A DNA stretch of 64,000 bases from Paracoccus maritimus. Its GTDB lineage: Bacteria; Pseudomonadota; Alphaproteobacteria; Rhodobacterales; Rhodobacteraceae. Below, in pieces: positions 1-64,000 of the stretch (positions are counted from its first letter, which is position 1; each line of letters begins with the position of its first letter). Made by a program: the position numbers and the translations under genes. Where the stretch lies: the NCBI RefSeq assembly GCF_025195095.1, contig NZ_JANAVZ010000010.1, positions 1-64,000 on the forward strand. The letters run 5' to 3'. The notes under the pieces are model-generated. The model was not told where the DNA came from, ran no database searches, and saw nothing but the letters and a program-made list of their open reading frames with translations.

Positions 1-269
1 AGAGGCCTGAAAGGCGCCGCTCCTTGTGATCTGTCTGCAATTCAGCAAACGCGACCTAAATCCTCGCGCTTAATGCCTTTGGATGCCGACATGCGCTGAC
101 GTTTCCACACAGCCTAAGCCCAAACTACTTCGGAAGGCTAGGGCATCATTTCGCAGTCGCAGAACGAAGGCTTCGGTAGGGGCGGCCCATAGCATCGGTA
201 ATTGGGCTGCCTAACCGACAAGGTCGAGCTCCTGTTAGGATCGAATGATCCGGATGAAGGGAGTGAACC
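1..269 (+). other. Noncoding leader of an IS110-type element (possible bridge-RNA region)
   Basis: No convincing ORF is present here. The stretch lies directly upstream of an IS110-family transposase fragment. In IS110 elements the noncoding left end upstream of the transposase is known to encode the bridge RNA that specifies target and donor. The assignment rests on position only; I did not fold an RNA or find the element's outer end, which may lie before the window. Confidence 0.3.
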
Positions 270-474
270 ATGGAATACTATGCTGGACTGGACGTTTCGT
301 TGCGGAGCTGCGCGCTGTGCATCATCGACGAGAAGGGGACTGTCCGCCTCGAGCGGGAGCTTCCCTGTGAGGTCGAAGCGATCGCCGATGCCTTGGCGAG
401 GTTCACCAATCTGGTAACCCGGCTAGGCTTCGAAGCGGGGACGATGAGCCAGCATCTCTACTTCGGACTGCGGG
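270..474 (+). pseudogene. IS110-family transposase, N-terminal fragment
   Basis: The first ~68 codons read as the N-terminal RuvC-like DEDD domain of an IS110 transposase. It opens MEYYAGLDVSLRSCA with the first catalytic Asp in GLDVS. The second acidic position lies in GFEAGTMSQHL. After about position 470 the reading frame continues into unrelated sequence that matches, on the other strand, a membrane-protein gene. The rest of the DEDD domain and the serine-containing C-terminal domain are missing. A 'gaaggga' motif about 10 bases before the ATG is a plausible ribosome-binding site. This is a dead remnant. Confidence 0.7.
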
Positions 475-751
475 ACCGATCCGCCAACACGCCCTCAAAC
501 GCAACCTCATTGTGGAATATGCCGCTCTGGATCATGTGGGCGATAATCAGCGTCAGAAACAGAAAGATCGGCGGGCTAAGGGCGTCTGTGAATTGGTCTT
601 CGGGTGGGCGCGTCAATTGCTGTTCCGCATATGTAATCATGGACATCGGATGCCTGATGCAGCGCCATAATGTTAAGGGATAAAAGACCAACCACGATAC
701 CACCTCATACAGCAACAGTTCCGCTGAGCGGAGAAGGTTCATGAAATCCAT
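458..751 (-). pseudogene. Truncated multi-pass membrane protein (Yip1/permease-like N-terminus)
   Basis: On the minus strand an ORF starting MDFMNLLRSAELLLYEVVSW has two hydrophobic stretches, one near VVSWLVFYPLTLW and one near PPIFLFLTLIIAHMI. Between them is the loop YAEQQLTRPPEDQFTDALSP. This resembles the N-terminus of Yip1-related alphaproteobacterial membrane proteins. The coding sequence loses sense where it meets the IS110 fragment at about 470, so the C-terminal membrane segments are gone. The family assignment is from memory of the motif and is moderate at best. Confidence 0.45.
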
Positions 752-1062
752 ATGACGTCCGCTATTCCTTTGGCACATGTCTTGCACAGCGGCATGCACG
801 AAGCCATTCCCCAGATCATCTGCGGCTGAAGGTCAGCGAGACGCAATGATCCGAAGAAACTGGATTCGGCGAAAAGATGCCGAGAAATGAAATCCCGCCC
901 ACCTGAGTGAGGCGGAGAGTTCGCGACACCTATTAGCCTCATTTCAGCTCCATCTCGCCCTCGACAAAAAAACGTTCGGAAGGTGCTGGCGGTGCTCAGC
1001 CTGAGTATCCCAACTCCGCAGTGTATATAATTCGGATATACACGCCACCTTGAGCAACGAAC

Positions 1063-1327
1063 TTGCCGCAACCGCTGCCTGTTTCACAGCTTCGTGAAGC
1101 CAAGCTCTTCCGCAACAATGAGAGCCAACCCGTCCGCACTTCGGCAGGCTTCAACATGCCGGTGGACCCGGAGAAGATCTATTGTGATGGGGATCGGATT
1201 CTCATCGGGCCGGTGCATCGGGAGACTCTGCTTGAAGTGCTGCTTGGGGCCAGAACCGCTTGGCCCAGAGGATCAGCTTCGTGGCGTGGACGAGACGCTT
1301 CTCCCGCCCAGGAAAATCAAACTTTGA
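1063..1327 (+). pseudogene. VapB-type (AbrB/SpoVT fold) antitoxin, frameshifted
   Basis: The segment REAKLFRNNESQPVR followed by DGDRILIGPV is the swapped-hairpin DNA-binding pattern of VapB antitoxins. The frame then breaks near 1249. The expected C-terminal toxin-binding tail (EPLGPEDQLRGVDETLLP, ending at the stop at 1325-1327) is present but in another frame. One indel near 1249 explains both halves. The substitution of the usual SQAVR by SQPVR is a further sign of decay. No good start codon precedes REAK in frame. It was the upstream half of a vapBC pair. Confidence 0.6.
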
Positions 1328-1377
1328 GCCTGTATTTGCTGGACATCAATTTCGTGTTCAATCTGTTAGCTCGGTAG
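1322..1377 (+). pseudogene. VapC-type PIN toxin, N-terminal scrap
   Basis: Directly after the vapB remnant the sequence encodes LYLLDINFVFNLLAR then a stop. This matches the first strand and helix of VapC PIN-domain toxins, which typically begin MYLLDTN with the first catalytic Asp. The ATG and all residues after about position 16 are missing, so no toxin can be made. Confidence 0.5.
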
Positions 1378-1659
1378 GTTGCATGAGTTTGGATTGTCGT
1401 AGGCTGCACTATTGCTGCCGCTGGTGCATGGCGCAGCGAGCGGCCGCTTGCCGCCCACCTTCCGGGTGACTTCGCCAATGCAGCGTAAATTGAGCACGCG
1501 CGGCGAAAGGCGGGAAGGTCCCGCACTGCGGGCCTTCGGACCCCGCCGGGGTTAGCAAGTGCGGCGAACGACTGCTTTGGTGGTCCGCGCTGCAGCATTC
1601 TGATCCGAGGCTGAATGTCGGCAGTGGGCCGCTTGCGCTCTCATCCGTTGATCCCGTTT
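1378..1659. other. Intergenic, no gene seen
   Basis: No ORF with recognisable family motifs or a good ribosome-binding site is present on either strand. The 'gaaaggcgggaaggtcccgcactgcgggcc' neighbourhood (about 1504-1536) is rich in short inverted repeats but has no T-tract. Confidence 0.4.
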
Positions 1660-1842
1660 TCAGTGCGCCGTGACAGTTGCGCGCTTTGGCGAGACGCCGA
1701 GCGCCGCGGCCTGGTGTTGCAGGCGCACGATCACCTCGCGATAATCGGCATTGTGGCTATAGGCTTCGATCGCACGAAGAATGAGCCGCAGATCCTCTCC
1801 GGAGACCGAAGCGCGCAAGCCTTTCCGTTGACTGTCCAACAT
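1660..1842 (-). CDS. Small hypothetical protein (60 aa)
   Basis: This minus-strand ORF begins MLDSQRKGLRASVSGEDLRL and ends SPKRATVTAH. It is preceded by a strong AGGAGG ribosome-binding site five bases before the ATG, which is why I accept it. The protein is soluble, charged and probably mostly helical (EDLRLILRAIEAYSHN, EVIVRLQHQAAALG). I do not recognise a family. The genes around it are decayed, so it may be an orphan of a lost operon. Confidence 0.55.
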   Translation of the reverse strand: MLDSQRKGLRASVSGEDLRLILRAIEAYSHNADYREVIVRLQHQAAALGVSPKRATVTAH

Positions 1843-2060
1843 TGGAACCTCCTACTGGTGAAACACACTCAGCGAGTTCTACCAGAGGCCTATCGAGCGA
1901 ATAGATGGCTTTCTGTATATGCCTATCGCGCAGTCCCTAGCCGTCCGCGGACCCGGACCAATAAAGTCGCCGGGAGTGCCTAAGTTACCAACCCCAACCG
2001 CCGCACTGTCGCGAGTCCGCGCGAGCCCTTCCACAGAGATACTGCAGTGCGGTGATACTT

Positions 2061-3317
2061 TTACCCCTTCAAAGTCGCAGCTTCCGCAACGTTCGGCATC
2101 CTGAATGTGAATACCGTCTTGGCGTCGTCAGATACGACATTCAGTGTGCCCCCGTGGCCCTGCGCGATCTCCGACGAGATAAAAAGTCCAAGACCTAGCC
2201 CTTCTCGGCTGGGCCTGTCATCGCCTCGCTCGAACGGAAGGAAGAGTGTCGGCAGCATCTCTTCCGCGATCTTCTTCCCGGAGTTTGCGACAGAGAGGAC
2301 GAATTCCTTCTCGGTGGCTTGCGCTGTCACATGGATTGGCGCGCCCGGCGCACCATGCGTCACCGCGTTCGCAAGCAGGTTCGACAACAACTGTGACACG
2401 CGGGGTGGATCGCAATTGACCGGAACTCCCAAGTCGATCTCAAACTCGATTCGCTGGTCCCATGCGACGGCCTGAAGCTCGGCACCGATCTGGCGCAGCG
2501 AAGCTCCAAGCTCGGTGGTCCAGTTACGCTCGATGACTATTCCTGCACCAGTCCGCTTGCGAGCCTGATCCAGCAGATTTTCGATCAGAAGTCCCATGCG
2601 ATTGACGGAAGCGCGCATGAGACTCACCAGCTCCTGATCTGCACTGCCGCCGACCCCACGCTCTAACATGCGCAGCCCTGAGGTTAGTGCGCTTACCGGA
2701 TTGCGCAGATCATGCGCCAGGATGGCGATGAATTGTTCCTGGACGCCCGAGAGTCTGCGCTCCTGTGCCAAGCTGTCCTTGCTTTGTGAAAGCTCCTCAT
2801 CGACATCCAGTATTTCGCCGATCATCTTGGCGAAGAGCCGAAACATCCCAAATACACGTTCGTTCTTCAGTTGCCGTGGCTCCGGATCGATGGCGCAGAG
2901 GGTCCCGAAAAATGACCCGTCCGCCTTGCGGATCGGAACCGACACATAGCTTCTGAATCCGTACCGGGCCGGGCAATGGTGACTGACATAGACAGGGTCA
3001 TCGTGGACGTCGTCGATGAAGATCTCGTGGTCCAATTTCCTGACCTCGTGGCAAAGTGTACTTTCCACGTCCAGCTCGTCACCCGGTTTAAGGCCGAATG
3101 AGATTTGATCGACAGCGCGGCATGTGACCCAGCGGGATGGGGTCACCCGCGCAATGGCCGCAAAGCCCATTCCCGTCGCCAGTATGACCGTTTCAAGGAG
3201 TGTTGGCACCGTGCTGCTGCGACTGATTGCATCGATGTCCTCCTGGAAGTCATGCTTGTTATGCTCGGCAGCTATGGTCTTGCCCTCGTCCCAACGTGAC
3301 CTCTGATATGCACACAA
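2061..3317 (-). CDS. GAF-domain sensor histidine kinase
   Basis: A soluble two-component sensor of about 418 aa. Residues ~30-175 form a GAF domain (FRSYVSVPIRKADGSFFGTL is typical of the GAF core). Residues ~190-260 are the HisKA dimerisation domain, with the phospho-accepting His in FIAILAHDLRNPVSAL (about residue 202). Residues ~310-410 are the HATPase_c domain, with an N-box near QLLSNLLANAVTHG and a glycine-rich box REGLGLGLFISSE. No membrane segment is seen, so the signal is probably cytosolic or redox/light-like. No response regulator lies beside it. The frame has no ATG at its start, only a TTG at 3317 just after a stop, and the phage scar begins at ~3350, so the original 5' end may have been replaced. 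Confidence 0.8.
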   Translation of the reverse strand: MCAYQRSRWDEGKTIAAEHNKHDFQEDIDAISRSSTVPTLLETVILATGMGFAAIARVTPSRWVTCRAVDQISFGLKPGDELDVESTLCHEVRKLDHEIFIDDVHDDPVYVSHHCPARYGFRSYVSVPIRKADGSFFGTLCAIDPEPRQLKNERVFGMFRLFAKMIGEILDVDEELSQSKDSLAQERRLSGVQEQFIAILAHDLRNPVSALTSGLRMLERGVGGSADQELVSLMRASVNRMGLLIENLLDQARKRTGAGIVIERNWTTELGASLRQIGAELQAVAWDQRIEFEIDLGVPVNCDPPRVSQLLSNLLANAVTHGAPGAPIHVTAQATEKEFVLSVANSGKKIAEEMLPTLFLPFERGDDRPSREGLGLGLFISSEIAQGHGGTLNVVSDDAKTVFTFRMPNVAEAATLKG

Positions 3318-3754
3318 TCAAAACCGGATACCGCTGACAAATGAATAGTCGGTTCGGCGATCTCGGCGATACTCGCGCCCTCTGGCGCCTGCAGCATGGC
3401 GATCAGCTGGGCCTGTTTCGTGCCGGGGCGCTGGGCGGCTGCGATGGCCTCGGGCTTGGCGTCCCGCAGCCCCGCCATGGTCTTGACCACGACCGGGTCG
3501 ATCCCGACGGCCGCAAGGCCCTCGGGCGTCGCGATCAGCGTGGTGCCATGCCCATCGCCGGTCTCGCGCCAGATCGGTTCGTAGCGCGGGAGATTGGCCT
3601 CGACCTCTTCGATCCAGCCGAGCTTGATCATCCGGCCGATGGCCATTTTCGCGGCGGCACCATGCAGGCCCTCGGGCATCGGCAGGGCGAGATTGCCGGG
3701 CCGTGCGCTGGCGCGGGTCAGGATCAGTGTCTGTGTTTCGGTAAGTTTCAACAT
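3272..3754 (-). pseudogene. DUF3489 protein, left copy, C-terminus replaced
   Basis: This is the left copy of a phage-associated DUF3489 protein. It starts MLKLTETQTLILTRASARPG with an intact N-terminal region. It matches the intact copy at 51553-52083 up to QAPEGASIAEIAE. At about 3353 the match stops, and the frame runs on through foreign codons (PTIHLSAVSGFDCVHIRG) into the 5' region of the histidine kinase. The missing C-terminus is the winged-helix-like DUF3489 region (ATNWQHHSIRGAISGSLKKK in the intact copy). It is probably non-functional. The ATG at 3754 corresponds to the start of the intact copy. Confidence 0.75.
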
Positions 3755-3849
3755 CGTTGGCTCCGTGCATCGCCGCCGCAAATCGCGGTCGGCTTCTACG
3801 GAGCCGGGCCCCGCTGCGCGGGGCTTGGTGGGTGTCAGTTGCCTGCCGG

Positions 3850-4077
3850 TCAGGCGGCGTGTTCGCCCTCGCCGAAGGCAAAATCGCTGATCTGCTTCAG
3901 CAGGTGGGCCTGATATTCGAGGCTGCCGACGTGGCTCCAGTTCACCCGCTCGGGATCGGCGCCGAAATGATCCGCGCTGAAAGCCTGCAGCCGGGAGAGC
4001 ATGGCATCGATCTCGGCCTTCTTCGCGATGAAGGCAGCGAGGGCGGCGTCGTTGGTGTGGGCGGTCTGGCGGGTCAT
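3850..4077 (-). CDS. Conserved phage-associated small protein (75 aa)
   Basis: The ORF runs MTRQTAHTNDAALAAFIAKK to DFAFGEGEHAA and has a GGAG ribosome-binding site shortly before the ATG. It is acidic and helical, with no cysteines or membrane segment. It lies upstream of DUF3489 on the same strand, divergent from the terminase operon. The same pair is repeated at 52.1-52.4 kb, where this gene is frameshifted. The recurring pairing suggests one small transcription unit encoded opposite to packaging genes. I do not know its function; a regulatory role is a guess. Confidence 0.65.
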   Translation of the reverse strand: MTRQTAHTNDAALAAFIAKKAEIDAMLSRLQAFSADHFGADPERVNWSHVGSLEYQAHLLKQISDFAFGEGEHAA

Positions 4078-4090
4078 TCCGGTCTCCGGG

Positions 4091-4110
4091 TGCATCGTTT
4101 CGTTGATGCA
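4091..4110. promoter_or_regulatory. Hairpin/operator-like inverted repeat between divergent phage genes
   Basis: TGCATC and GATGCA arms are separated by eight bases. The site lies between the divergent 75-aa gene and the small terminase gene. The identical 20-bp structure is kept at 52421-52440 in the other copy. That conservation, in sequence whose genes have decayed, suggests a regulatory site. Confidence 0.45.
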
Positions 4111-4199
4111 GCATCGCTCTGCCGCGCCGTGAAGTGTAGATAATTCGGAGCAATAACATTGCCTTCTGATTGCGATCACCATCATATCCGGAGCGTCCC

Positions 4200-4796
4200 A
4201 TGCAGGGCATGAGTGAGCGCGCCTATGCGGGTCATGCGGGCCTGTCGCGCGGGGCGATCCAGAAGGCGCGCAAGAGCGGCAGGCTGGTCTTGTTCGCCGA
4301 CGGGTCCATCGACGCAGCGGCGTCCGATGCAAGGCGCGCGGCCACGACGGACCCGGATCAGCAGAACCGGGCGAAGGGCGGCACCGCGCGGCAGATGACG
4401 ACACCGGAACGGGCCTCGCGCCCCGCCGACAGCCTCGCCGCGCCCTCAATCTCCGGCCCCGCCGACAGTTCCTCCTATCTGAAGGCGCGGACGGCGCTGA
4501 CGGTCTATCAGGCGCAGGAACGCCAGATCGCCATCCAGAAGAAGAAGGGCGTGCTGGTCGACCGGGCGCGGGCCGAGACGCTGGTCTTCCGCCTCGCCCG
4601 GCAGGAACGCGATGCCTGGGTGACCTGGCCCGCCCGCGTGGCCGCGATCATGGCGGCGGAGCTCTCGGCCGAGATGGAAAAGACCACCGGGGAAGCGATC
4701 AGCATCGGCACCGGGGTGCTGCAGAGGGTGCTGGAAGCCCATGTCCGAGACCAGCTTGCCGCCCTCGCCGATCTCAAGGTCGCGCTTGACCCATAG
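4200..4796 (+). CDS. Phage terminase small subunit (Nu1-like)
   Basis: A 198-aa DNA-packaging recognition subunit. The N-terminus MQGMSERAYAGHAGLSRGAI is a winged-HTH-like DNA-binding segment of the kind used by Nu1-type proteins to bind cos. The second half is a long helix (KARTALTVYQAQERQIAIQK) and a C-terminal region expected to contact the large subunit. The start at 4200 is preferred over 4170 because a GGAG motif precedes it by seven bases and the decayed copy at 52518 starts at the same point. Its end overlaps the large-subunit gene by 56 bases, consistent with translational coupling. Confidence 0.85.
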   Translation: MQGMSERAYAGHAGLSRGAIQKARKSGRLVLFADGSIDAAASDARRAATTDPDQQNRAKGGTARQMTTPERASRPADSLAAPSISGPADSSSYLKARTALTVYQAQERQIAIQKKKGVLVDRARAETLVFRLARQERDAWVTWPARVAAIMAAELSAEMEKTTGEAISIGTGVLQRVLEAHVRDQLAALADLKVALDP

Positions 4797-6810
4797 CGAT
4801 GGGACCGATGATGAGGATATCGCACCCGATCTGAGTTTCGACGGCGCCGAGGACATGTTACGCGCCTGGTCGCGCGGCATCCGGCCCGATCCCGATCTGA
4901 CAGTGTCCGAATGGGCGGACAAACACCGCTGGCTGTCCTCGCGGGCGGCAGCCGAGCCCGGCCGCTACCGCACGGCGCGCACGCCCTATCTGCGCGAGAT
5001 CATGGATACGCTCTCGCCCGGCCATCCGGCACAGCGGATCAGCTTCATGAAGGCCGCGCAGGTTGGCGCGACCGAAGCCGGCAACAACTGGATCGGCTTC
5101 GTCATCCACCATGCGCCCGGCCCGATGCTGGCGGTGCTGCCGACGGTCGAGATGGCCAAGCGCGCCTCGCGCGGGCGGCTCGATCCGCTGATTTCTGACA
5201 GCCCGGCCTTGCGAGAGAGGGTCAGCCCGGCGCGGTCCCGCGATGCCGGGAATTCGATGCTGTCCAAGGAATTCCCGGGCGGCATTCTGGTGCTGACCGG
5301 GGCCAACAGCGCGACAGGCCTGCGGTCCATGCCCGCGCGCTATCTGTTTCTGGACGAGATCGACGCCTATCCGCCCTCGGCCGACGAAGAGGGCGATCCG
5401 GTCACGCTGGCCGAGGCCCGCAGCACCACCTTCGCCCATCGCCGCAAGGTGTTTCTGGTCTCGACGCCGACCATCCGGGGGCTGAGCCGGATCGAGCAGG
5501 AGTTCGAGGCCTCCGATCAGCGGCGCTATTTCGTGCCCTGCCCGCATTGCGGCGCGATGCAATGGCTGGAATTCGAGCGCCTGCGCTGGGACAAGGGCCG
5601 CCCCGAGACCGCCGCCTATGCCTGCAACGCCTGCGATCAGCTGATCGCTGAGCATCACAAAACGGCGATGCTGGAGGCGGGCGAGTGGCGCGCAACGGCT
5701 GTTGCCGCCGATCCGCATCATGTCGGCTATCACCTCTCGGCGCTCTATTCGCCCATCGGCTGGAAGAGCTGGGAACAGATCGCGAGGGAATGGTTGGCGG
5801 CGCAGGGCAATGACGAGATGCTGCGCGCGGCGCGGAACACGCTTCTGGGCGAGACCTGGGTGGAACGCGGCGAGGCGCCGGAATGGCAGCGGTTGGCGGA
5901 TCGGCGCGAGGTGTTTGCGGCGCAGATCCCCGAAGGCGGACTGTTCCTGACCGCCGGGGCCGATATCCAGAAGGACCGGATCGAGGTCGATATCTGGGCC
6001 TGGGGGCGCGGGCTGCAAAGCTGGCTGGTCGATCACGTCGTCATCCCCGGCGGGCCGGACAGCCCGGCGGCATGGGCAGAGCTGACGAGGCTGCTGTCGC
6101 GCACATGGCAGCACGCCAATGGCGCGGTGATGCCGATTGCGAAGCTGGCCATCGATACCGGCTATGAGGCAGCAGCGGTCTATGCCTGGGCCCGGGCCCA
6201 AGGCTTCGATCAGGTCGTGCCGGTCAAGGGCCTCGAAGGTTTCAACCGGGCCACGCCGGTCTCGGGGCCGACCTTCGTCGATGCGACCGTGGGCGGCAAG
6301 CGGTTGCGTCGCGGCGCCCGGCTCTGGTCGGTGGCCACGGCCACCTTCAAGATCGAGACCTATCGTTTCCTGCGGCTGGAACGGCCGACGGATGAAGAAC
6401 GGGCGGCGGGCCAGCCCGATCCACCGAGCATGATCCATCTGCCGGACTGGGCCGACAGCGAATGGCTGAAGCAGCTGGTGGCCGAGCAGCTGGTTACGGT
6501 CCGCAACAAGCGCGGCTACGCCCGTCAGGAATGGCAGAAGCTGCGCGAGCGCAACGAGGCGCTCGACACCCGCGTCTATGCCCGCGCCGCCGCCTGGATC
6601 ATGGGCGCCGACCGCTGGGACGAGCGCATGTGGCGGCAGTTGGAGGACCAGGCCGGGGTGGTGACGGCAGTTCCGGATGTCGGCGGCGGCGGTGCCAACG
6701 CCGCAGGTGCACAAGCACCGACGCCTGACCCGCCCGCGCGGCAGGCGGGCGCCCCGCCAACCACGCCACGCCGCAAGCGGCAGAGTTACACACCGCGTTT
6801 CATGAGGTGA
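4741..6810 (+). CDS. Phage terminase large subunit (GpA family)
   Basis: A 689-aa packaging ATPase/nuclease of the lambda GpA family. The adenine-binding and Walker A-like region is near residues 100-115 (ISFMKAAQVGATEAGNN). Walker B is RYLFLDEIDAYPPS. A zinc-finger-like pair, CPHC and CNAC, sits near the middle. The C-terminal half (TAGADIQKDRIEVDIWAWGR, LAIDTGYEAAAVY) carries the acidic residues of the cos-cutting nuclease. The tail beyond ~650 is Pro/Ala-rich and low in complexity. The gene leads directly into gpW and portal genes, as in lambda. Confidence 0.93.
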   Translation: MSETSLPPSPISRSRLTHSDGTDDEDIAPDLSFDGAEDMLRAWSRGIRPDPDLTVSEWADKHRWLSSRAAAEPGRYRTARTPYLREIMDTLSPGHPAQRISFMKAAQVGATEAGNNWIGFVIHHAPGPMLAVLPTVEMAKRASRGRLDPLISDSPALRERVSPARSRDAGNSMLSKEFPGGILVLTGANSATGLRSMPARYLFLDEIDAYPPSADEEGDPVTLAEARSTTFAHRRKVFLVSTPTIRGLSRIEQEFEASDQRRYFVPCPHCGAMQWLEFERLRWDKGRPETAAYACNACDQLIAEHHKTAMLEAGEWRATAVAADPHHVGYHLSALYSPIGWKSWEQIAREWLAAQGNDEMLRAARNTLLGETWVERGEAPEWQRLADRREVFAAQIPEGGLFLTAGADIQKDRIEVDIWAWGRGLQSWLVDHVVIPGGPDSPAAWAELTRLLSRTWQHANGAVMPIAKLAIDTGYEAAAVYAWARAQGFDQVVPVKGLEGFNRATPVSGPTFVDATVGGKRLRRGARLWSVATATFKIETYRFLRLERPTDEERAAGQPDPPSMIHLPDWADSEWLKQLVAEQLVTVRNKRGYARQEWQKLRERNEALDTRVYARAAAWIMGADRWDERMWRQLEDQAGVVTAVPDVGGGGANAAGAQAPTPDPPARQAGAPPTTPRRKRQSYTPRFMR

Positions 6811-6813
6811 GAG

Positions 6814-7026
6814 ATGGACATCGACCGGATGCGGGCGCTTTTGACGGCGCTGCAGGAGGCCCGGTTCAGCGGGCTGCGCAGCGTCAGCTATGACGGCAAG
6901 ACCCTGACCTATGGATCGGACATGGAACTGGCAGCCGCGATCAGCGATCTGGAATCCCGGATCGCGCGGGCGTCTGGTGCGACCCGCCGTCGGCGCTGGG
7001 GCATTGTCGCGACGAAGGGGCTCTGA
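6814..7026 (+). CDS. Head-tail joining protein (gpW-like)
   Basis: A 70-aa protein between the terminase and portal genes, the position of lambda gpW. It begins MDIDRMRALLTALQEARFSG and has the short helix, beta-hairpin (RSVSYDGKTLTYGSD) and helix plan of gpW, with a basic C-terminus (TRRRRWG). It would sit at the portal ring and complete the head for tail attachment. The start follows a GAGGTGAGAG motif. Confidence 0.85.
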   Translation: MDIDRMRALLTALQEARFSGLRSVSYDGKTLTYGSDMELAAAISDLESRIARASGATRRRRWGIVATKGL

Positions 7027-7029
7027 GCC

Positions 7030-8529
7030 ATGGCATTCGACGGCATCCGCCAGCGCCTCGGCGCGATCATCGGCGGGTTCGACGCGGCGCAGTCCCATCG
7101 TCGGTTGCGGGGCTTCAGGGCCAGCCGCGCGCATGTCAACACGCTGATCGCGGGCGCGGGCGAGACCATCACGGCACGCGCCCGTTGGCTGGCGCGCAAC
7201 AATGGCTATGCCAGCGGCGCCGTGGAAGCTTTCGCCAGCAATGTCGTCGGTGACGGGATCAAACCGTCATCGTCGATTGCGAATGCGGCGCAGAAGGAGG
7301 CGCTGCAGAAGCTGTGGCTCGCCTGGACCGACGAGGCCGATGCCGAGGGTCTGACGGACTTTTATGGTCTCCAGCGCCGCGCCGCGCGGGAACTGTTTCT
7401 TGCGGGCGAGGTCTTCCTGCGGCTGCGCCCGCGACGCCCGGAGGACGGTCTGTCGGTGCCGCTGCAGCTGCAGATGCTGCCCTCGGAGATGCTGCCGATG
7501 GACCTGAACCGGGAATTGCCCGGCGGTGGGACCATCCGTCAGGGCATCGAATTCGACGGCATCGGGCGCCGCGTGGCCTATCACCTGCTGCGGCGCCATC
7601 CGGGCGATATGACCGATCCTGGGCTTGTGGGCGAAACGGTGCGCGTCCCCGCGCCCGAGATCGTCCATGTGCTGGACCCGGTCGAAGCCGGGCAACTGCG
7701 CGGCGTTTCCCGTTTCGCGCCTGCCATCGTGAAACTCTTCACGCTGGACCTCTATGACGATGCGGAGCTGGAGCGAAAGAAGACGGCGGCGATGTTCGCG
7801 ATGTTCATCACCTCGCCCGCCCCGGAAACACTGCTGGAACCGGCGGAGGAGGATCTGGAGGTCGAGCCCGGTCAGGTCGTCCGCCTCGATCCGGGCGAGG
7901 ATGTCTCGACACCCGCGACACCGGATTCCGGCTCGACCTATGAGCCGTTTCAATACCGGACAATGCTGCAGATCGCCGCCGCGCTGGGCATTCCCTATCC
8001 CTACCTGACCGGCGATGCCGCGCGCGGGAACTTTTCCAATACCCGCGTGGCGCTGCTGGATTTCCGCCGCCGGGTCTCGGCGATTCAGCACAGCGTGATC
8101 GTTCACCAGTTCTGCCGCCCGGTCTGGCAGCGCTGGCTGGATCTGGCCGTTCTGTCCGGCGCCGTCGATCTGCCGGGCTATGACCGCGACCGGCGCGCTT
8201 ACCAGTCCGTCAGTTGGCTGCCGACGCGCTGGGACTGGGTCGATCCGATGAAGGACGCCTCGGCCGAGATCCTGCAGATCGAAGCGGGTCTCAAATCCCG
8301 CAGTCAGGCCATCTCCGAACGCGGCTACGACGCCGAACAGGTCGACCGAGAAATCGCGGCGGAACGCAAGCGCGAAGCGGCGCTGGGCCTCGATTTCCGC
8401 CGCCCCGGATCGCCCGCGCAGGGCCCGAAGGGCGAGGCTGATGGCGATGCTGGGACCAAGGATGACCGCGACGACGATCAGGATGACGCCGACACCACCG
8501 ACGATGATGATGCCAAGGAGGACCGCTGA
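7030..8529 (+). CDS. Phage portal protein (lambda gpB family)
   Basis: A 499-aa portal subunit. The core motifs of lambda-type portals are visible: RWLARNNGYASGAVEAFASN near the start, ELFLAGEVFLRLRPR, the MLPSEMLPMDLNRE loop, and PYLTGDAARGNFSNTRVALL near residue 320. The protein forms the dodecameric channel at one head vertex through which DNA is packaged. The C-terminal ~60 residues are highly acidic (DDRDDDQDDADTTDDDDAKE). Its TGA overlaps the start of the next gene (ATGA-type), indicating coupled translation. Confidence 0.93.
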   Translation: MAFDGIRQRLGAIIGGFDAAQSHRRLRGFRASRAHVNTLIAGAGETITARARWLARNNGYASGAVEAFASNVVGDGIKPSSSIANAAQKEALQKLWLAWTDEADAEGLTDFYGLQRRAARELFLAGEVFLRLRPRRPEDGLSVPLQLQMLPSEMLPMDLNRELPGGGTIRQGIEFDGIGRRVAYHLLRRHPGDMTDPGLVGETVRVPAPEIVHVLDPVEAGQLRGVSRFAPAIVKLFTLDLYDDAELERKKTAAMFAMFITSPAPETLLEPAEEDLEVEPGQVVRLDPGEDVSTPATPDSGSTYEPFQYRTMLQIAAALGIPYPYLTGDAARGNFSNTRVALLDFRRRVSAIQHSVIVHQFCRPVWQRWLDLAVLSGAVDLPGYDRDRRAYQSVSWLPTRWDWVDPMKDASAEILQIEAGLKSRSQAISERGYDAEQVDREIAAERKREAALGLDFRRPGSPAQGPKGEADGDAGTKDDRDDDQDDADTTDDDDAKEDR

Positions 8530-9914
8530 TGCATCATGCCCAGATCGCCCAGCGCGCCTTCGATACGCCGCTGATGATCGCACCCGCCAAGGCGCTTGCC
8601 TTTCTCTCCGGCCTCGGATCCCGCATCACAGGGCAGAAGATCAGCTTTGAAGGTGTGACCGCGCCTGAACCCGATCTGTCGGCCGCGCGGCAAGCTGCCC
8701 GCCCCTCGCTGATCGGCGGCGATCTGGTCGGGCGGTATGGCGATGATGCTGATGCGCCCTTCCCGGTCATCGACGGTGTGGCGATGATCGCCATCGCCGG
8801 AACTCTGGTCCATCGCGGCGCCTGGATCGGCCAGAGTTCCGGCCTCACCTCCTATGAAGGCCTCGCCGCCCAGATCGACGCGGCGGTTCATGACTCCGCC
8901 ATTCGCGGCATCGCGCTGGAGATCGACAGTTTTGGCGGCGAGGTGGCCGGGGCCTTCGATCTCGCCGATCGCATCCGCGCCGCACGGAATACGAAGCCTG
9001 TCCATGCCTTTCTGGCCGAACATGCGCTCTCGGCGGGCTACGCACTGGCATCGCAGGCAGATCGCATCACCCTCCCCCGCACCGGGGCGGCGGGCAGCAT
9101 CGGGGTGATCACCATGCACACCGACATGTCCGGGGTGCTGGCGCAGAAGGGCGTCGCGGTGACGCTGATCCATGCCGGCGCGCGGAAAGCCGATGGCAAT
9201 CCTTATGCCGCCCTGCCCGAGGGCATTCGCGAGAGGCTGCAGGCCGAATTGGAGGATCTGCGCATCCTCTTCGCCGAGACGGTGGCGGCAGGACGTGGCA
9301 CAAAACTCAGCAAAGATGCGGCGCTGGCCACCGAAGCGGCTGTGTTTCGCGGCGCGGCTGCCGTCGAGGCCGGCCTCGCCGATGCCGTGGCCGATCCCCG
9401 TGCCGCCTTTCGCGCCTTCACTGAAAGCGTGAACCGCCCGGCTGTGCAGATCGGGCGGACACCAGCCACCCAGACCCTTTCTAACCCTCACCCTCAACAG
9501 GAGATGATCATGAGTGATCAGACGGATGAAGATGCCCGAACACCGGACCAACAAGCGCCGAACGCCGCCGCCCCCGGCGCAGAGGCCGCGCCGACGGCAC
9601 AGGAACCGGCGGCAGTGCCGCCCGCGCCCGGCACCGCAGCTGCTGGGGCCCCGACCGATGCTGACGCCATCCGCGCCGAAGCCGCCGAAGTGGCCTCGAT
9701 CTGCGCGCAGGCGGCAAAGCTGGGCGTCACCCTGGACGCGGCCGACGCGGTGCGGCGCGGCATAAGCCCCGACGCCCTGCGCGGCCAGATCCTCGACAGC
9801 CTCGCGGCCAAGAGCGACGCCAGCGGCATTCTGGCCACCGCGCCCGCGCCGACAAACAAGCCGAGCCCGCTCGTGGCTGCGGCCCGCAAATCCGCCGACA
9901 GCGCCCAGCGCTGA
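8529..9914 (+). CDS. Head maturation protease (S49/ClpP-like) fused to scaffold
   Basis: A 461-aa lambda C-type protein. Residues ~70-260 are an S49 (SppA-like) domain: VAMIAIAGTLVHRG, the oxyanion-type EIDSFGGEVAGAFDLAD, and the nucleophile Ser in EHALSAGYALASQ, followed by GAAGSIGVITMHTDMS. Residues after ~325 are Ala/Pro/Glu-rich and helical, as expected for a scaffold. An internal start for the scaffold alone is annotated separately. The protease would trim portal and scaffold during procapsid maturation. Confidence 0.9.
   Translation: MHHAQIAQRAFDTPLMIAPAKALAFLSGLGSRITGQKISFEGVTAPEPDLSAARQAARPSLIGGDLVGRYGDDADAPFPVIDGVAMIAIAGTLVHRGAWIGQSSGLTSYEGLAAQIDAAVHDSAIRGIALEIDSFGGEVAGAFDLADRIRAARNTKPVHAFLAEHALSAGYALASQADRITLPRTGAAGSIGVITMHTDMSGVLAQKGVAVTLIHAGARKADGNPYAALPEGIRERLQAELEDLRILFAETVAAGRGTKLSKDAALATEAAVFRGAAAVEAGLADAVADPRAAFRAFTESVNRPAVQIGRTPATQTLSNPHPQQEMIMSDQTDEDARTPDQQAPNAAAPGAEAAPTAQEPAAVPPAPGTAAAGAPTDADAIRAEAAEVASICAQAAKLGVTLDAADAVRRGISPDALRGQILDSLAAKSDASGILATAPAPTNKPSPLVAAARKSADSAQR
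9510..9914 (+). CDS. Nested scaffold protein (Nu3-like) from internal start
   Basis: Within the protease gene and in the same frame, an AGGAG motif at 9499-9503 lies six bases before ATG 9510 (MSDQTDEDARTPDQQ). The product would be 134 aa: an acidic, Pro/Ala-rich N-terminus followed by helices (DAIRAEAAEVASICAQAAKL) and a short basic C-terminus. Lambda makes its scaffold Nu3 from an in-frame internal start in gene C, so the arrangement is a direct parallel. Expression is inferred from the ribosome-binding site only. Confidence 0.65.
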   Translation: MSDQTDEDARTPDQQAPNAAAPGAEAAPTAQEPAAVPPAPGTAAAGAPTDADAIRAEAAEVASICAQAAKLGVTLDAADAVRRGISPDALRGQILDSLAAKSDASGILATAPAPTNKPSPLVAAARKSADSAQR

Positions 9915-9940
9915 TCGCCTGACCTCTTCCGGAGACCAAG

Positions 9941-10321
9941 ATGCCCGTCCTGACCCAGCCGCCCTCCATGGGCGATGCCCTCAAATATGAGCTGAACCCC
10001 AATTATACCCGCGAGACCGTGACGCTGGCCGCAGGCACCGAATACCCGGCCGGTGCGGTTCTGGGCCGCGTCACCGTTGGCGGCCACTACACCTTCGCCA
10101 ACCATGGCGGCAGCGATGGTGCAGAAACGGCCGCAGGCATCCTGCTCTATCCGGTCGATACCCGCCTGTCTGAGGCCACCGGCATCCTTCTGGTCCGGGG
10201 CCCGGCGATCCTGTCCCGCGACGCGCTCTTCTACGATGGCAGCGTCGATGACGCGGCCAAGATCGCAACCAAACATGCAGAACTGACCGCGCTGGGCATC
10301 GTCATCCGCGACAGCGCCTGA
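9941..10321 (+). CDS. Head decoration protein (gpD-like)
   Basis: A 126-aa protein between scaffold and major capsid genes, the position of lambda gpD. It starts MPVLTQPPSMGDALKYELNP and has the beta-rich TLAAGTEYPAGAVLGRVT and AAGILLYPVDT segments seen in head decoration proteins. Trimers would bind the expanded capsid surface and stabilise it. The TCTTCCGGAGACCAAG stretch before the ATG supplies a GGAG ribosome-binding site. Confidence 0.85.
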   Translation: MPVLTQPPSMGDALKYELNPNYTRETVTLAAGTEYPAGAVLGRVTVGGHYTFANHGGSDGAETAAGILLYPVDTRLSEATGILLVRGPAILSRDALFYDGSVDDAAKIATKHAELTALGIVIRDSA

Positions 10322-10373
10322 CCGGCGGCTGCGACACTCTCTTTCTTATCCTTCCTTCCGACAAGGCTTCACC

Positions 10374-11396
10374 ATGACCATCATCCGCAATCCCTTCGAT
10401 GCCGGCGGCTATTCGCTGGCCGAGATGACGCAGGCCATCAATATCCTGCCGAACCTCTATACCCGCCTCGGCGAACTGGGCCTCTTCCGCTTCGAGGGTG
10501 TCTCCCAGCGCAGCGTCATAATCGAACAGATCGAGGGCGTGCTGAACCTGCTGCCCTCGGTGCCGCTCGGCGGTCCCGCCAGTGTCGGTTCGCGCGAAGG
10601 CCGCGCCATGCGCAGTTTCGCGCTGCCCTGGATCCCGCATGACGATGTCATTCTGCCCGCCGATATTCAGGGGGTTCCGGCCATCGGCGCAATTGACGAG
10701 GCCGATCCGCTGGTCGCGGTGATGACGCGGAAGCTCACTTTGATGCGCCGCAAACATGCCCAGACCCGGGAATATATGGAGATGAACGCGCTGCGCGGCA
10801 TCGTGAAGGACGGCGCCGGGACGACCCTCTACAACTATTTCACCGAATTCGGCATCGCGCAGATCAGCGTCGATTTTGTTCTCGGCACCGCTGGCACAAA
10901 CATTCAGGGCAAGGTCCGCGAGGTGTTGCGAGCGGTCGAAGACAATCTGCTGGGCGAAAGCATGTCGGGGGTCCACGCGCTGGTCAGCCGCGAATTCTTC
11001 GACAAGCTGATATCGCACCCGAAGACAGAGGAGGCCTACAAGTTCTACGCCGCGACCGGCGCCCAGCCGCTCAGGCAGGATGTCCGGCGCAACTTCCCCT
11101 TCGCGGGCATCCTCTTCGAGGAATATGCGGGCGCGGTGACACTCTCGACCAAGGCCAGCGAACGGCTGGTTCCGGCGAACGAAGGCATCGCCTTCCCGAC
11201 CGGCACCATGGACACCTTCACCACCTATGGCGGGCCTGCGAACCTGCTGGAAACGGCAAACACCATCGGCCTGCCGCTCTATGCCCGTCAGCATCTCGAT
11301 CCCAAGGGTCGCTGGATCGATCTGATGACCGAGGCCTCGATCCTGCCGGTCAACAAGCGCCCGCGCCTCGCGATCCGGCTGCACACATCGAACTGA
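10374..11396 (+). CDS. Major capsid protein (lambda gpE family)
   Basis: At 340 aa this matches the length of lambda gpE. It begins MTIIRNPFDAGGYSLAEMTQ and carries ALPWIPHDDVILPADIQGVP and the C-terminal NTIGLPLYARQHLDPKGRW region characteristic of gpE-type HK97-fold capsid proteins. It forms the capsid shell. The stop codon overlaps the start of the next gene. Confidence 0.92.
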   Translation: MTIIRNPFDAGGYSLAEMTQAINILPNLYTRLGELGLFRFEGVSQRSVIIEQIEGVLNLLPSVPLGGPASVGSREGRAMRSFALPWIPHDDVILPADIQGVPAIGAIDEADPLVAVMTRKLTLMRRKHAQTREYMEMNALRGIVKDGAGTTLYNYFTEFGIAQISVDFVLGTAGTNIQGKVREVLRAVEDNLLGESMSGVHALVSREFFDKLISHPKTEEAYKFYAATGAQPLRQDVRRNFPFAGILFEEYAGAVTLSTKASERLVPANEGIAFPTGTMDTFTTYGGPANLLETANTIGLPLYARQHLDPKGRWIDLMTEASILPVNKRPRLAIRLHTSN

Positions 11397-11710
11397 TGAA
11401 CGCTTTTGCCGCGGCCATGGACCGGATCTTCGGCCATCCCGATATGGGCGTCACGGCGGTCTGGATCGCGGGCGGGACCAGCGAGGAACGCCAGATTCGC
11501 CTCATCCGCCGCGCGCCGGACCGGATCAACGAATTCGGATCGGCGCGCATCCTGTCCGAGACGCTGACCGCCGATATCCGGATCAGCGATCTCCCCGATC
11601 CCCGGCCCGGCGATCTGATCGTCATCGGCACTGAGAGCTTCGCCATCCAGGGCGAACCGATCCGCGACCGCGACCGGCTGATCTGGACCGTGGAGCTGGT
11701 GCCTGCGTGA
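11396..11710 (+). CDS. Head-tail attachment protein (FII-like)
   Basis: A 104-aa protein directly after the capsid gene. It starts MNAFAAAMDRIFGHPDMGVT and is predicted mostly beta: TADIRISDLPDPRPGDLIVI and QGEPIRDRDRLIWTVELVP. Its place and size fit the FII/stopper group that caps the portal and docks the tail. It overlaps both neighbours by a few bases. Confidence 0.7.
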   Translation: MNAFAAAMDRIFGHPDMGVTAVWIAGGTSEERQIRLIRRAPDRINEFGSARILSETLTADIRISDLPDPRPGDLIVIGTESFAIQGEPIRDRDRLIWTVELVPA

Positions 11711-12318
11711 AGCTGCGACTCGATATCGATCCCGATCTCGTCGCCATGATGCAGGCCGAAATCAAGGCAGGCGAAAAGGCCGTGACCGGCGCCATGCGCG
11801 AGGCAGGCGCGGGCCTGAAAACCGCATGGCGCGGCCAGATCACCGGGGCCGGGCTGGGGCGCAGGCTGGCGAATTCGATCCGGAATGCCACCTATCCGAA
11901 AGCGGGCGAGAGCTTGAACGCCACCGCGCTGGTCTGGTCCAAGGCCCCGGTGATCATCGGCGCCCATAACGCCGGGCCGCTGATCCGCTCGCGTGACGGC
12001 TTCTGGCTGGCGATCCCCACGGAGGCCGCCGGAAAATCCCTGCGCGGCGGGCGTATCACACCGGGCGAATGGGAGAGGCGCACCGGGCTGCGGCTCCGCT
12101 TCGTCTATCGCAGGCGCGGGCCAAGCCTGTTGGTCGCCGAAGGGCGGTTGAACACCAAGGGCCGCGTTGTGGCGTCACGGTCGAAGACAGGGCGCGGGCG
12201 GACCACTGTTCCGATCTTCCTGCTAGTGCGGCAAGTGACGTTACACAAACGGTTGTACCTACTGAACGACATCAACTCTTCAGTGGCCAAGATCACAAGA
12301 ATCATAGCAAACAGCTGA
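11707..12318 (+). CDS. Phage minor tail / head-tail protein (DUF6441-like), odd C-terminus
   Basis: A 203-aa protein in the position of a head-tail completion protein. The N-terminal helix (MKLRLDIDPDLVAMMQAEIK) and the motif GAHNAGPLIRSRDGFWLAIP resemble the DUF6441 group. After VPIFLLVRQV, at about 12230, base use turns AT-rich and the residues (NDINSSVAKITRIIANS) no longer look like the GC-rich upstream part. This is the left edge of a 2-kb AT-rich insert. The true 3' end may have been replaced by insert DNA with the frame preserved. Confidence 0.65.
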   Translation: MKLRLDIDPDLVAMMQAEIKAGEKAVTGAMREAGAGLKTAWRGQITGAGLGRRLANSIRNATYPKAGESLNATALVWSKAPVIIGAHNAGPLIRSRDGFWLAIPTEAAGKSLRGGRITPGEWERRTGLRLRFVYRRRGPSLLVAEGRLNTKGRVVASRSKTGRGRTTVPIFLLVRQVTLHKRLYLLNDINSSVAKITRIIANS

Positions 12319-12376
12319 GATCGTGGCAGACTGACTGCCACGCGACGAAAATCAAAGCCAGCCCATGGAGCATTGG

Positions 12377-13912
12377 ATGTACAAGTTGATGCCACTTGTC
12401 TTGATCGCAGCTCTTTGCCCTCCAACTGCCGCGACGTCACAAGACATCACCACTGACACGCCGTTTCAATCTTTACCCAGAATGTTTGGCGAGAGGATCG
12501 ACGAGCTACAAATCCACACAACGAACATGGGCATCCAGAATAAAGGAAATGAAGATTCGGGACTGTTTAGCGCGATGCCTTTTGACAGCGATATTCCCTC
12601 GAAAATCAATGCTTCAGAGTTTGCCCCGGTAATAGTTGCCGAAGGCGACATGATTCAGACAAAGGGGATTTTCCCCGGTCGCGAATTTTTCTACATTACG
12701 GACACTGGCAAGGACTCGCTGCGCAATGAATCTGGTAGAATATGGAGATTTGACCCTCGAACCAACGATATCGTGAAGTTCTTCGAGTCCTCCGATTTAA
12801 TAAATCCAAAGTGGATTTTCTATCATAGTCGCGAAGGTAGTCCGGACCTTCTTATCGTGTCAGACTTGGGAGAAGAACCTATACCGAGAGCTCCGGGAAC
12901 AGGGAGAGGTGCAAAAATTATTTCAATCCCGATTGTTGGTCAAGGGTTAGCAGGAGAGCCGACTATTCTCTTCGAAGGACCACCCTTTCGAAGCCCAGAA
13001 GGCGTAACGGTCATAGGCGAAACAGTTATTGTCTCTGACTGGGCTGCGGGTTCATTGACGACACGCCCGGAGGCCCCTGATGATGAATTCAATCAGGGTG
13101 CGGTATTCAAGCTTCCGCTTAATGGCGGAGAGCCAACAAAATTGTTCGAGGAACATAAGTGGGTGACGGTCATCGGAGCATGCCAATTTTTTGATGCAGA
13201 TGGCAAGAGATACCTAAGAATAATCGATATTGACGGCGGAAGAATTCAAGGGATTGACCCGACGTTCCCAAGATCTGGAACTGTGAAGTACTTTATTGCA
13301 GAAGTTCTGAGTGAAGATCCGCTTTTACTTGGCCCTTTGACGGAGGCCGTGATGCTCGAAGATACCCCCATAGATCTTCGAGAATTTGTTGTCGATGGGA
13401 GCGAGATCCAATCGGTGTCGTCATCAACACCGGCCCGGGTGCTTGGGCGCATCGACGACCAGTCACAAAGCAATACGAGCGAACTAATCAAGACTGTACG
13501 CAGTCCAAACTCGCTTGAGAGAGTAGACCTCATAATCGAATATAAGGACCCAGAAACAGCATCGAATCGCATCTTGACTGTCTCCATCCCAAAAGGTCAA
13601 CTTTTCGGCGCTGTACCACAAGACAACAAACACGCTGGGGCGCGGGTCGTTCAATTCTCAGGCGTGGAACGGAGCTTGAGCGCAAGCGCAGACGGGACCA
13701 GCCGCTCAGTATTTATCTTCCCGTCCATGGGCGGAATACCGGCGGTTCTATGGTCCGGCAATCCTTTCCAGCAACCAATGGGCGTACAATTTTCATCTGA
13801 TGGAGAAAGCATTTACGTAACCGACCAAGCAGCGGGAGAAAATGGGATGTCGGTACTGTTCAAAGTGCCCTTGCCAAGGACATCAAGCCTAGAGATAATG
13901 TTTGCTCCGTGA
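12377..13912 (+). CDS. Secreted beta-propeller-like protein (phage moron)
   Basis: A 511-aa protein with an N-terminal signal peptide (MYKLMPLVLIAALCPPTAATSQ) and probable cleavage after ATS. The body has repeated blade-like units: FFYITDTGKDSLRNESGRIW, DLLIVSDLGEE, TVIVSDWAAGSL and GESIYVTDQAAGEN, the last typical of NHL/SMP-30-type propellers. The start at 12377 has GGAG six bases upstream, better than 12365. The gene is far more AT-rich than the flanking structural genes and lies between head-tail and tail-terminator genes, so it is a late-acquired moron. Its function is unknown. A periplasmic or surface role in the lysogen is inferred from the signal peptide. Confidence 0.7.
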   Translation: MYKLMPLVLIAALCPPTAATSQDITTDTPFQSLPRMFGERIDELQIHTTNMGIQNKGNEDSGLFSAMPFDSDIPSKINASEFAPVIVAEGDMIQTKGIFPGREFFYITDTGKDSLRNESGRIWRFDPRTNDIVKFFESSDLINPKWIFYHSREGSPDLLIVSDLGEEPIPRAPGTGRGAKIISIPIVGQGLAGEPTILFEGPPFRSPEGVTVIGETVIVSDWAAGSLTTRPEAPDDEFNQGAVFKLPLNGGEPTKLFEEHKWVTVIGACQFFDADGKRYLRIIDIDGGRIQGIDPTFPRSGTVKYFIAEVLSEDPLLLGPLTEAVMLEDTPIDLREFVVDGSEIQSVSSSTPARVLGRIDDQSQSNTSELIKTVRSPNSLERVDLIIEYKDPETASNRILTVSIPKGQLFGAVPQDNKHAGARVVQFSGVERSLSASADGTSRSVFIFPSMGGIPAVLWSGNPFQQPMGVQFSSDGESIYVTDQAAGENGMSVLFKVPLPRTSSLEIMFAP

Positions 13913-13933
13913 ATTGAGTAGGGATCACACACG

Positions 13934-14314
13934 ATGTTTCTCTCCTCTATTTTGCTCTACGTTTCATCTATTGAAGAATCAGCCAAATTCTACAGCACCT
14001 TTCTTACCACTCCGCCACGTTTCGTTGAAGACGGTCCAGTGATTTATGCGATAGATGGGTTTGAACTAATTCTTCACCGAGAACCCGAGCCTGTTCCGGT
14101 TTCGCTATCCGGCTTTCGAAATGCTAAGTTTCGAGGTGCAGGTGTCATAATACACTTTTCGACACCAGACGTGATGCTTGAATATGATAAACTGGTCTCT
14201 GCAGGTGTGCATATATCAGCTCCGCCAACACTTACGAATTTTGGCAGGAGGCAGCTGTATTTTTACGACCCTGACGGATACAATATTTGCATTGAGCAGA
14301 ACTTGCGCAAATAG
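13934..14314 (+). CDS. VOC-family protein (glyoxalase/bleomycin-resistance fold)
   Basis: A 126-aa protein with the beta-alpha-beta-beta-beta plan of VOC proteins. It starts FLSSILLYVSSIEESAKFYS and ends QLYFYDPDGYNICIEQN, the usual C-terminal metal-binding strand with Asp-Pro-Asp-Gly and a final Glu. The first metal ligand position of typical glyoxalases, a His in the first strand, is not obvious. It follows the beta-propeller gene by 21 bases and shares its AT-rich composition, so both are probably one moron transcript. Substrate unknown. Confidence 0.7.
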   Translation: MFLSSILLYVSSIEESAKFYSTFLTTPPRFVEDGPVIYAIDGFELILHREPEPVPVSLSGFRNAKFRGAGVIIHFSTPDVMLEYDKLVSAGVHISAPPTLTNFGRRQLYFYDPDGYNICIEQNLRK

Positions 14315-14347
14315 AGCACGCACGGCGCTATTAAAATTCGAGATATC

Positions 14348-14767
14348 ATGCCCTCCACCCGCGAGACAATCCTTACTGCGCTGCACGCGCGTCTTTCAAC
14401 GCTGCCCGCCACGGCCCTACGCAGCGACGTACTGCCCGAACGTTTGCCACCTGATGGCCTGCTCATCCTACGCGATGGCGAACCTGGCGAGCCCGAGGTG
14501 ACGCTGTCCCCTCTGAGCTATCACTACCAGCACCGCGCTGAGATCGAGGCGGTGGTTCAGGGCACCGACCGTGACATTACCTTCGACGCCCTCTGCGCCA
14601 GCATCGGAACGGCAATCGCCGCCGACCGCACCCTCGGAGGTCTCTGCGTCTGGGTCGAAGCGGAAGCGCCGCGCCCGGTCGATCTGCCTGTCGAGGGCGC
14701 GGCCAGCCTGAAGGCGGCGGGGATTCCGGTCATTTTGCATTACACCACCGCAGACCCGCTGGCATAA
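14348..14767 (+). CDS. Phage tail terminator / minor tail protein (gpU-like)
   Basis: A 139-aa protein where GC-rich phage sequence resumes after the moron. It begins MPSTRETILTALHARLSTLP and carries LILRDGEPGEPEVTLSPL and RAEIEAVVQGTDRDITFDAL, patterns seen in tail-completion proteins that lie before the tail tube gene. It probably caps the tail tube at the head-proximal end. Assignment is from position and general character. Confidence 0.6.
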   Translation: MPSTRETILTALHARLSTLPATALRSDVLPERLPPDGLLILRDGEPGEPEVTLSPLSYHYQHRAEIEAVVQGTDRDITFDALCASIGTAIAADRTLGGLCVWVEAEAPRPVDLPVEGAASLKAAGIPVILHYTTADPLA

Positions 14768-14774
14768 GCGGCTC

Positions 14775-15224
14775 TCAGCAGGTGCCGTAATAATTGCCCG
14801 AGAAGCGGCAATATTCGCGCGCGGAGCCACTGGCGATCATCGCGGCCCCGATGTCGCGACCGTCCGGCAGCCAGCATTGCCCGACGATGCGTCCGTAGCG
14901 GTCGACATCGCGGATGCGGCACTGGACAGACCGCCCGGAGACCAGCCCAGCCAATTGCGCCGTCGCGGCCGATCCACCGGCCCGTCCGATCTCCGGCGCA
15001 TCCAGCCCCCAGACCCTGACACGGCTGCTTTGGGAGTTGATCCAGAACGTGTCGCCATCGACAACCCGCGTCACCTGACCGGCAAAATCGAACCGTGATG
15101 GCGTCGCGGGTGCCGCAACCTCCGTCGGCACGCATCCTGTCAAAACCATAGCCGCTATGACCGCGATGGTCGCCCGCCCTCCGGACAGCCAATCCGCCGC
15201 TCGCCGCAATCCCAACCCTACCAT
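14775..15224 (-). CDS. Staphylococcal-nuclease-like lipoprotein
   Basis: A protein of ~149 aa on the strand opposite to the late operon. The N-terminus has a hydrophobic segment (ATIAVIAAMVLTGC) ending in a lipobox cysteine, so it is probably an outer- or inner-membrane lipoprotein facing the periplasm. The SNase fold follows: FAGQVTRVVDGDTFWI, RVRVWGLDAPEIGRAGG and DRYGRIVGQCWLPDGRDI. The catalytic Asp and Arg pattern (VDGDTF, VRVWGLDAPE) looks intact. The start at 15224 has AGGAG just upstream; longer starts are possible. The counter-orientation marks it as a moron, perhaps a nuclease against incoming DNA, which is inference. Confidence 0.75.
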   Translation of the reverse strand: MVGLGLRRAADWLSGGRATIAVIAAMVLTGCVPTEVAAPATPSRFDFAGQVTRVVDGDTFWINSQSSRVRVWGLDAPEIGRAGGSAATAQLAGLVSGRSVQCRIRDVDRYGRIVGQCWLPDGRDIGAAMIASGSAREYCRFSGNYYGTC

Positions 15225-15336
15225 CCCGCTCCTCACGACCATTATCCAGACTCCGACCCATTCTGCGGCGCAGCGCCCGGACCCGCAACCGCGCGCCGCA
15301 AACCTCTGAACATGACACCTACCGAAAGGATCTTTC

Positions 15337-16275
15337 ATGGCACGAGCCCAGGGGGCGCGGGCGCAGATGGCGCTGGCGTTCGAGACCGTCTATGGCACGC
15401 CGCCTGCGGGCGGCTTCACGAAGATGCCCTTTGCCAGCACCACGCTCGGGGCGGAACAGCCGCTGCTGAACTCCGAACTTCTGGGCTATGGCCGCGACCC
15501 GCTGGCGCCGATCAAGGATGCAGTGACGGCCGATGGCGATGTCGTCGTTCCTATTGATGCGGAGGCGTTTGGCTTCTGGCTAAAGGCAGCCTTCGGAGAC
15601 CCGGTCACCACCGGCACCGGGCCATGGACGCACGAGTTCCGGTCCGGCGCCTGGTCGTTGCCCAGCCTCTCGATCGAGACCGGCATGCCCGAGGTGCCGC
15701 GCTTCGCCATCTATTCCGGCTGCGTGCTGGACCAGCTCAGCTGGCAGATGCAGCGCTCCGGGCTGCTGACAGCGACCGCCCGGCTGGTCGCGCAGGGGGA
15801 GACGGTCGGGACCGTCAGCGGCGCAGGCACGCCCGCCCCCATCGATCTGAAGCGCTTCGGCCATTTCAACGGCGCGATCACCCGCAATGGCGCGGCGCTG
15901 GGCAATGTCGTCTCGGCCCAGATCAGCTATGCCAACAATCTCGACCGGATCGAGACCATTCGCGCCGATGGCCGCATCGATGGCGCCGATCCCTCGATCG
16001 CCGCGCTGACCGGCTCCATCGAGGTCCGGTTCGCTGACAGCACGCTGGTGACGCAGGCCCTTGATGGCGATCCCTGCGCGCTGGAATTTTCCTATGCCCT
16101 GCCCTCGGGAGAGAGCTTCACCTTTACCGTGCATGCCGTCTATCTGCCGCGCCCCCGGATCGAGATCTCTGGACCGCAGGGCGTGCAGGCAACCTTCGAC
16201 TGGCAGGCCGCGCGCGACAGCACACTGGGCCGCATGTGCACCGCCACCCTGATCAACGACCGTGAGGAATACTAA
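15337..16275 (+). CDS. Major tail tube protein
   Basis: A 312-aa protein that starts MARAQGARAQMALAFETVYG after a GAAAGGA motif. It has the beta-rich profile of tail tube proteins (GPWTHEFRSGAWSLPSLSIE, GCVLDQLSWQMQRSG, ISYANNLDRIETIRADGRID). Its place before the frameshifted chaperone and the tape measure gene is the standard siphophage order. The stop overlaps the next start (TAATG). Confidence 0.85.
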   Translation: MARAQGARAQMALAFETVYGTPPAGGFTKMPFASTTLGAEQPLLNSELLGYGRDPLAPIKDAVTADGDVVVPIDAEAFGFWLKAAFGDPVTTGTGPWTHEFRSGAWSLPSLSIETGMPEVPRFAIYSGCVLDQLSWQMQRSGLLTATARLVAQGETVGTVSGAGTPAPIDLKRFGHFNGAITRNGAALGNVVSAQISYANNLDRIETIRADGRIDGADPSIAALTGSIEVRFADSTLVTQALDGDPCALEFSYALPSGESFTFTVHAVYLPRPRIEISGPQGVQATFDWQAARDSTLGRMCTATLINDREEY

Positions 16276-16724
16276 TGCTGACACTGGACCTGACCAACGA
16301 ACCCCGCTGGCACGATCTAGCCCCCGGCGTCCGGGTGCAGCTGCGCCCGCTGACCACCGCACTAATGGTCGCCACCCGCAGCGATCCGGATGTCGAGGCA
16401 GCGCCGGACGCGATCAGCGATGAGGAACGGGCGCTGATCTTCGCCAAGGCGCTGGCGCGACGCGCGGTGCTGGCCTGGGAAGGCGTTGGCGATGCGAGTG
16501 GCGACGTGATCGACCCGCGCCCTGAGGCCATCGATGCGCTCCTGGACATCTGGCCGATCTTCGAGGCGTTCCAGCTGGTCTATGTCTCGAAAGGCCTGCT
16601 ACTGGAACAGGAAAAAAACGTCTCCGCGCCCTCGCCGACTGGTCCTTCGGTGGGGGCGAGAGCTACTGCGCGGCCTGCACGCAAAGCTGCGACGACTGCC
16701 CAGGCCGCGCAAACGAGCCGCTGA
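16275..16724 (+). CDS. Tail assembly chaperone, zero-frame product (gpG-like)
   Basis: A 149-aa protein between tail tube and tape measure genes, the place of lambda G. Residues 1-115 look conserved and helical (EERALIFAKALARRAVLAW, AIDALLDIWPIFEAFQLVYV). The last 34 residues after the AAA AAC slip codons are Ala/Thr/Arg-rich and low in complexity, as expected if the conserved continuation lies in another frame. It would coat the tape measure protein during tail assembly. Confidence 0.8.
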   Translation: MLTLDLTNEPRWHDLAPGVRVQLRPLTTALMVATRSDPDVEAAPDAISDEERALIFAKALARRAVLAWEGVGDASGDVIDPRPEAIDALLDIWPIFEAFQLVYVSKGLLLEQEKNVSAPSPTGPSVGARATARPARKAATTAQAAQTSR

Positions 16725-16930
16725 CCTTCGAGGGCTGGCAGATCTGGGATCTGGCCGGCCGACTTGGCGGCCAGCTGCGGGTGCTGCCGGGCGCGGTGAT
16801 CGGCTGGGATCTGAATGCCGCGCTGGGGCTGGCGGCGGCGCTGAGCATTCCAGCCCCAGCCGCCGCCGAACTGCTGCCCATCGTCGAGGCGGTGATGGTC
16901 CGGAAGATGAACGAACAGATGAAACGATGA
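16275..16930 (+). CDS. Tail assembly chaperone, -1 frameshift fusion (gpGT-like)
   Basis: A -1 slip at 16613-16619 joins the first 115 codons to a 103-codon extension read from 16619 to the stop at 16928-16930. The total is about 218 aa. The extension reads as real protein: ALADWSFGGGESYCAACTQS, then CDDCPGRANEPLTFEGWQIW, then DLAGRLGGQLRVLPGAVIGW and EAVMVRKMNEQMKR. It has no ATG of its own near the join. Lambda makes gpGT by the same kind of slip. The extension holds a CxxC...CxxC pattern that could bind a metal. It ends one base before the tape measure ATG. Confidence 0.8.
16613..16619 (+). promoter_or_regulatory. -1 ribosomal frameshift slippery heptamer (A AAA AAC)
   Basis: In the zero frame the codons are GAA AAA AAC, so the heptamer is A_AAA_AAC, a canonical -1 slip site. 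The -1 frame continues with CGT at 16619 and stays open for 103 codons. The zero frame continues only as low-complexity sequence. I did not model a downstream stimulatory structure. Confidence 0.8.
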
Positions 16931-16931
16931 A

Positions 16932-19115
16932 ATGGCAGAGAAACGTGTGAGCGTCCGCCTCGCGGCGGTGGGCGGACGGCAGGTGCGCGCCGAGCTGGAA
17001 GGTGTGGGCGAGGCCGGATCGCGCGGCTTCGGGCGCCTGTCGCGCGAGATGGAGGCGGCGAATGCCCGCATGGCCGGGTTCACGCGGAAGGTCGGTGTCG
17101 CGGCTGCCGCAGCCGTCGCCGCTGCTACGGCCGCCGGCATCGCCATGGTCCGGTCCGGGCTCCAGACCGTGGACGCGCAGGCGAAGCTGGCTCAGTCGCT
17201 CGGAACGACTGTGGCCTCGATCCAGACGCTGGAGCGCGCCGGCGAACTGGCCGGCGTGTCGATGTCCGGCATCGAACAGGCGACCAAGGATCTGACGCGG
17301 CGTCTGAGCCAGGCAGCGGCGGGCGGCGGCCCGGCCGCCGATGCGCTGGAACGGCTGGGGCTGACCGCGAACGATCTGCTGGCCCTGCCGCTCGACCAGC
17401 GCGTCGGCGCGATCAATACCGCCATCGAAGCCTTCGTGCAGGTGGCCGAGCGTGCGGCCGTCGCGGGCCAGCTCTTCGGTGAAGAGGGTTCCATTGCCAT
17501 GGCGCGCATCGACACCGCGACCTTGCGGCAGGCGACGGAAGATGTCCGAGCCTTCGGGGTCGTGGTCTCGGAACAGGATGCCGACCGGATCGAGCGGACG
17601 AACGACGCGATCTCCCGGCTGGCTCTCGTCTGGCGGGGTCTGTCGAACCAGCTGGCGGTGGCTGCCGCACCTGCCCTCGAAGCCGTCGCCGATGCCATGG
17701 CAGCGCTGGCCAGACGCACCGGGACGCTGGGGATGGCGATCTCTGGCCTCTTCAACCAGATCGGCAGGCTCTCCACCTATGCCGCTAGCTTCGCCGGTTT
17801 GATGGCGGGACGCTGGGTGGCCGGGCTGGCTGCGGCGGCACTCTCCGTTCGCGGTCTCGCCACCGCACTTGTTTTGCTGCGCGGGGCGCTGATCCGCACC
17901 GGCATCGGCGCACTGATCGTCGGGGCGGGCGAGCTGGTCTATCAGTTCACGAGATTGGTCAAAGGCGCCGGCGGTTTCGGCAACGCCATGACGCTGATGG
18001 GCGATGTGGCCAGGGCCGTCTGGGACGGCATCAAGGTAACTGCCATGTCCTTCGCTGACGATTTCCGCGCCATGCAATCGGAGATCGAGGCGATCTGGAC
18101 GCGGCTGATGGCCTTCCTCGCCGGGAAATGGGCGGATTTTCTGGGAATGATCGCGCCGACCTTCAATAAGGTCGCCGAAGAGATCGGCTCGGACACGCGG
18201 ATCGATGTTTTTGAAGCGCTGGGCCGGGCATCGATTCTGGAGCATTCGGCCAGTAACTCCGCCCATATGGCCGGCCGCTATCGCAACCGCGCCAGTTCCA
18301 GCCGTGCCTCGGCCTTCAATGGCGTCGGCCCGGCCATGGACGCGTTGCGCGCCGCGATGGCAGGCGGCGAGGATGATGCCGGTGGCGCGGCGCTGGAGGT
18401 GGCGACCGAAGCCGCCGGGCGTTACGAGGATGCGCTGGGCGAGGTGGAAACCGCCGCCATCGGCGCGGGCGCTGCTGCCGAGGAAGCCGGAGCCGCGAGC
18501 AAGGCAGCGGCAGAAGAGGCAAAACCTGCGACCGAGGCCACGGCCACCGGCTGGAAGGCCGTCACCGAGGCCCTGTCGGATTATGCGAAGAAAGCAAAGG
18601 ACGTCGGTGCCGATATCGGTCAGGCACTGGTCAGCGCCTTTCAGAGCGCCGAGAACGCGGTCGGGGAATTCGTGAAGACCGGGAAGCTCGATTTTCGCGA
18701 TCTGGTGACCTCGCTGCTGGCTGATCTCTCGAAGCTGGCCGCAAGGCGCTTTCTTCTGGGTCCGATTGCCAATGCGCTTTCGGGCGCGCTGGGCGGCGCA
18801 GGCGGGATTTTTGCCAGCATCATGCACACGGGCGGCATGGTCGGTGCGGCAGGTCCCGGCCGCATGGTCCCGGCACTGCCCTTTGCCGGGGCACCGCGCA
18901 TGCATGCTGGTGGCATGGTCGGCCTCAGACATGACGAGGTACCGGCCATCCTGCAGCGTGGGGAGAGGGTGCTGTCCCGCCGCGAGGCGCAGGATTACGG
19001 CAATGGCGTCACGGTGAACATCAACACCCGCGACGCGGAAAGCTTCCGGCAGTCCCGCACCCAGATCGCGGCCGATATCGCCCGTGCCGTCTCGCTCGGT
19101 CGGCGTAGCCTCTGA
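16932..19115 (+). CDS. Tail tape measure protein
   Basis: A 727-aa protein that sets tail length. The N-terminus (MAEKRVSVRLAAVGGRQVRA) leads into long helical repeats (GLQTVDAQAKLAQSLGTTVA, RAGELAGVSMSGIEQATKDL) typical of lambda-family tape measures. A hydrophobic central region follows (AAALSVRGLATALVLLRGAL). The C-terminus (DLVTSLLADLSKLAARRFLL, then EVPAILQRGERVLSRREAQD) is the usual processed end of Rhodobacteraceae siphophage tape measures. A 2.2-kb gene predicts a tail of roughly 110 nm using the usual 0.15 nm per residue. Confidence 0.9.
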   Translation: MAEKRVSVRLAAVGGRQVRAELEGVGEAGSRGFGRLSREMEAANARMAGFTRKVGVAAAAAVAAATAAGIAMVRSGLQTVDAQAKLAQSLGTTVASIQTLERAGELAGVSMSGIEQATKDLTRRLSQAAAGGGPAADALERLGLTANDLLALPLDQRVGAINTAIEAFVQVAERAAVAGQLFGEEGSIAMARIDTATLRQATEDVRAFGVVVSEQDADRIERTNDAISRLALVWRGLSNQLAVAAAPALEAVADAMAALARRTGTLGMAISGLFNQIGRLSTYAASFAGLMAGRWVAGLAAAALSVRGLATALVLLRGALIRTGIGALIVGAGELVYQFTRLVKGAGGFGNAMTLMGDVARAVWDGIKVTAMSFADDFRAMQSEIEAIWTRLMAFLAGKWADFLGMIAPTFNKVAEEIGSDTRIDVFEALGRASILEHSASNSAHMAGRYRNRASSSRASAFNGVGPAMDALRAAMAGGEDDAGGAALEVATEAAGRYEDALGEVETAAIGAGAAAEEAGAASKAAAEEAKPATEATATGWKAVTEALSDYAKKAKDVGADIGQALVSAFQSAENAVGEFVKTGKLDFRDLVTSLLADLSKLAARRFLLGPIANALSGALGGAGGIFASIMHTGGMVGAAGPGRMVPALPFAGAPRMHAGGMVGLRHDEVPAILQRGERVLSRREAQDYGNGVTVNINTRDAESFRQSRTQIAADIARAVSLGRRSL

Positions 19116-19143
19116 CACATCCACCACGAAAGAAACGCGCAAG

Positions 19144-19770
19144 ATGGCATTCCACGAGGTCCGGTTTCCGGACACTATCAGCCGCAGCGCGCGTGGCGGG
19201 CCGGAGCGGCGCACCCAGATCGTCGAACTGGCGAGCGGCGACGAGGAGCGCAACGCCAGTTGGGCCAACAGTCGGCGGCGCTATGATGTCAGCTATGGCA
19301 TCCGCCGCGCCGACGATCTGGCGGCGGTGGTGGCCTTTTTCGAGGCACGGAACGGCAGGCTTTATGGCTTTCGGTTCAAGGACTGGGCGGATCATCGGTC
19401 ATGTCTGCCTTCCCGGACCCCGTCACCGACCGATCAGCAGATCGGCACAGGCGATGGTGTCACGACCAATTTCCAGCTGGTCAAACGCTATGCCTCGGGC
19501 GGGCAGTCCTGGACCCGGGCGATCACCAAGCCGGTCGCGGGCACCGTCCAGATCGCCCTGAATGGCGTCCCGCAGCCCGGCGGGTGGTCGGTCGATCATC
19601 AAACCGGCCTCGTCAGCTTCGACATCGCGCCGTCCTCTGGCATCCTCATCACCGCCGGGTTCGAATTCGACGTGCCGGTCCGCTTCGACAGCGACGCGCT
19701 GGATGTGACGCTGGATATCGAACGACTGGGCTCCATCACCTCCATTCCCCTGCTGGAGATCCGGCGATGA
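19144..19770 (+). CDS. Tail tip protein, DUF2460 (GTA g12-like)
   Basis: A 208-aa distal tail protein. It begins MAFHEVRFPDTISRSARGGP, with GGAVRRT-like residues as in DUF2460 and the motif GRLYGFRFKDWADHRSC. It opens the four-gene block DUF2460, DUF2163, NlpC/P60 and tip protein, the same order as the tail tip of the Rhodobacter gene transfer agent and many alphaproteobacterial siphophages. The start at 19144 is chosen because family members begin MAFHE. It overlaps the next gene by four bases. Confidence 0.88.
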   Translation: MAFHEVRFPDTISRSARGGPERRTQIVELASGDEERNASWANSRRRYDVSYGIRRADDLAAVVAFFEARNGRLYGFRFKDWADHRSCLPSRTPSPTDQQIGTGDGVTTNFQLVKRYASGGQSWTRAITKPVAGTVQIALNGVPQPGGWSVDHQTGLVSFDIAPSSGILITAGFEFDVPVRFDSDALDVTLDIERLGSITSIPLLEIRR

Positions 19771-20651
19771 AGACAATCCCGCCCGCATTGCAGACCCATC
19801 TCGACAGCGGCACCACGACGCTCGCCTGGTGCTGGCGCATCGCCCGCGCCGATGGTCTGGCTTTTGGTTTCACCGATCACGACCGGGCGCTGGTGTTCGA
19901 TGGCACAGAATTCGAACCGGAAAGCGGGCTGACAGCGAGCGAGATCCGGTCCGGCGCCGATCTCTCGGTCGATGCGCAGGACGCGGCAGGCGCGCTGCGC
20001 TCCGACCGGATTTCTGAGGCCGATATTCTGGATGGACGCTGGGACAATGCCGGGGTCGAGCTCTGGCGGGTCAACTGGCAAGCGCCGGGCCAACGGGTGC
20101 TGATGCGGCGTGGCGCCATCGGTCAGATAAGGCGCGGACGACATGCCTTCGTGGCCGAGATCCGGTCGATGTCCCATATCCTCGGCCAGACCGTCGGGCG
20201 GACATTTCAGGCCAGCTGCGACGCGGCGCTGGGCGATGCCCGCTGCGGCGTCGATCTGGAGGATCCGGCCTATCGGGGCGCGGGCACCGTGATCGACGGG
20301 TTGCGCGACCGGGCCTTTGCCGCCTCCGGGCTCGGTGGCTTTGCCCCCGGCTGGTTCCGCTTCGGCATGCTGGACTGGACCACCGGCCCCAATGCCGGAC
20401 GGCGGGCCGAGGTTCTGGGTCATGACCGCAGCGATGGCATTGCCGTCCTGACACTGCTGGAAGCGCCGATCCGGGCGTTTGGCGCTGGTGACAGCTTCAC
20501 CATCCACGCCGGTTGCGACAAGCGCGTCACCACCTGCGCCCGGAAATTCGGGAACGTCGTCAACTTCCGGGGCTTTCCGCACATCCCCGGCCAGGACACC
20601 ATCCTGCGCTATGCCTCGCAGGACGGTGGTCATAACGGAGGTGTGCTGTGA
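19767..20651 (+). CDS. Tail tip hub protein, DUF2163 (GTA g13-like)
   Basis: A 294-aa protein with both DUF2163 halves. The N-terminal part has TTTLAWCWRIARADGLAFGF followed by TDHDRAL. The C-terminal phage_BR0599-like part has CGVDLEDPAYRGAGTV and HAGCDKRVTTCARKFGNVVN, with the typical cysteines of an iron-sulfur-binding hub as described for the RcGTA homologue. It forms the distal tail hub. Coupled by ATGA overlap upstream and GTGA overlap downstream. Confidence 0.88.
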   Translation: MKTIPPALQTHLDSGTTTLAWCWRIARADGLAFGFTDHDRALVFDGTEFEPESGLTASEIRSGADLSVDAQDAAGALRSDRISEADILDGRWDNAGVELWRVNWQAPGQRVLMRRGAIGQIRRGRHAFVAEIRSMSHILGQTVGRTFQASCDAALGDARCGVDLEDPAYRGAGTVIDGLRDRAFAASGLGGFAPGWFRFGMLDWTTGPNAGRRAEVLGHDRSDGIAVLTLLEAPIRAFGAGDSFTIHAGCDKRVTTCARKFGNVVNFRGFPHIPGQDTILRYASQDGGHNGGVL

Positions 20652-21094
20652 CCCGGCCGCAAAACGCCGCCGATCCCGACCGCATCATCGCCGCCGCGCG
20701 CAGCTGGCTGGGCACGCCCTATCACGATCAGGCCAGCCTGAAGGGCGTCGGCTGCGACTGCCTCGGGCTGGCGCGCGGCGTCTGGCGGGACGTGGTGGGC
20801 GACGAACCATTCCCGATCCCACCCTATAGCCGCGACTGGGGCGAGACGGGATGCACCGAGGTTTTGGCCGAGGGTGCGCGACGGATGATGATCGAGATCG
20901 ATCCGCGCGACGCCATACCCGGTGCCCTCGTCCTGTTCCGGATGCGCCCCGGCGCCATCGCCAAACACGTTGGCATCCTGACCCCGCCTGACCGCTTCAT
21001 TCACGCCTATGAGCGGCTGGGCGTCATCGAAGAACCCCAGACACCAGCCTGGCGCCGCCGCATCGGTTTCGCCTTCCTCTTCCCCAGCATCTGA
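20648..21094 (+). CDS. NlpC/P60-family tail peptidase (GTA g14-like)
   Basis: A 148-aa cell-wall peptidase in the tail tip. The catalytic Cys is in LKGVGCDCLGLARGVWRDV, and the His is in AIAKHVGILTPPDRFIHAY. It starts with GTG at 20648, with GGAGG upstream, so translation is coupled to the DUF2163 gene. The enzyme cuts peptidoglycan cross-links so the tail tube can enter during infection. Confidence 0.88.
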   Translation: MTRPQNAADPDRIIAAARSWLGTPYHDQASLKGVGCDCLGLARGVWRDVVGDEPFPIPPYSRDWGETGCTEVLAEGARRMMIEIDPRDAIPGALVLFRMRPGAIAKHVGILTPPDRFIHAYERLGVIEEPQTPAWRRRIGFAFLFPSI

Positions 21095-21103
21095 GACTTT
21101 TCC

Positions 21104-24100
21104 ATGGCAACTTTAGTTCTCGCCTCGGTTGGCGCCACGATTGGCGGCGGCTTTGGCGGCGCGATCCTCGGTTTTTCCGGCGCTGCCATCGGCGGCATGA
21201 TCGGATCGACCATCGGCGCGGCCGTGGACAGCTGGATCATCTCCTCCCTCGCCCCGGCCCAGCGCATCGAAGGGGCACGGCTCGACAATCTGCGCATCAC
21301 CGCCTCGACCGAAGGAGCGGTCATCCCACGCGTCTTCGGCCGCATGCGCATGGGTGGGAACATCGTCTGGGCCACCGATTTCCGCGAGGAGACCCGCACC
21401 AGCCGTCAGGGCGGCGGCAAAGGTGGCGGGCCGAAGGCCGAGACCACCGAATATCTCTATTATGCGTCTTTCGCCGTGGCACTGGCCGAGGGCGAGATCA
21501 CCGGCATCGGCCGCATCTGGGCCGATGGCAAGCCTTTGGACACATCCGGCCTCACCTGGCGCTGGTATCCGGGGTCAGAGACGCAGGAGCCGGACCCCTT
21601 CATCGTCGCCACGATGGGGACTGATGCGACGCCGGCCTATCGCGGCACCGCCTATGTCATCTTCGAAGATCTGCCGCTCAACGACTATGGCAATCGCCTG
21701 CCGCAGCTGAGCTTCGAGGTCTTCCGGCCGCTGGCCGATCCTGACACGGCCGAAGGCCTGACCCGCGCCGTAACCCTGGTCCCGGCCTCGGGCGAGTTCA
21801 CCTACGCAGCGGAACCGGTGCGAAAGGGAGGCGGAGGCACCACCTCGGCCGAGAACCTGAATGCGACGCCGGGCAGCCCGGACATGATCGTGGCGCTGGA
21901 CAGGTTGCAGGCCATGGCCCCGAAGGTCGAAAGCGTCAGCCTCGTCGTGGCTTGGTTCGGCAATGATCTGCGTTGCGGGCATTGCACCATTCGGCCCGGC
22001 GTCGAGGTGGCCGAGAAGGCAAGCAGTCCGAAGACATGGTCCGTGAATGGCATCGCTCGCGATCAGGCGCATCTGGTCAGCCGTGACGCCGAAGATCGTC
22101 CCATCTATGGCGGCACGCCCGCCGATTTCGCGGTGGTGCAGGCGATCCGGGAGATGAAGGCGCGCGGGTTGCGCGTCACCTTCTATCCCTTCATTCTGAT
22201 GGATGTCCCACCGGGCAACGCGCTGCCGGACCCCTATTCGGACCATGCCGCCGGGATGGGCCAGCCCGCCTTCCCCTGGCGTGGACGGATCACCTGTTCG
22301 CCCGCCGCCGGTCAGGCCGGAAGCGTCGACAAGACAGCGACAGCCGGGGATCAGGTGGCAGCGTTCTTCGGCAGCGCCAGTGTGGGCGATTTCACCATTA
22401 GCGGCGCCGAGGTGCGCTGGACCGGCGATCCGGGCGACCACGGGCTGCGGCGCATGGTGCTGCATTACGCCCATCTCTGCGCGACAGTCGGCGGGGTCGA
22501 TGCCTTCCTGATCGGATCGGAGATGCGCGGACTGACCACGATCCGATCCAGCGGCAACAGTTATCCGGCCGTCGCGGCGTTTCGGGCGCTGGCCGCCGAT
22601 GTGCGCGCCATCCTCGGACCCGCCAGGAAGATCAGCTATGCCGCCGACTGGTCGGAGTATTTCGGGCATCAGCCATCCGATGGCAGCGGTGATGTGGTCT
22701 TCCATCTCGATCCGCTCTGGGCGGACCCGGCCATCGATTTCATCGGCATTGACAACTACCTGCCGCTCTCGGACTGGCGCGACGGATTCGATCACCTGGA
22801 TGCGCAAGAGGGCTGGCCCGCGATCCATGACCGGGCCTATCTGCAGTCGAACATTGCCCGTGGCGAGGGCTATGACTGGTTCTATGCTTCGAGCACGGAC
22901 CGCGCGGCACAGGTCCGGACCCCGATCACGGACGGTGCCTATAACAAGCCATGGGTCTTCCGGTCGAAGGATCTGCGCTCTTGGTGGTCGAACCGGCATT
23001 ACGACCGGCCGGGCGGCGTCGAGATTACGACACCGACGCCATGGCTGCCGCAATCGAAGCCGATCCGTTTCACCGAACTCGGCTGCCCGGCCATTGACCG
23101 CGGCACCAACCAGCCCAATGTCTTCTACGACCCGAAGTCATCCGAAAGCTTCGTGCCGTACCATTCGCGCGGCTGGCGGGATGACGCGATTCAGCGCGCC
23201 TATCTTGAGGCGACATATCTGTTCTGGGGTAAGGCCTCGAACAATCCGGTCTCGACGCAATATGCGGGCCGCATGGTCGACGTTTCCGAATGCGCCGCCT
23301 GGACCTGGGATGCCCGGCCCTATCCCTTCTTTCCCGCTCTCAGCGATGTCTGGACAGATGGCGCGAACTGGCGCCTCGGCCATTGGCTGACCGGACGGCT
23401 GGGTGCGGTGTCATTGGCGGCTCTCGTCCGCCATCTCTGCCTCCTCGCGGGACTGCCGGAAGCCCGCATCGACGTCTCAGGACTCTGGGGCGCCGCCGAG
23501 GGCTATGCCATCACCGCGCTGGAAAGCCCCCGCGCCTCGATCACCACACTGGCACGACATTTCGGCTTCGATGCGGTCGAGAGCGAGGGTGTCATCCGTT
23601 TTGTCATGCGCGGCCGGGCACCGGTCAATACCATCGCCCATGACAATCTGGTCGCGGGCAACACGGACGGCGAGGCGATCGAACTGACCTGGGCGCAGGA
23701 GACCGAGCTGCCGCAGGCGCTCAAATGGCAGGTGGCCCGGGCCGATGAGGATTATGACGCGGCGCTTGTCGAGACGTCCCGCATTACCGTCGACACCAGC
23801 CGCATCGCCTCTGAGAGCTTTCCGATGGCCGTGCCGCCCGAAGAGGCCGAACGCCGCTGCCGTCGGGCATTGCAGGAAGCCTGGGCGGGTCGGGAAAGCG
23901 CGGTGTTTCGATTGCCGCCCTCAAAGCTGTCGCTTGACCCGGCCGATGTCATCGCCCTGACCCACGACGGACGCCAGCAGCAGTTCCGCCTGACGGCAGT
24001 GGCCGATGCCGAAGCGCGTGGCATCGAGGCTGTGCGCCAGGATCGGGAGGCCTATGATCTGCCGCCCGGCGCCGAGCGACCGGCGACCCTGCCCCGCGCC

Positions 24101-25069
24101 GTCACATTCGGACCGCCGGAAGTCATCCTGCTCGATCTTCCGCAGCTTCGGGACGATGTTCCCGCGCATCAGCCCCTGATTGCGGCCACCGCAAAACCAT
24201 GGCCCGGCGCGCTGGCCGTCTATCGCAGCCCCGGCGACGACGGGTTCGAATTGCTGACGACGGTGCGCCGCCGGGCCAATCTCGGGCGGCTTGCCTCGGA
24301 CCTCTGGGCCGGTCCCACTTCCCGCTTCGACATGGGCAATGTCCTCATCCTCGATCTCGCAAGCGGGCAGTTGGAGAGCGTCAGCGATCTGGCGCTGCTC
24401 GGCGGCGCCAATGCGCTGGCGGTGGAAAGCGTGCCGGGGCGCTGGGAGATCGTCCAGGCGGGCCATGCCGAGTTGATCGCGCCGGGGCGATACCGCCTGA
24501 CCCGGCTGCTGCGCGGCCAGCGCGGCACGGAACATGCCATGGGCCATCCCGCCCCGGCCGGGGCGCGGGTGGTTCTGCTGAACGAGGCCCTGACCCCGCT
24601 GCCGATCCCGGAAGCCGATCTCGGCATTCCGTTCAACTGGCGCATCGGTCCCGCCCGCCATCCGGTCAGCAGCGACACCTTCGCCGCCCTTACCTTCGCA
24701 CCCGAGGGCGCTGGGCTGCGACCGTTTGCGCCAGTGCATGTCACCCAGCCATGGCGACAACCACATAGCCCTGGCGATCTGACGATCCGCTGGAAACGCC
24801 GGTCCCGCGACTTGGCCGCCGACAGCTGGCAGGGGATCGAGGTGCCCCTGGGCGAAGAACAGGAAAGCTATGAGGTCCGGATCATGGACGGCAGCACTGT
24901 GCAGCGGACCCTGACCAGTAATGCGCCCTCGGTCCTATACACCGCCGCACAGCAGATCGCCGATTGGGGCACAGAACTGGCGCCGGGCGACAGCCTGACC
25001 ATCCGCATCTGCCAGCTCTCGGCCCGTATCGGGCGTGGCACCGCCGTCACCACCACCCTTTATCTGTAA
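21104..25069 (+). CDS. Tail tip / host-specificity protein (GTA g15-like, GpJ role)
   Basis: A 1321-aa protein. The N-terminus (LASVGATIGGGFGGAILGFS) is a glycine-rich hydrophobic segment typical of phage tip proteins. Residues ~250-620 look like the glycoside-hydrolase-like TIM barrel of GTA g15 (VESVSLVVAWFGNDLRCGHC, ADWSEYFGHQPSDGSGDVVF, WADPAIDFIGIDNYLPLSDW). The region around residues 760-1000 is the phage-tail_3-like hub, and the C-terminus has fibronectin-like beta segments. It carries the tail opening complex and probably contacts the receptor. Largest phage gene here. Confidence 0.88.
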   Translation: MATLVLASVGATIGGGFGGAILGFSGAAIGGMIGSTIGAAVDSWIISSLAPAQRIEGARLDNLRITASTEGAVIPRVFGRMRMGGNIVWATDFREETRTSRQGGGKGGGPKAETTEYLYYASFAVALAEGEITGIGRIWADGKPLDTSGLTWRWYPGSETQEPDPFIVATMGTDATPAYRGTAYVIFEDLPLNDYGNRLPQLSFEVFRPLADPDTAEGLTRAVTLVPASGEFTYAAEPVRKGGGGTTSAENLNATPGSPDMIVALDRLQAMAPKVESVSLVVAWFGNDLRCGHCTIRPGVEVAEKASSPKTWSVNGIARDQAHLVSRDAEDRPIYGGTPADFAVVQAIREMKARGLRVTFYPFILMDVPPGNALPDPYSDHAAGMGQPAFPWRGRITCSPAAGQAGSVDKTATAGDQVAAFFGSASVGDFTISGAEVRWTGDPGDHGLRRMVLHYAHLCATVGGVDAFLIGSEMRGLTTIRSSGNSYPAVAAFRALAADVRAILGPARKISYAADWSEYFGHQPSDGSGDVVFHLDPLWADPAIDFIGIDNYLPLSDWRDGFDHLDAQEGWPAIHDRAYLQSNIARGEGYDWFYASSTDRAAQVRTPITDGAYNKPWVFRSKDLRSWWSNRHYDRPGGVEITTPTPWLPQSKPIRFTELGCPAIDRGTNQPNVFYDPKSSESFVPYHSRGWRDDAIQRAYLEATYLFWGKASNNPVSTQYAGRMVDVSECAAWTWDARPYPFFPALSDVWTDGANWRLGHWLTGRLGAVSLAALVRHLCLLAGLPEARIDVSGLWGAAEGYAITALESPRASITTLARHFGFDAVESEGVIRFVMRGRAPVNTIAHDNLVAGNTDGEAIELTWAQETELPQALKWQVARADEDYDAALVETSRITVDTSRIASESFPMAVPPEEAERRCRRALQEAWAGRESAVFRLPPSKLSLDPADVIALTHDGRQQQFRLTAVADAEARGIEAVRQDREAYDLPPGAERPATLPRAVTFGPPEVILLDLPQLRDDVPAHQPLIAATAKPWPGALAVYRSPGDDGFELLTTVRRRANLGRLASDLWAGPTSRFDMGNVLILDLASGQLESVSDLALLGGANALAVESVPGRWEIVQAGHAELIAPGRYRLTRLLRGQRGTEHAMGHPAPAGARVVLLNEALTPLPIPEADLGIPFNWRIGPARHPVSSDTFAALTFAPEGAGLRPFAPVHVTQPWRQPHSPGDLTIRWKRRSRDLAADSWQGIEVPLGEEQESYEVRIMDGSTVQRTLTSNAPSVLYTAAQQIADWGTELAPGDSLTIRICQLSARIGRGTAVTTTLYL

Positions 25070-25092
25070 GCGAACTCGGAAGATCACCAAAA

Positions 25093-26169
25093 ATGTCCGA
25101 CAGCACGACAAACCTGCTGCTGCCATATCTGATGGCGGCGCAGGCCCAGAAACACGTCACCCATAACGAGGCCCTGCGTCTGCTCGACGGGCTGGTGCAG
25201 CTCACGGTCAAAAGCCGGGTTCTGGCCGCGCCACCGGCAAGTCCGGCCGACGGCGACCGTTACATCGTTGCCCCCGGCGCGACGGGCGGCTGGGCGGGCT
25301 GGGATCTGAACGTGGCCCTCTGGACCGATGGCGCCTGGCTGCGCATGCCGCCGCGTGACGGCTGGCGGGCATGGGTGGAAGACGAGGTGGTTCTGCTGGT
25401 CCGGACTGGCGCAGGCTGGGAACCGGTGATCCCGACTACCCTCGACGATATGACCCGGCTCGGCATCGGCATGGCGGCCAGCGCTGGTTCGCCCTTTTCG
25501 GCCAAGCTGAACAGCGCCCTTTGGACAGCCCTCTATGCCGCCGATGGCGGCAGCGGCGATCTGACCCAGACCCTGAACCGGGAAACGGGCAGTGACGATA
25601 CCGGGCTGATCCTGCAGACCGGGTTTTCCACCCGGGCGCTGATCGGCCTCTTCGGATCGGATCAGCTGCGCATTGCGGTCTCGCCAGATGGGTCGAGTTT
25701 CCGCGATGCGCTGGGCGTCGATCCGGCGACGGGCATCGTGGACCAACCGGACCTGCCGCGTTTCAAGGCCTGGACGAATTACGACAACTATGTCGCCACC
25801 GACAGCTGGACGACGCTCGGGATCAATGTGGCCGAATACAATGACCAGGGCTGCTTTGACGCGGGCACCAATCGCTTCGTCGCGCCGGTCGCGGGGACGT
25901 ATCTTTTCGGCGCGTCGCTTCTCTTCAAGATCAATGCCAGCAGCAATGCCCGGATGCGCGGACGGCTGGTGCTGAACGGGTCGACGGAAATCCGGGGCTC
26001 GTTCGGCGAGATATCCAGCGCGCATGTGTCCGAGGCCACCACCCTCTGGCTGCAGACCATGGTCCCGCTGGATGCGAGCGATACCGTCGCACTGCAGGGC
26101 ACGTTCCGGGCGGCGGATGGGTATTTCGCGGCCGACCACACCACATTCTGGGGAGCGAAGATCGGATGA
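25093..26169 (+). CDS. DUF2793 tail protein with C1q-like C-terminus
   Basis: A 358-aa protein, one ATG upstream rejected because the family begins MSDSTTNLLLPYLMAAQAQK. Residues 1-110 are DUF2793 (HVTHNEALRLLDGLVQLTVK, SPADGDRYIVAPGATGGWAG). The last ~140 residues (FVAPVAGTYLFGASLLFKIN, LWLQTMVPLDASDTVALQGT) read as a C1q/TNF-like jelly roll. C1q-like heads are used as receptor- or glycan-binding tips, so this may be a tail fibre or spike component. It follows the tip gene by 23 bases. Confidence 0.8.
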   Translation: MSDSTTNLLLPYLMAAQAQKHVTHNEALRLLDGLVQLTVKSRVLAAPPASPADGDRYIVAPGATGGWAGWDLNVALWTDGAWLRMPPRDGWRAWVEDEVVLLVRTGAGWEPVIPTTLDDMTRLGIGMAASAGSPFSAKLNSALWTALYAADGGSGDLTQTLNRETGSDDTGLILQTGFSTRALIGLFGSDQLRIAVSPDGSSFRDALGVDPATGIVDQPDLPRFKAWTNYDNYVATDSWTTLGINVAEYNDQGCFDAGTNRFVAPVAGTYLFGASLLFKINASSNARMRGRLVLNGSTEIRGSFGEISSAHVSEATTLWLQTMVPLDASDTVALQGTFRAADGYFAADHTTFWGAKIG

Positions 26170-26453
26170 CACCGAAACGTCTCGATGACATGTTGCAGAT
26201 GAGCGAGAGCGAATTCGAGGAACTGCTGGCGCGCGCCGCGCAGGAAGGCGCACGCAGGGCGCTTGTGGACGCGGGTCTCGATGGCAGGGAAGCGGCCCTC
26301 GATATCCGCGATCTGCGCGCGCTGCTGGAAGGCATCCGCCTGATGCGCCGCACCGCTGCCCAGACCATCATCCGCATGCTGACCGCCGGGCTGATCCTGA
26401 CACTGCTGGCAGGGATTGCCTTGAAGCTGAAACTCTTCGGCGACGGCGGCTGA
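26166..26453 (+). CDS. Small membrane protein (DUF6127-like), lysis-cassette candidate
   Basis: A 95-aa protein with a charged helical N-terminus (MTPKRLDDMLQMSESEFEEL) and one C-terminal transmembrane segment (MLTAGLILTLLAGIALKLKLF). It overlaps the DUF2793 gene by four bases and lies before a terminator-like hairpin and the endolysin. Such proteins are common in this slot in Rhodobacteraceae prophages. A holin-like role is possible, but a single C-terminal membrane helix does not prove it. Confidence 0.65.
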   Translation: MTPKRLDDMLQMSESEFEELLARAAQEGARRALVDAGLDGREAALDIRDLRALLEGIRLMRRTAAQTIIRMLTAGLILTLLAGIALKLKLFGDGG

Positions 26454-26507
26454 GCCGCTGGACGGTAATAGCCGCCTCACCCCTCGCAGACCCATTCACC
26501 CCATCGT

Positions 26508-26529
26508 CCGCCATCCCGGCGGGCTTTTT
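26508..26529 (+). terminator. Rho-independent terminator-like hairpin
   Basis: CCGCC and GGCGG arms enclose a five-base loop and are followed by GCTTTTT. It lies between the structural operon and the endolysin gene and may limit read-through into lysis genes. Confidence 0.6.
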
Positions 26530-26544
26530 CATATCCGGAGGATC

Positions 26545-27222
26545 ATGATGACCACCCGTTTCTATCGCCATTGGCGCGATGTGCCAAATGACAGCTGGCG
26601 CTGGCCGAACTTCTCGCCAGCCGAGATCGCCTGCCGGGGCACCGGATCGATCCTGATCCACGAGGCGGCCCTCGACCGGCTGCAGGCGCTGCGCACCCGC
26701 CTCGGCAAGCCGCTGATCGTGAACTCGGCCTATCGCAGCCCCGAGCACAATGCCCGGGTGCGTGGTGCAAAACGCTCCAAGCATCTGCAAGGCACAGCCT
26801 TCGACATCTCCATGGCCAACCACGATCCGTCGGTCTTCGAGAAAGCGGCGCGGGCGGAAGGGTTTCTGGGCTGCGGCACCTATCCCCGATCCGGCTTCAT
26901 GCATATCGATCTCGGCCCTGCCCGGCGCTGGGGCGAGCCTTTTCCGGCCCGCGCCATCCCCTTCGCCGAAGACCAACCGCCTGCGCGGGAACATCTGGCG
27001 GACAGCCGGACGATGAAGGGCAGCGGCGCGGCAGGACTGGCCACCGTCGGTGCAGCAGGCATCGAAATCGCGCAAGACACGCTCGGCGATGCGCAAACCG
27101 CGATCCAGCCGCTGATCCCGTATCTCGACAGCCTGCGCTGGGCCTTCATCGCCCTGGCCCTTGCCGGGATTGGCCTCACCGTCTGGGCCCGGCTCGACGA
27201 CTGGAACCGGGGGCGGCGGTGA
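26545..27222 (+). CDS. Endolysin, peptidase M15 (D-Ala-D-Ala carboxypeptidase-like) with membrane anchor
   Basis: A 225-aa lysis enzyme. The M15 zinc site is visible: SAYRSPEHNARVRG, then SKHLQGTAFDI supplying His and Asp, and GFMHIDLGPARRW supplying the third ligand. The C-terminal ~35 residues are a transmembrane helix (AFIALALAGIGLTVWARL) with a basic end, unusual for a soluble endolysin and suggesting tethering to the inner membrane. The GGAGG before the ATG pair at 26545/26548 leaves the exact start open. It overlaps the inner spanin gene. Confidence 0.85.
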   Translation: MMTTRFYRHWRDVPNDSWRWPNFSPAEIACRGTGSILIHEAALDRLQALRTRLGKPLIVNSAYRSPEHNARVRGAKRSKHLQGTAFDISMANHDPSVFEKAARAEGFLGCGTYPRSGFMHIDLGPARRWGEPFPARAIPFAEDQPPAREHLADSRTMKGSGAAGLATVGAAGIEIAQDTLGDAQTAIQPLIPYLDSLRWAFIALALAGIGLTVWARLDDWNRGRR

Positions 27223-27473
27223 TGGGCGCCCTCGCTGCGCTGCTGGCGTCGCGCTGGGCGCGGCGTCTGGCCATCGGGATCGCGCTGATCGGCGCGGTCC
27301 TGCTTTTCCTCGTCAACCTGCGGCGGGCCGGTGAAACCGCCGGTCGCCACGCCGAACGCCTGAACCAGATGGAGCGCCAGAATGACATCCAACGCCGCAT
27401 GCTGGAGGCGTCCAGCACCCGCCCTCGTAATCGCGACGATCTCGCTGACCGCCTGCGCGACGGGCGGTTCTGA
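27219..27473 (+). CDS. Inner-membrane spanin (Rz-like)
   Basis: An 84-aa protein with one N-terminal transmembrane segment (LAIGIALIGAVLLFLVNL) followed by a periplasmic coiled-coil-like helix (GRHAERLNQMERQNDIQRRM). It ends in a charged tail. It overlaps the endolysin gene and contains the start of the Rz1-like gene in another frame. Together they would fuse inner and outer membranes at lysis. Confidence 0.78.
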   Translation: MMGALAALLASRWARRLAIGIALIGAVLLFLVNLRRAGETAGRHAERLNQMERQNDIQRRMLEASSTRPRNRDDLADRLRDGRF

Positions 27474-27636
27474 TCCGGCCAGCGCGGTCTGTCCGCCGGT
27501 CGTAGCGTACGATCAGCCGGTGCAGGAGCGGGCGGCTGCGGAGCTGGAGGCCATGCCCGAGGATGCCGTGCTGGTCGGGATGATGGCGGATTATGCCGTC
27601 ATGCGGGCGCAGGCGCGGGTCTGCGAGGCGGGATGA
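27382..27636 (+). CDS. Outer-membrane spanin lipoprotein (Rz1-like), embedded start
   Basis: An 84-aa protein whose signal peptide (ALVIATISLTACATGG) ends in a lipobox Cys. The mature part is short and Pro/Glu-containing (SAVCPPVVAYDQPVQERAAA). It begins inside the Rz-like gene in another frame, with GGAG eight bases before the ATG. This is the partly embedded Rz/Rz1 arrangement. It is the last recognisable phage late gene. Confidence 0.75.
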   Translation: MTSNAACWRRPAPALVIATISLTACATGGSDPASAVCPPVVAYDQPVQERAAAELEAMPEDAVLVGMMADYAVMRAQARVCEAG

Positions 27637-27968
27637 ACGTCGGCCTGACGGCTTCTGATCCTCCCGGTGCGACCCATGATTTAACGATGTCAAAAAGCGG
27701 CAGGGATTCGCTGTGCGGGGATCGTCGCACAGATGTAACCGGGCTGTCTCGTCGGGAAATGGGCACAATTGTGCACCTCAAGATGAACAAAAATACAGAA
27801 CATTTAGCGAACATTTGATTTGAGCGATCCGGTCGGCCTCGTTAGATTGCTCGGCAGAAGGTCGCCCAGACTGGGTTCTGCCGGTCGCGCGAGACGCTTG
27901 CGGTATCTGGGAATACTGGGCAATCTGTGAAAGTGCTTCCGCTGGAAGCAAATACAAGGAGGACGCAA
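27637..27968. other. Intergenic region between lysis genes and cargo island
   Basis: No coding sequence with a ribosome-binding site is seen. The composition becomes less GC-rich from about 27670. The only strong structure is the large hairpin at 27852-27883. A strong ribosome-binding site (AAGGAGG) sits at its right end, before 27969. Confidence 0.55.
27852..27883. repeat. Large hairpin with arms CGGCAGAA / TTCTGCCG
   Basis: Outer arms CGGCAGAA (27852-27859) and TTCTGCCG (27876-27883) enclose inner arms CCCAG and CTGGG around a single A, with a five-base bulge on one side. The right arm with its flank, GGTTCTGCCGGTCGC, is identical to half of the 36-bp palindrome at 47587-47622. No T-tract follows, so a terminator is less likely than a protein-binding or mobile palindrome. 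Confidence 0.6.
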
Positions 27969-28004
27969 ATGAACCATACTATGGCGTCATCACGCCGTGG
28001 GTAG
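27969..28004 (+). other. Short leader ORF or frameshifted start of the DprA-like gene
   Basis: The best ribosome-binding site here, AAGGAGG, lies seven bases before the ATG at 27969. That ATG opens only 11 codons (MNHTMASSRRG) and stops at 28002-28004, overlapping the GTG start of the DprA-like frame at 27997. Either this is a coupled leader peptide, or a single indel near 27975-27981 has separated the true start from the body. Confidence 0.45.
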
Positions 28005-28890
28005 CTTGGCGTTTTCAAACAGCTACGGCCCTGCGATTGCGCCGATCTCTCCCCGCAAAGAGATGGGCGCCTATGAGGCCCTGTTCTTGGAACAGGGCGC
28101 AACCTTCAAGACGTTGGCCGAGCGCTTCGCGGCCGATCCTGATGCCCTGCCATCAGATTTTGTTGAACCGGCGAGAGCCGAGCAAGCCGCGCAGAAGGTG
28201 TTCGAGACGCTTCACAAAGCTGGCGTCGAGCAGTTCGGCATCCGCATCAATAAAGCTGGCGATTATCCGGAAAAACTGCGCCATGCGAAATATCCTGTCG
28301 AGCTTCTGTACTATCAAGGGACTTGGGAGCTCAGCGAGATGCGCAGCCTCGCCGTTGTCGGAAGCCGGAATCCCAGTGAAGACGGTGTGCTTCGAGCTGG
28401 TCGCTTGGCGCGCGAACTTGTCAGTCGTGGATTTGCTGTCGCGTCAGGGCTGGCCACAGGGATCGATGCAGCCGCACATACAGCTGCGATAGATGCCGGC
28501 GGTGTAACGATCGGCGTCATTGGCACCCCTTTGGGCGACTACTACCCCAAGGAAAACCGTGAGCTGCAGGATCTTATTTCCAGGGAACATCTACTGATCT
28601 CACAGATACCGGTCCTGCGTTACCAGGTTCAGCCCTTCCAACAGAAGCGGCACTATTTCCCGGAGCGAAATGCTACTATGAGCGCGCTGACCGAGGGTAC
28701 AATCATCGTTGAAGCCGGCGAGACCTCAGGCACGTTGACGCAAGCACGAGCTGCACTTTACCAAGGGCGCAAGCTCTTCATTCTGGAAAGCTGTTTTCAG
28801 AACTCTGCGATTACTTGGCCTGCCCGGTTCGAAGAGCAAGGCGCCGTTCGCGTCAAAAGCCCCGACGATATCTGGAAGGCGCTTGATTAA
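27997..28890 (+). CDS. DprA/SMF-family Rossmann protein
   Basis: A protein of ~297 aa with the SMF/DprA Rossmann core. Visible motifs are LAVVGSRNPSEDGVLRAGRL, VASGLATGIDAAAHTAAIDA, the nucleotide-pocket RHYFPERNATMSALTE, and IIVEAGETSGTLTQARAALY. The house-keeping DprA N-terminal SAM and C-terminal winged helix are not evident; residues 1-110 are a different helical region. House-keeping DprA binds ssDNA and loads RecA. Here the gene heads a cargo operon with a phosphoribosyltransferase gene one base downstream, so a nucleotide-sensing or defence role is more likely than transformation (inference). The GTG start is uncertain because the strong ribosome-binding site points to 27969. Confidence 0.78.
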   Translation: MGSLAFSNSYGPAIAPISPRKEMGAYEALFLEQGATFKTLAERFAADPDALPSDFVEPARAEQAAQKVFETLHKAGVEQFGIRINKAGDYPEKLRHAKYPVELLYYQGTWELSEMRSLAVVGSRNPSEDGVLRAGRLARELVSRGFAVASGLATGIDAAAHTAAIDAGGVTIGVIGTPLGDYYPKENRELQDLISREHLLISQIPVLRYQVQPFQQKRHYFPERNATMSALTEGTIIVEAGETSGTLTQARAALYQGRKLFILESCFQNSAITWPARFEEQGAVRVKSPDDIWKALD

Positions 28891-29508
28891 ATGCGCCTTT
28901 CCCGTATCGACGACGCGAGCAGGTCTGTTCATCATCATCTGACAGAAGATGATGAATGCTACTATTTCCTCGAATATACTTCTGGCCGGGATTACAAATT
29001 TTCAAAGGCAAACAATGCCATATCCAACCTGAAGAAGAAGCCCAGCAATCGTAATCGGCCAGACTACAAGTACAAGCTTGAAGTAATTCGGGCAGCATCA
29101 AATGAGTTCCGAGGCGCTCTGAATCCTCAATGGCTTCAAAAGGCTACTCTCGTGCCAATTCCCGGCTCGAAAGCAAAAGACCACCCTGATTACGACGACA
29201 GGATGGAGCAAGTTTGCATGGGGATTAGAGCCGGGCTGGACGTTCGAAATCTGGTCGTGCAGCGTGAATCAACTGTCGCGTCACATGAAGCGGATGGCGG
29301 ACCACGCGTGACTGTTGATGAACTGCTGGATCTCTATCAGATAGACGAAAATCTCGCGCACCCTGCCCCAGATAGCATCGCAATTTTTGATGATGTCCTG
29401 ACTGCTGGCGTACATTTTCGAGCCATGAAAAACACGCTTGCCCACCGATTTCCAGGAACACCGATTGTCGGCATGTTCATCGCACGCCGCATTTTCCCGC
29501 CCGATTGA
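28891..29508 (+). CDS. Phosphoribosyltransferase-fold protein (ComF-like)
   Basis: A 205-aa protein starting immediately after the DprA-like stop codon. The PRPP-binding signature is APDSIAIFDDVLTAGVHFRA (about residues 160-180), with the two acidic residues and small loop of type I PRTases. Upstream, ATLVPIPGSKAKDHPDYDDR resembles the substrate side of ComF-type proteins. The zinc finger of ComF is missing. ComF and DprA both belong to competence, but the tight pairing of these divergent versions in an accessory island suggests a dedicated two-protein module, acting perhaps on nucleotides or DNA ends. Its substrate is unknown. Confidence 0.75.
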   Translation: MRLSRIDDASRSVHHHLTEDDECYYFLEYTSGRDYKFSKANNAISNLKKKPSNRNRPDYKYKLEVIRAASNEFRGALNPQWLQKATLVPIPGSKAKDHPDYDDRMEQVCMGIRAGLDVRNLVVQRESTVASHEADGGPRVTVDELLDLYQIDENLAHPAPDSIAIFDDVLTAGVHFRAMKNTLAHRFPGTPIVGMFIARRIFPPD

Positions 29509-29593
29509 CTGCCGCACATCAAAGCCGCCAACCGTCTGGCTTTGGCGGTGTCACCGTGTATCTTCTGAAGCAGACTGACCCGCAGGTTCCGAT

Positions 29594-30370
29594 ATGGCCG
29601 AAACACAGATCGAATGGACCGATGCAACTTGGAATCCCGTCGCAGGGTGCAACATCCTCAGCGAAGGATGCAAAAACTGCTATGCGATGGAGATGGCGCG
29701 CCGCTTGGAGGCGATGGGCGTCGAGAAATACCAAGGTCTGACGCGCCGGAGCGGCAAGCGCGTCATCTGGAATGGCGTCGTCCGTGAGGATCGTGCCGCC
29801 TTGGAAATTCCCTTGCGTTGGCGCAAGCCACGCAAGGTTTTCGTCAACTCCATGAGCGATCTGTTCCATGACGCTGTAAGCGACGACTTTATCCTGGCGG
29901 TTTGGGAGGTCATGCGTCGGACGCCGCACCATCACTATCAGATTCTGACAAAACGCCCGGACCGGATGCTCGCGGTCGTATCTTCGTTAATTGAGGTAGT
30001 TTTGCCCAACGTCTGGCTGGGGACGAGTGTTGAGTCTGCGTCCGTACGGCACCGTATCGATGATCTTAAAAAAATCCCTGCAGCTATTCGGTTTATTTCC
30101 TTCGAACCTCTCATTGGCCCCGTGGGCGAAGTTAATCTCAATGGTATCCATTGGGCCATCGTCGGTGGCGAAAGTGGCCGCGCCGCACGCCCGCTGCGCG
30201 AAGAATGGATTGATGATATTCACGATCAGTGTGCAAAGTATGATACAGCCTTTTTCTTCAAGCAGTGGGGCACGTGGGGTGCGGACAACAAGAAGAGATC
30301 CAAGAAAGCCAACGGCAGGGAATACAGAGGACGCACCTGGGACGAAATGCCTGCCTCTGCACCAGCTTGA
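29594..30370 (+). CDS. DUF5131 / phage Gp37-Gp68 family three-Cys-motif protein
   Basis: A 258-aa protein. The N-terminus TQIEWTDATWNPVAGCNILS followed by EGCKNCYAM gives the CX6CX2C motif of this family, a likely [4Fe-4S] ligand set as in radical-SAM-like enzymes. Further family motifs are RVIWNGVVREDR, VFVNSMSDLFHDAV, YQILTKRPDRM, NVWLGTSVE, FISFEPLIGPVG and WAIVGGESGR. The C-terminal FFFKQWGTWG is also typical. It lies 15 bases before tcmP, its usual neighbour, so the two probably act together. Reaction unknown; a nucleic-acid or nucleotide modification is often suspected. Confidence 0.88.
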   Translation: MAETQIEWTDATWNPVAGCNILSEGCKNCYAMEMARRLEAMGVEKYQGLTRRSGKRVIWNGVVREDRAALEIPLRWRKPRKVFVNSMSDLFHDAVSDDFILAVWEVMRRTPHHHYQILTKRPDRMLAVVSSLIEVVLPNVWLGTSVESASVRHRIDDLKKIPAAIRFISFEPLIGPVGEVNLNGIHWAIVGGESGRAARPLREEWIDDIHDQCAKYDTAFFFKQWGTWGADNKKRSKKANGREYRGRTWDEMPASAPA

Positions 30371-30385
30371 GTCTCGGGAATAGTC

Positions 30386-31633
30386 ATGGCCGAGAAGCCT
30401 TATGCCTGGCTAACCGGAGCTGAACTCGACAACCACACAAGGCGCAAGCACAAGGTAATTCGCGAGTATTTTTCGGACTACCTCCGGATCCGCTGCCAGC
30501 ACCCCCAGCAAAGCGTATTTAGGCTGGCCGTCGTTGACGGCTTTTCAGGGGGCGGCAGGTACAAGGACGGTGAGCCGGGATCGCCCATCATCTTTCTTGA
30601 GGTGCTGAAGGAGGCCGTTCATGCTTTCAACATAGAGCGCGCGGCCAACGGTCTCAAGGCGCTGGATCTGGATTGTCTCTTGATTTTCAACGATGCCAAG
30701 CGGGATGTCGTTGAAATGCTCAAGACAAATGTTGCTCCACTTGAAGCTGATATCAAAAGCACGTCGCCGCGCCTCCACGTTCGTATTGAGTATCTCAATC
30801 ATAAATTTGCCAAGGCCTATCCGATCATCCGGCAACAGCTGGCCAACAGTCCGTATCAGAACGTCATTTTCAATCTCGACCAGTGTGGGACCAGCCATGT
30901 CTATCAGTCGACCATTGTCGACATCATGCGCTCTTTCGCATCTGCCGAGATCTTCTTCACCTTTATGATCAGTTCGCTGATCGCTTTTTTGCAGAAACAG
31001 GACGAGGAACGGCTTCTGCGGCAACTTCGACCGCTTGGTTTAAGCAGGGCGGATATAGGAGATTTGGGCGGGCTCAAGTCGAAGCGTGAATGGTTAGGAA
31101 CAGCCGAGAGAATCGTTTTCCAGACCTATCAGGCCTGTGCGCCCTACGTCAGCCCATTCTCGATCAACAATCCAGAGGGCTGGGAGTACTGGCTGATCCA
31201 TTTCGCTAACTCTCATAGGGCACGCGAAGCCTATAATAACGTCCTGCATGCAAACAGCACCGCACAAGCGCATTTCGGGCGTTCCGGCTTGAAGATGCTG
31301 ACATACAATCCTGAGCATGAAGGTAAGCTCTATTTATTCACCGAAGATGGCCGGGAAGATGCGCGCAATCAACTGTTGCTGGATATTCCGGGCCGCGTTT
31401 CTCTGTTCGGGGATATACTGCCTGTTCAGTTATTCAGGGAAGGAATCTACAATGAGACGCCCGCTCACTCAGATGACGTGAACTATGCCTTGGTAGAAAA
31501 CCCCGACCTTGAGGTGATCACCCCGCGAGGGGGAAAACGGCGAGCAGCGGGGCAAATCAAGGCTAATGATTTCATCAAGCTGAAGCCACAACCGAGCTTC
31601 TTTCCGCTTTGGCAGCCAATGAAGAGGTTATGA
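30386..31633 (+). CDS. tcmP: Three-Cys-motif partner protein TcmP
   Basis: A 415-aa protein with the TcmP N-terminal pattern: HTRRKHKVIREYFSDYL, then RLAVVDGFSGGGRYKDGEPG, a Rossmann/methyltransferase-like glycine-rich turn, and GSPIIFLEVLKEA. A second motif, VIFNLDQCGTSHVYQSTIVD, fits the motif IV region of a methyltransferase-like fold. The family is named for its conserved position beside the DUF5131 three-Cys protein, as seen here. The biochemical role is not known to me. Start at 30386 is the only ATG upstream of the conserved N-terminus. Confidence 0.85.
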   Translation: MAEKPYAWLTGAELDNHTRRKHKVIREYFSDYLRIRCQHPQQSVFRLAVVDGFSGGGRYKDGEPGSPIIFLEVLKEAVHAFNIERAANGLKALDLDCLLIFNDAKRDVVEMLKTNVAPLEADIKSTSPRLHVRIEYLNHKFAKAYPIIRQQLANSPYQNVIFNLDQCGTSHVYQSTIVDIMRSFASAEIFFTFMISSLIAFLQKQDEERLLRQLRPLGLSRADIGDLGGLKSKREWLGTAERIVFQTYQACAPYVSPFSINNPEGWEYWLIHFANSHRAREAYNNVLHANSTAQAHFGRSGLKMLTYNPEHEGKLYLFTEDGREDARNQLLLDIPGRVSLFGDILPVQLFREGIYNETPAHSDDVNYALVENPDLEVITPRGGKRRAAGQIKANDFIKLKPQPSFFPLWQPMKRL

Positions 31634-31767
31634 GCTCTGCCGTGCGCAAAGAGGTGGTCGCGCCCACTTTAGCAACGAATCTTAGGATCAGGGTGAGGTC
31701 GGCAGCAGCAGTGTGAGCTTACAAGAGCCCAAGACTTCATCGCCATCCGCTTAGCCTCAAGTGAAAT

Positions 31768-33000
31768 ATGGAACCGAAGCGAAGCATGCAGATATCTCTG
31801 GTAAACTCAACGTCGACGGCGCGCAAACTTTCAGCGCTCATCCGCAAGCATGACAAAATTTCGGTCGCGGTTGCTTGGGGCGGTATCACGGCCGTCGCAG
31901 AGGAACTCCTCGCCCATAGCGACAAGTTTGAGTCAGTTCTTCTGGGTGTCGACTTCTCTGCAACGGAGGCCGCGCTCATCGATCGCCTCGTCGATGTTCC
32001 TAACGCCTTTGTCGCAAGGAATCGACCGGGCTGCTTCCATCCTAAGATATTTTACTTTGAGACGGGGCAAAAGGCTGAAGCAATCGTCGGCAGTGCCAAT
32101 TTCACGAGGGGCGGGTTGGGTCCGAATTTCGAGGTTGGCGTCCACGCGAAGGGGGCGAGAGACAATCCCTTTTTCGTACAGGTACGCAACCAAATCAACG
32201 CCTACGCGCCGCTTCGCCTCACCATTACGTCCGTGCTTGCCGATAGCTATCGTCGTCAGGCCAAGGCAGCTGCAGGCAAGTCGAGGCCGAAGAACCCCAT
32301 CCTGCCGGATGATCGAAAAGGGTGGACGCGGGTTAACTCGCCGCTCGCTACAATGGAATGGTCTGAGTTCGTTAAGTTCGCCCGTCGCGATGAGTATCAT
32401 GACTTCAAGAAGCGCATGCTCCTCATACGCTCCATTCAACAGATCTTATCGCGCACTCCCTCCTTCGCGAATGTGTCGGCTGCTGAGGCCAAGGGTATCG
32501 CGGGTGTGCTCGGCAAAAATGAAGCCGAGGCAGAGGGCTTGACCAATCTTGATTGGGGCTGGTTCGGCTCGATGGGAGGAGCCGGTACATTTGCTAAACT
32601 GATCGGCATCAAAGACGGCGCTCTTGCTGCCGCGCTAGATGCGATACCCCGCCGTGGTAACGTCACCGAGATCCAATTCAACGACTATATCGTGGCCTTC
32701 ACAGCCGCATTTTCGAATTCCTCACGGGTGGCGCGGCTGGCACCGGCAACCCGGTTGCTCGCCATGAAGCGCCCTGATGTTTTCGTTTGTGTAAACGGCG
32801 GCAACAGGTCGGGCCTCGCCAAGGCGCTCAACTTCGCGCCGACAACGATCAAGCTCGAAAACTATTGGGACCGCGTGATCGAGCCTATTAGGCAAGCACC
32901 TTGGTATACAGTCGAGCGGCCAGCCGGGCGTGACACCGAGCTTTGGGACGCCCGCGTCGCCATGCTTGACGCCATCTATTATAAGCCGACCAATGAATGA
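31768..33000 (+). CDS. Phospholipase-D-like nuclease domain protein
   Basis: A 410-aa protein, with 31786 an alternative start. The first ~150 residues form one PLD half: KISVAVAWGGITAVAEELLA, then the HKD signature CFHPKIFYFETGQKAEAIVG followed by SANFTRGGL. Only one HKD motif is visible, so a dimer would be needed for an active site, as in bacterial PLD nucleases. The C-terminal ~250 residues are a helical domain of unknown type (RVARLAPATRLLAMKRPDVF, FVCVNGGNRSGLAKALNF). Such one-HKD proteins are common in restriction and defence loci. It is the last gene before the tRNA remnant. Confidence 0.78.
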   Translation: MEPKRSMQISLVNSTSTARKLSALIRKHDKISVAVAWGGITAVAEELLAHSDKFESVLLGVDFSATEAALIDRLVDVPNAFVARNRPGCFHPKIFYFETGQKAEAIVGSANFTRGGLGPNFEVGVHAKGARDNPFFVQVRNQINAYAPLRLTITSVLADSYRRQAKAAAGKSRPKNPILPDDRKGWTRVNSPLATMEWSEFVKFARRDEYHDFKKRMLLIRSIQQILSRTPSFANVSAAEAKGIAGVLGKNEAEAEGLTNLDWGWFGSMGGAGTFAKLIGIKDGALAAALDAIPRRGNVTEIQFNDYIVAFTAAFSNSSRVARLAPATRLLAMKRPDVFVCVNGGNRSGLAKALNFAPTTIKLENYWDRVIEPIRQAPWYTVERPAGRDTELWDARVAMLDAIYYKPTNE

Positions 33001-33040
33001 CTGCATCTTCTGAAGACAAGCGGTACCCGTCTCATCCAGC

Positions 33041-33058
33041 GTTGATGTGGCGTTGATG
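33041..33058. repeat. Direct repeat flanking the tRNA-Met fragment, left copy
   Basis: An 18-bp sequence beginning GTTGATGTGGCGTTGA recurs at 33313-33330 with one mismatch in 18 in the same orientation. The two copies flank the tRNA half at distances of about 70 and 140 bases, as arm-type or accessory sites do around a core att site. Confidence 0.5.
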
Positions 33059-33125
33059 TAAACTGGGGATGTGGATGTCTGACTGTTTCCGTCAGCATAC
33101 AAGTATTTGATCTTGCTTGATTTTT

Positions 33126-33170
33126 TGGTTGCGGGGGTAGGATTTGAACCTACGACCTTCAGGTTATGAG
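33126..33170 (-). other. tRNA-Met(CAU) 3'-half, attachment-site remnant
   Basis: Read on the minus strand, 33170-33126 gives the anticodon loop CTCATAA, the 3' anticodon-stem side CCTGA, the T arm with GGTTCAAATCC and an acceptor end finishing CCA. This is the 3' half of an elongator tRNA-Met. The 5' half is absent: sequence beyond 33172 does not pair as an anticodon stem or D arm. A 3' tRNA half of this size is the usual core left by integration at a tRNA gene. Confidence 0.8.
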
Positions 33171-33459
33171 CCGATCAGAAGGGAAAATCGGAAACCTAAC
33201 GAATTCAGCATCTTACAAAGTAACCGTTTGATTTTTCGCGATTTCCATTCCGGCGTTCGACCGCATTGAGCGGCTTTTGACAGCACAACCTGCACGAAAA
33301 CTGCAGCCAAAGGTTGATGTGGCGTTGAGGTGAGCAATTTTCAGTACCATCCATTTCGCTATATGATCACGCAGAACGTGATCCCGCACGAACGCAGCGA
33401 CGAAAGTGCAAGTTTGACTTGACAAAATTTCGTCCGGCTCTCCATCGATTTGGCTAAGA
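33171..33459. other. Intergenic segment right of the tRNA remnant
   Basis: No gene is seen. It contains the right copy of the GTTGATGTGGCGTTGA repeat (33313-33330) and a perfect inverted repeat GATCACG-N5-CGTGATC at 33365-33383. Together with the tRNA half these form a compact cluster of possible recombinase or operator sites. Confidence 0.45.
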
Positions 33460-33900
33460 TCAGATTGTCGCCCCGAGGCCAGGGTAACGATGATCGGTCG
33501 CGCAAAGCGAATGGTCGCCCAATGCTTCGATGACGCGGCAGTTCGCTATTTTGCCTCCCGCGCATTGCGTCAGAATACGTTGCAGTTCGACCTTGAGCGC
33601 GCCCAGCCGCGCAAGACGACTTTCAACCTCGGCCAGTTGCGCGATGACGATGGCGTCGGCCGCCGCGCAGGGCTGGTCAGGCTGGTCCGACAGGCTGAGC
33701 AGGTCACGGATCGCCTCCAGCGTGAAACCCAGATCGCGCGCGTGGCGGATGAAGGCCAGCCGTTCCAGCGCCTTTTGACTGTAAAGCCGCTGGTTTCCCG
33801 CACTGCGTTCAGCCTCGGGCAAAAGACCGATCTGCTCGTAATAACGGATCGTCGGCACCTTCACACCGGCAGACGCACCCAACTTTCCAATCGTCAGCAT
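33460..33900 (-). CDS. MerR-family heavy-metal-responsive regulator (CadR/ZntR-like)
   Basis: A 146-aa regulator. The winged-helix N-terminus (MLTIGKLGASAGVKVPTIRY followed by YEQIGLLP) and long dimerisation helix (AQLAEVESRLARLGALKVEL) are typical. Metal ligands would be the Cys at SDQPDQPCAAA and a C-terminal loop with CAGGKIANCRVIEALGDHSL then CATDH, close to the pattern of Cd/Pb/Zn sensors. It is divergent from the P-type ATPase gene. It would bend the ATPase promoter at 33911-33941 and activate it when metal binds. Confidence 0.88.
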   Translation of the reverse strand: MLTIGKLGASAGVKVPTIRYYEQIGLLPEAERSAGNQRLYSQKALERLAFIRHARDLGFTLEAIRDLLSLSDQPDQPCAAADAIVIAQLAEVESRLARLGALKVELQRILTQCAGGKIANCRVIEALGDHSLCATDHRYPGLGATI

Positions 33901-33910
33901 GAGATTCCCC

Positions 33911-33941
33911 TTGAAGCTCTAGTTACTAGAGACATTAGGTT
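33911..33941 (+). promoter_or_regulatory. MerR-type promoter/operator of the Zn/Cd ATPase gene
   Basis: TTGAAG at 33911-33916 (-35) and TAGGTT at 33936-33941 (-10) are 19 bases apart, the overlong spacing that defines MerR-activated promoters. A near-perfect dyad CTCTAGTTACTAGAG occupies 33917-33931 inside the spacer. It lies between the divergent regulator and ATPase genes. Confidence 0.78.
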
Positions 33942-33988
33942 CTCGAATCGATGAAGGCAACTTCCGGATCCGGGGCGAGGATAACGAC

Positions 33989-36262
33989 ATGACAACTACA
34001 GATCCCAACAGCGGAACAGCCTGCGACTGGACAGTCTCGGGCATGGATTGTGGATCCTGTGCGACCAAGATCAAGGATGCCGTGACACGCCTGCCGGGCG
34101 TCAGCGGCGTTGAAATTGGCATCATGACGGAACGGCTTCGCCTGACGCTGGACGAAACACAGACCGATCGCGACAAGGTCGAAAAGGTGGTGAAATTGCT
34201 TGGTTATGGAATCGCGCCGCGCGCGGCAGGGGCGAAGAAGGACTTTGTCATGCCCGCCATGAGCGATGCGCCGGCAGATGGCCATGACCATGACCATGAC
34301 CATGATCGGAATGATGCCGCCGCAGCGGCGCGTGACGACAGCGGTCATGGCAGCCCTGGCCATGTGCATGACGACCCTGCCGACCGCGGCAAGCGATGGT
34401 ATCAGACCCGCAAGGGCAAGCTGGTAATCTTTACCGCGATCCTTCTGGGTGTCGCCTGGATCATCGAATTGCTGGCGCCGCAGGTCGGCAAATGGGCTTT
34501 CGTCGCGGCCTGTCTGATCGGCGTGGCGCCGGTTGCGAAACGCGCCTTTGCAGCTCTGCGTCTGGGTCAGCCCTTTACAATCGAAAGCCTGATGACGGTC
34601 GCGGCCATTGGCGCCTTGTTCATCGATGCTGCGGAAGAGGCGGCATTGGTAGTGTTCCTGTTCGCGGTTGGCGAAGTGCTGGAGGGTGTGGCAGCCGGCA
34701 AGGCGCGCGATGGCATCCGCGCGCTTGCCGATCTGGTTCCCAAGACAGCGCTGCTGTTGGCAAACGGGACAACGCAGGAAGTCCCGGCATCAAGCCTTGC
34801 TGTCGGGCAAATGGTGCTTGTCCGTCCGGGCGACCGCATCCCCGCAGATGGCGAGATTGCCGAGGGCACCTCGGGCGTAGATGACAGCCCCGTTACCGGC
34901 GAAAGTGTTCCTGTCACCAAGGGGCCGGGCGACCCGGTCTTCGCCGGCTCGATCAATACCGAGGCCGCGCTACGCGTGACCGTCACCAAAGCTGCAGAGG
35001 ATAACACAATCGCCCGCATCATCCGGCTGGTGGAAGAGGCTGAGGTCGCGCGCGCGCCGACTGAACGCTTCATCGACCGCTTCAGCCGCTGGTACATGCC
35101 CGCTATCGTTACTGTCGCGGCGCTGGTTGTTCTGGTGCCGCCGCTGGCATTTGGCCAACCTTGGGACACTTGGATCTATCGCGGTCTGGCGCTGCTGCTG
35201 ATCGGCTGCCCCTGCGCGCTGGTCATCTCGGTTCCGGCCTCAATCGCCTCGGCGCTGTCCACGGGCGCACGGCGCGGGATGCTGATGAAGGGCGGTGCGG
35301 TGATCGAGGCGGCGGCCAATGTATCCCGTGTCGCCTTCGACAAGACCGGCACCCTGACTCATGGGCGTCCGGTGGTGACGGATGTTGTCGCTTTCGGCGC
35401 GACGACCGAGGCCGAGTTGCTGGCAGTGGCGGCGGGGGTCGAAACCGGCTCCAGCCACCCGCTGGCCGTCGCCATCCTGACCAAGGCCGATGAGGCGGGC
35501 ATCGAAGCGCTGCCGTCACGCGATGCGAAAGCACTGTTGGGCAAAGGGGTGATCGCCACGGTTGGCGACGCCTCCGCTTGGGTCACCTCGCCGCGGTATG
35601 CGCTGGAAAATGGCGGGATCGACCAGTCTGACCTGCAGCTTGCCACGGCATTTGAGGAAGATGGCAAGACCGCTGTCGCCGTCTTCCGCGAAAAGACCCC
35701 GCTCGGCCTGATCGCCATGCGCGATGAGCCAAGACAGGACGCAGCCGAAGCGATTCGTCAACTGACAGAGATGGGCGTGACCTCCGTCATCCTGACCGGG
35801 GACAATCCGCGCACGGCGGCCGCGATCGCCGGCGGGCTGGGCATGGAGTTTCGGGCCGACATGATGCCTGAAGACAAGCTAACCGCGATCCGTGAAATGG
35901 GCGAGCAAGGCGGCGTGATGATGATCGGGGACGGCATCAACGACGCGCCGGCACTGAAACAGGCAAGCATCGGCGTGGCCATGGGATCAGGCACGGATGT
36001 GGCGCTGGAAACCGCAGATGCCGCGATCCTTCGCGACCGGGTCACGGACATCCCCGCGCAGATCCGGCTTGCCCGCACGGCCATGGGAAATATCCGCCAG
36101 AACATCACCATCGCGCTGGGGCTTAAGGCGGTGTTTCTTGTGACCTCGGTTCTGGGGATCACCGGGCTGTGGATCGCGATCATGGCCGATACCGGGGCGA
36201 CGGTTCTGGTTACGCTGAACGCGCTACGGCTGTTGCGCTTCAATCCTGAACGCGAGGCATGA
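33989..36262 (+). CDS. zntA: Zn2+/Cd2+/Pb2+-exporting P1B-type ATPase (ZntA-like)
   Basis: A 757-aa efflux pump. Residues 10-75 form a metal-binding HMA domain (SGMDCGSCATKIKDA). A His/Asp-rich linker (DGHDHDHDHDRND) follows. Then come the transmembrane segments, the actuator motif TGES in DDSPVTGESVPV, the CPC channel motif in LIGCPCALVISVP, the phosphorylation site DKTGTLTHG, the HP motif in SSHPLAVA, and GDGINDAPALKQA. The C-terminal helices carry the Asp ligand expected for Zn/Cd pumps (AIMADTGATVLVTLNALRLL). It moves metal from cytosol to periplasm. The symbol reflects the family, not proven specificity. Confidence 0.92.
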   Translation: MTTTDPNSGTACDWTVSGMDCGSCATKIKDAVTRLPGVSGVEIGIMTERLRLTLDETQTDRDKVEKVVKLLGYGIAPRAAGAKKDFVMPAMSDAPADGHDHDHDHDRNDAAAAARDDSGHGSPGHVHDDPADRGKRWYQTRKGKLVIFTAILLGVAWIIELLAPQVGKWAFVAACLIGVAPVAKRAFAALRLGQPFTIESLMTVAAIGALFIDAAEEAALVVFLFAVGEVLEGVAAGKARDGIRALADLVPKTALLLANGTTQEVPASSLAVGQMVLVRPGDRIPADGEIAEGTSGVDDSPVTGESVPVTKGPGDPVFAGSINTEAALRVTVTKAAEDNTIARIIRLVEEAEVARAPTERFIDRFSRWYMPAIVTVAALVVLVPPLAFGQPWDTWIYRGLALLLIGCPCALVISVPASIASALSTGARRGMLMKGGAVIEAAANVSRVAFDKTGTLTHGRPVVTDVVAFGATTEAELLAVAAGVETGSSHPLAVAILTKADEAGIEALPSRDAKALLGKGVIATVGDASAWVTSPRYALENGGIDQSDLQLATAFEEDGKTAVAVFREKTPLGLIAMRDEPRQDAAEAIRQLTEMGVTSVILTGDNPRTAAAIAGGLGMEFRADMMPEDKLTAIREMGEQGGVMMIGDGINDAPALKQASIGVAMGSGTDVALETADAAILRDRVTDIPAQIRLARTAMGNIRQNITIALGLKAVFLVTSVLGITGLWIAIMADTGATVLVTLNALRLLRFNPEREA

Positions 36263-36266
36263 CGCC

Positions 36267-36875
36267 GTGATTTCCGCTTTCGGTTGGGCGGTGCTTGCCC
36301 TGCTTGCCGCTTACCTCATGCTTTTCTTTTTCGGCAATGCCATGGCGGCGCGAGCCGCCGGGCGGCCGGTCTGGCTGTTCTCGCGGGCGAAACGGCGCGA
36401 CTGGTGGGCGGCGCTGGGCTTTCGGGCGGCCTTCGCTTTGGCGCTTCTGGGGCCACTGCTGTGGGGTGCCTTTCCCACGCTGCATAACCTTGACCCCTTC
36501 TGGACCGAAGGACAGGCGCTGGCGCTTGGCGGGGTCGGTGTGTTTCTGGCCGGCATCGGCGCGATGGTTGCCTTTGCTGCGCAGATGTCGATGGGCGCTT
36601 CATGGCGGGTGGGTGTCGCTGAAGGTGCCACGGGTGCGCTTGTCTCGGGCGGGCTCTATCGGTTCAGCCGCAACCCGGCCTTTTTCGGGCAGTTCATCCT
36701 GCTTCTTGGCACAGCCCTTGCCATTCCTTCGCTGCCGACACTTCTCGCGCCGCTGCTGTTTCTGTGGTCGGCCACGGCGCAGGTCCGGTCCGAGGAGGAC
36801 GTCCTTCGGCAAGCCCTGGGGGCAGAGTATGACGCATACGCGGCATCTGTTCCGCGCTGGATCGGGCTACCATAA
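36267..36875 (+). CDS. Isoprenylcysteine carboxyl methyltransferase-like membrane protein
   Basis: A 202-aa membrane protein with about five hydrophobic segments, starting at GTG with GAGG nine bases before it. The family signature is the C-terminal GGLYRFSRNPAFFGQFILLL and the SAM-pocket end EEDVLRQALGAEYDAYAASV followed by PRWIG. ICMT-like proteins of bacteria methylate lipids or small molecules; the substrate here is unknown. It begins five bases after zntA and is probably co-transcribed, an association seen often in heavy-metal islands. Confidence 0.82.
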   Translation: MISAFGWAVLALLAAYLMLFFFGNAMAARAAGRPVWLFSRAKRRDWWAALGFRAAFALALLGPLLWGAFPTLHNLDPFWTEGQALALGGVGVFLAGIGAMVAFAAQMSMGASWRVGVAEGATGALVSGGLYRFSRNPAFFGQFILLLGTALAIPSLPTLLAPLLFLWSATAQVRSEEDVLRQALGAEYDAYAASVPRWIGLP

Positions 36876-36939
36876 TCTCTTCTCGACCAATTACCTGAAT
36901 CACACGATCAATTATGCCACTTGCGAATGTCCGGACGGA

Positions 36940-39303
36940 TCACAGCTCGACCCGTTTCAGCCGCAGCGCATTGGCGATGACAGAAACCGAGGACAGCGAC
37001 ATGGCCGCTGCAGCGATCATCGGCGACAGCAGCAGGCCAAAGATCGGATAGAGCAGCCCCGCCGCAACCGGGATGCCGGCGGCATTGTAGATGAAGGCGA
37101 AGAACAGGTTCTGTCGGATATTGCGCATGGTGGCCACGGCGAGCTTGCGGGCGCGGACAATGCCGGTCAGGTCGCCGCCCAGCAGGGTCAGCCCTGCGCT
37201 ATCGACCGCCACATCGGCGCCGGTGCCCATGGCGATACCGACATCCGCCGCAGCCAGCGCTGGTGCGTCGTTTACCCCGTCCCCCGCCATGGCGACCTTG
37301 TTCCCCTTACCGCGCAGCCCGTCGATCAGATCCTTCTTTCCCTCGGGCAACATCCCGGCGCGGACCTCGTGGATGCCCAAGCGGCTTGCCACGGCCAGCG
37401 CCGTGCGCTCATTGTCGCCGGTTGCCATGATCACCTTGATGCCCAGATCGTGCAGGTCACGTATTGCCGCCTCGGCGGTGGATTTGATCGGGTCGGCCAC
37501 GGCGACCAGACCGGCCAGCCCGCCATCCAGCGCCACGAACATGGCGGTCTTGCCCTCGCCGCGCAGGCGATCGGCGGTCTTCTCGCCCGTGTCGCAGTCG
37601 ATGCCGAGCGATGTCATCAGCGCATTATTGCCAAGCGCCACATCCCGGCCATCGACCTTGCCGATCACCCCCTTGCCGGTGATGGCCTCGAACTCCTCGC
37701 CATTGCCAAGGCTCAACCCACGCGATTTCGCGCCTTCGACAATCGCCTCAGCCAGCGGGTGTTCGGAGGCGCGTTCCAGCGCAGCGGCAGCAGCCAGCAA
37801 CTCATCCTCGGGCACGTCGCCGAAGCTGGTCACATCGGTCAGGGCCGGCTTGCCTTCGGTCAGCGTGCCGGTCTTGTCGACGATCAGCGTGTCCACATCT
37901 GCCATCAGTTCCAGCGCCTCGGCATTCTTGACGAGCACGCCGGCCTGCGCGCCGCGCCCCGCCGCCGTGGTGATGGAAATCGGCGTCGCCAGCCCAAGCG
38001 CACAGGGACAAGCGATGATCAGCACCGAAACCGCCGAGGCAATGGCGAATACATAGGACGGGCTGGGGCCAAAGATCAGCCAGACGACAAAGGCCAGAAT
38101 GCCGATCACCACCACCGCCGGCACAAAAATCGCCGAAACCCGGTCGGCCAGCCCCTGAATCGGCGCTTTGGAACGTCGCGCGCCGGCGACCATCTGGACG
38201 ATCTGCGACAGGACCGTGTCGGCGCCGACATCGGTGGCGCGGATCGCCAGCGTGCCGTTCTTATTAATCGTGCCGCCGGTCACGCGGTCGCCCTCGGTCT
38301 TCTCGACCGGCACCGGCTCGCCGGTGATCATGCTTTCATCGACGGAAGAGCGGCCCTCGACCACCTCGCCATCGACCGGCACGCTGTCGCCAGGCCGCAC
38401 GCGCAGCATGTCGCCCGCCATGATGTTTTCCAGCGGTGCATCGTATTCCGTACCATCGGGCAGGATACGTCGGGCAGTCTTGGGCGCCAGATCCAGCAGC
38501 GCCCGGATCGCATCGCCGGTGCGTTCCCGAGCCCGCAGTTCCAGGACCTGCCCGACGAAGACCAGCGCCACAATGACCACGGCTGCTTCGTAATAGGTGC
38601 CGACGACCTCGCCCATTCGGTATTCCTCGGGAAAGATTCCCGGCAGGAAGGTGGCGGAGAGCGAATAGAGATAGGCCGCGCCGACACCCAGCGAGATCAA
38701 CGTCCACATGTTCGGCGAGCGATTTTTGAAGGAATCCAACCCGCGCTGAAAGAAGGGCCGCGCCGCCCAGAGCACGATGGGCGTGGCCAGCAGGAACTCC
38801 AGCCAGACGGCGGTGCGGTGCCCGATCCAGTCGCGGACCGGAATGCCCACCATCTCGCCCATCGTCAGGATCAACAACGGCACCGCAGCGGCCACGCTGA
38901 CCCAGAGCCGCCGGGTGAAATCGGTCAGTTCATGGCTGGGTTCGTCCGAGGGAATCATCGGCTCCAAGGCCATGCCGCAGATCGGGCAGGCGCCGGGTTC
39001 GTCGCGGACGATCTCGGGATGCATCGGGCAGGTCCATTGCGTGCCCGCCGGGGCGGTTTTTTCGACCTTGGCCGCCGCGCCCGAGGCGTAGAACCACGGA
39101 TCGCCGTCGAATTTAGACTGGCACCCGTCCGAGCAGAAATAGAAGGTCTGTCCCTCATAGTCGCGGTGCCGGGCCTCGGGCTTTATCTTCACCTGCATCC
39201 CGCAAACCGGATCGATGGCCTTGCCGGAATCAGCCTGTGCCTGTGCGCCACCGTGTGTCCCGTGATCGTGATGCCCATGCGAATGATCGTGCTTGTGGTC
39301 CAT
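36940..39303 (-). CDS. copA: Cu+-exporting P1B-type ATPase with YHS and heavy-metal-binding N-terminus
   Basis: A 787-aa copper pump. The N-terminus is His-rich ([19 protein letters not shown]). Next is a YHS domain ([31 protein letters not shown]). A CxxHP-type heavy-metal-binding domain follows ([20 protein letters not shown]). In place of a classic HMA it then has the ATPase core: [23 protein letters not shown] in [37 protein letters not shown] and [17 protein letters not shown]-terminal ligands NAAG and [15 protein letters not shown] fit Cu+ pumps. It is divergent from the CsoR-like gene, which shares two operator-like sites with it. Confidence 0.92.
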
Positions 39304-39319
39304 GACTCTCTCCCGGCAG

Positions 39320-39368
39320 ATACCTATAGGGGGTATATCAGGCTTGCTCTATACCCCTTGAGGGTATA
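39320..39368. promoter_or_regulatory. Two CsoR-type operator-like inverted repeats
   Basis: Site 1 (39320-39338) and site 2 (39350-39368) each have ATAC and GTAT ends around a G/C-rich tract: ATACCTATAGGGGGTAT, and TATACCCCTTGAGGGTATA. Their centres are 30 bases apart, about three helical turns. They lie between the divergent copper ATPase and csoR-like genes, so a single repressor could control both. Confidence 0.72.
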
Positions 39369-39403
39369 GCACAAGCCGCGGATGTTGAAGATCGGAGCCC
39401 TCC

Positions 39404-39685
39404 TTGGCGCATGACAAGCAGAACCGAGACGCGATCCTGAAGCGGCTTTCCCGCCTGAACGGTCAGGTGCAGGGCGTCTCGCGCATGGTCGAGGATGGGC
39501 GCTATTGCGTCGACATCCTGAACCAGACCGCCGCCATCCGGTCTGCCCTGCGCGGCGTCGAACGCTTGCTGATCGAGGATCACGCGCGAAGCTGCATGGA
39601 AGACGCGATCCAATCCGGCGATCAGGACCGTCAGCGGGTGATGTTCCGCGAGGTCGTCGAACTGATGGAAAAGGTGCGCGACTGA
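39404..39685 (+). CDS. CsoR/RcnR-family metal-sensing repressor
   Basis: A 93-aa all-helical tetrameric repressor: KQNRDAILKRLSRLNGQVQG, then MVEDGRYCVDILNQTAAIRS, and LLIEDHARSCMEDAI. The Cys-(x)n-His-x3-Cys ligand set typical of Cu(I)-sensing CsoR (Cys in GRYC, His in EDHA, Cys in RSC) is complete. It would release the two operators upstream when it binds Cu(I), derepressing the ATPase and its own operon. Its TGA overlaps the next ATG. Confidence 0.88.
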   Translation: MAHDKQNRDAILKRLSRLNGQVQGVSRMVEDGRYCVDILNQTAAIRSALRGVERLLIEDHARSCMEDAIQSGDQDRQRVMFREVVELMEKVRD

Positions 39686-40008
39686 TGCGGTTCCTGCTGT
39701 CGGCGCTGCTTGTCGTCATGCTGGCGGTGACGATGCCACTGGCCCTGACCGGCGCCGCCTCGGCGGAGGCATCGTCGATGGCCTCGACGGCCGAAACATC
39801 CGCGTCGCCAGTCGCGCATGAATGCTGCACCACGCAGCCGGATTCTCCACATGGCGACTGTGCGGCCTGTGCCGACATCGGCAATGCCGAAATCACGTCC
39901 AACGCGGCCCGCTTGTCACGCCGAATCCGACACTTTCCCCCGCTGCAAGATATGAAAACCGCCAGGCCGCGCTTGCCGCGGCCCCCTCCGCGATCCGCTG
40001 CTCTCTGA
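39685..40008 (+). CDS. Small secreted Cys-rich protein of copper island
   Basis: A 107-aa protein coupled to the csoR-like gene by a TGATG overlap. A signal peptide (MRFLLSALLVVMLAVTMPLA) ends near SAEA. The mature part has VAHECCTTQPDSPHGDCAAC, a CC...CxxC cluster suitable for copper. The C-terminus is basic and proline-rich. No named family is clear. It is probably a periplasmic metal-binding protein, inferred from its context and cysteines. Confidence 0.6.
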   Translation: MRFLLSALLVVMLAVTMPLALTGAASAEASSMASTAETSASPVAHECCTTQPDSPHGDCAACADIGNAEITSNAARLSRRIRHFPPLQDMKTARPRLPRPPPRSAAL

Positions 40009-40101
40009 CGCCACATGGCCCGAGGGGCCACAAGCCGATCAACTGCGCGACGAGAGGGGCGAATGACCCTACGGCGCGTAATATCCTGAAGGACATCAGA
40101 A

Positions 40102-40581
40102 ATGAGCAATCCCAATTTCTCGCGTCGCGGGGCGATCCTTGCGGTCGCAGCGATGCTGTCGACAACCTCTACACTTGCCTTTGCCACCATCGGTTCGGAC
40201 GAAAAGCCGAACCTGCTGAGCATCACCAAGGACCCCGGCTGCGGCTGCTGCGGCGCCTGGGCCGATCTGGCCATCGAGGCGGGGTTCGAGGTCGAGACGA
40301 CCGAAACCAGCGATTATGTCGGCATGAAGCGCGACGCCGCTGTGCCCGAAAACCTGTGGTCCTGCCACACGACCCGGATCAGCGGCTATATCGTCGAGGG
40401 CCATGTGCCCTTCGCGGCCATAAGGCAGCTTCTGGAAAAGCGCCCCGACATCACCGGGATCGCCGTGCCGGGGATGCCCGCCGGATCGCCGGGAATGGGC
40501 GGCGGGGTCGAGGCCACCGCCGAGGTCATCGCCTGGGGCGGCATTGCCGGCGATGGGCGCGCCTTTCCGCTGGACGGGTAG
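40102..40581 (+). CDS. DUF411 periplasmic metal-binding protein
   Basis: A 159-aa protein with a TAT-type signal (FSRRGAILAVAAMLS) and the DUF411 core: LLSITKDPGCGCCGAWADLA, ETSDYVGMKRDAAVPENLWS, CHTTRISGYIVEGHVPFAAI and GIAVPGMPAGSPGMGGG. The CGCC motif and the single CH are the likely copper ligands. DUF411 proteins recur in copper and mercury islands. It is followed four bases later by a cytochrome c gene. Confidence 0.88.
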   Translation: MSNPNFSRRGAILAVAAMLSTTSTLAFATIGSDEKPNLLSITKDPGCGCCGAWADLAIEAGFEVETTETSDYVGMKRDAAVPENLWSCHTTRISGYIVEGHVPFAAIRQLLEKRPDITGIAVPGMPAGSPGMGGGVEATAEVIAWGGIAGDGRAFPLDG

Positions 40582-40584
40582 CAG

Positions 40585-41040
40585 ATGACGCGCAACGCAC
40601 TCATCCTCATCGCAGCGGTCGGGCTGGCCGCTGCGATCCTGATCCTCTGGCGCGGCAGCGCGGCGACTGAGACAGCCGCGCAGGATCAGGCCGTGATCGC
40701 GCTTGGCCAGCGGCTCTACGCCGAAAACTGCGCCAGTTGCCACGGCGCCGATCTGGAAGGCCAGCCGGACTGGCAGACCCCGCTGGAAAATGGCCGCTAT
40801 CCGGCGCCCCCGCATGACGAGACCGGCCACACATGGCATCACGCCGACCCGCTGCTGGAACGGATCATTCGCGACGGCACGGCCGCCGTGGTCGGCGATG
40901 GGTATGAAAGCGACATGCCCGGTTTCGGCGATGTCATGAGTGACGCCGAAATCGCCGCAGTTCTGGCCTATATCAAATCGACCTGGCCCGAACGGGAGCG
41001 CGCAATCCAGAGCCGCATGACCAGCAACAGCGCGCCTTGA
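40585..41040 (+). CDS. Membrane-anchored c-type cytochrome
   Basis: A 151-aa protein with an N-terminal signal-anchor (ALILIAAVGLAAAILILW) and one haem site (YAENCASCHGADLEGQPDW), with the axial Met probably in GFGDVMSDAEIAAVLAYI. It resembles small class I cytochromes found in copper islands beside DUF411 and multicopper oxidase genes. It may carry electrons in periplasmic Cu(I) oxidation, which is an inference. Confidence 0.85.
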   Translation: MTRNALILIAAVGLAAAILILWRGSAATETAAQDQAVIALGQRLYAENCASCHGADLEGQPDWQTPLENGRYPAPPHDETGHTWHHADPLLERIIRDGTAAVVGDGYESDMPGFGDVMSDAEIAAVLAYIKSTWPERERAIQSRMTSNSAP

Positions 41041-41078
41041 CAACCCGGCGTGTCACCAAGATAGCCAAGGAGTTTCCC

Positions 41079-41351
41079 ATGCAGAAAAGAACCGCCGCCA
41101 TATCCTTGACGCTTCTGGTCCTCGCCGGATGCGCGGCTCAGGCGCCCGACGTCGCAGCCGAGGCCGCGTCCCCCTATCCGATCCCGGACGAAGTCGTCGC
41201 CGTCGCCGGCCCCAATCAGGACCTGACGACGGCACGGCTTGACCCGGCGGACGATTGCTACTGGTATTATCACGCCGGGCCGGTCGAAACGACGCTGGTG
41301 CCGCTGCGCGCCGCGAACGGCAACCAGATCTGCAACGTGCGCGCGTCCTGA
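41079..41351 (+). CDS. Small lipoprotein
   Basis: A 90-aa protein starting MQKRTAAISLTLLVLAGCAA, with AAGGAG upstream and a lipobox Cys at residue 18. The mature part is short and holds DDCYWYYHAGPVETTLVPLR and QICNVRAS, with two cysteines. It looks like a small outer-membrane lipoprotein often seen after copper genes. Function unknown. Confidence 0.68.
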   Translation: MQKRTAAISLTLLVLAGCAAQAPDVAAEAASPYPIPDEVVAVAGPNQDLTTARLDPADDCYWYYHAGPVETTLVPLRAANGNQICNVRAS

Positions 41352-41378
41352 CGCCAGGCATTACCGGAAGGCACGCGA

Positions 41379-42029
41379 CTAGCTGACGGCCGACACGCTG
41401 CCTACCGGCGAATAGAGATATGCGGTCGCGCCGATCTGGACCCGCGGATACAGTTCGTTGATGTGGGCCATGACCATGCGGACGCAGCCGGAACTGGCGC
41501 GGCTGCCGATCGAGGTTGGAAACGGCGTGCCGTGAATGCGCAGATAGGTATCGCGGTCGCCGAGATAGAGATACAGCGCACGCGAACCCAGAGCGTTCCG
41601 AGGGCCGGGTTCCATGCCGTCCTCATATTGCGCATAGACCTCGGGTTCGCGCTCGATCATGTTGCGCGTCGGGGTCCAATGCGGCCATTCGGCCTTGCGT
41701 TTGATCGTATAGGTGCCCGGCTCGTAAAGATCGCCCCTGCCGATGGCCACGCCGTAACGCATCGCCGTGCCGCCCTCTTCGATGTGATAAAGGTATCGGG
41801 CCACCGCATCGACATGAATGTCGCCCGGCACCAGCCCTGCGTTCGCAGTGACTCGCTGCGGCAGGTAACGCGCGTGCAGTCCCCAGGGATTGGGACCACC
41901 GGCCTCGACCTCGGCATCCCAAGCGGCCTTTTGCGCCGTGTCGGGCCAGGTTGAGGCCATGACCGGCGTGGCGGCGGCCGCCGAAAACAGCGCCGTCGTC
42001 GTGCGGATGAAATGTCTGCGTGTCAGCAT
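41379..42029 (-). CDS. L,D-transpeptidase (YkuD domain)
   Basis: A 216-aa periplasmic enzyme with a TAT-like signal (MLTRRHFIRTTTALFSAAAA). The YkuD active site is HGTPFPTSIGSRASSGCVRM, with the catalytic His and the Cys in SSGCVR. It forms 3-3 cross-links or links proteins to peptidoglycan. L,D-transpeptidases are inhibited by copper in other bacteria, which may explain one in a copper island (inference). Last gene of the minus-strand group 45201-41379. Confidence 0.88.
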   Translation of the reverse strand: MLTRRHFIRTTTALFSAAAATPVMASTWPDTAQKAAWDAEVEAGGPNPWGLHARYLPQRVTANAGLVPGDIHVDAVARYLYHIEEGGTAMRYGVAIGRGDLYEPGTYTIKRKAEWPHWTPTRNMIEREPEVYAQYEDGMEPGPRNALGSRALYLYLGDRDTYLRIHGTPFPTSIGSRASSGCVRMVMAHINELYPRVQIGATAYLYSPVGSVSAVS

Positions 42030-42110
42030 GTGATTGCTCCTTGTCCTTTCCTTGTATCTTCAGATGGAAGCGGCAAGCGCAGCGACTTCTGCGATTGCCG
42101 TGCCGAATCT

Positions 42111-42632
42111 TCAGCGCCCATCGACCTCTGGCGTCGCCGCTGGCCCGCCTTCCAGATCGGCGATCAGCGCCTTCATCTCCGCGATTTCCAGAGTCTGCGC
42201 CTCGATGATGCTGTCCGCCAGCGCCCGGACGCGAGGATCCGAGATATCCGCACGGGTGGATGTCAGGATCGCAATGGAATGATGCGGAATCATCGCCTTC
42301 ATCCAGGCGGTATCATCGACCGTTGCCTGACTGCGGACCAGAAACAGGCCAAGCGCAAATGCCAGAATCGAAACGCCCGCGACGATCAAATTGGCACGCG
42401 GACTGCGATACATCCCCAGCATGAAGGCCAACATGATCAGCGCCATGGCACCGCCCATGTAGAGCGCCATCCACATCCGGGTCTGGCTGAAAAAGACGTG
42501 ATCGATCGCCCAGCTGTTCAGATACATCAACCCGAACATGATGACCGTCGAGGTGACGATCATCGCCGCAAAACGGCCATAGCTTCCGCCGCTCAGGCTT
42601 CCGTGGCTGTTGTGTTGATCAGAATGATCCAT
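42111..42632 (-). CDS. DUF305 domain membrane protein
   Basis: A 173-aa protein with three hydrophobic segments (RFAAMIVTSTVIMFGLMYL, MALYMGGAMALIMLAFMLGM, LIVAGVSILAFALGLFLV) followed by a DUF305-like part (WMKAMIPHHSIAILTSTRAD). The HH motif and N-terminal His residues (MDHSDQHNSHG) suit metal binding. DUF305 proteins are frequent in copper islands. Its precise role is unknown. Confidence 0.82.
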   Translation of the reverse strand: MDHSDQHNSHGSLSGGSYGRFAAMIVTSTVIMFGLMYLNSWAIDHVFFSQTRMWMALYMGGAMALIMLAFMLGMYRSPRANLIVAGVSILAFALGLFLVRSQATVDDTAWMKAMIPHHSIAILTSTRADISDPRVRALADSIIEAQTLEIAEMKALIADLEGGPAATPEVDGR

Positions 42633-42656
42633 GACGTTGTCCTTTCGTGAAATATG

Positions 42657-43271
42657 TCAGTTGCGCCGCGCGGCGGCGACAAGTTCGGCCAGTTTCGCTG
42701 ACGAAATGGCGCCAAAGCGCGAATCCGATCCGGCGATGAAGGTGGGTGTGCCGACAAGCCCCATCGCCTCGGCCAGCGCATTGGACTTCTGGATATGTTG
42801 GGCAATCTCCAGGCCGCCCATATCGCGCTGCAACTGCTGAGTGTCTAAACCCATGGATCGCGCGACACGCAGGACGCTGGCCCTTTCGGCCCGGGGTTTC
42901 TGACTCAACAGGACGCGATGAAAGTCGGCGTAGCGGCCCTGCTTGCGTGACGCCAGCGCCGCGCGGGCCGCGAAAACCGAACCCTCGCCAAAAACCGGCC
43001 ATTCCCGCATCACCATTCGCAAGCCGGAATCGGCTCCTAACACAGCATCCACCACCGGCATCATCGCGCGGCAGAATTGGCAGTTGTAATCGAAGAACTC
43101 GATCAGTGTCGCATTGCCCTCAGGATTGCCAAAGATCGGCGCATTCGCGTCATGTTCAAGCTGCCTGCGGAATTGGGGTGGCAGCGAATGCCCGGCCCAC
43201 GCCAGACGAGGAGCAATGGCCATCGTCGGAGCCGCGAGTGCCAGGGTCAGGATCATGCGTCGCTGATACAT
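42657..43271 (-). CDS. DsbA-family thiol oxidoreductase
   Basis: A 204-aa periplasmic thioredoxin-fold protein. After a signal peptide (MILTLALAAPTMAIAPRLAW) comes the active site EFFDYNCQFCRAMMPVVDAV (CxxC) and the cis-Pro region GLVGTPTFIAGSD. It may oxidise or reshuffle disulfides of copper-island proteins, several of which are Cys-rich. It lies 13 bases downstream of the multicopper oxidase gene. Confidence 0.87.
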   Translation of the reverse strand: MYQRRMILTLALAAPTMAIAPRLAWAGHSLPPQFRRQLEHDANAPIFGNPEGNATLIEFFDYNCQFCRAMMPVVDAVLGADSGLRMVMREWPVFGEGSVFAARAALASRKQGRYADFHRVLLSQKPRAERASVLRVARSMGLDTQQLQRDMGGLEIAQHIQKSNALAEAMGLVGTPTFIAGSDSRFGAISSAKLAELVAAARRN

Positions 43272-43284
43272 GGTGCTTCCCCCC

Positions 43285-44781
43285 TCACGCCGAGACCGAG
43301 AAAGTCGTCATCATGCCGCTGGCAAGATGCGGCATGTGGTGACAATGCAGCATCCACTCCGCCGCCTCGCCCGCATCCAGCGCCACCGTGACCATTGACA
43401 TGGGCGGCACATAGACCGTGTCGCGCAAAGCACCGGCGAACCGCTTGCCATTGAGGGCGACGACCTGAAAATGATGGCCGTGCAGATGCATCGGATGGCC
43501 CATCATCGACATGTTGTGAAACATGATCTCGACCCGCTGACCCGATTTGGCCGCAACCGGAATTCGGTCCTCGAACACACGGTCATTGATGGTCCAGCGA
43601 TAGGGCTGCATCTGCCCGCCCAGCATCACCATGGGTGAGGCATCGGCAGCACGTTCCGTCAGCGGAGCAACGGCCCGCAAGGCGGCTTCCTGCGCAAGGT
43701 CGATATCGAATGCAGGTGCCGCATCGTCGGCCATTCCGAGAATGACCGGCACGTTGGCGCCAGAAGTGGCAAGGATAAGGCCGGTGCGCTCATGCGCGCC
43801 TTCGCGCAGAGCAAGGATCGGCCAGGCGCCGCCTCCGGCGGGCAGGTCAAGTTCGATATCCAGGCGCTGACCCATGGCCAGACCGAAGCGTGTTCCCGGC
43901 AAGGGCTGCACCGGCTGGCCATCCACCGCGACAAGCCGGCCTGGTACCTCGCCGCTGTCGATCCAGAACACCGTGGCAGCAGCCCCATTGATGACCCGCA
44001 AAAGGATGTGGCCACCCTTTTCCACCTGCACGACCTCGGGGTCGCCCAGGGTGCGGTCATTCGCCAGATAAGCGTCGAAATCGAAATCGTTGAGGTCCAT
44101 CTGCATCCCGGCCATACCGGACATGGACATGCCGCCCATTTCCGACATCCCGTTCATGGCCATACCATCGCCCATGTCATGACCGGCATGAGGATCGGCT
44201 GGTTGCGACATTTCGGCTTCGGCGGCCTCTTCATGCCCCTTTCCCGAGCGAATTTCGTCCAGCACCTCTTCCGGCGAGCGGAATGAAAAGTCATGCAGGA
44301 ACATGGTGACCTCTTGCCGATCAGCTCGCCGATCCCCGGGGCGGCGGACGATCAGGGGTGCGGCCAGTAACTGCATCTCCTGAATGGGCACATGGCTGTG
44401 CATCCAGTGCGTGCCTGCTGCGGCCTCAAAATCATAGCCACGCGTCTCTCCTGGCTGCAGCAGCGGCATCGGCATATCGGGAACGCCGTCCTGCGCGTTC
44501 GGCGGGATCTGTCCATGCCAATGAATGATCGTCGGCTCGGTCAGATCGTTGGTCAGGTCCAGAAGGAAACGCTGGCCGGGGTCCAGAATCAGCCCGGGCG
44601 TTCCGTTGCCGTTGATCAGCCCGAAAACAGTGGCGGCGCGGCCATCGATGTCAAGCGTGCGCGTCGTTGCCTGCAATGCCAGCGCGGCTGGCTGCGCAAA
44701 GCCCGCGCGCGGGATGACAAAAGCTGCGGCCATGGCAGCGGATGCGGTCAGAAAGCCGCGGCGATTCAGTGTGCAAGTCAT
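43285..44781 (-). CDS. Multicopper oxidase (CueO/CopA-like)
   Basis: A 498-aa periplasmic oxidase with a TAT signal (NRRGFLTASAAMAAAFVIPR). Copper sites are visible: HWHGQIPPNAQDG and THWMHSHVPIQ in the first cupredoxin domain, HPMHLHGHHFQVV and HCHHMPHLASGMM in the last. A Met-rich insert (MNGMSEMGGMSMSGMAGMQM) fits Cu(I) oxidation. It detoxifies Cu(I) with O2. It belongs to a minus-strand operon with the DsbA-like gene and the Cys protein upstream. Confidence 0.92.
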   Translation of the reverse strand: MTCTLNRRGFLTASAAMAAAFVIPRAGFAQPAALALQATTRTLDIDGRAATVFGLINGNGTPGLILDPGQRFLLDLTNDLTEPTIIHWHGQIPPNAQDGVPDMPMPLLQPGETRGYDFEAAAGTHWMHSHVPIQEMQLLAAPLIVRRPGDRRADRQEVTMFLHDFSFRSPEEVLDEIRSGKGHEEAAEAEMSQPADPHAGHDMGDGMAMNGMSEMGGMSMSGMAGMQMDLNDFDFDAYLANDRTLGDPEVVQVEKGGHILLRVINGAAATVFWIDSGEVPGRLVAVDGQPVQPLPGTRFGLAMGQRLDIELDLPAGGGAWPILALREGAHERTGLILATSGANVPVILGMADDAAPAFDIDLAQEAALRAVAPLTERAADASPMVMLGGQMQPYRWTINDRVFEDRIPVAAKSGQRVEIMFHNMSMMGHPMHLHGHHFQVVALNGKRFAGALRDTVYVPPMSMVTVALDAGEAAEWMLHCHHMPHLASGMMTTFSVSA

Positions 44782-44850
44782 ATGAATAATCCATCAGATC
44801 CCGTAGGGCGAACCATGTTCGGCACCTTCAAAGGTGCGGCAAGCAAGTGT

Positions 44851-45201
44851 TCAGATGGATTTCGGAGGGCGGTATCCGGGGCCGACCAGACGGCCCTCAC
44901 GTGTCACTGCTATAGAGTGCCATTTCAGCGAATGCTCGGTCTCAACAGGCGCAAGTTGCGCGGCAGCAAGCCAGGGCGTAGGTGTGCCGACACATACAAT
45001 CGCACAGGCATCGGTCATATCGTGCCGAGAAGGCTCTCCTGAATAACCGTGCTCATGCCCGGTTGTATCGCCGGGATGGCTGATCGAAGCGACAACGTGA
45101 TCGGTTGGCAGTCCGGCTGGGCCAGCACTTTGCCCATGCTCCGTCGTGCCCGCCAACACGAGCAGAACAACAAGCACAGAACATATCGCGCGGCACATCA
45201 T
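44851..45201 (-). CDS. Small secreted protein of copper operon
   Basis: A 116-aa protein with a signal peptide (MCRAICSVLVVLLVLAGTTE). The mature part has HPGDTTGHEHGYSGEPSRHD and DACAIVCVGTPTPW, i.e. His-rich and CxxxC segments suited to copper. It resembles the DUF2946-like small proteins that often precede multicopper oxidase genes. First gene of the minus-strand copper group. Confidence 0.65.
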   Translation of the reverse strand: MMCRAICSVLVVLLVLAGTTEHGQSAGPAGLPTDHVVASISHPGDTTGHEHGYSGEPSRHDMTDACAIVCVGTPTPWLAAAQLAPVETEHSLKWHSIAVTREGRLVGPGYRPPKSI

Positions 45202-45330
45202 GTGGTTGAGTTGGAACCTATGAAACTAGCTTGACAATAAGCAGGACAGGCTCTCGTTGCAATTCAAGGAGTAATCAACAGAGGGTGTAGGTTTTTCCCT
45301 TCTGAGCCATTGACCGGCAGCCCTCCCCCT

Positions 45331-45360
45331 AGGTTCTGCCACCTTCCGCCTCCCTGCCGG
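45331..45360. repeat. 30-bp direct repeat, left copy (upstream of integrase)
   Basis: The segment from AGGTTCTGCCACC through CTCCCTGCCGG matches 47703-47732 with 28 of 30 bases. The two copies flank the integrase and the gene after it. The left copy sits in a small inverted repeat with GGCAG/CTGCC arms (about 45316-45340). Confidence 0.65.
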
Positions 45361-45435
45361 TCCTGGCGCTGATGTATGACTTGCCATACGCGCGAGGCTG
45401 AGCCTCATGTGGGATGCAAGAAGGAGGCGCTGGGC

Positions 45436-46707
45436 ATGGTGAAGCGATTGAGGTTAAACGAAAAAACGGTGCGGGAGGCGGCACCGGAACCGGGCCGGGA
45501 CTATCAGATTTTTGACAGCGAGGTGCGGGGGTTTGCCATCTGCATCTACCGTTCCGGCAACCGGGCCTTCACGCTGGATTACCGCCATGCCGGACGCCAG
45601 CGGCGGATGACGTTGGGGCGCTGGCCGGAATGGTCGACGGCTGCCGCGCGGGAACGGGCCAAGGAGTTGCGCCGCGATATCGATGCCGGGGGCGATCCGC
45701 TGGGCGCGAAGAAGGACGGGCGTGAGGCGCCCCGGTTCAAGGATCTGGTTGACCGCTATACCGAGGTGCATCTGCCCAATCTGGCGAAGACCAATGCGTC
45801 CGATCAGCGCTCCATGCTGACCAAGCTGGTCGGGCCGGACTGGAACAACAGGCTCATCACGGAAATCACGCCCTATGATGTCGAAAAGCTGCTGAACCGG
45901 ATCGCCGAGGGCCGGTGTCGTCCCCATAAGGCAAAGCCGAACAACCGGGCAAGGAAGCTGCAGGGCGCAAAGCCGACGCCGGTGCGCGCCAACCGCGTCG
46001 GTGAGGTGCTTCGAAAGATGTTCACCTATGCGCAGGGCTGGGGCTGGCGGGAGGATAACCCGGCCTCTGGCTTCCGCCGCCGGATCGAGAATCCGCGCGA
46101 GCGGTTTCTGTCGCAGGACGAAATCCGGAAGCTTGCTACCGCGCTGGACGCGGCCGAGGATCGGCGCGCAGCGGATATCATCCGGCTCTGTATGCTGACC
46201 GGCGCGCGGGTCGGCGAGGTCCGGCAGGCGCGGTTCGAGCATTTCAACCTTGAACATCTGAGCTGGTCAAAGCCCGCCAGCATGACCAAGCAGCGCAGGA
46301 TTCACCGGCTGCCGATCTCGGACGAAGCCGCAGCCATTGTTCGCCAAAGGCAACTGCTGGTGCCGCGCGGCTGCTCATACCTGTTTCCGGGCGATGTGCC
46401 CGGCCAGCCTGTGAAGGAAATCCGCCGCTTCTGGCATCAGATCCAGAAGCAGGTGAACATTCCCGATGTCCGCATTCACGACTTGCGCCACACCTTCGCC
46501 TCGCTACTGGTCAGTGGCGGTGCGTCACTGGAAATGATCGGAAAGCTCTTGGGTCACAGCCAGACGCAGACCACTGCGCGCTATGCCCATCTGATGGACT
46601 CGCCGCTGCGCGCCGGGGTCGATGCCGTGGCCAGCGCCTTCCGGCCAAAGCCGGTGCTGGTGCATGATGCCGGGGCGCAAGATGATCAGGCGCGCAAAAG
46701 CGCCTGA
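45436..46707 (+). CDS. Tyrosine-type integrase (DUF4102 arm-binding N-terminus)
   Basis: A 423-aa site-specific recombinase. The start at 45436 has AGGAGG nine bases upstream. The N-terminal ~95 residues are a DUF4102-like domain (YQIFDSEVRGFAICIYRSGN, RRMTLGRWPEWSTAAARERA). The core-binding helices follow. The catalytic set appears complete: Arg in LTGARVGEVRQ, His-x-x-Arg in RIHDLRHTFASLL, His in KLLGHSQTQTTARY, with the nucleophilic Tyr in ARYAHL. It is the likely recombinase of the phage early half. A 30-bp direct repeat flanks it and the next gene. Confidence 0.92.
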   Translation: MVKRLRLNEKTVREAAPEPGRDYQIFDSEVRGFAICIYRSGNRAFTLDYRHAGRQRRMTLGRWPEWSTAAARERAKELRRDIDAGGDPLGAKKDGREAPRFKDLVDRYTEVHLPNLAKTNASDQRSMLTKLVGPDWNNRLITEITPYDVEKLLNRIAEGRCRPHKAKPNNRARKLQGAKPTPVRANRVGEVLRKMFTYAQGWGWREDNPASGFRRRIENPRERFLSQDEIRKLATALDAAEDRRAADIIRLCMLTGARVGEVRQARFEHFNLEHLSWSKPASMTKQRRIHRLPISDEAAAIVRQRQLLVPRGCSYLFPGDVPGQPVKEIRRFWHQIQKQVNIPDVRIHDLRHTFASLLVSGGASLEMIGKLLGHSQTQTTARYAHLMDSPLRAGVDAVASAFRPKPVLVHDAGAQDDQARKSA

Positions 46708-46734
46708 CCAAACGTCGGCCTCTCGCAACGGGCG

Positions 46735-47331
46735 CTATGGGGTTTCCCGCAGCGCCCGCCAGATCGGGGTCAGTCGCCTTCGGATCGTACTCTCATCAGG
46801 TATCTCGCGACCCGGAGAGGTCTTTGCGAACCAGTCCTGAACTTCCGCAACCCATTCACCCTGCGTTGCAGGCAGGCCATCCTCGTGCAGACGGACCATC
46901 TGCGAGATATAAAGACCTTCCCAGTCATAGCGGGATGGCGCACCGCCCGGATCTGCCGCGCGCTTGGCGAGACCGTGGGCAATCTCGAACTCGTAAACCT
47001 CACTCGCGAGGATCAGCAGGTCGGAGGGTTCGACGGTGATGTGATTTTCGGGATCCGCGATCATCACCCAGTCCTTCTGGCCAATTGGTCGAACCCGCCG
47101 GATCACGCGGCGTTGCGGCCCGCTGGCCCAGCGCCGGAACATGCTGAGGATATCGACCACGGGCACCACGACCAGCCCTGACAGAATCGTCCCGTTCTGC
47201 TGGATCGGCTCGATCGCCATGACGACCTCGGGCTTTCCGTTGATGGCCCAACCCGCCAGATCGTCGAGGCTGCAATCCCATCTGATCGCAACTTCCTGAA
47301 CCGTGAAAAACGTGCGTTGCGGCAATCCCAT
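46735..47331 (-). CDS. Hypothetical protein beside integrase
   Basis: A 198-aa protein; the start at 47331 (MGLPQRTFFTVQEVAIRWDC) is supported by GGGAGA upstream and a sharp change from low-complexity codons before it. The N-terminus resembles a short HTH (TVQEVAIRWDCSLDDLAGWA). The middle is a beta-rich region, and the end (EIPDESTIRRRLTPIWRALR) looks like another DNA-binding helix. It is convergent with the integrase gene. I do not recognise a family; it may be an accessory or directionality factor. Confidence 0.6.
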   Translation of the reverse strand: MGLPQRTFFTVQEVAIRWDCSLDDLAGWAINGKPEVVMAIEPIQQNGTILSGLVVVPVVDILSMFRRWASGPQRRVIRRVRPIGQKDWVMIADPENHITVEPSDLLILASEVYEFEIAHGLAKRAADPGGAPSRYDWEGLYISQMVRLHEDGLPATQGEWVAEVQDWFAKTSPGREIPDESTIRRRLTPIWRALRETP

Positions 47332-47586
47332 CTTCTTTCGTCTCCCTGCTCGTAGGCGCTGGGCTGCCCTTCTTCCGATCCCAAAGCGCCTTGCCTCAAT
47401 CCTCTCGCGCGCAGACACAGCTTTCCCGATCACGGGCCTTGCAAAGGCTCGCGTCGCTCGACCGCATCCGGCGTGATTGGCCGACTTCTTCACCACCAGA
47501 ACGAGACTTGTCCAGACGATTTCACTGGGGACAACCGACTCTTTGTTCTTGACATGTTCCAGCCCCAACAAAGGCTGAATCTGACA
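47332..47586. other. Intergenic, no gene seen
   Basis: Long minus-strand open frame here (up to 47811) is judged an artefact of GC content: it lacks a start with a ribosome-binding site and is Arg/Ala-rich. No other feature stands out until the palindrome at 47587. Confidence 0.45.
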
Positions 47587-47622
47587 CCGGCGACCGGCAG
47601 AACCGGTTCTGCCGGTCGCCGG
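47587..47622. repeat. Perfect 36-bp palindrome
   Basis: The left 18 bases CCGGCGACCGGCAGAACC are the exact reverse complement of the right 18 bases. There is no spacer. The right arm contains GGTTCTGCCGGTCGC, identical to 15 bases at 27874-27888. It lies between the integrase-side gene and a small HTH gene. Confidence 0.85.
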
Positions 47623-47685
47623 ATTTTGCCTCTTGACAGCCTGTCTCGCAGTGCATGCGCATCGCCAAACCCAGCAAAACATGGG

Positions 47686-47732
47686 GTGGCATAACCTCCG
47701 GGAGGTTACGCCACCTTCCGCCTCCCTGCCGG
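47686..47732. repeat. Inverted repeat overlapping right copy of 30-bp direct repeat
   Basis: Arms of 14 bases, 47686-47699 and 47701-47714, pair at 13 positions around one base. The second half overlaps the direct repeat 47703-47732, whose partner is 45331-45360. A GCCTTTTT run follows, so it could act as a terminator as well as a recombination site. Confidence 0.65.
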
Positions 47733-47802
47733 GCCTTTTTATGTGATTGTTCTTCTCCCCGTCAGCGGCCCGGTCCGGGCGATGCAAGATGGAGGCAAGA
47801 GC

Positions 47803-48063
47803 ATGACACAACCCATGAGTGCGGAACCGAAGGTTGAACCGCGCCTGCTGCGCGGCTGGATCAGCCGCTACGATCTGGCGCAGGAGCTTGGCCTCACGGT
47901 CGATACGCTGGGGCGCTGGGAGCGGCGGCGGAAGGGTCCGGCCTGTGTCCGCGCCGGTCGCAAGATCTTTTACCGGATGAGCGTGGTGCAGGACTGGCTG
48001 CAGTCGCAGGAGATGCCGCGGGTCACCGACGCGAAACCCGGCAAGGCGCGGGGGCGGAAATGA
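47803..48063 (+). CDS. Small HTH DNA-binding protein (excisionase/MerR-like)
   Basis: An 86-aa protein with GGAGG seven bases before the ATG at 47803. A winged-helix pattern is visible: RGWISRYDLAQELGLTVDTL then GRWERRRKGPACVRAGRKI and FYRMSVVQDWLQSQE. This is typical of excisionase or phage early-control proteins. The C-terminus is basic. It opens the early gene run 47803-50342, in which each gene overlaps the next by four bases. Confidence 0.78.
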   Translation: MTQPMSAEPKVEPRLLRGWISRYDLAQELGLTVDTLGRWERRRKGPACVRAGRKIFYRMSVVQDWLQSQEMPRVTDAKPGKARGRK

Positions 48064-48329
48064 ACGCTATGTCCCAGATTCCCGATGCCGCTATCGATCA
48101 TAGCTCTACGACCGATACTGCCTGCCCGCCGGACTGGCCCGCCCAGCGCCTCTCTGAGGCCCGGGGCATTGTCGCCGATTTCGTCCATCACCCGGACAGC
48201 CTGATCATCCTCGCCTGTCGCGCCATCGCGGCGCATAGCCCCGAGGAACAGGAACGCCGCGAAGCCCTGGCCCTCGCCAGGCTGCTGATCGCCCTGTCGA
48301 CCCGCAAACCGAAAGGCGGTGACTCGTGA
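48060..48329 (+). CDS. Small hypothetical phage early protein
   Basis: An 89-aa protein coupled to its neighbours by ATGA and GTGA overlaps. It reads MNAMSQIPDAAIDHSSTTDT, then a helical part ending EERREALALARLLIALSTRK. No family recognised. The operon position and codon use support it as a real gene. Confidence 0.62.
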   Translation: MNAMSQIPDAAIDHSSTTDTACPPDWPAQRLSEARGIVADFVHHPDSLIILACRAIAAHSPEEQERREALALARLLIALSTRKPKGGDS

Positions 48330-48724
48330 CCCGCCGTACACCCGAGGCCGATATCCAGCGCGCCATTGTCCACACATTGCGGATCGTCCTGCCCCGCGAT
48401 GCCATCATCCACCATTCCGCCAATGAGGTCGGGTCGGGTGGCAAGGCCGCACGGCAGCGCCAGGCGATCCTGACCGGCATGGGCGTGTTTCCGGGCTTTG
48501 CCGATCTGGTCGTCCTGACTGGCGGGCAGGTGTTGTTTCTGGAGGTCAAAAGCCCGTCCGGCCGCCTCAGTCCGGCCCAGAGAGCGTTCCGCGACATGGT
48601 GAAGGCCCAAGGGTTCGGCTGGGCGCTGGTCCGCTCCGTCGAGGACGCGCTGGGCGCGCTCGCCGATCACGGCATCACGACGCGCGCCCAAGCGCTAAAC
48701 CCGCGACGGAGGGCCTGCGCATGA
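48326..48724 (+). CDS. VRR-NUC domain nuclease
   Basis: A 132-aa protein starting at GTG, with the minimal VRR-NUC (PD-D/ExK) fold. The Glu is in RTPEADIQRAIVHTLRIVLP. The PGFADLVVLTGGQVLFLEVK stretch gives the catalytic Asp and ExK. The family acts as a Holliday-junction or structure-specific nuclease, common in phage replication modules. It overlaps both neighbours. Confidence 0.85.
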   Translation: MTRRTPEADIQRAIVHTLRIVLPRDAIIHHSANEVGSGGKAARQRQAILTGMGVFPGFADLVVLTGGQVLFLEVKSPSGRLSPAQRAFRDMVKAQGFGWALVRSVEDALGALADHGITTRAQALNPRRRACA

Positions 48725-49644
48725 GCCACTATGCGACCAACTGGGCCATCCTGCAGCGTGGGCTGAAGCCCGCCACCAAGATCGTGCTCTGGCATCTCTG
48801 CGACCGCCACAATCCGGATTTTGGCTGCTTTCCGACGCAGGCGCGGCTGGCGGCCGATTGCGAGATGTCGGTGTCATCCCTGAACGACCATCTCCGGGCG
48901 CTGGAAGAAGCGCGGCTGATCCACCGGGTTCGCTGTAACGATCCGCAGACGCATCGACGCCAGGCGACGCGCTACATCCTCGGCTTCGAAGATCGGTTTC
49001 CAGATGGCGATGACAGCGACGGTCCATGTCCGGATTCCGGAGATGGAGCCATCTCCGAAAAATCGCCAAAGCCATCTCCGAATTTGGCCGGTTTCCATCT
49101 CCGAAATTCGGAGACTAACCCTGTAAGAGAACCATTAAGGGAACCAGTAAAGGAGGAGGAGGGCGCGCGAGCGCGCGATGATCGATTTGAAGAGTTTTTT
49201 GAAAGGCTGATCGACGCGCTGGGTTTGGACACCGATGCGGGGCTTCCCGGCTGGTGGCAGGGATGGCCACCCCGCGAACATGTCCGTCGCTGGATTACCG
49301 ATCTCGGCCTGACCGAGGACCGGATCGTCGCGGTGGCCCGCGACAGCCGCAGCACGCATCCCAATCCGCCGGACGGCCCGAGAGCACTGGACAGGGCCAT
49401 GGAACGGGCGGCACGGAGCGCCGAGGCGAGGAAGCCCGCTGACGGCGACAAGCGGAGCAAGCGCGGCAACAAGCCTGCCGACGCGCCACGTGCCAGCATG
49501 GACGAGATCGCGGATTTCTATGCCGGGCTGGTGAACGGGGATGGCTATCTGCCCTCCAATGCCATCTCGAACACCGTGCGCAATGCCATGCTGGAACGCG
49601 GCCTGGTCACGACCGAGCGGCTGCGAGAACGGGGCGTGGCATGA
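48721..49644 (+). CDS. Phage replication-type HTH protein
   Basis: A 307-aa protein with an N-terminal winged helix (SHYATNWAILQRGLKPATKI, CFPTQARLAADCEMSVSSLN followed by DHLRALEEARLIHRV). This is the pattern of phage replication initiator or helix-turn-helix loaders. The middle is acidic and Ser/Pro-rich. The C-terminal ~150 residues have WWQGWPPREHVRRWITDLGL and a basic patch KRSKRGNKPADAPRASM. It may recognise the nearby iteron cluster (inference). Confidence 0.72.
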   Translation: MSHYATNWAILQRGLKPATKIVLWHLCDRHNPDFGCFPTQARLAADCEMSVSSLNDHLRALEEARLIHRVRCNDPQTHRRQATRYILGFEDRFPDGDDSDGPCPDSGDGAISEKSPKPSPNLAGFHLRNSETNPVREPLREPVKEEEGARARDDRFEEFFERLIDALGLDTDAGLPGWWQGWPPREHVRRWITDLGLTEDRIVAVARDSRSTHPNPPDGPRALDRAMERAARSAEARKPADGDKRSKRGNKPADAPRASMDEIADFYAGLVNGDGYLPSNAISNTVRNAMLERGLVTTERLRERGVA

Positions 49645-50342
49645 GCATCCATTCCCGCTTCCCGAACCGCAGCACCACAGGCACCCGAACCAAACGCGCG
49701 CTGGGCGTCCAGCAGGTGCTGGAATGGGCCTTTCGCATGGAGAAGGCCCGGCTGGAACTGCCCGGGCCGCCCGACCCCGAACGCGGCGAAGGTTTTGGCT
49801 TCGGCCTCGAATACGTGCTGATGCAACGCGCCGCGCTGGGCTGCCGCATCGATGGCGGAAGGTACAAGCCAGACAGTTCCACCCACCAGGACGCCGAAGT
49901 CATCGCGGCTTGTGTCGCCGGACTGCCAACCTCACTCGGTGGCTTGCGCATGGCGATCCGCATCGCCGAACTGGCCCGGGCCGGCATGACACCGGATTGG
50001 ATGCCCGGCGCTGTACCACGCTGCGTCCCAATCGAGATGAAGCGCAATCAGCACGGCGAACGCGCGATCACCATCCCGGTGGGCACGACCCGTGTGCTGT
50101 CGCGCGGCAAGTGGCGGACGGTCGAACTCCGCGCCTGCCCGGTGACCTTCTCGCCGCATCCGGACCAGATCGCCGCCGCACGTCGCCACTACGAACATTG
50201 GTGGCTGGCGCTGGGCTGGGTGCGTGACGGGCTGATCGCGGGCGGCATGCTGCGGAGCATCGAGGTGACGGAGGTAATGCCGAGGCGCGAGCCATGGGCG
50301 AGCCCGTCGAGCCGCGAACAGATCGGCAACAAAACAGTTTGA
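49641..50342 (+). CDS. Hypothetical phage early protein
   Basis: A 233-aa protein, last of the coupled early run. It reads GVQQVLEWAFRMEKARLELP and GLEYVLMQRAALGCRIDGGR, with a C-terminal beta region (KWRTVELRACPVTFSPHPDQ). The recurring RYEHWWLALGWVRDGL-type end suggests a DNA-related protein found in Rhodobacteraceae prophages. No function can be assigned. Confidence 0.6.
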   Translation: MSIHSRFPNRSTTGTRTKRALGVQQVLEWAFRMEKARLELPGPPDPERGEGFGFGLEYVLMQRAALGCRIDGGRYKPDSSTHQDAEVIAACVAGLPTSLGGLRMAIRIAELARAGMTPDWMPGAVPRCVPIEMKRNQHGERAITIPVGTTRVLSRGKWRTVELRACPVTFSPHPDQIAAARRHYEHWWLALGWVRDGLIAGGMLRSIEVTEVMPRREPWASPSSREQIGNKTV

Positions 50343-50738
50343 CATTCGTGCCCCTGTTGACTCATAACCCAAACATCGAAGACGAGCGCCCGGAGAACAG
50401 GCGCTCTTCCGGTCAGACCCTCCATCCCTACCCCCTTGCCATGGTTCCTCCTGGGCCGCGTCCGCATTCGGGGGGGCGCAGCGCAGAAGTTTGCCAGCGT
50501 CAGGCGATTTCACCGGGGAATCCAGATGGAATCCACCTATCCAGTTTGAGAGCCGTTTCGACCAATAAAACAAGGCTTTGATCACCAGGCGAGGGTGGAT
50601 TCCTTCTGGATTCCGGCGGAATCCAGGAAGCCACCTTCGGAATCCACTTCGGGGAATCCAGGCGGAATCCATCGAGGCAGAAGCCACCGGGAGCCACCCG
50701 CCCCAAAGCCACCCAAAACCACAGGACCAACCTGCCCC
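50343..50738. other. Noncoding region with iteron cluster
   Basis: No reliable gene lies between the early run and the ParB-like fragment. The stretch contains the GGAATCC/GGATTCC cluster annotated below and is otherwise unremarkable. Confidence 0.55.
50517..50670. repeat. Iteron-like cluster of GGAATCC / GGATTCC
   Basis: Eight copies start at 50517, 50528, 50597, 50608, 50618, 50639, 50653 and 50664. Several are followed by A, giving GGAATCCA. The common start-to-start distances are 10, 11 and 21 bases, i.e. one or two helical turns, so most copies face the same side of the DNA. This is the usual look of iterons or clustered operators. Confidence 0.65.
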
Positions 50739-50900
50739 ATGGACCTCACCTTCGCGCCGCGCCAGATCGAGTTCTGGCCGATCGAGCGCCTGCGCCCCTA
50801 TGCCCGGAACGCGAAGATGCACGGGCCAGATCAGGTGCCGCGCATCGCCGCCAGCATGGCCCGCTTCGGCGCGGCTTCCCCGAAGTCGCAGAAGGACTGA
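50739..50900 (+). pseudogene. ParB-like / adenine-methyltransferase N-terminal fragment
   Basis: MDLTFAPRQIEFWPIERLRP, then YARNAKMHGPDQVPRIAASM is the N-terminus of the phage ParB-domain DNA methylase group. The frame stops after ~53 codons at SPKSQKD, where the sequence joins a piece of a cytosine methyltransferase. The catalytic DPPY region is absent, so an internal deletion has removed most of the gene. Confidence 0.7.
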
Positions 50901-50905
50901 TTGGC

Positions 50906-51540
50906 ATGGGCTACAGGCTTGCGGCAGGATTGTTTACGGCGCCGGAAGTCGGCGCGCCCCACCGCCGGGAACGGCTGTTCATCCTCGCCATCCGGAAAAG
51001 CGACGAACTGGCCGACCCCGCGCGCCTGCTCCGGCACCCGGTCGAGCGGCGACAATCGCAGCGAGAACCTGCGCCTCTGGCCGACGCCCCGGGCCAGCGC
51101 CAACGAAAACCGGCAGACCAGACCGACGCCGTCGCAGGCGGCGGGCAAGCACGGGATGAACCTCGCGACCACGGCCACGCAATGGCCGACGCCGCTGGCG
51201 GCGGACGGCAACAAACCGAGCGCAGGCAACCGCAAATCGGCCGATCTGACCCATGCGAGCCAGATGTGGATGACGCCGACGGCGCGGGATCACAAGGATG
51301 GGGCAACGACGCTGGAGAACACCCCTGTCAACGGCCTGCTTGGCCGCCAAGTCCCCACGATGCCAACGGCTGGAAGCGATATCTCAGATCAGCGCCGGAC
51401 GCTGAACCCGCCATTCGTCGAGGCGCTGATGGGCTGGCCAACAGGGTGGACAGGCTCCGCCTCTGTGGCAATGGCGTGGTCCCCTGGTTGCAGCGTATGC
51501 GCTCCGAACCTTGGCGTATCAGCTGCAGAAGGAGGGATGA
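50906..51540 (+). pseudogene. DNA cytosine-5 methyltransferase, C-terminal remnant with frameshift
   Basis: The frame at 50906 reads GYRLAAGLFTAPEVGAPHRR followed by ERLFILA, the conserved motif VIII region of C5 methyltransferases. From about 51000 the family-like sequence (WPTPRASANENRQ, MWMTPTARDHKDGATTLE, LNPPFVEALMGWPTGWT) appears in the 50901 frame. The catalytic PCQ motif region is missing. The remnant is joined directly to the ParB-like fragment, so a deletion spans two methyltransferase genes. Confidence 0.75.
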
Positions 51541-51552
51541 TGCGGCACCAGA

Positions 51553-52083
51553 TCAGGCCGAGCTCAGCTTATAGACCCGGCCCCTTTCGGGGAGTTTTTC
51601 GGAGGTCACATCCAGCCCCAGCTTCTTCTTCAGCGAACCGGAAATGGCGCCCCTGATGCTATGGTGTTGCCAATTCGTCGCTTCGGCGATCTCGGCAATA
51701 CTTGCGCCCTCCGGCGCCTGAAGCATGGCGATCAGCTGGGCCTGTTTGGTGCCGGGGCGCTGGGCGGCGGCGATGGCCTCGGGCTTGGCATCGCGCAAGC
51801 CCGCCATGGTTTTCACCACGACCGGGTCGATGCCGACGGCCGCAAGGCCTTCGGGCGTGGCGATCAGCGTGGTGCCATGCCCGTCGCCGGTTTCACGCCA
51901 GAGCGGTTCGTTACGCCGAAGATTGGCATCGACCTCTTCGAGGAAGCCAAGCTTGATCATCCGGCCGATGGTCATCTTCGCTGCAGCCCCATGCAGCCCC
52001 TCGGGCAGCGGCAGTGCGAGATTGCCGGTCCGGGCGCTGGCGCGCGTCAGGATCAGGGTCTGGGTGTCGGTGAGTTTAGTCAT
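51553..52083 (-). CDS. DUF3489 protein, intact copy
   Basis: A 176-aa protein: MTKLTDTQTLILTRASARTG, then KMTIGRMIKLGFLEEVDANL, a linker, and the C-terminal DUF3489 region (SIAEIAEATNWQHHSIRGAI followed by SGSLKKKLGLDV), which looks like a winged helix. It is the intact counterpart of the truncated copy at 3272-3754. It is transcribed opposite to the early and packaging genes. A regulatory DNA-binding role is plausible from the fold. Confidence 0.8.
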   Translation of the reverse strand: MTKLTDTQTLILTRASARTGNLALPLPEGLHGAAAKMTIGRMIKLGFLEEVDANLRRNEPLWRETGDGHGTTLIATPEGLAAVGIDPVVVKTMAGLRDAKPEAIAAAQRPGTKQAQLIAMLQAPEGASIAEIAEATNWQHHSIRGAISGSLKKKLGLDVTSEKLPERGRVYKLSSA

Positions 52084-52178
52084 GGATGGCTCCGTGCATT
52101 GCCGCCGCGTGCTGCGGTCGGCTTCTACGGAACCGGACCCCGCTGCGCGGGGCATAACAGTCGTTTCTGGCCGACCAA

Positions 52179-52407
52179 TCAGGCGGCGTGTTCGCCCTCG
52201 CCGAAGGCAAAATCGCTGATCTGCTTCAGCAGGTTCGCCTGATGTTCGAGGCTGCCGACATTGGCCCAACTCACCCGCTCGGGATCGGCGCCGAAATGAT
52301 CGTCACTGAAGGCCTGCAACCCGGGCCAGCATGGCGTCGATTTCGACTTTCTTGGCGATGAAGGCGGTCAGGGCGGCTTCATTGCTGCGGGCGGGTTTGC
52401 GGGTCAT
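52179..52407 (-). pseudogene. 75-aa phage protein, frameshifted copy
   Basis: Aligned with 3850-4077 it keeps the start and the end (DFAFGEGEHAA). One extra base near 52318-52324 (CTGCAACCCGGGCC against CTGCAGCCGGGAG) shifts the frame. No full-length product can be made. Confidence 0.7.
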
Positions 52408-52420
52408 TCCGGTCTCCGGG

Positions 52421-52440
52421 TGCATCGTTTCGTTGATGCA
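52421..52440. promoter_or_regulatory. Operator-like hairpin, second copy
   Basis: Identical to 4091-4110: TGCATC and GATGCA arms with an eight-base loop, between the 75-aa pseudogene and the terminase pseudogene. Confidence 0.45.
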
Positions 52441-52517
52441 GCATCGCTCTGGCGCGGCCTGAAGTGTAGATAATTCTCAGTAATATCATTGCTTTATAAT
52501 CAACAGGGAGAGCCGCG

Positions 52518-53071
52518 ATGCAGGGCATGAGCGAACGCGCCTATGCGGCCCATGTCGGGCTGTCGCGCGGGGCAATCCAGAAGGCGCGCGAAAGAGGGCG
52601 GCTGGTGCTGTTTGCCGATGGTTCATCGATGCGGCGGCGTCTGATGCCCGGCGCGCGGCAACCACCGATCCCGATCAGCAGAACCGGTCGAAAGGCGGCA
52701 CCGCGCGACAAATATCGGCACCGAAACGGACGTCGCGCCCCGCGGAGAACCTCTCCGCCCCGTCGATCTCCGGTCCGAGCGACAGTTCCTCCTATCTGAA
52801 GGCCCGGACGGCGCTGACGGTCTATCAGGCGCAGGAACGCCAGATCGCCATCCAGAAGAAGAAGGGCGTGCTGGTCGACCGTGCACGGGCCGAGACGCTG
52901 GTCTTTCGCCTCGCCCGGCAGGAACGTGATGCCTGGGTGACATGGCCCGCCCGCGTCGCTGCGATCATGGCGGTGGAATTGTCGGCCGAGATGGAAAAAA
53001 CCACCGGGGAATCCGTGAGCATCGGCACCGGGGTGCTGCAGAGGGTGCTGGAAACCCATGCCCGAGCTTGA
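52518..53071 (+). pseudogene. Terminase small subunit, decayed copy
   Basis: It starts MQGMSERAYAAHVGLSRGAI like the intact gene at 4200. An indel after FADGS (near 52625) shifts the frame. The later part (KARTALTVYQAQERQIAIQK, TTGESVSIGTGVLQRVLETH) is readable in another frame and ends at 53071. The match to the intact gene is lost at 53063 and no large terminase follows. Confidence 0.78.
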
Positions 53072-53079
53072 ACAGCCTC

Positions 53080-53435
53080 CCGACCGATATATTTGCCGCC
53101 GCGCCCGCGCAGTCCCTTCGGCAATGGTGGGGCGAGATTGCCCACACGGGTGCACGACCTGGGCAGGATTAATCTCCGGGTGTCGGAAAGTTTCGTCATG
53201 ACTGGCTCTGTTTGCCGCCGCCGCAGGTTACGGTCGGCTTCTACGGAGTTGGATCCCACCGCGCGGAGCATAGCGGTTGTTTCGGGCCTTCGCCTTACTT
53301 CCGTTCAGCACCATCAGGATCGCTCTGACGGGCATAAACGTAAAAGAATATCTGTCAATTTCATTGCCTTAAGGCCGAGCGCGTGAGCCGTGACGCAGGG
53401 TATAAGCGAACGTGTTCAGGCAGAGCGCAGGGCCG
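53080..53435. pseudogene. Third, older copy of the DUF3489/terminase junction
   Basis: On the minus strand from 53199 the sequence reads MTKLSDTRRLILPRSCTRVG, then NLAPPLPKGLRG, a degenerate DUF3489 N-terminus. At 53216-53270 is the same leader (CGGTCGGCTTCTACGGA) found before the other DUF3489 copies. At about 53394-53430 the plus strand keeps a corrupted small-terminase start (GCAGGGTATAAGCGAACG). The 75-aa gene has been lost from between them. It directly follows the right repeat copy. Confidence 0.7.
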
Positions 53436-53552
53436 AAGCCGTATTGCGCACTCTATGACTCACCCGATCACTCTGAACGCCTCACCTTCTGATGCCGGCA
53501 CATGACTTGTCTCAACCTTCATGATGGTCCAATGAATGCAGGGGGGTTCGTC

Positions 53553-54242
53553 ATGCCTGAATTTCTTGTCTCTCAGGTGCGTGTCGGTCGCGTGAAGCCG
53601 CTCCGTGCCGAAGCCATTCCGAGTGGCATCCGCAAGTACAGTGTCGCAGGACCGATTGCCGCGGCAGTCTGTGGACTGGATGGTGATGAGCAGGGCGACC
53701 GGCGCAATCATGGAGGCCCCGACAAGGCCATCCACGCCTATGCCGCCGCCCATTATCCAGCCTGGCGCAACGATCTTCCTGAGCTTGCGGCAGAATTTCA
53801 ACCCGGTGCCTTCGGGGAAAATCTTGTCGTCCACGGCGCAGTCGAGGCCGATATCTGTCTGGGCGATCAGTCGACGCTTGGCGAGGCATTGCTGGAGGTG
53901 AGTCAAGCGCGCCAACCCTGTTGGCGGCTGAACCTGCGCTTCCAGCGGCACGACATGGCACGTCGCGTGCAGGAATCCGGGCGCACTGGCTGGTATTTCC
54001 GTGTTCTCAAACCCGGGCACATCGCGCCGGGGCAGACGGCGCGGCTGGTCGAACGACCGCATCCGGAATGGAGCCTCGATCGGGTCTGGACCCTTCTTTA
54101 TCGGGACCGAAACAACCGCACGGCATTGACCGCCTTCGCCGCACTGCCCGGCCTGCCCGAACGGTGGCGGAACATGGCCGAAGCGCGGCTGGCCAATGGG
54201 CGCACCGAGGATTGGACGCGCCGGCTGGAAACGCCGGCATGA
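53553..54242 (+). CDS. MOSC domain protein (YiiM-like)
   Basis: A 229-aa protein with a C-terminal MOSC domain: GDRRNHGGPDKAIHAYAAAH, FGENLVVHGAVEADICLGDQ and EVSQARQPCWRLNLRF with the conserved Cys. A 3-alpha domain follows (PEWSLDRVWTLLYRDRNNRT). The length and motifs match YiiM, which reduces N-hydroxylated compounds with molybdenum cofactor. The start at 53553 (MPEFLVSQVRVGRVK) is preferred; 53532 is possible. It marks the return to ordinary chromosome. Confidence 0.85.
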   Translation: MPEFLVSQVRVGRVKPLRAEAIPSGIRKYSVAGPIAAAVCGLDGDEQGDRRNHGGPDKAIHAYAAAHYPAWRNDLPELAAEFQPGAFGENLVVHGAVEADICLGDQSTLGEALLEVSQARQPCWRLNLRFQRHDMARRVQESGRTGWYFRVLKPGHIAPGQTARLVERPHPEWSLDRVWTLLYRDRNNRTALTAFAALPGLPERWRNMAEARLANGRTEDWTRRLETPA

Positions 54243-55132
54243 GTGCAGAACCCGAGGAGCGCCCCGGCCGACCCTTGCCCATCGTCATCTCGATTCAGAG
54301 CCAGATCGCATGGGGCCATGTCGGCAATTCCGCCGCTGCCTGGCCGATGCGTGCCTGCGGGGTCGAAGTGATCGAAGTGCCGACTGCGCTACTGTCGAAC
54401 CATCCGCACTATCCCTCGATGCGCGGCCGCCTGCTGGACCCGGATCTGGTCGACGAGATCCTGTCGGGCCTTGCCGAGCGCGGGATCCACCAGCGCGCAA
54501 CGGCCATTCTGTCGGGCTTCATGGGCCAGGCCGGGACTGCCTCGGTGGTGGCCGCGTTTGTGCGGCAAGCCAAGGACGCGAACCCGGATCTGCTTTACGC
54601 CTGCGATCCGGTGATTGGCGACGCCGATCTGGGCTTTTTCGCCGATGCGGCGCTACGCAGGGCTTTCGCCGAAGATCTCGTGCCGCTGGCCGATCTGATC
54701 CTGCCGAACGCGTTCGAACTGGAAGCGCTTTCCGGCGTCGCCATCGACGGCCCGGATGCCGTTGCCGCCGCCCGCGCCGTTCTGGGCACGCCTGCCGTGG
54801 TCGCGACATCGGTGCCGGTCGAGGGCTGGCCAGACCGGCTTGGCACGGTGACGGTCAGCGACGCCGGCCGCAGCATCATCAAGATGCCTAGGCTGCCGGT
54901 CCGGCCGGCCGGCACCGGCGATCTGCTGGCGGGCCTGACAGTGGCACGGCTGGCCCTCGGGGTCGATCTCGACACAGCCGTGGCTCGGGCGGTCGCGGGC
55001 GTGGCGGCGGCACTGGCGCGCACATCCGGCGAGCCTTGGGCCGAAATGCCGATCGCAGCCGCCATCTTTGCCATCGTCACGGCCACGGGTCGAGAGACGA
55101 TGCCTGAATCCGGAACGGAGCAAATGCGATGA
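54239..55132 (+). CDS. pdxY: Pyridoxal kinase (PdxY-type)
   Basis: A 297-aa ribokinase-family enzyme that phosphorylates pyridoxal to PLP. The N-terminus VISIQSQIAWGHVGNSAAAW and FPTALLSNHP-like stretch (PTALLSNHPHYPSMRG) are typical of pyridoxal kinases. The CDPVIGDADLGFFADAALRR and LPNAFELEALSGVAIDGP motifs also fit. The catalytic Asp is in RPAGTGDLLAGLTVARLALG. It overlaps the MOSC gene by four bases (ATGA) and the DUF488 gene by four. Confidence 0.87.
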   Translation: MSAEPEERPGRPLPIVISIQSQIAWGHVGNSAAAWPMRACGVEVIEVPTALLSNHPHYPSMRGRLLDPDLVDEILSGLAERGIHQRATAILSGFMGQAGTASVVAAFVRQAKDANPDLLYACDPVIGDADLGFFADAALRRAFAEDLVPLADLILPNAFELEALSGVAIDGPDAVAAARAVLGTPAVVATSVPVEGWPDRLGTVTVSDAGRSIIKMPRLPVRPAGTGDLLAGLTVARLALGVDLDTAVARAVAGVAAALARTSGEPWAEMPIAAAIFAIVTATGRETMPESGTEQMR

Positions 55133-55479
55133 CACAGATCTGGCTCAAGCGCGCGTATGAGGCCCCGGCGCCGTCGGATGGGCAGCGCATCCTCGTCGAC
55201 CGCCTGTGGCCGCGCGGCGTCTCGAAGGAAGAATTGCACCTCGACGACTGGATGAAGGAAATCGCGCCCAGCGACGCGCTGCGCGACTGGTTCGGTCACG
55301 ACCCGGCCAAGTGGAAGGAATTCCAAACGCGATATGCAAAGGAACTGGACAAGAACGGCGACGCCGTCGCGCCGCTGAAGCAAAGGCTCGACAAGGGGCG
55401 CGTGACGCTGGTCTTCGCCGCCAAGGATGAGGCGCATAACAACGCTGTGGCACTGAAAGCCTATCTCGAAGGCAACTGA
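55129..55479 (+). CDS. DUF488 family protein
   Basis: A 116-aa protein with the DUF488 pattern: RILVDRLWPRGVSKEELHLD, WMKEIAPSDALRDWFGHDPA, KWKEFQTRYAKEL and VTLVFAAKDEAHNNAVALK. The small family is widespread and has no firmly established reaction. It is translationally coupled to the pdxY-like gene. Confidence 0.88.
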   Translation: MTQIWLKRAYEAPAPSDGQRILVDRLWPRGVSKEELHLDDWMKEIAPSDALRDWFGHDPAKWKEFQTRYAKELDKNGDAVAPLKQRLDKGRVTLVFAAKDEAHNNAVALKAYLEGN

Positions 55480-55594
55480 TATCATCGGTCGGCCGCCGCG
55501 GCACCAGTCTACCACCGCTCAACATCGTGAGGCCCGCGATACGAGGCCGCGCGATGCACGTTGACCCCGACCTTACGTCTCGTCCGGGCGGCAG

Positions 55595-56020
55595 CTACCG
55601 CTCGGACGAGAAGTGGGCCTTGAGATAGTCGAGGATCACGGTCTTCGTCTCGGGTTCGGGCTCGAACATGCCCTGTTCGTCGACCATCCACTGCCACAGA
55701 TCGTCCCAACGGGCATCGGTGATCCGTTGTTGTTTGATGATCTCGGTGGAGTGACAGGCGGTGCACTGATAAAACGTATCCTCGGCACCCCGCGCATCGG
55801 GCAGTCCGCCAAGCTCTTCATTGGCGGAAATCTCCGCCTCGGGATCCTGCGCCGGTGCGCGCAGCGCCGCCATCGGATCGTCGGCTGACGGTGTTCCTGC
55901 CGCCGAAGCCGCAGCACGCATCGGATCGGGACGGCTCTGCGCCATTGTCGCGGCAGGGATGCCTAACAGGGCAACGGCGACCGCTGCGGAAATCAGGGCA
56001 CGCATCCGCTCTCTCCTCAT
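55595..56020 (-). CDS. c-type cytochrome, partner of sulfite dehydrogenase
   Basis: A 141-aa secreted monohaem cytochrome. A signal peptide (ALISAAVAVALLGIPAATMA) is followed by a linker and one haem site, FYQCTACHSTEIIKQQRITD. The axial Met is probably in WMVDEQGMFEPEPE. It overlaps the end of the sulfite-oxidase-like gene by four bases, matching the SorA-SorB arrangement of molybdoenzyme plus cytochrome. Confidence 0.85.
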   Translation of the reverse strand: MRRERMRALISAAVAVALLGIPAATMAQSRPDPMRAAASAAGTPSADDPMAALRAPAQDPEAEISANEELGGLPDARGAEDTFYQCTACHSTEIIKQQRITDARWDDLWQWMVDEQGMFEPEPETKTVILDYLKAHFSSER

Positions 56021-57326
56021 GTCGCGATCAGGGCGATGCGATGCACCATGTTGTTGCCGTAACCGCGCGGGTTCCAGCCCGGTGTCGTGACCGGCTGGCT
56101 AAGCCCGTTCTTGTCGGTCGCCCGCGCCCAGACCTCATAGTAGCCAGCCTGAGGCAGTGTCACATCCGCACGCCAGCGCTGCCAGGCAAATCGGTTCGGC
56201 GGCGGGTCAAGCTTGGCCTCCTGCCAGGTCTGGCCGAAATCGATCGAGACATGCATGGCTGCCACGTCACCATTGCCGGCCCAGGCATGACCGCGCACCT
56301 CGCTGGCCGTGCCCGACGCCACCTCGGTCCCGGTGCGCGGGAAGGTGACCAGCGATTTGACCGGCATTTCGGTCATCACCACCATATCCTGTTCAGGAAC
56401 CTCTGTGCCCGGCGAGACGGGATAGGCCGGGAGACGATAGGAATAGCCGGTCATCTTGGCCCCGTCATGTTCCTGATCCCGAATGGTGATCTTGGTCAGG
56501 TATTTCTGGCAGGCCGAACCCGGATAGCCCGGAATGACCAGCCGCAAAGGAAACCCATGCAGCGCCGGGATGTCCTGCCCGTTCATGTCCCATGCGATGA
56601 TCCCGTCCTCGGCCATCGCGTTGTCAATCGGCACCCCGCGCGAAATCACCTCCTTCTCGGAATCGCCGGAAAGATGCACGTCATTGCCGTAATGCGCGGT
56701 ATAGACTGCGCTGTCCTTGACCCCGGCCTTGGCCAGCACGTCCTTGAGCCGCACCGGTCCATTCCGGGCAACCGACGGCGCCCGTGGTCCACTGGTTGCC
56801 CGAGGCGCCGGGGTTGAAGAACGCCCGCCCGTTGCCGCCGCATTCCAGCACCAGCGCGCTGGTGACATTCTCGAACCCCGATTTCAGATCCTCGATGCTC
56901 AGTTCCAGCGGCGTGTCGACTTCACCGTCGATCGTCACCGTCCAGCCAGCCGCGTCGCCGTCCAGCGCGGTCTGCGGGACAAGCCCGTTCATGCGGATGA
57001 AAAGATGCTCATAGGGCGTGAGGTCGTCATCCAGCAAATAGGCCGGCACCTCGGCGTTCAGCGGCCGGTCGCTCAGCACCGAAAGCCCATCCTTGTCGCC
57101 CAGATGCTCCTGTCCGGTATCCTGCGCCAGCGCCACCGGGATCAGCCCCATGGGCAGATTCCGTTCGAACGGGATGGTCATCCCCAAGGCCGCCCCCAAG
57201 GCCGAGGCCCCCCCCGCGCAAAAGCGCGCGGCGCCCGGTGTCAGGATTGTCCGTGCCGCAGTCCAGAGTTCTCCGGTCACTGACTGAATGAATATCGCTG
57301 TCCCGATCTTCCAGGTGATCTGGCAT
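56017..57326 (-). pseudogene. Sulfite-oxidase-like molybdopterin enzyme (SorA/SoxC-like), frameshifted
   Basis: Two ORFs encode one enzyme. The upstream part has a TAT-type leader in one frame (GRRALLRGGGLGLGGGLG), then IPFERNLPMGLIPVALAQD and the Mo-ligand Cys in ALVLECGGNGRAFFNPGASG. After WTTGAVGCPEWTG (about 56770) sense moves to another frame (VRLKDVLAKAGVKDSAVYTA, IIAWDMNGQDIPALHGFPLR and VIPGYPGSACQKYLTKI), ending RIALIAT. A second shift lies near an eight-C run around 57209. Either two real indels or homopolymer errors. With the TauE-type exporter and cytochrome it would form a sulfite oxidation and export module. Confidence 0.78.
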
Positions 57327-57413
57327 GAGGTCCTCCTCTTTCCTCGCGACTCCTCGAAAGAATCATGCCACACGAATGTGCCATTCGACAAATACGGGGT
57401 GGCCTGACAGACC

Positions 57414-58103
57414 TCATGAGGCCGAATTGCCGGTCGCACCCATGTCCAGGCTGACCGTTTCGAGATGAATCGCCATCGCCGCCGATGCGCCACTGGTATC
57501 ATGACGCTCGACGGCATCGACGATCCGGTCATGCTGGTCGCTGTGGATGGTTCTGAACGCCTCCACCCCGATGCGACGATATGTCCTTTCCCACGCTCGT
57601 TGCCAGGCAACGCGACGACGTACGCCGGACAGATAGCCGAGAAAGCCTACAAGCACCGGATTGCGCGAGATGTTGGCCAACGCTTGATGGAATGCGTCGT
57701 CCGCCTGTTCGCATGCGGCGCGGTCGGGGGCCTGACGGCCCTGCCTGACTTTCTGCCGCAACAGGGCGATGTCATTGGCAACGGCATGTCGCGCAGCTTC
57801 GGACGCCACCATCGGCTCCAACAGCATCCTTGCCCGCATCACGTCGGGTGGCGTGGCACCCTCGATCAATAACAGGTCACGGAGCGGCAGATACCGGGGC
57901 CTGGGTCCGCGAAAGGTGCCCTGTCCGACATGGCGCCAGATGGCACCGTCCTTCTCAAGCGCCGACAGGCATGTTCTGAGTGTCTGCCGACTGCAACCAA
58001 GTTGGCGCGACAGATCCCGTTCGGCGGGCAATCGCGCTCCGGGTTCCAGATCTTCCAGCAGTCCGACTAGTGCTGACCGCAGTTCGGCTGTTTTGCGTCT
58101 CAT
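57414..58103 (-). CDS. GntR-family regulator, FadR/FCD subfamily
   Basis: A 229-aa regulator with an N-terminal winged helix (LEPGARLPAERDLSRQLGCS, RQTLRTCLSALEKDGAIW) and an FCD domain (MRARMLLEPMVASEAARHAV, DDAFHQALANISRNPVLVGF, SDQHDRIVDAVERHDTSGAS). FCD residues Asp/His line a metal-dependent effector pocket. It is divergent from the TauE-type exporter and upstream of the sulfite oxidase-like gene, so it may control both. Start 58103 has a GGGGG tract upstream. Confidence 0.85.
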   Translation of the reverse strand: MRRKTAELRSALVGLLEDLEPGARLPAERDLSRQLGCSRQTLRTCLSALEKDGAIWRHVGQGTFRGPRPRYLPLRDLLLIEGATPPDVMRARMLLEPMVASEAARHAVANDIALLRQKVRQGRQAPDRAACEQADDAFHQALANISRNPVLVGFLGYLSGVRRRVAWQRAWERTYRRIGVEAFRTIHSDQHDRIVDAVERHDTSGASAAMAIHLETVSLDMGATGNSAS

Positions 58104-58189
58104 CTGCAGCCCCCTTCCACGGACCAATTTGCAGACCAATATGGAAAGGCGCAAGTGACATAGACACACGCACCGAACGGATCCAACAC

Positions 58190-58942
58190 ATGTTGCTTGA
58201 ACTGCTTTTTCTTTCTATTGCCGGTTTTGCGGCGGGCCTGCTGAATGCCGTTGCTGGTGGCGGGACATTTCTCAGCCTTCCTGCCCTTCTCTATGCTGGC
58301 CTGCCCCCAGTCAGCGCCAATGCAACGGCGACTTTGACGGCGCTGCCTGGTTATCTCAGCAGCGCATGGGGATTCCGCGAGGACATGCGCGCGGAAGGCG
58401 CACTTGGCCTGAAAGCGATCATCGGCATCGCAGCGTTGGGCAGCATCCTCGGGGCGATCCTGCTGATCATCACACCGGGCGACACCTTCATGGGGGTCGT
58501 GCCGTGGCTCTTGTTGCTGGCCACCGTGATGTTTGCCGCCACCCGGTCCCTTCTGAAACTGTTGCGACAGCATGGAACCGGGCTTGCCGGCCCTGCCATA
58601 TCCTGCGCGGCCATCCTTGCGGTGGCAATCTATGGCGGATATTTCAATGGCGGTGTCGGGATAATGTTGCTGGCGGTCTTCGGACTGCTCGGCCATACCG
58701 ACATGCATGGCATGAATGGCTTGAAGAACCTGCTGTCTGCGGTGCTGTCGCTGATTTCGGCGGCGACCTTCGTGGCTGCAGGGCTGATTGCGTGGCAACC
58801 GGCACTGCTGATGGCTGTTAGCGCCACATTGGGCGGCTACGCAGGTGCGCGCCTCAGCCGTCGAATCGTGCGAACAGACCTTTTGCGCGTGTTCATCGTT
58901 CTGGTCGGCGCCGTCATGACTGTGGCATTTTTCATGATCTGA
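58190..58942 (+). CDS. TauE/SafE (TSUP) sulfite/sulfonate exporter family protein
   Basis: A 250-aa integral membrane protein with about eight hydrophobic segments. The TSUP repeat signature is at the start (FAAGLLNAVAGGGTFLSLPA) and again in the second half (AIYGGYFNGGVGIMLLAVFG). It may export sulfite or an organosulfonate made in the cytosol. The location beside the sulfite-oxidase-like gene and GntR regulator supports a sulfur role. Confidence 0.87.
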   Translation: MLLELLFLSIAGFAAGLLNAVAGGGTFLSLPALLYAGLPPVSANATATLTALPGYLSSAWGFREDMRAEGALGLKAIIGIAALGSILGAILLIITPGDTFMGVVPWLLLLATVMFAATRSLLKLLRQHGTGLAGPAISCAAILAVAIYGGYFNGGVGIMLLAVFGLLGHTDMHGMNGLKNLLSAVLSLISAATFVAAGLIAWQPALLMAVSATLGGYAGARLSRRIVRTDLLRVFIVLVGAVMTVAFFMI

Positions 58943-58952
58943 CAGCGGCAGT

Positions 58953-59837
58953 TCAGCCCATCCGCTCGGACGCGAACTCGCCTGGGCTGGCAGGGAACAC
59001 CACTGTCTTGTCGGCGTTCAGAAAGACGCGTCGGTGAATATGAGCATGGATGGCACGGGCCAGAACCTGATTTTCGACGTCGCGTCCCAAGCTTACATAA
59101 TCCGAAGCGTTCTGGGCATGGGTGACGCGGATGATGTCCTGCTCGATGATCGGTCCCTCGTCCAGATCTGCGGTCACGTAATGGGACGTCGCGCCGATCA
59201 GCTTCACACCGCGATCAAACGCTTGTTTATAGGGATTGGCACCTTTGAATGAGGGCAGGAACGAGTGGTGGATATTGATGATCCGCCCGGACATTTCCTG
59301 ACACATCTGATCGGACAGCACCTGCATGTAGCGTGCCAGCACGATCAGATCCGCGCCGGTATCGCGAACGATTCGCATCTGTTCGGCTTCCGCCTGCTGT
59401 TTGCTGTCCTTGGTGACCTTTATGAAGTGGAACGGGATATCGTGATTCACGACAATCTTCTGATAATCCATATGATTCGAGATCACGCCCACGATATCGA
59501 CCGGCAGCGCCCCGATACGCCAGCGATACAGCAAATCATTCAGGCAATGTCCGAAGCGCGAAACCATGATGATGACCTTCGACTTCCGGGCGGGATCGTG
59601 AAAGGCAAACTCCATTCCGGTTTCGTCAGCGATCGGCGCGAAGGCTTGGCTGAGTGACTCCGGAGTCTGCTCGGATTGTACCGAAAACATCAATCGCATG
59701 AAAAAGCGGTCATTCACGACATCGGAGAATTGCGAACTGTCCAGGATGTTGCAGCCTTGCCGAGCCAGATAGTCCGCTATCCTTGCCACGATTCCCGTCC
59801 GGACCGAGGACGAGACCGTCATGATGAGGTGAGACAT
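58953..59837 (-). CDS. purU: Formyltetrahydrofolate deformylase
   Basis: A 294-aa enzyme that hydrolyses 10-formyl-THF to formate and THF. An N-terminal ACT domain (SSVRTGIVARIADYLARQGC) is followed by the formyltransferase-type catalytic domain with the GRIINIHHSFLPSFKGANPY and TADLDEGPIIEQDIIRVTH motifs (His and Asp catalytic). The start at 59837 (MSHLIMTVSSS) suits the family. In the sarcosine gene cluster it disposes of one-carbon units from demethylation. Confidence 0.92.
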   Translation of the reverse strand: MSHLIMTVSSSVRTGIVARIADYLARQGCNILDSSQFSDVVNDRFFMRLMFSVQSEQTPESLSQAFAPIADETGMEFAFHDPARKSKVIIMVSRFGHCLNDLLYRWRIGALPVDIVGVISNHMDYQKIVVNHDIPFHFIKVTKDSKQQAEAEQMRIVRDTGADLIVLARYMQVLSDQMCQEMSGRIINIHHSFLPSFKGANPYKQAFDRGVKLIGATSHYVTADLDEGPIIEQDIIRVTHAQNASDYVSLGRDVENQVLARAIHAHIHRRVFLNADKTVVFPASPGEFASERMG

Positions 59838-59859
59838 TCCCAGCAATCCTTTCCGGTTC

Positions 59860-61269
59860 TCAGCATTCAGGCAGGTTGACGGCAATCCCGCCGGTCGAGG
59901 TTTCCTTGTATTTCAGGTCCATGTCGCGGCCGGTCTGAAGCATCACCCGAATGCAGTTATCCAGCGGCATGACGTGCTGCCCATCCCCGCGCAGCGCCAG
60001 AGACGCTGCCGAAACCGCCTTGATCGCGCCCAGCGCGTTTCGTTCGATACAGGGAACCTGCACCAGCCCCGCCGCAGGATCGCAGGTCATGCCCAGATGA
60101 TGCTCAAGCGCGATCTCAGCGGCGTTTTCCACCTGCTCGTTGCTGCCGCCAAGCGCCGCGCACAGCCCGCCCGCCGCCATTGCGGATGCCGATCCCACCT
60201 CGCCCTGACAGCCAACCTCGGCACCCGAGATCGAGGCGTTGTGCTTGATGATGCCGCCGATTGCAGCGGCAACCAGCAGCAGGTCGCGACAGCCTTCTTC
60301 GGTCGAACCGACGCAATGGCCCCGGTAATAGCGCAGAACGGCGGGCACGACCCCGGCAGCGCCATTCGTGGGCGAGGTGACAACACGACCGCCGGCCGCG
60401 TTTTCTTCGTTCACCGCCATCGCGTAGACGCTCATCCAGTCATTAGCATGATGCGGTTGGGCGAGGTTGCGACCTTTTTCGGAGAGAAGCTGATCGTGGA
60501 TCTTTTTCGCCCGTCGCCGAACATTCAGCCCGCCCGGCAGGACGCCTTCCTGCGACAGTCCGCGCGCGACGCAATCATCCATCGCCTTGAGGATATGATC
60601 GATTTTCTGGTCAAGCGCGTCTCCTTGCAGCAAGGCCTCGTTCGCGCGTTTCATGGCCACGACGCTGGACCCGGAAGCCTTGCCCATCGCCAGCATTTCG
60701 GCGGCAGTTTCAAACGGATAGGGAAAGTCCGGGCCAGCTCTGCCATCATGCATCGGCGCAGTGGCTGACCGCTGCCGTTCCAATTCGGCAGCAGTCAGGA
60801 CAAAGCCGCCCCCCACCGAATAGTAGGTCTGCCGGTAGCAGGTATGTCCGTCCCTGTCATAGGCACTCAGAATCAATCCATTCGGGTGCCCGTCAAGCGG
60901 TGGCCCATAATCAAAGACCAGATCTTTCGACGGGTCGAAACGCAGTTCGCCAAGTTCTTCGGGGTGGACAACGCAATTTTTGCGCAGTTCTGCCTCGATC
61001 GTCTCGGCGCGATCAGGGTCCAGCGTCGCGGGCAACAGACCACAAAAGCCCAGCGCCACCGCGCGATCCGTCGCATGCCCCTTGCCCGTAAAGGCCAAGG
61101 AGCCGTGGAGGCTTACACCCAGCCGGTACAACTCACCCGCCCCCGGTATCCGTTCAACACCACCGCGCAGATCGTCCAGAAACCGTCCGGCAGCGACCAT
61201 CGGCCCCATCGTGTGCGACGATGACGGGCCGATGCCGATCTTGAAGATGTCGAAAACAGAAAGAAACAT
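59860..61269 (-). CDS. sdaA: L-serine ammonia-lyase, iron-sulfur-dependent
   Basis: A 469-aa single-chain enzyme converting L-serine to pyruvate and ammonia. The N-terminal beta domain starts [20 protein letters not shown]. The alpha domain carries the [4Fe-4S] cysteines in [14 protein letters not shown] and [20 protein letters not shown]. It begins just after the glyA stop, so serine made from glycine plus CH2-THF can be drained to pyruvate. Confidence 0.94.
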
Positions 61270-62541
61270 TCATACGCCCGGTTGATAGATCGGGTGCGCC
61301 TTGCACAACGTTTGAACCTCGGCGCGAACGGCCGCCTCGACATCGCGGTCGCCATCGGGATTTCCGGCAAGTCCGTCGATCACCCGCAGGATCAGATTTC
61401 CGATCTGTTCGAACTCGGCCTCGCCAAAGCCGCGCGTCGTTCCCGCAGAAGTGCCAAGCCGGATGCCCGAGGTCACGAACGGCTTTTCGGGATCGTTCGG
61501 GATGGCGTTCTTGTTGCAGGTCAGCCCGGCACGTTCCAGCGCGATCTCGGCTGCCTTGCCGGTGACGCCCTTGGGCCGCAGATCGACCAGCACCATATGG
61601 CTGTCGGTCCCGCCCGAGACGATCCCCAACCCACCGGCCATCAGCGTATCGGCCAGCACGCGGGCGTTGGCGACGACATGCCGCGCATAGTCGCGAAATT
61701 CGGGGCGCAGTGCCTCGCCGAAGGCCACGGCTTTGGCGGCGATGACATGCATCAGCGGGCCGCCCTGATTTCCGGGAAACACGGCCGAATTCAGCTTTTT
61801 CGCCAGCGCTTCGTCATTGGTCAGGATGATCCCCCCGCGCGGACCGCGCAGGGTCTTGTGGGTGGTCGAGGTGACGACATGAGCATGGGGCAGCGGATCG
61901 GGATAGAGACCCGCCGCGATCAGACCCGCATAATGCGCCATATCCACCATCAGCCAGGCACCGACCTCATCCGCGATGGCGCGGAAGGCGGCAAAGTCGA
62001 TCTTGCGCGGATAGGCCGAGGCACCCGCGACGATCAGCTTCGGCCGTTCAGCCAACGCCTTTTCACGCACCTTGTCCATTTCGATCAGATGGCTGTCGGG
62101 TTCGACCTCATAGGATACGACATCGAACCACTTGCCCGACATGGTGACGGGCGAGCCATGGGTCAGGTGGCCGCCATGGGCCAGCGACAGGCCCATTATC
62201 TTGTCGCCGGGATTGAGCAGCGCCAGGAACACCGCCTGGTTGGCCTGCGCGCCGGAATGCGGCTGGACGTTCACGAATTCCGCGCCGAACAGTTCTTTCA
62301 GGCGGTCGCGGGCGATATCCTCGACCTCGTCAACGAATTCGCAGCCGCCATAATAGCGTTTGCCGGGATAGCCTTCAGCATATTTGTTGGTCAGGACCGA
62401 GCCCTGTGCCACCAGCACATCACGGCTGACGATGTTTTCGGATGCGATCAGTTCGATCTGGTCCTGCTGACGCCCCAATTCGCGGCCAATCGCGGCGGCA
62501 ACGGCTTCGTCTGACAGGGTTGTCGTCTTGGTATCAAGCAT
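61270..62541 (-). CDS. glyA: Serine hydroxymethyltransferase
   Basis: A 423-aa PLP enzyme interconverting serine and glycine with THF. The PLP Lys is in [35 protein letters not shown] and [16 protein letters not shown] are also diagnostic. It sits between soxG and sdaA in a minus-strand operon, using CH2-THF and glycine produced by sarcosine oxidase. Confidence 0.96.
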
Positions 62542-62609
62542 TGGGTTCCCTCCCTAGGGTCAAACCGGATCTCGGCGAAGAATTTTGACGTGCCGACATG
62601 CGGGCGCGA

Positions 62610-63143
62610 TCAGAGACCGGCGATCAGCTCGGCCTCGGCCTGCGCCAGGAGACTGCGGACATGCGGGGCAAAGCTGCGCCAGATATCCATGCGGAATTCG
62701 GCCGGGCCATCGCGCCACAGCACCACCGTGGCGCTGTCGAACACGGTGCGGACGGCGCGCCCCTCGGCCAGCGCCTCGATATCGCGCGGGCAGCCCGTTG
62801 CCAGAAGATCAAGAACCTGCGGCCCGGTCAGCCGCAACGTGATCTCCCGGTCGCTGATTTCGGTCAGGCTGTGGGGCAGCCGTGCATAGGCCTCTCGCGC
62901 GGCATCGACCAACGCCGCGGGCTCCGTCGTCAGGATAAGCCATTCGTCAGGGCCAAGGCACAGCGTCTCGCCCGTGGCAAAGCCCGCCCGGTCGCCGACC
63001 TTCTGGGGCAATTCCATCGCCAGCGCCGCTGCCATGTCAGCGCGATGCTCCGGCCGGACACGAAGCGAGAAACGCACCAGATCGGCCAGTTCCTTTATCT
63101 GCACAGGTGCAGTGGCAAAATCGTGTTCCTGCATGTTCATCAC
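62610..63143 (-). CDS. soxG: Sarcosine oxidase gamma subunit
   Basis: A 177-aa subunit of heterotetrameric sarcosine oxidase. It has the GcvT-like profile LCLGPDEWLILTTEPAALVD, SLTEISDREITLRLTGPQVL and FDSATVVLWRDGPAEFRMDI then WRSFAPHVRSLL. It follows the alpha-subunit gene by seven bases. The beta and delta subunit genes would lie upstream, beyond the window. Confidence 0.92.
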   Translation of the reverse strand: MMNMQEHDFATAPVQIKELADLVRFSLRVRPEHRADMAAALAMELPQKVGDRAGFATGETLCLGPDEWLILTTEPAALVDAAREAYARLPHSLTEISDREITLRLTGPQVLDLLATGCPRDIEALAEGRAVRTVFDSATVVLWRDGPAEFRMDIWRSFAPHVRSLLAQAEAELIAGL

Positions 63144-63150
63144 ATCCTCC

Positions 63151-64000
63151 TCAGGCTTTCAGCCGCTCGCCGTCCGGGTCATAGAAAACGGTCGAGGTGA
63201 TCTTCGCCCGCTGGATCCCGCCCGGCATCGGGATATGCACCGTCTCGCCCATGCGATCATGCCCGCCTTCGATCACCGCCATGGCAATCGGATAGCCCAG
63301 CGTGCCGCAGTCATAGGACGAGGTGACATGCCCGACCATCTTCATCGGCTTGGGCTGGTTCGGGTCCAGCACGATCTGCGCGCCCTCTTCCAGCTTGCTG
63401 CCATCTTCGGTCAGCAGACCGACCAGTTGCTTGCGGCCCGACGTCACCAGATCAGGACGTTCCAGCGAACGCTTGCCGACGAAGTCGGGCTTCTTCTTGC
63501 CGATGGCCCAGGTCAGGCCCGCATCCTGCGGCGTAACCGTGCCGTCCGTATCCTGACCGACGATGATATAGCCCTTCTCGGCACGCAGGACGTGCATCGT
63601 CTCGGTGCCATAGGGGCAGATGTCATAGGCCTTGCCGCTTTCCATCAAGGCGTTCCACAGCGTCAGGCCGTGGCGCGCGGGGACGTTGATTTCAAAACCC
63701 AGCTCGCCGGTGAAGGACAGGCGGAACAGCCGGGCTGGCAGGCCCGCGACGCTGCATTCGGCGACCGACATATGCGGGAAGGCGGCGCCCGACAGGTCCA
63801 GCCCATCGACCAGCGGTTCCAGAACCTTGCGGGCATTGGGGCCGTTCAGGGCGATGGTGGCCCATTGTTCCGTCGTCGAGGTCAGCCAGACATTCAGATC
63901 GGGCCATTCGGTCTGAAGGTAATCCTCCATCATGTTCAGAACCCGCGCGGCACCCCCGGTGGTGGTGGTGACGTGGAACAGATCGGGTGACATGCGGCCG
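63151..64000 (-). CDS. soxA: Sarcosine oxidase alpha subunit, C-terminal part (cut by window end)
   Basis: The last ~283 residues of the alpha subunit, running off the window. They are the GcvT-type folate-binding domain: GFEINVPARHGLTLWNALME, LRAEKGYIIVGQDTDGTVTP, GLTWAIGKKKPDFVGKRSL and GHVTSSYDCGTLGYPIAMAV. The complex oxidises sarcosine to glycine, H2O2 and CH2-THF. The N-terminal FAD/NAD domain must lie beyond 64000. Confidence 0.92.
   Translation of the reverse strand, partial: GRMSPDLFHVTTTTGGAARVLNMMEDYLQTEWPDLNVWLTSTTEQWATIALNGPNARKVLEPLVDGLDLSGAAFPHMSVAECSVAGLPARLFRLSFTGELGFEINVPARHGLTLWNALMESGKAYDICPYGTETMHVLRAEKGYIIVGQDTDGTVTPQDAGLTWAIGKKKPDFVGKRSLERPDLVTSGRKQLVGLLTEDGSKLEEGAQIVLDPNQPKPMKMVGHVTSSYDCGTLGYPIAMAVIEGGHDRMGETVHIPMPGGIQRAKITSTVFYDPDGERLKA

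What the first reader, a model, noticed from the sequence alone, without database searches (positions are those of the whole stretch)
27969..33000. Five-gene DprA-PRTase-DUF5131-TcmP-PLD cargo block, a candidate undescribed defence or nucleotide-conflict system
Seen: a DprA/SMF-like gene and a PRPP-motif PRTase gene abut without a gap; a CX6CX2C DUF5131 gene is followed 15 bases later by tcmP; a one-HKD PLD-like gene closes the run. All are on one strand, between phage lysis genes and a tRNA-Met attachment remnant. Known: phage and element ends beside att sites often carry defence genes; DUF5131 and TcmP are recurrent neighbours of unknown chemistry; PLD-like nucleases occur in defence. Inference: the DprA-like protein senses ssDNA or a nucleotide, the PRTase and three-Cys protein make or modify a nucleotide or base, and the PLD domain is the effector. 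I cannot tell whether this is one system or two or three adjacent ones.
Basis: partly seen in the sequence, partly recalled or inferred. Interest (0 to 1): 0.75.

Follow-up and report, generated by a model that had tools for sequence, protein, structure and literature searches.

The report
Prophage cargo: three stacked conflict modules
A bacterial prophage carries, beside its attachment site, a known phage-defence pair, a widespread gene pair of unknown function and a lone nuclease gene; they look like separate modules rather than one new system, and DNA-damage control sites near the first two in many relatives suggest they respond to DNA damage.

Summary
The five genes are real, but they are three independent modules, not one undescribed system. 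(1) 27997-29508 is ShosTA (DprA-like ShosA plus PRTase ShosT), a described toxin-antitoxin phage-defence system. (2) 29594-31633 is the DUF5131-TcmP pair, a PADLOC candidate (PDC-M30/M41): TcmP lies within 1 kb of DUF5131 at 32 of 34 places in 390 genomes, but one of five strong ShosT matches (this one) shares a genome with it. (3) 31786-33000 is a one-HKD PLD-family nuclease; none of 39 relatives' loci holds the other four genes. All are low-GC cargo between phage lysis genes and a true tRNA-Met attachment remnant. The new point is regulation. An exact alphaproteobacterial LexA (SOS) box starts 199 bp before ShosA, of the same form as boxes at this genome's lexA and recA. Such boxes precede 9 of 13 testable ShosA genes (this one included) and 9 of 29 other DUF5131-TcmP pairs (controls: 8 of 334 other genes; 0 of 37 PLD relatives). 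Best reading: an SOS-induced abortive-infection pair, an SOS-associated putative radical-SAM/methyltransferase pair, and a stand-alone nuclease. LexA control is sequence inference only, and close ShosA relatives lack the box.

The parts
27798..27812 (+). LexA (SOS) box GAACATTTAGCGAAC upstream of ShosTA
   Evidence: exact GAACN7GAAC, one of 6 in the window (shuffles mean 1.66); boxes of the same form start 34 bp before own lexA (GAACATTAACGGAAC) and 76-100 bp before own recA (GAACAAGAAGTGAAC); exact boxes upstream of 9 of 13 testable ShosA genes, this one included
27997..28890 (+). ShosA, DprA/SMF-like, 297 aa from GTG (275 aa from ATG 28063)
   Evidence: PF02481 1e-54; PADLOC ShosA 6.9e-93
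28891..29508 (+). ShosT, phosphoribosyltransferase-like toxin, 205 aa; PRPP-loop-like motif IAIFDDVLTAG (DD at 29389)
   Evidence: PADLOC ShosT 4.5e-48; 7 of 7 other matches (34-59% identical) lie directly after a ShosA match, one of them partial; motif position, motif meaning recalled
29594..30370 (+). DUF5131 (Gp37/Gp68-like), 258 aa, C-X6-C-X2-C
   Evidence: PF07505 1.4e-102; PADLOC PDC-M41B 3.2e-103 and PDC-M30B 1.3e-97; NCBIfam radical SAM mobile pair A 5.5e-23, below its cut-off
30386..31633 (+). TcmP, 415 aa; DGFSGGGRY..G..GSP motif; C-terminal GMT-like wHTH (subthreshold)
   Evidence: TIGR04474 2.3e-59; PADLOC PDC-M30A 1.5e-22; PF22560 in 36 of 36 aligned members at E up to 1, 0.011 in this one
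31786..33000 (+). one-HKD PLD-family nuclease, 404 aa, with an unassigned C-terminal domain (ATRLLAMKRPDxFVCVN)
   Evidence: H85-P-K87, G102-S103, N105, E116 invariant in the 40 aligned sequences; profile hit to PDB 7clg ('Putative helicase') 1.4e-6; restriction endonucleases 2c1l and 4rct only 0.05-0.08
33125..33172 (-). tRNA-Met(CAT) 3' remnant, prophage attachment site
   Evidence: 48 of 48 bases identical to the tRNA-Met stretch on contig C15
26545..27222 (+). phage lysis-type peptidase/endolysin, left boundary of the cargo
   Evidence: phrog_17373 9.3e-104, phrog_894 endolysin 5.8e-27

Best explanation
The region is a cargo slot of a GTA-related prophage holding three separately mobile modules. 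Module 1 is ShosTA: ShosA (DprA-like) holds ShosT (PRTase) inactive and releases it when phage or damaged DNA is sensed; ShosT then stops growth, aborting infection. A LexA box upstream would raise expression during the SOS response. Module 2 is DUF5131-TcmP: a putative radical-SAM-type iron-sulphur enzyme and a putative SAM-dependent methyltransferase with a DNA-binding wHTH, acting together on damaged or foreign nucleic acid and, in many relatives, also behind a LexA box. Module 3 is a stand-alone PLD-type nuclease. Shown here: family identities, gene order, independence of the modules in the samples searched, and enrichment of exact LexA boxes. Inferred: LexA binding, all chemistry, and the defence outcome in this host.
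For: Identity. A DprA-PRTase pair gave resistance to T7 and lambda in E. coli (PMC9122126, passages). Pairing and independence: TcmP within 1 kb of DUF5131 at 32 of 34 places in 390 genomes; 4 of 5 strong ShosT genomes have no TcmP/DUF5131 match. PLD gene: none of the other four in 39 of 39 loci (24 with both 8-kb flanks, the rest shorter; two marginal matches). Some of its neighbours (110 ORFs scanned) are defence types: UvrD/GajB helicase 4, N6 methylase 4, McrBC 1, a CBASS-type cyclase (McrC also). Of 8 plasmid pair-2 regions read, 3 have defence-type neighbours and one Y-family and error-prone polymerase genes. SOS boxes: ShosA 9 of 13 (shuffle mean 0.161, max 3 of 2000); Burkholderia phage Mana CTGTN8ACAG 99 bp before its DprA gene; DUF5131-TcmP 9 of 29 (shuffle mean 0.45, max 3 of 1000) against 8 of 334 other genes in the same loci, Fisher p 5.9e-7; PLD relatives 0 of 37.
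Against: ShosA misses include close relatives: L211-L213, 68-73% identical, and L180 have no exact or one-mismatch box; counting other DprA types and L217 as well, the figure is 9 of 21. Exact gamma/beta boxes are absent at two gamma plasmid ShosTA loci and in phage Riah. 20 of 29 DUF5131-TcmP pairs have no exact box; plasmid alpha pairs 1 of 4, and none of 4 beta/gamma pairs has CTGTN8ACAG. The window's own pair 2 has no box of its own, and the window holds 6 such boxes. Boxes in related loci are not independent (about 5 groups for the pairs, about 6 lineages for ShosA). DUF5131 lacks the canonical CX3CX2C motif. A second DUF5131-TcmP pair in this genome (contig C7) is also followed by a one-HKD PLD gene, so a loose pair-PLD link is not excluded, though the other 28 fetched pair loci showed none.
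Confidence: 0.72

Rival explanations
1. One five-gene system: DprA-like sensor, PRTase and DUF5131/TcmP as nucleotide or base modifiers, PLD as effector.
For: Same strand, compact, shared low GC. Own genome has a second DUF5131-TcmP-PLD run.
Against: None of 39 loci of PLD relatives holds the other genes; DUF5131/TcmP in 1 of 5 strong ShosT genomes; PLD-like ORF in only 1 of 29 other pair loci; PLD relatives lack SOS boxes, 0 of 37.
Confidence: 0.04
2. DUF5131-TcmP is an SOS-regulated DNA-repair or damage-tolerance pair carried by mobile elements, and is in defence catalogues only by guilt by association.
For: LexA boxes at 9 of 29 pairs; a Burkholderia plasmid copy beside a DNA polymerase Y-family gene and an error-prone DNA polymerase gene; distant radical-SAM resemblance.
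Against: 3 of 8 plasmid regions read have defence-type neighbours; of 112 pair-locus neighbour ORFs scanned, 3 match Hachiman-type helicases and 2 each type I methyltransferase and specificity profiles; PDC-M30 was reported in 32 of 100 P. aeruginosa strains, 68.8% of them phage resistant, a correlation only (PMC10855318, passages).
Confidence: 0.4
3. DUF5131-TcmP plus the PLD nuclease is a three-gene unit (modification pair and nuclease, like a restriction-modification arrangement), with ShosTA merely adjacent.
For: Two such runs in one genome with diverged proteins (window; L150).
Against: 28 of 29 other pair loci have no HKD-like ORF in the DNA fetched, up to about 6 kb each side; the plasmid copies of both PLD types that I read have no DUF5131/TcmP annotated nearby.
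Confidence: 0.08
4. The block is decaying or silent prophage remnant DNA without function.
For: A tRNA-Met remnant with similar stretches elsewhere in the genome; the contig starts at window base 1, so the left part of the prophage is not seen.
Against: All five ORFs are uninterrupted, and those aligned keep the residues conserved in their families.
Confidence: 0.08

Closest known systems
ShosTA / DprA-PRTase defence system (Rousset 2022, PMC9122126, passages read)
   Same: adjacent DprA-like and PRTase genes carried by a prophage; PADLOC ShosA/ShosT profiles match
   Different: alphaproteobacterial host (inferred from relatives); upstream LexA box; no toxicity or protection tested here
PADLOC PDC-M30 (and PDC-M41), phage-defence candidates
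   Same: TcmP (best match M30A) and DUF5131 (best match M41B, then M30B) as an adjacent pair
   Different: I found no experimental test in print (searches, open-licence PMC only); here the pair sits behind ShosTA, and many relatives have a LexA box
NCBIfam radical SAM mobile pair protein A (TIGR04471)
   Same: distant sequence similarity of DUF5131 (5.5e-23); a two-gene mobile family by its name
   Different: score 81.6 against cut-off 355; CX6CX2C rather than CX3CX2C
PLD-type restriction nucleases (NgoFVII; 2c1l, BfiI by recall) and DISARM DrmC
   Same: one HKD motif (HxK...GSxN...E) per chain
   Different: scores below family cut-offs; different conserved C-terminal domain; DISARM partner genes were not looked for beyond the five genes

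Membership tests
ShosTA | DprA-like ShosA directly followed by PRTase ShosT | tested here: met
   PADLOC 6.9e-93 and 4.5e-48, abutting ORFs
ShosTA | PRPP-loop motif in the PRTase | tested here: met
   IAIFDDVLTAG, residues 163-173; motif recalled, and no Pfam PRTase profile matched
ShosTA | ShosT toxic, ShosA neutralises; protects against phage | not testable with these tools
   needs bench work
PDC-M30 | TcmP-family gene adjacent to DUF5131-family gene | tested here: met
   1.5e-22 and 1.3e-97; 15-base gap
PDC-M30 | anti-phage activity | not testable with these tools
   only a strain-panel correlation seen
Radical SAM superfamily (DUF5131) | canonical CX3CX2C cluster motif | tested here: not met
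   CX6CX2C in 28 of 29 pair-locus DUF5131 ORFs, one shortened ORF without it, CX3CX2C in none
Radical SAM superfamily (DUF5131) | radical-SAM fold / Fe-S cluster | tested here: inconclusive
   TIGR04471 below cut-off; no PDB relative by profile; structure prediction unavailable
SAM-dependent methyltransferase (TcmP) | Rossmann MTase motif I and fold | tested here: inconclusive
   DGFxGxGxY and GSP invariant among 36 close relatives, read by eye; no Pfam MTase hit up to E=1
LexA/SOS regulon | GAACN7GAAC or GTTCN7GTTC box upstream | tested here: met
   27798-27812; same form at own lexA and recA; consensus recalled
LexA/SOS regulon | LexA binding and damage induction | not testable with these tools
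   bench only
DISARM DrmC | score above DrmC cut-off | tested here: not met
   23.3 against 133 bits

The most novel reading that the evidence does not exclude
ShosTA and DUF5131-TcmP belong to a mobile, LexA-controlled conflict regulon: host SOS induction, whether from phage attack, phage DNA processing or prophage induction, switches on an abortive-infection pair and a two-enzyme (radical-SAM-like plus methyltransferase-like) nucleic-acid repair or modification pair. DUF5131-TcmP, a very common uncharacterised pair, would then be a DNA-damage enzyme couple rather than a generic defence gene.
Probability: 0.35. Interest if true: 0.75.

Novelty: new member of a known kind. Interest (0 to 1): 0.45.

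Why it matters
It removes a would-be five-gene system from the list of unknowns and gives a concrete, cheap test for two real unknowns: whether ShosTA is switched on by the SOS response, and what DUF5131-TcmP does. A shared LexA box would place both in DNA-damage signalling and fits a published remark that phage single-stranded-DNA-binding protein activates ShosTA among other systems (PMC10732053, passages).

Tried and rejected
Rejected: one five-gene system; DISARM DrmC membership of the PLD gene (below cut-off); SOS control of the PLD family (0 of 37). No support either way for a terminator between the modules: 6 terminator-like sites (one at 29545) against 6.7 in shuffles, 5 promoter-like against 3.5 (sd 2.0).

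Led nowhere: viral-contig scans with the PLD, TcmP and ShosT proteins, close relatives only; PDB searches with single proteins and with the TcmP and DUF5131 profiles. The ShosT profile in 390 genomes mostly rings on other PRTases (383 of 390 at 1e-5, list cut), so only the five matches below 1e-30 were used.

Rows dropped: of 39 PLD loci, L048 and L049 (marginal) were left out of the neighbour and box counts, leaving 37; near-duplicates L038 and L047 were left out of the neighbour list, and 110 of its 133 ORFs were scanned. The family tallies show only the first 25 families. Of 31 DUF5131-TcmP places outside the window, 29 were fetched; G348 and G308, near contig ends, were not. 112 of 160 listed neighbour ORFs were scanned. 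One pair (G232) has an 855-base gap with an ORF between. For ShosA boxes, L179, L183-L185 and the convergent DprA copies in L207-L209 are other DprA types without boxes, and L217 had no anchor and no box: with these eight the count is 9 of 21. L215 and L216 lack upstream sequence. The pair test used a wider region for three TcmP-first loci, and its shuffles are first-order Markov sequences.
Full report
Observation. The five ORFs exist as described, on one strand, at 53-57% GC against about 65% in the phage genes to the left. Phage structural genes (terminase, portal, major head protein, tape measure, tail) and a lysis-type peptidase precede them; a stretch of the tail region matches GTA-like Rhodobacter phages such as RcKvothe at 66.9% DNA identity over 76% of the query. 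The remnant at 33125-33172 carries the 3' part of a tRNA-Met(CAT) gene, identical over 48 bases to the tRNA-Met stretch at the end of contig C15. Similar stretches lie at C1:83234 and C13:19411 (81%, no tRNA gene found) and at C1:100981 (89%, with an intact tRNA-Met).

Identity. PADLOC profiles name genes 1 and 2 ShosA (6.9e-93) and ShosT (4.5e-48), genes 3 and 4 the candidate pair PDC-M30/M41, and give gene 5 only weak PLD matches. Pfam and NCBIfam agree where they match: DNA_processg_A, DUF5131, TcmP, and subthreshold PLDc_2, NgoFVII and DrmC; the PRTase has no Pfam or NCBIfam match. A DprA-PRTase pair from a P2-like phage protected E. coli against T7 and lambda, and the authors suggested that DprA senses phage DNA and activates the PRTase (PMC9122126, passages).

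One system or several. In 390 genomes of the order, TcmP matched at 34 places in 33 genomes and DUF5131 at 50 places in 43 genomes, two of these being pieces of one broken gene. 32 of 34 TcmP places lie within 1 kb of DUF5131 on the same strand, DUF5131 first in 29 and TcmP first in 3; G166 and G387 are the exceptions, and G232 has an 855-base gap. Of the five strong ShosT genomes only the window's own has any DUF5131 or TcmP match. The PLD protein has at least 367 homologues (capped list) and 39 loci in named genomes; none of the 39 has a ShosA, ShosT, DUF5131 or TcmP match in the DNA held. 24 of them have both 8-kb flanks; the rest are shorter, and two (L048, L049) are marginal matches. In the order it is rare: 2 of 390 genomes, own included. 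Eight annotated plasmid copies and 110 neighbour ORFs show plasmid upkeep genes and, for some, defence families (UvrD/GajB helicases 4, N6 methylases 4, McrBC 1, a CBASS-type cyclase). So I read three modules.

A loose end. The genome's second DUF5131-TcmP pair (contig C7) is followed by another one-HKD PLD protein, similar only in its N-terminal half. No HKD-like ORF was found in the other 28 fetched pair loci, and three annotated plasmid relatives of that protein have no DUF5131 or TcmP nearby. This may be chance in a defence-rich neighbourhood, or a weak association.

Regulation. Alphaproteobacterial LexA boxes (GAACN7GAAC, either strand; consensus recalled) occur six times in the window, against 1.66 in shuffles, 1 of 100 of which reached six. 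One (27798-27812, GAACATTTAGCGAAC) starts 199 bp before ShosA's GTG. Boxes of this form start 34 bp before this genome's lexA start (GAACATTAACGGAAC) and 76 or 100 bp before recA (GAACAAGAAGTGAAC). Among ShosA genes of the same type with readable upstream DNA, 9 of 13 have an exact box within 350 bp of the anchor (shuffled mean 0.161, maximum 3 in 2000): the window, L181, L182, L205-L209 and L214. L206-L209 are all Rhizobiaceae and L206 and L207 share a box sequence, so about six lineages are independent. The four misses are L180 and L211-L213, the last three 68-73% identical to the window's ShosA. Adding the other DprA types and L217 gives 9 of 21. Burkholderia phage Mana has the beta/gamma-type box CTGTN8ACAG 99 bp before its DprA gene, while two gamma plasmid copies and phage Riah have no exact one. 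For DUF5131-TcmP, 9 of 29 loci have a box near the first gene against 8 of 334 other genes in the same loci (Fisher p 5.9e-7; shuffle mean 0.45, maximum 3 in 1000); the box sequences fall into about five groups. On plasmids 1 of 4 alpha pairs has one and 0 of 4 beta/gamma pairs has CTGTN8ACAG. The PLD family has 0 of 37, a useful negative. In the open-licence PMC library I found no paper holding DprA, PRTase and LexA together, nor LexA, DprA, phosphoribosyltransferase and toxin-antitoxin. [quoted passage not shown] Rousset 2022 has no SOS or LexA in its main text.

Mechanism. ShosTA: PRTase toxin with a PRPP-loop-like motif, DprA-like antitoxin and sensor; growth arrest on activation (published hypothesis and inference). 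DUF5131: 28 of 29 pair-locus copies keep CX6CX2C; invariant GGESG, LTKR and EPLxG motifs with a subthreshold match to a radical-SAM family make a radical-SAM-like enzyme my best guess, but the canonical motif is absent. TcmP: DGFxGxGxY, GSP and NLDQCG, invariant among 36 close relatives, suggest a SAM methyltransferase; the C7 paralogue keeps them only in part. All 36 match a GMT-like wHTH at E up to 1, and no Pfam methyltransferase family matched. Together they could repair or modify nucleic acid. The Burkholderia copy beside Y-family and error-prone polymerase genes and the LexA boxes favour a DNA-damage role. Neighbouring DncV-like cyclase, AbiE and methyltransferase/helicase genes in 3 of 8 plasmid regions, the listing of TcmP SMa2243 with the phage-defence gene hna SMa2245 in one expression table (PMC12445080, passages) and a strain-panel correlation for PDC-M30 (PMC10855318, passages) favour defence. 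I cannot separate these. Gene 5: HKD nuclease domain with profile similarity to a solved 'Putative helicase' (7clg, 1.4e-6) and only weakly to two restriction endonucleases.

Verdict. The finding is a correct observation of prophage cargo whose first module is known and whose second is catalogued. The LexA-box pattern is the part worth following.

Noticed in passing
window 12365-14314: Two low-GC genes (a 515-aa protein with no Pfam or NCBIfam match and a glyoxalase-family protein) sit inside the phage structural cassette, like a second cargo insertion.
   Followed up: partly
L150 (own contig C7) 4041-7594: Second DUF5131-TcmP pair in the same genome, also followed by a one-HKD PLD protein.
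   Followed up: partly
L207, L208, L209: Rhizobiaceae plasmids carry two DprA-PRTase pairs facing each other, one of a different DprA type without a LexA box, next to a serine protease or patatin gene.
   Followed up: partly
L193 (Burkholderia glumae plasmid) 1-8879: TcmP, DUF5131 and a second TcmP beside DNA polymerase Y-family and error-prone polymerase genes and a radical SAM protein.
   Followed up: no
window 27969-28004: An 11-codon ORF (ATG shortly after AAGGAGG) overlaps the start of ShosA in another frame; possible leader or just a chance ORF.
   Followed up: no
window 33125-33172; G000 C1:83234, C1:100981, C13:19411, C15:22268: Repeated tRNA-Met-like stretches may mean several elements stacked at tRNA-Met; to the right lie two large ORFs that look like metal-transport P-type ATPases (by eye) and a tyrosine integrase (45376-46707).
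   Followed up: partly
window 2061-3317: Histidine kinase gene (GAF, HisKA, HATPase) on the minus strand left of the phage terminase gene.
   Followed up: no
window 46828, 47545, 52233, 54159, 55342: Five further exact LexA-type boxes right of the prophage (six in the window against 1.66 in shuffles); their genes were not examined.
   Followed up: no
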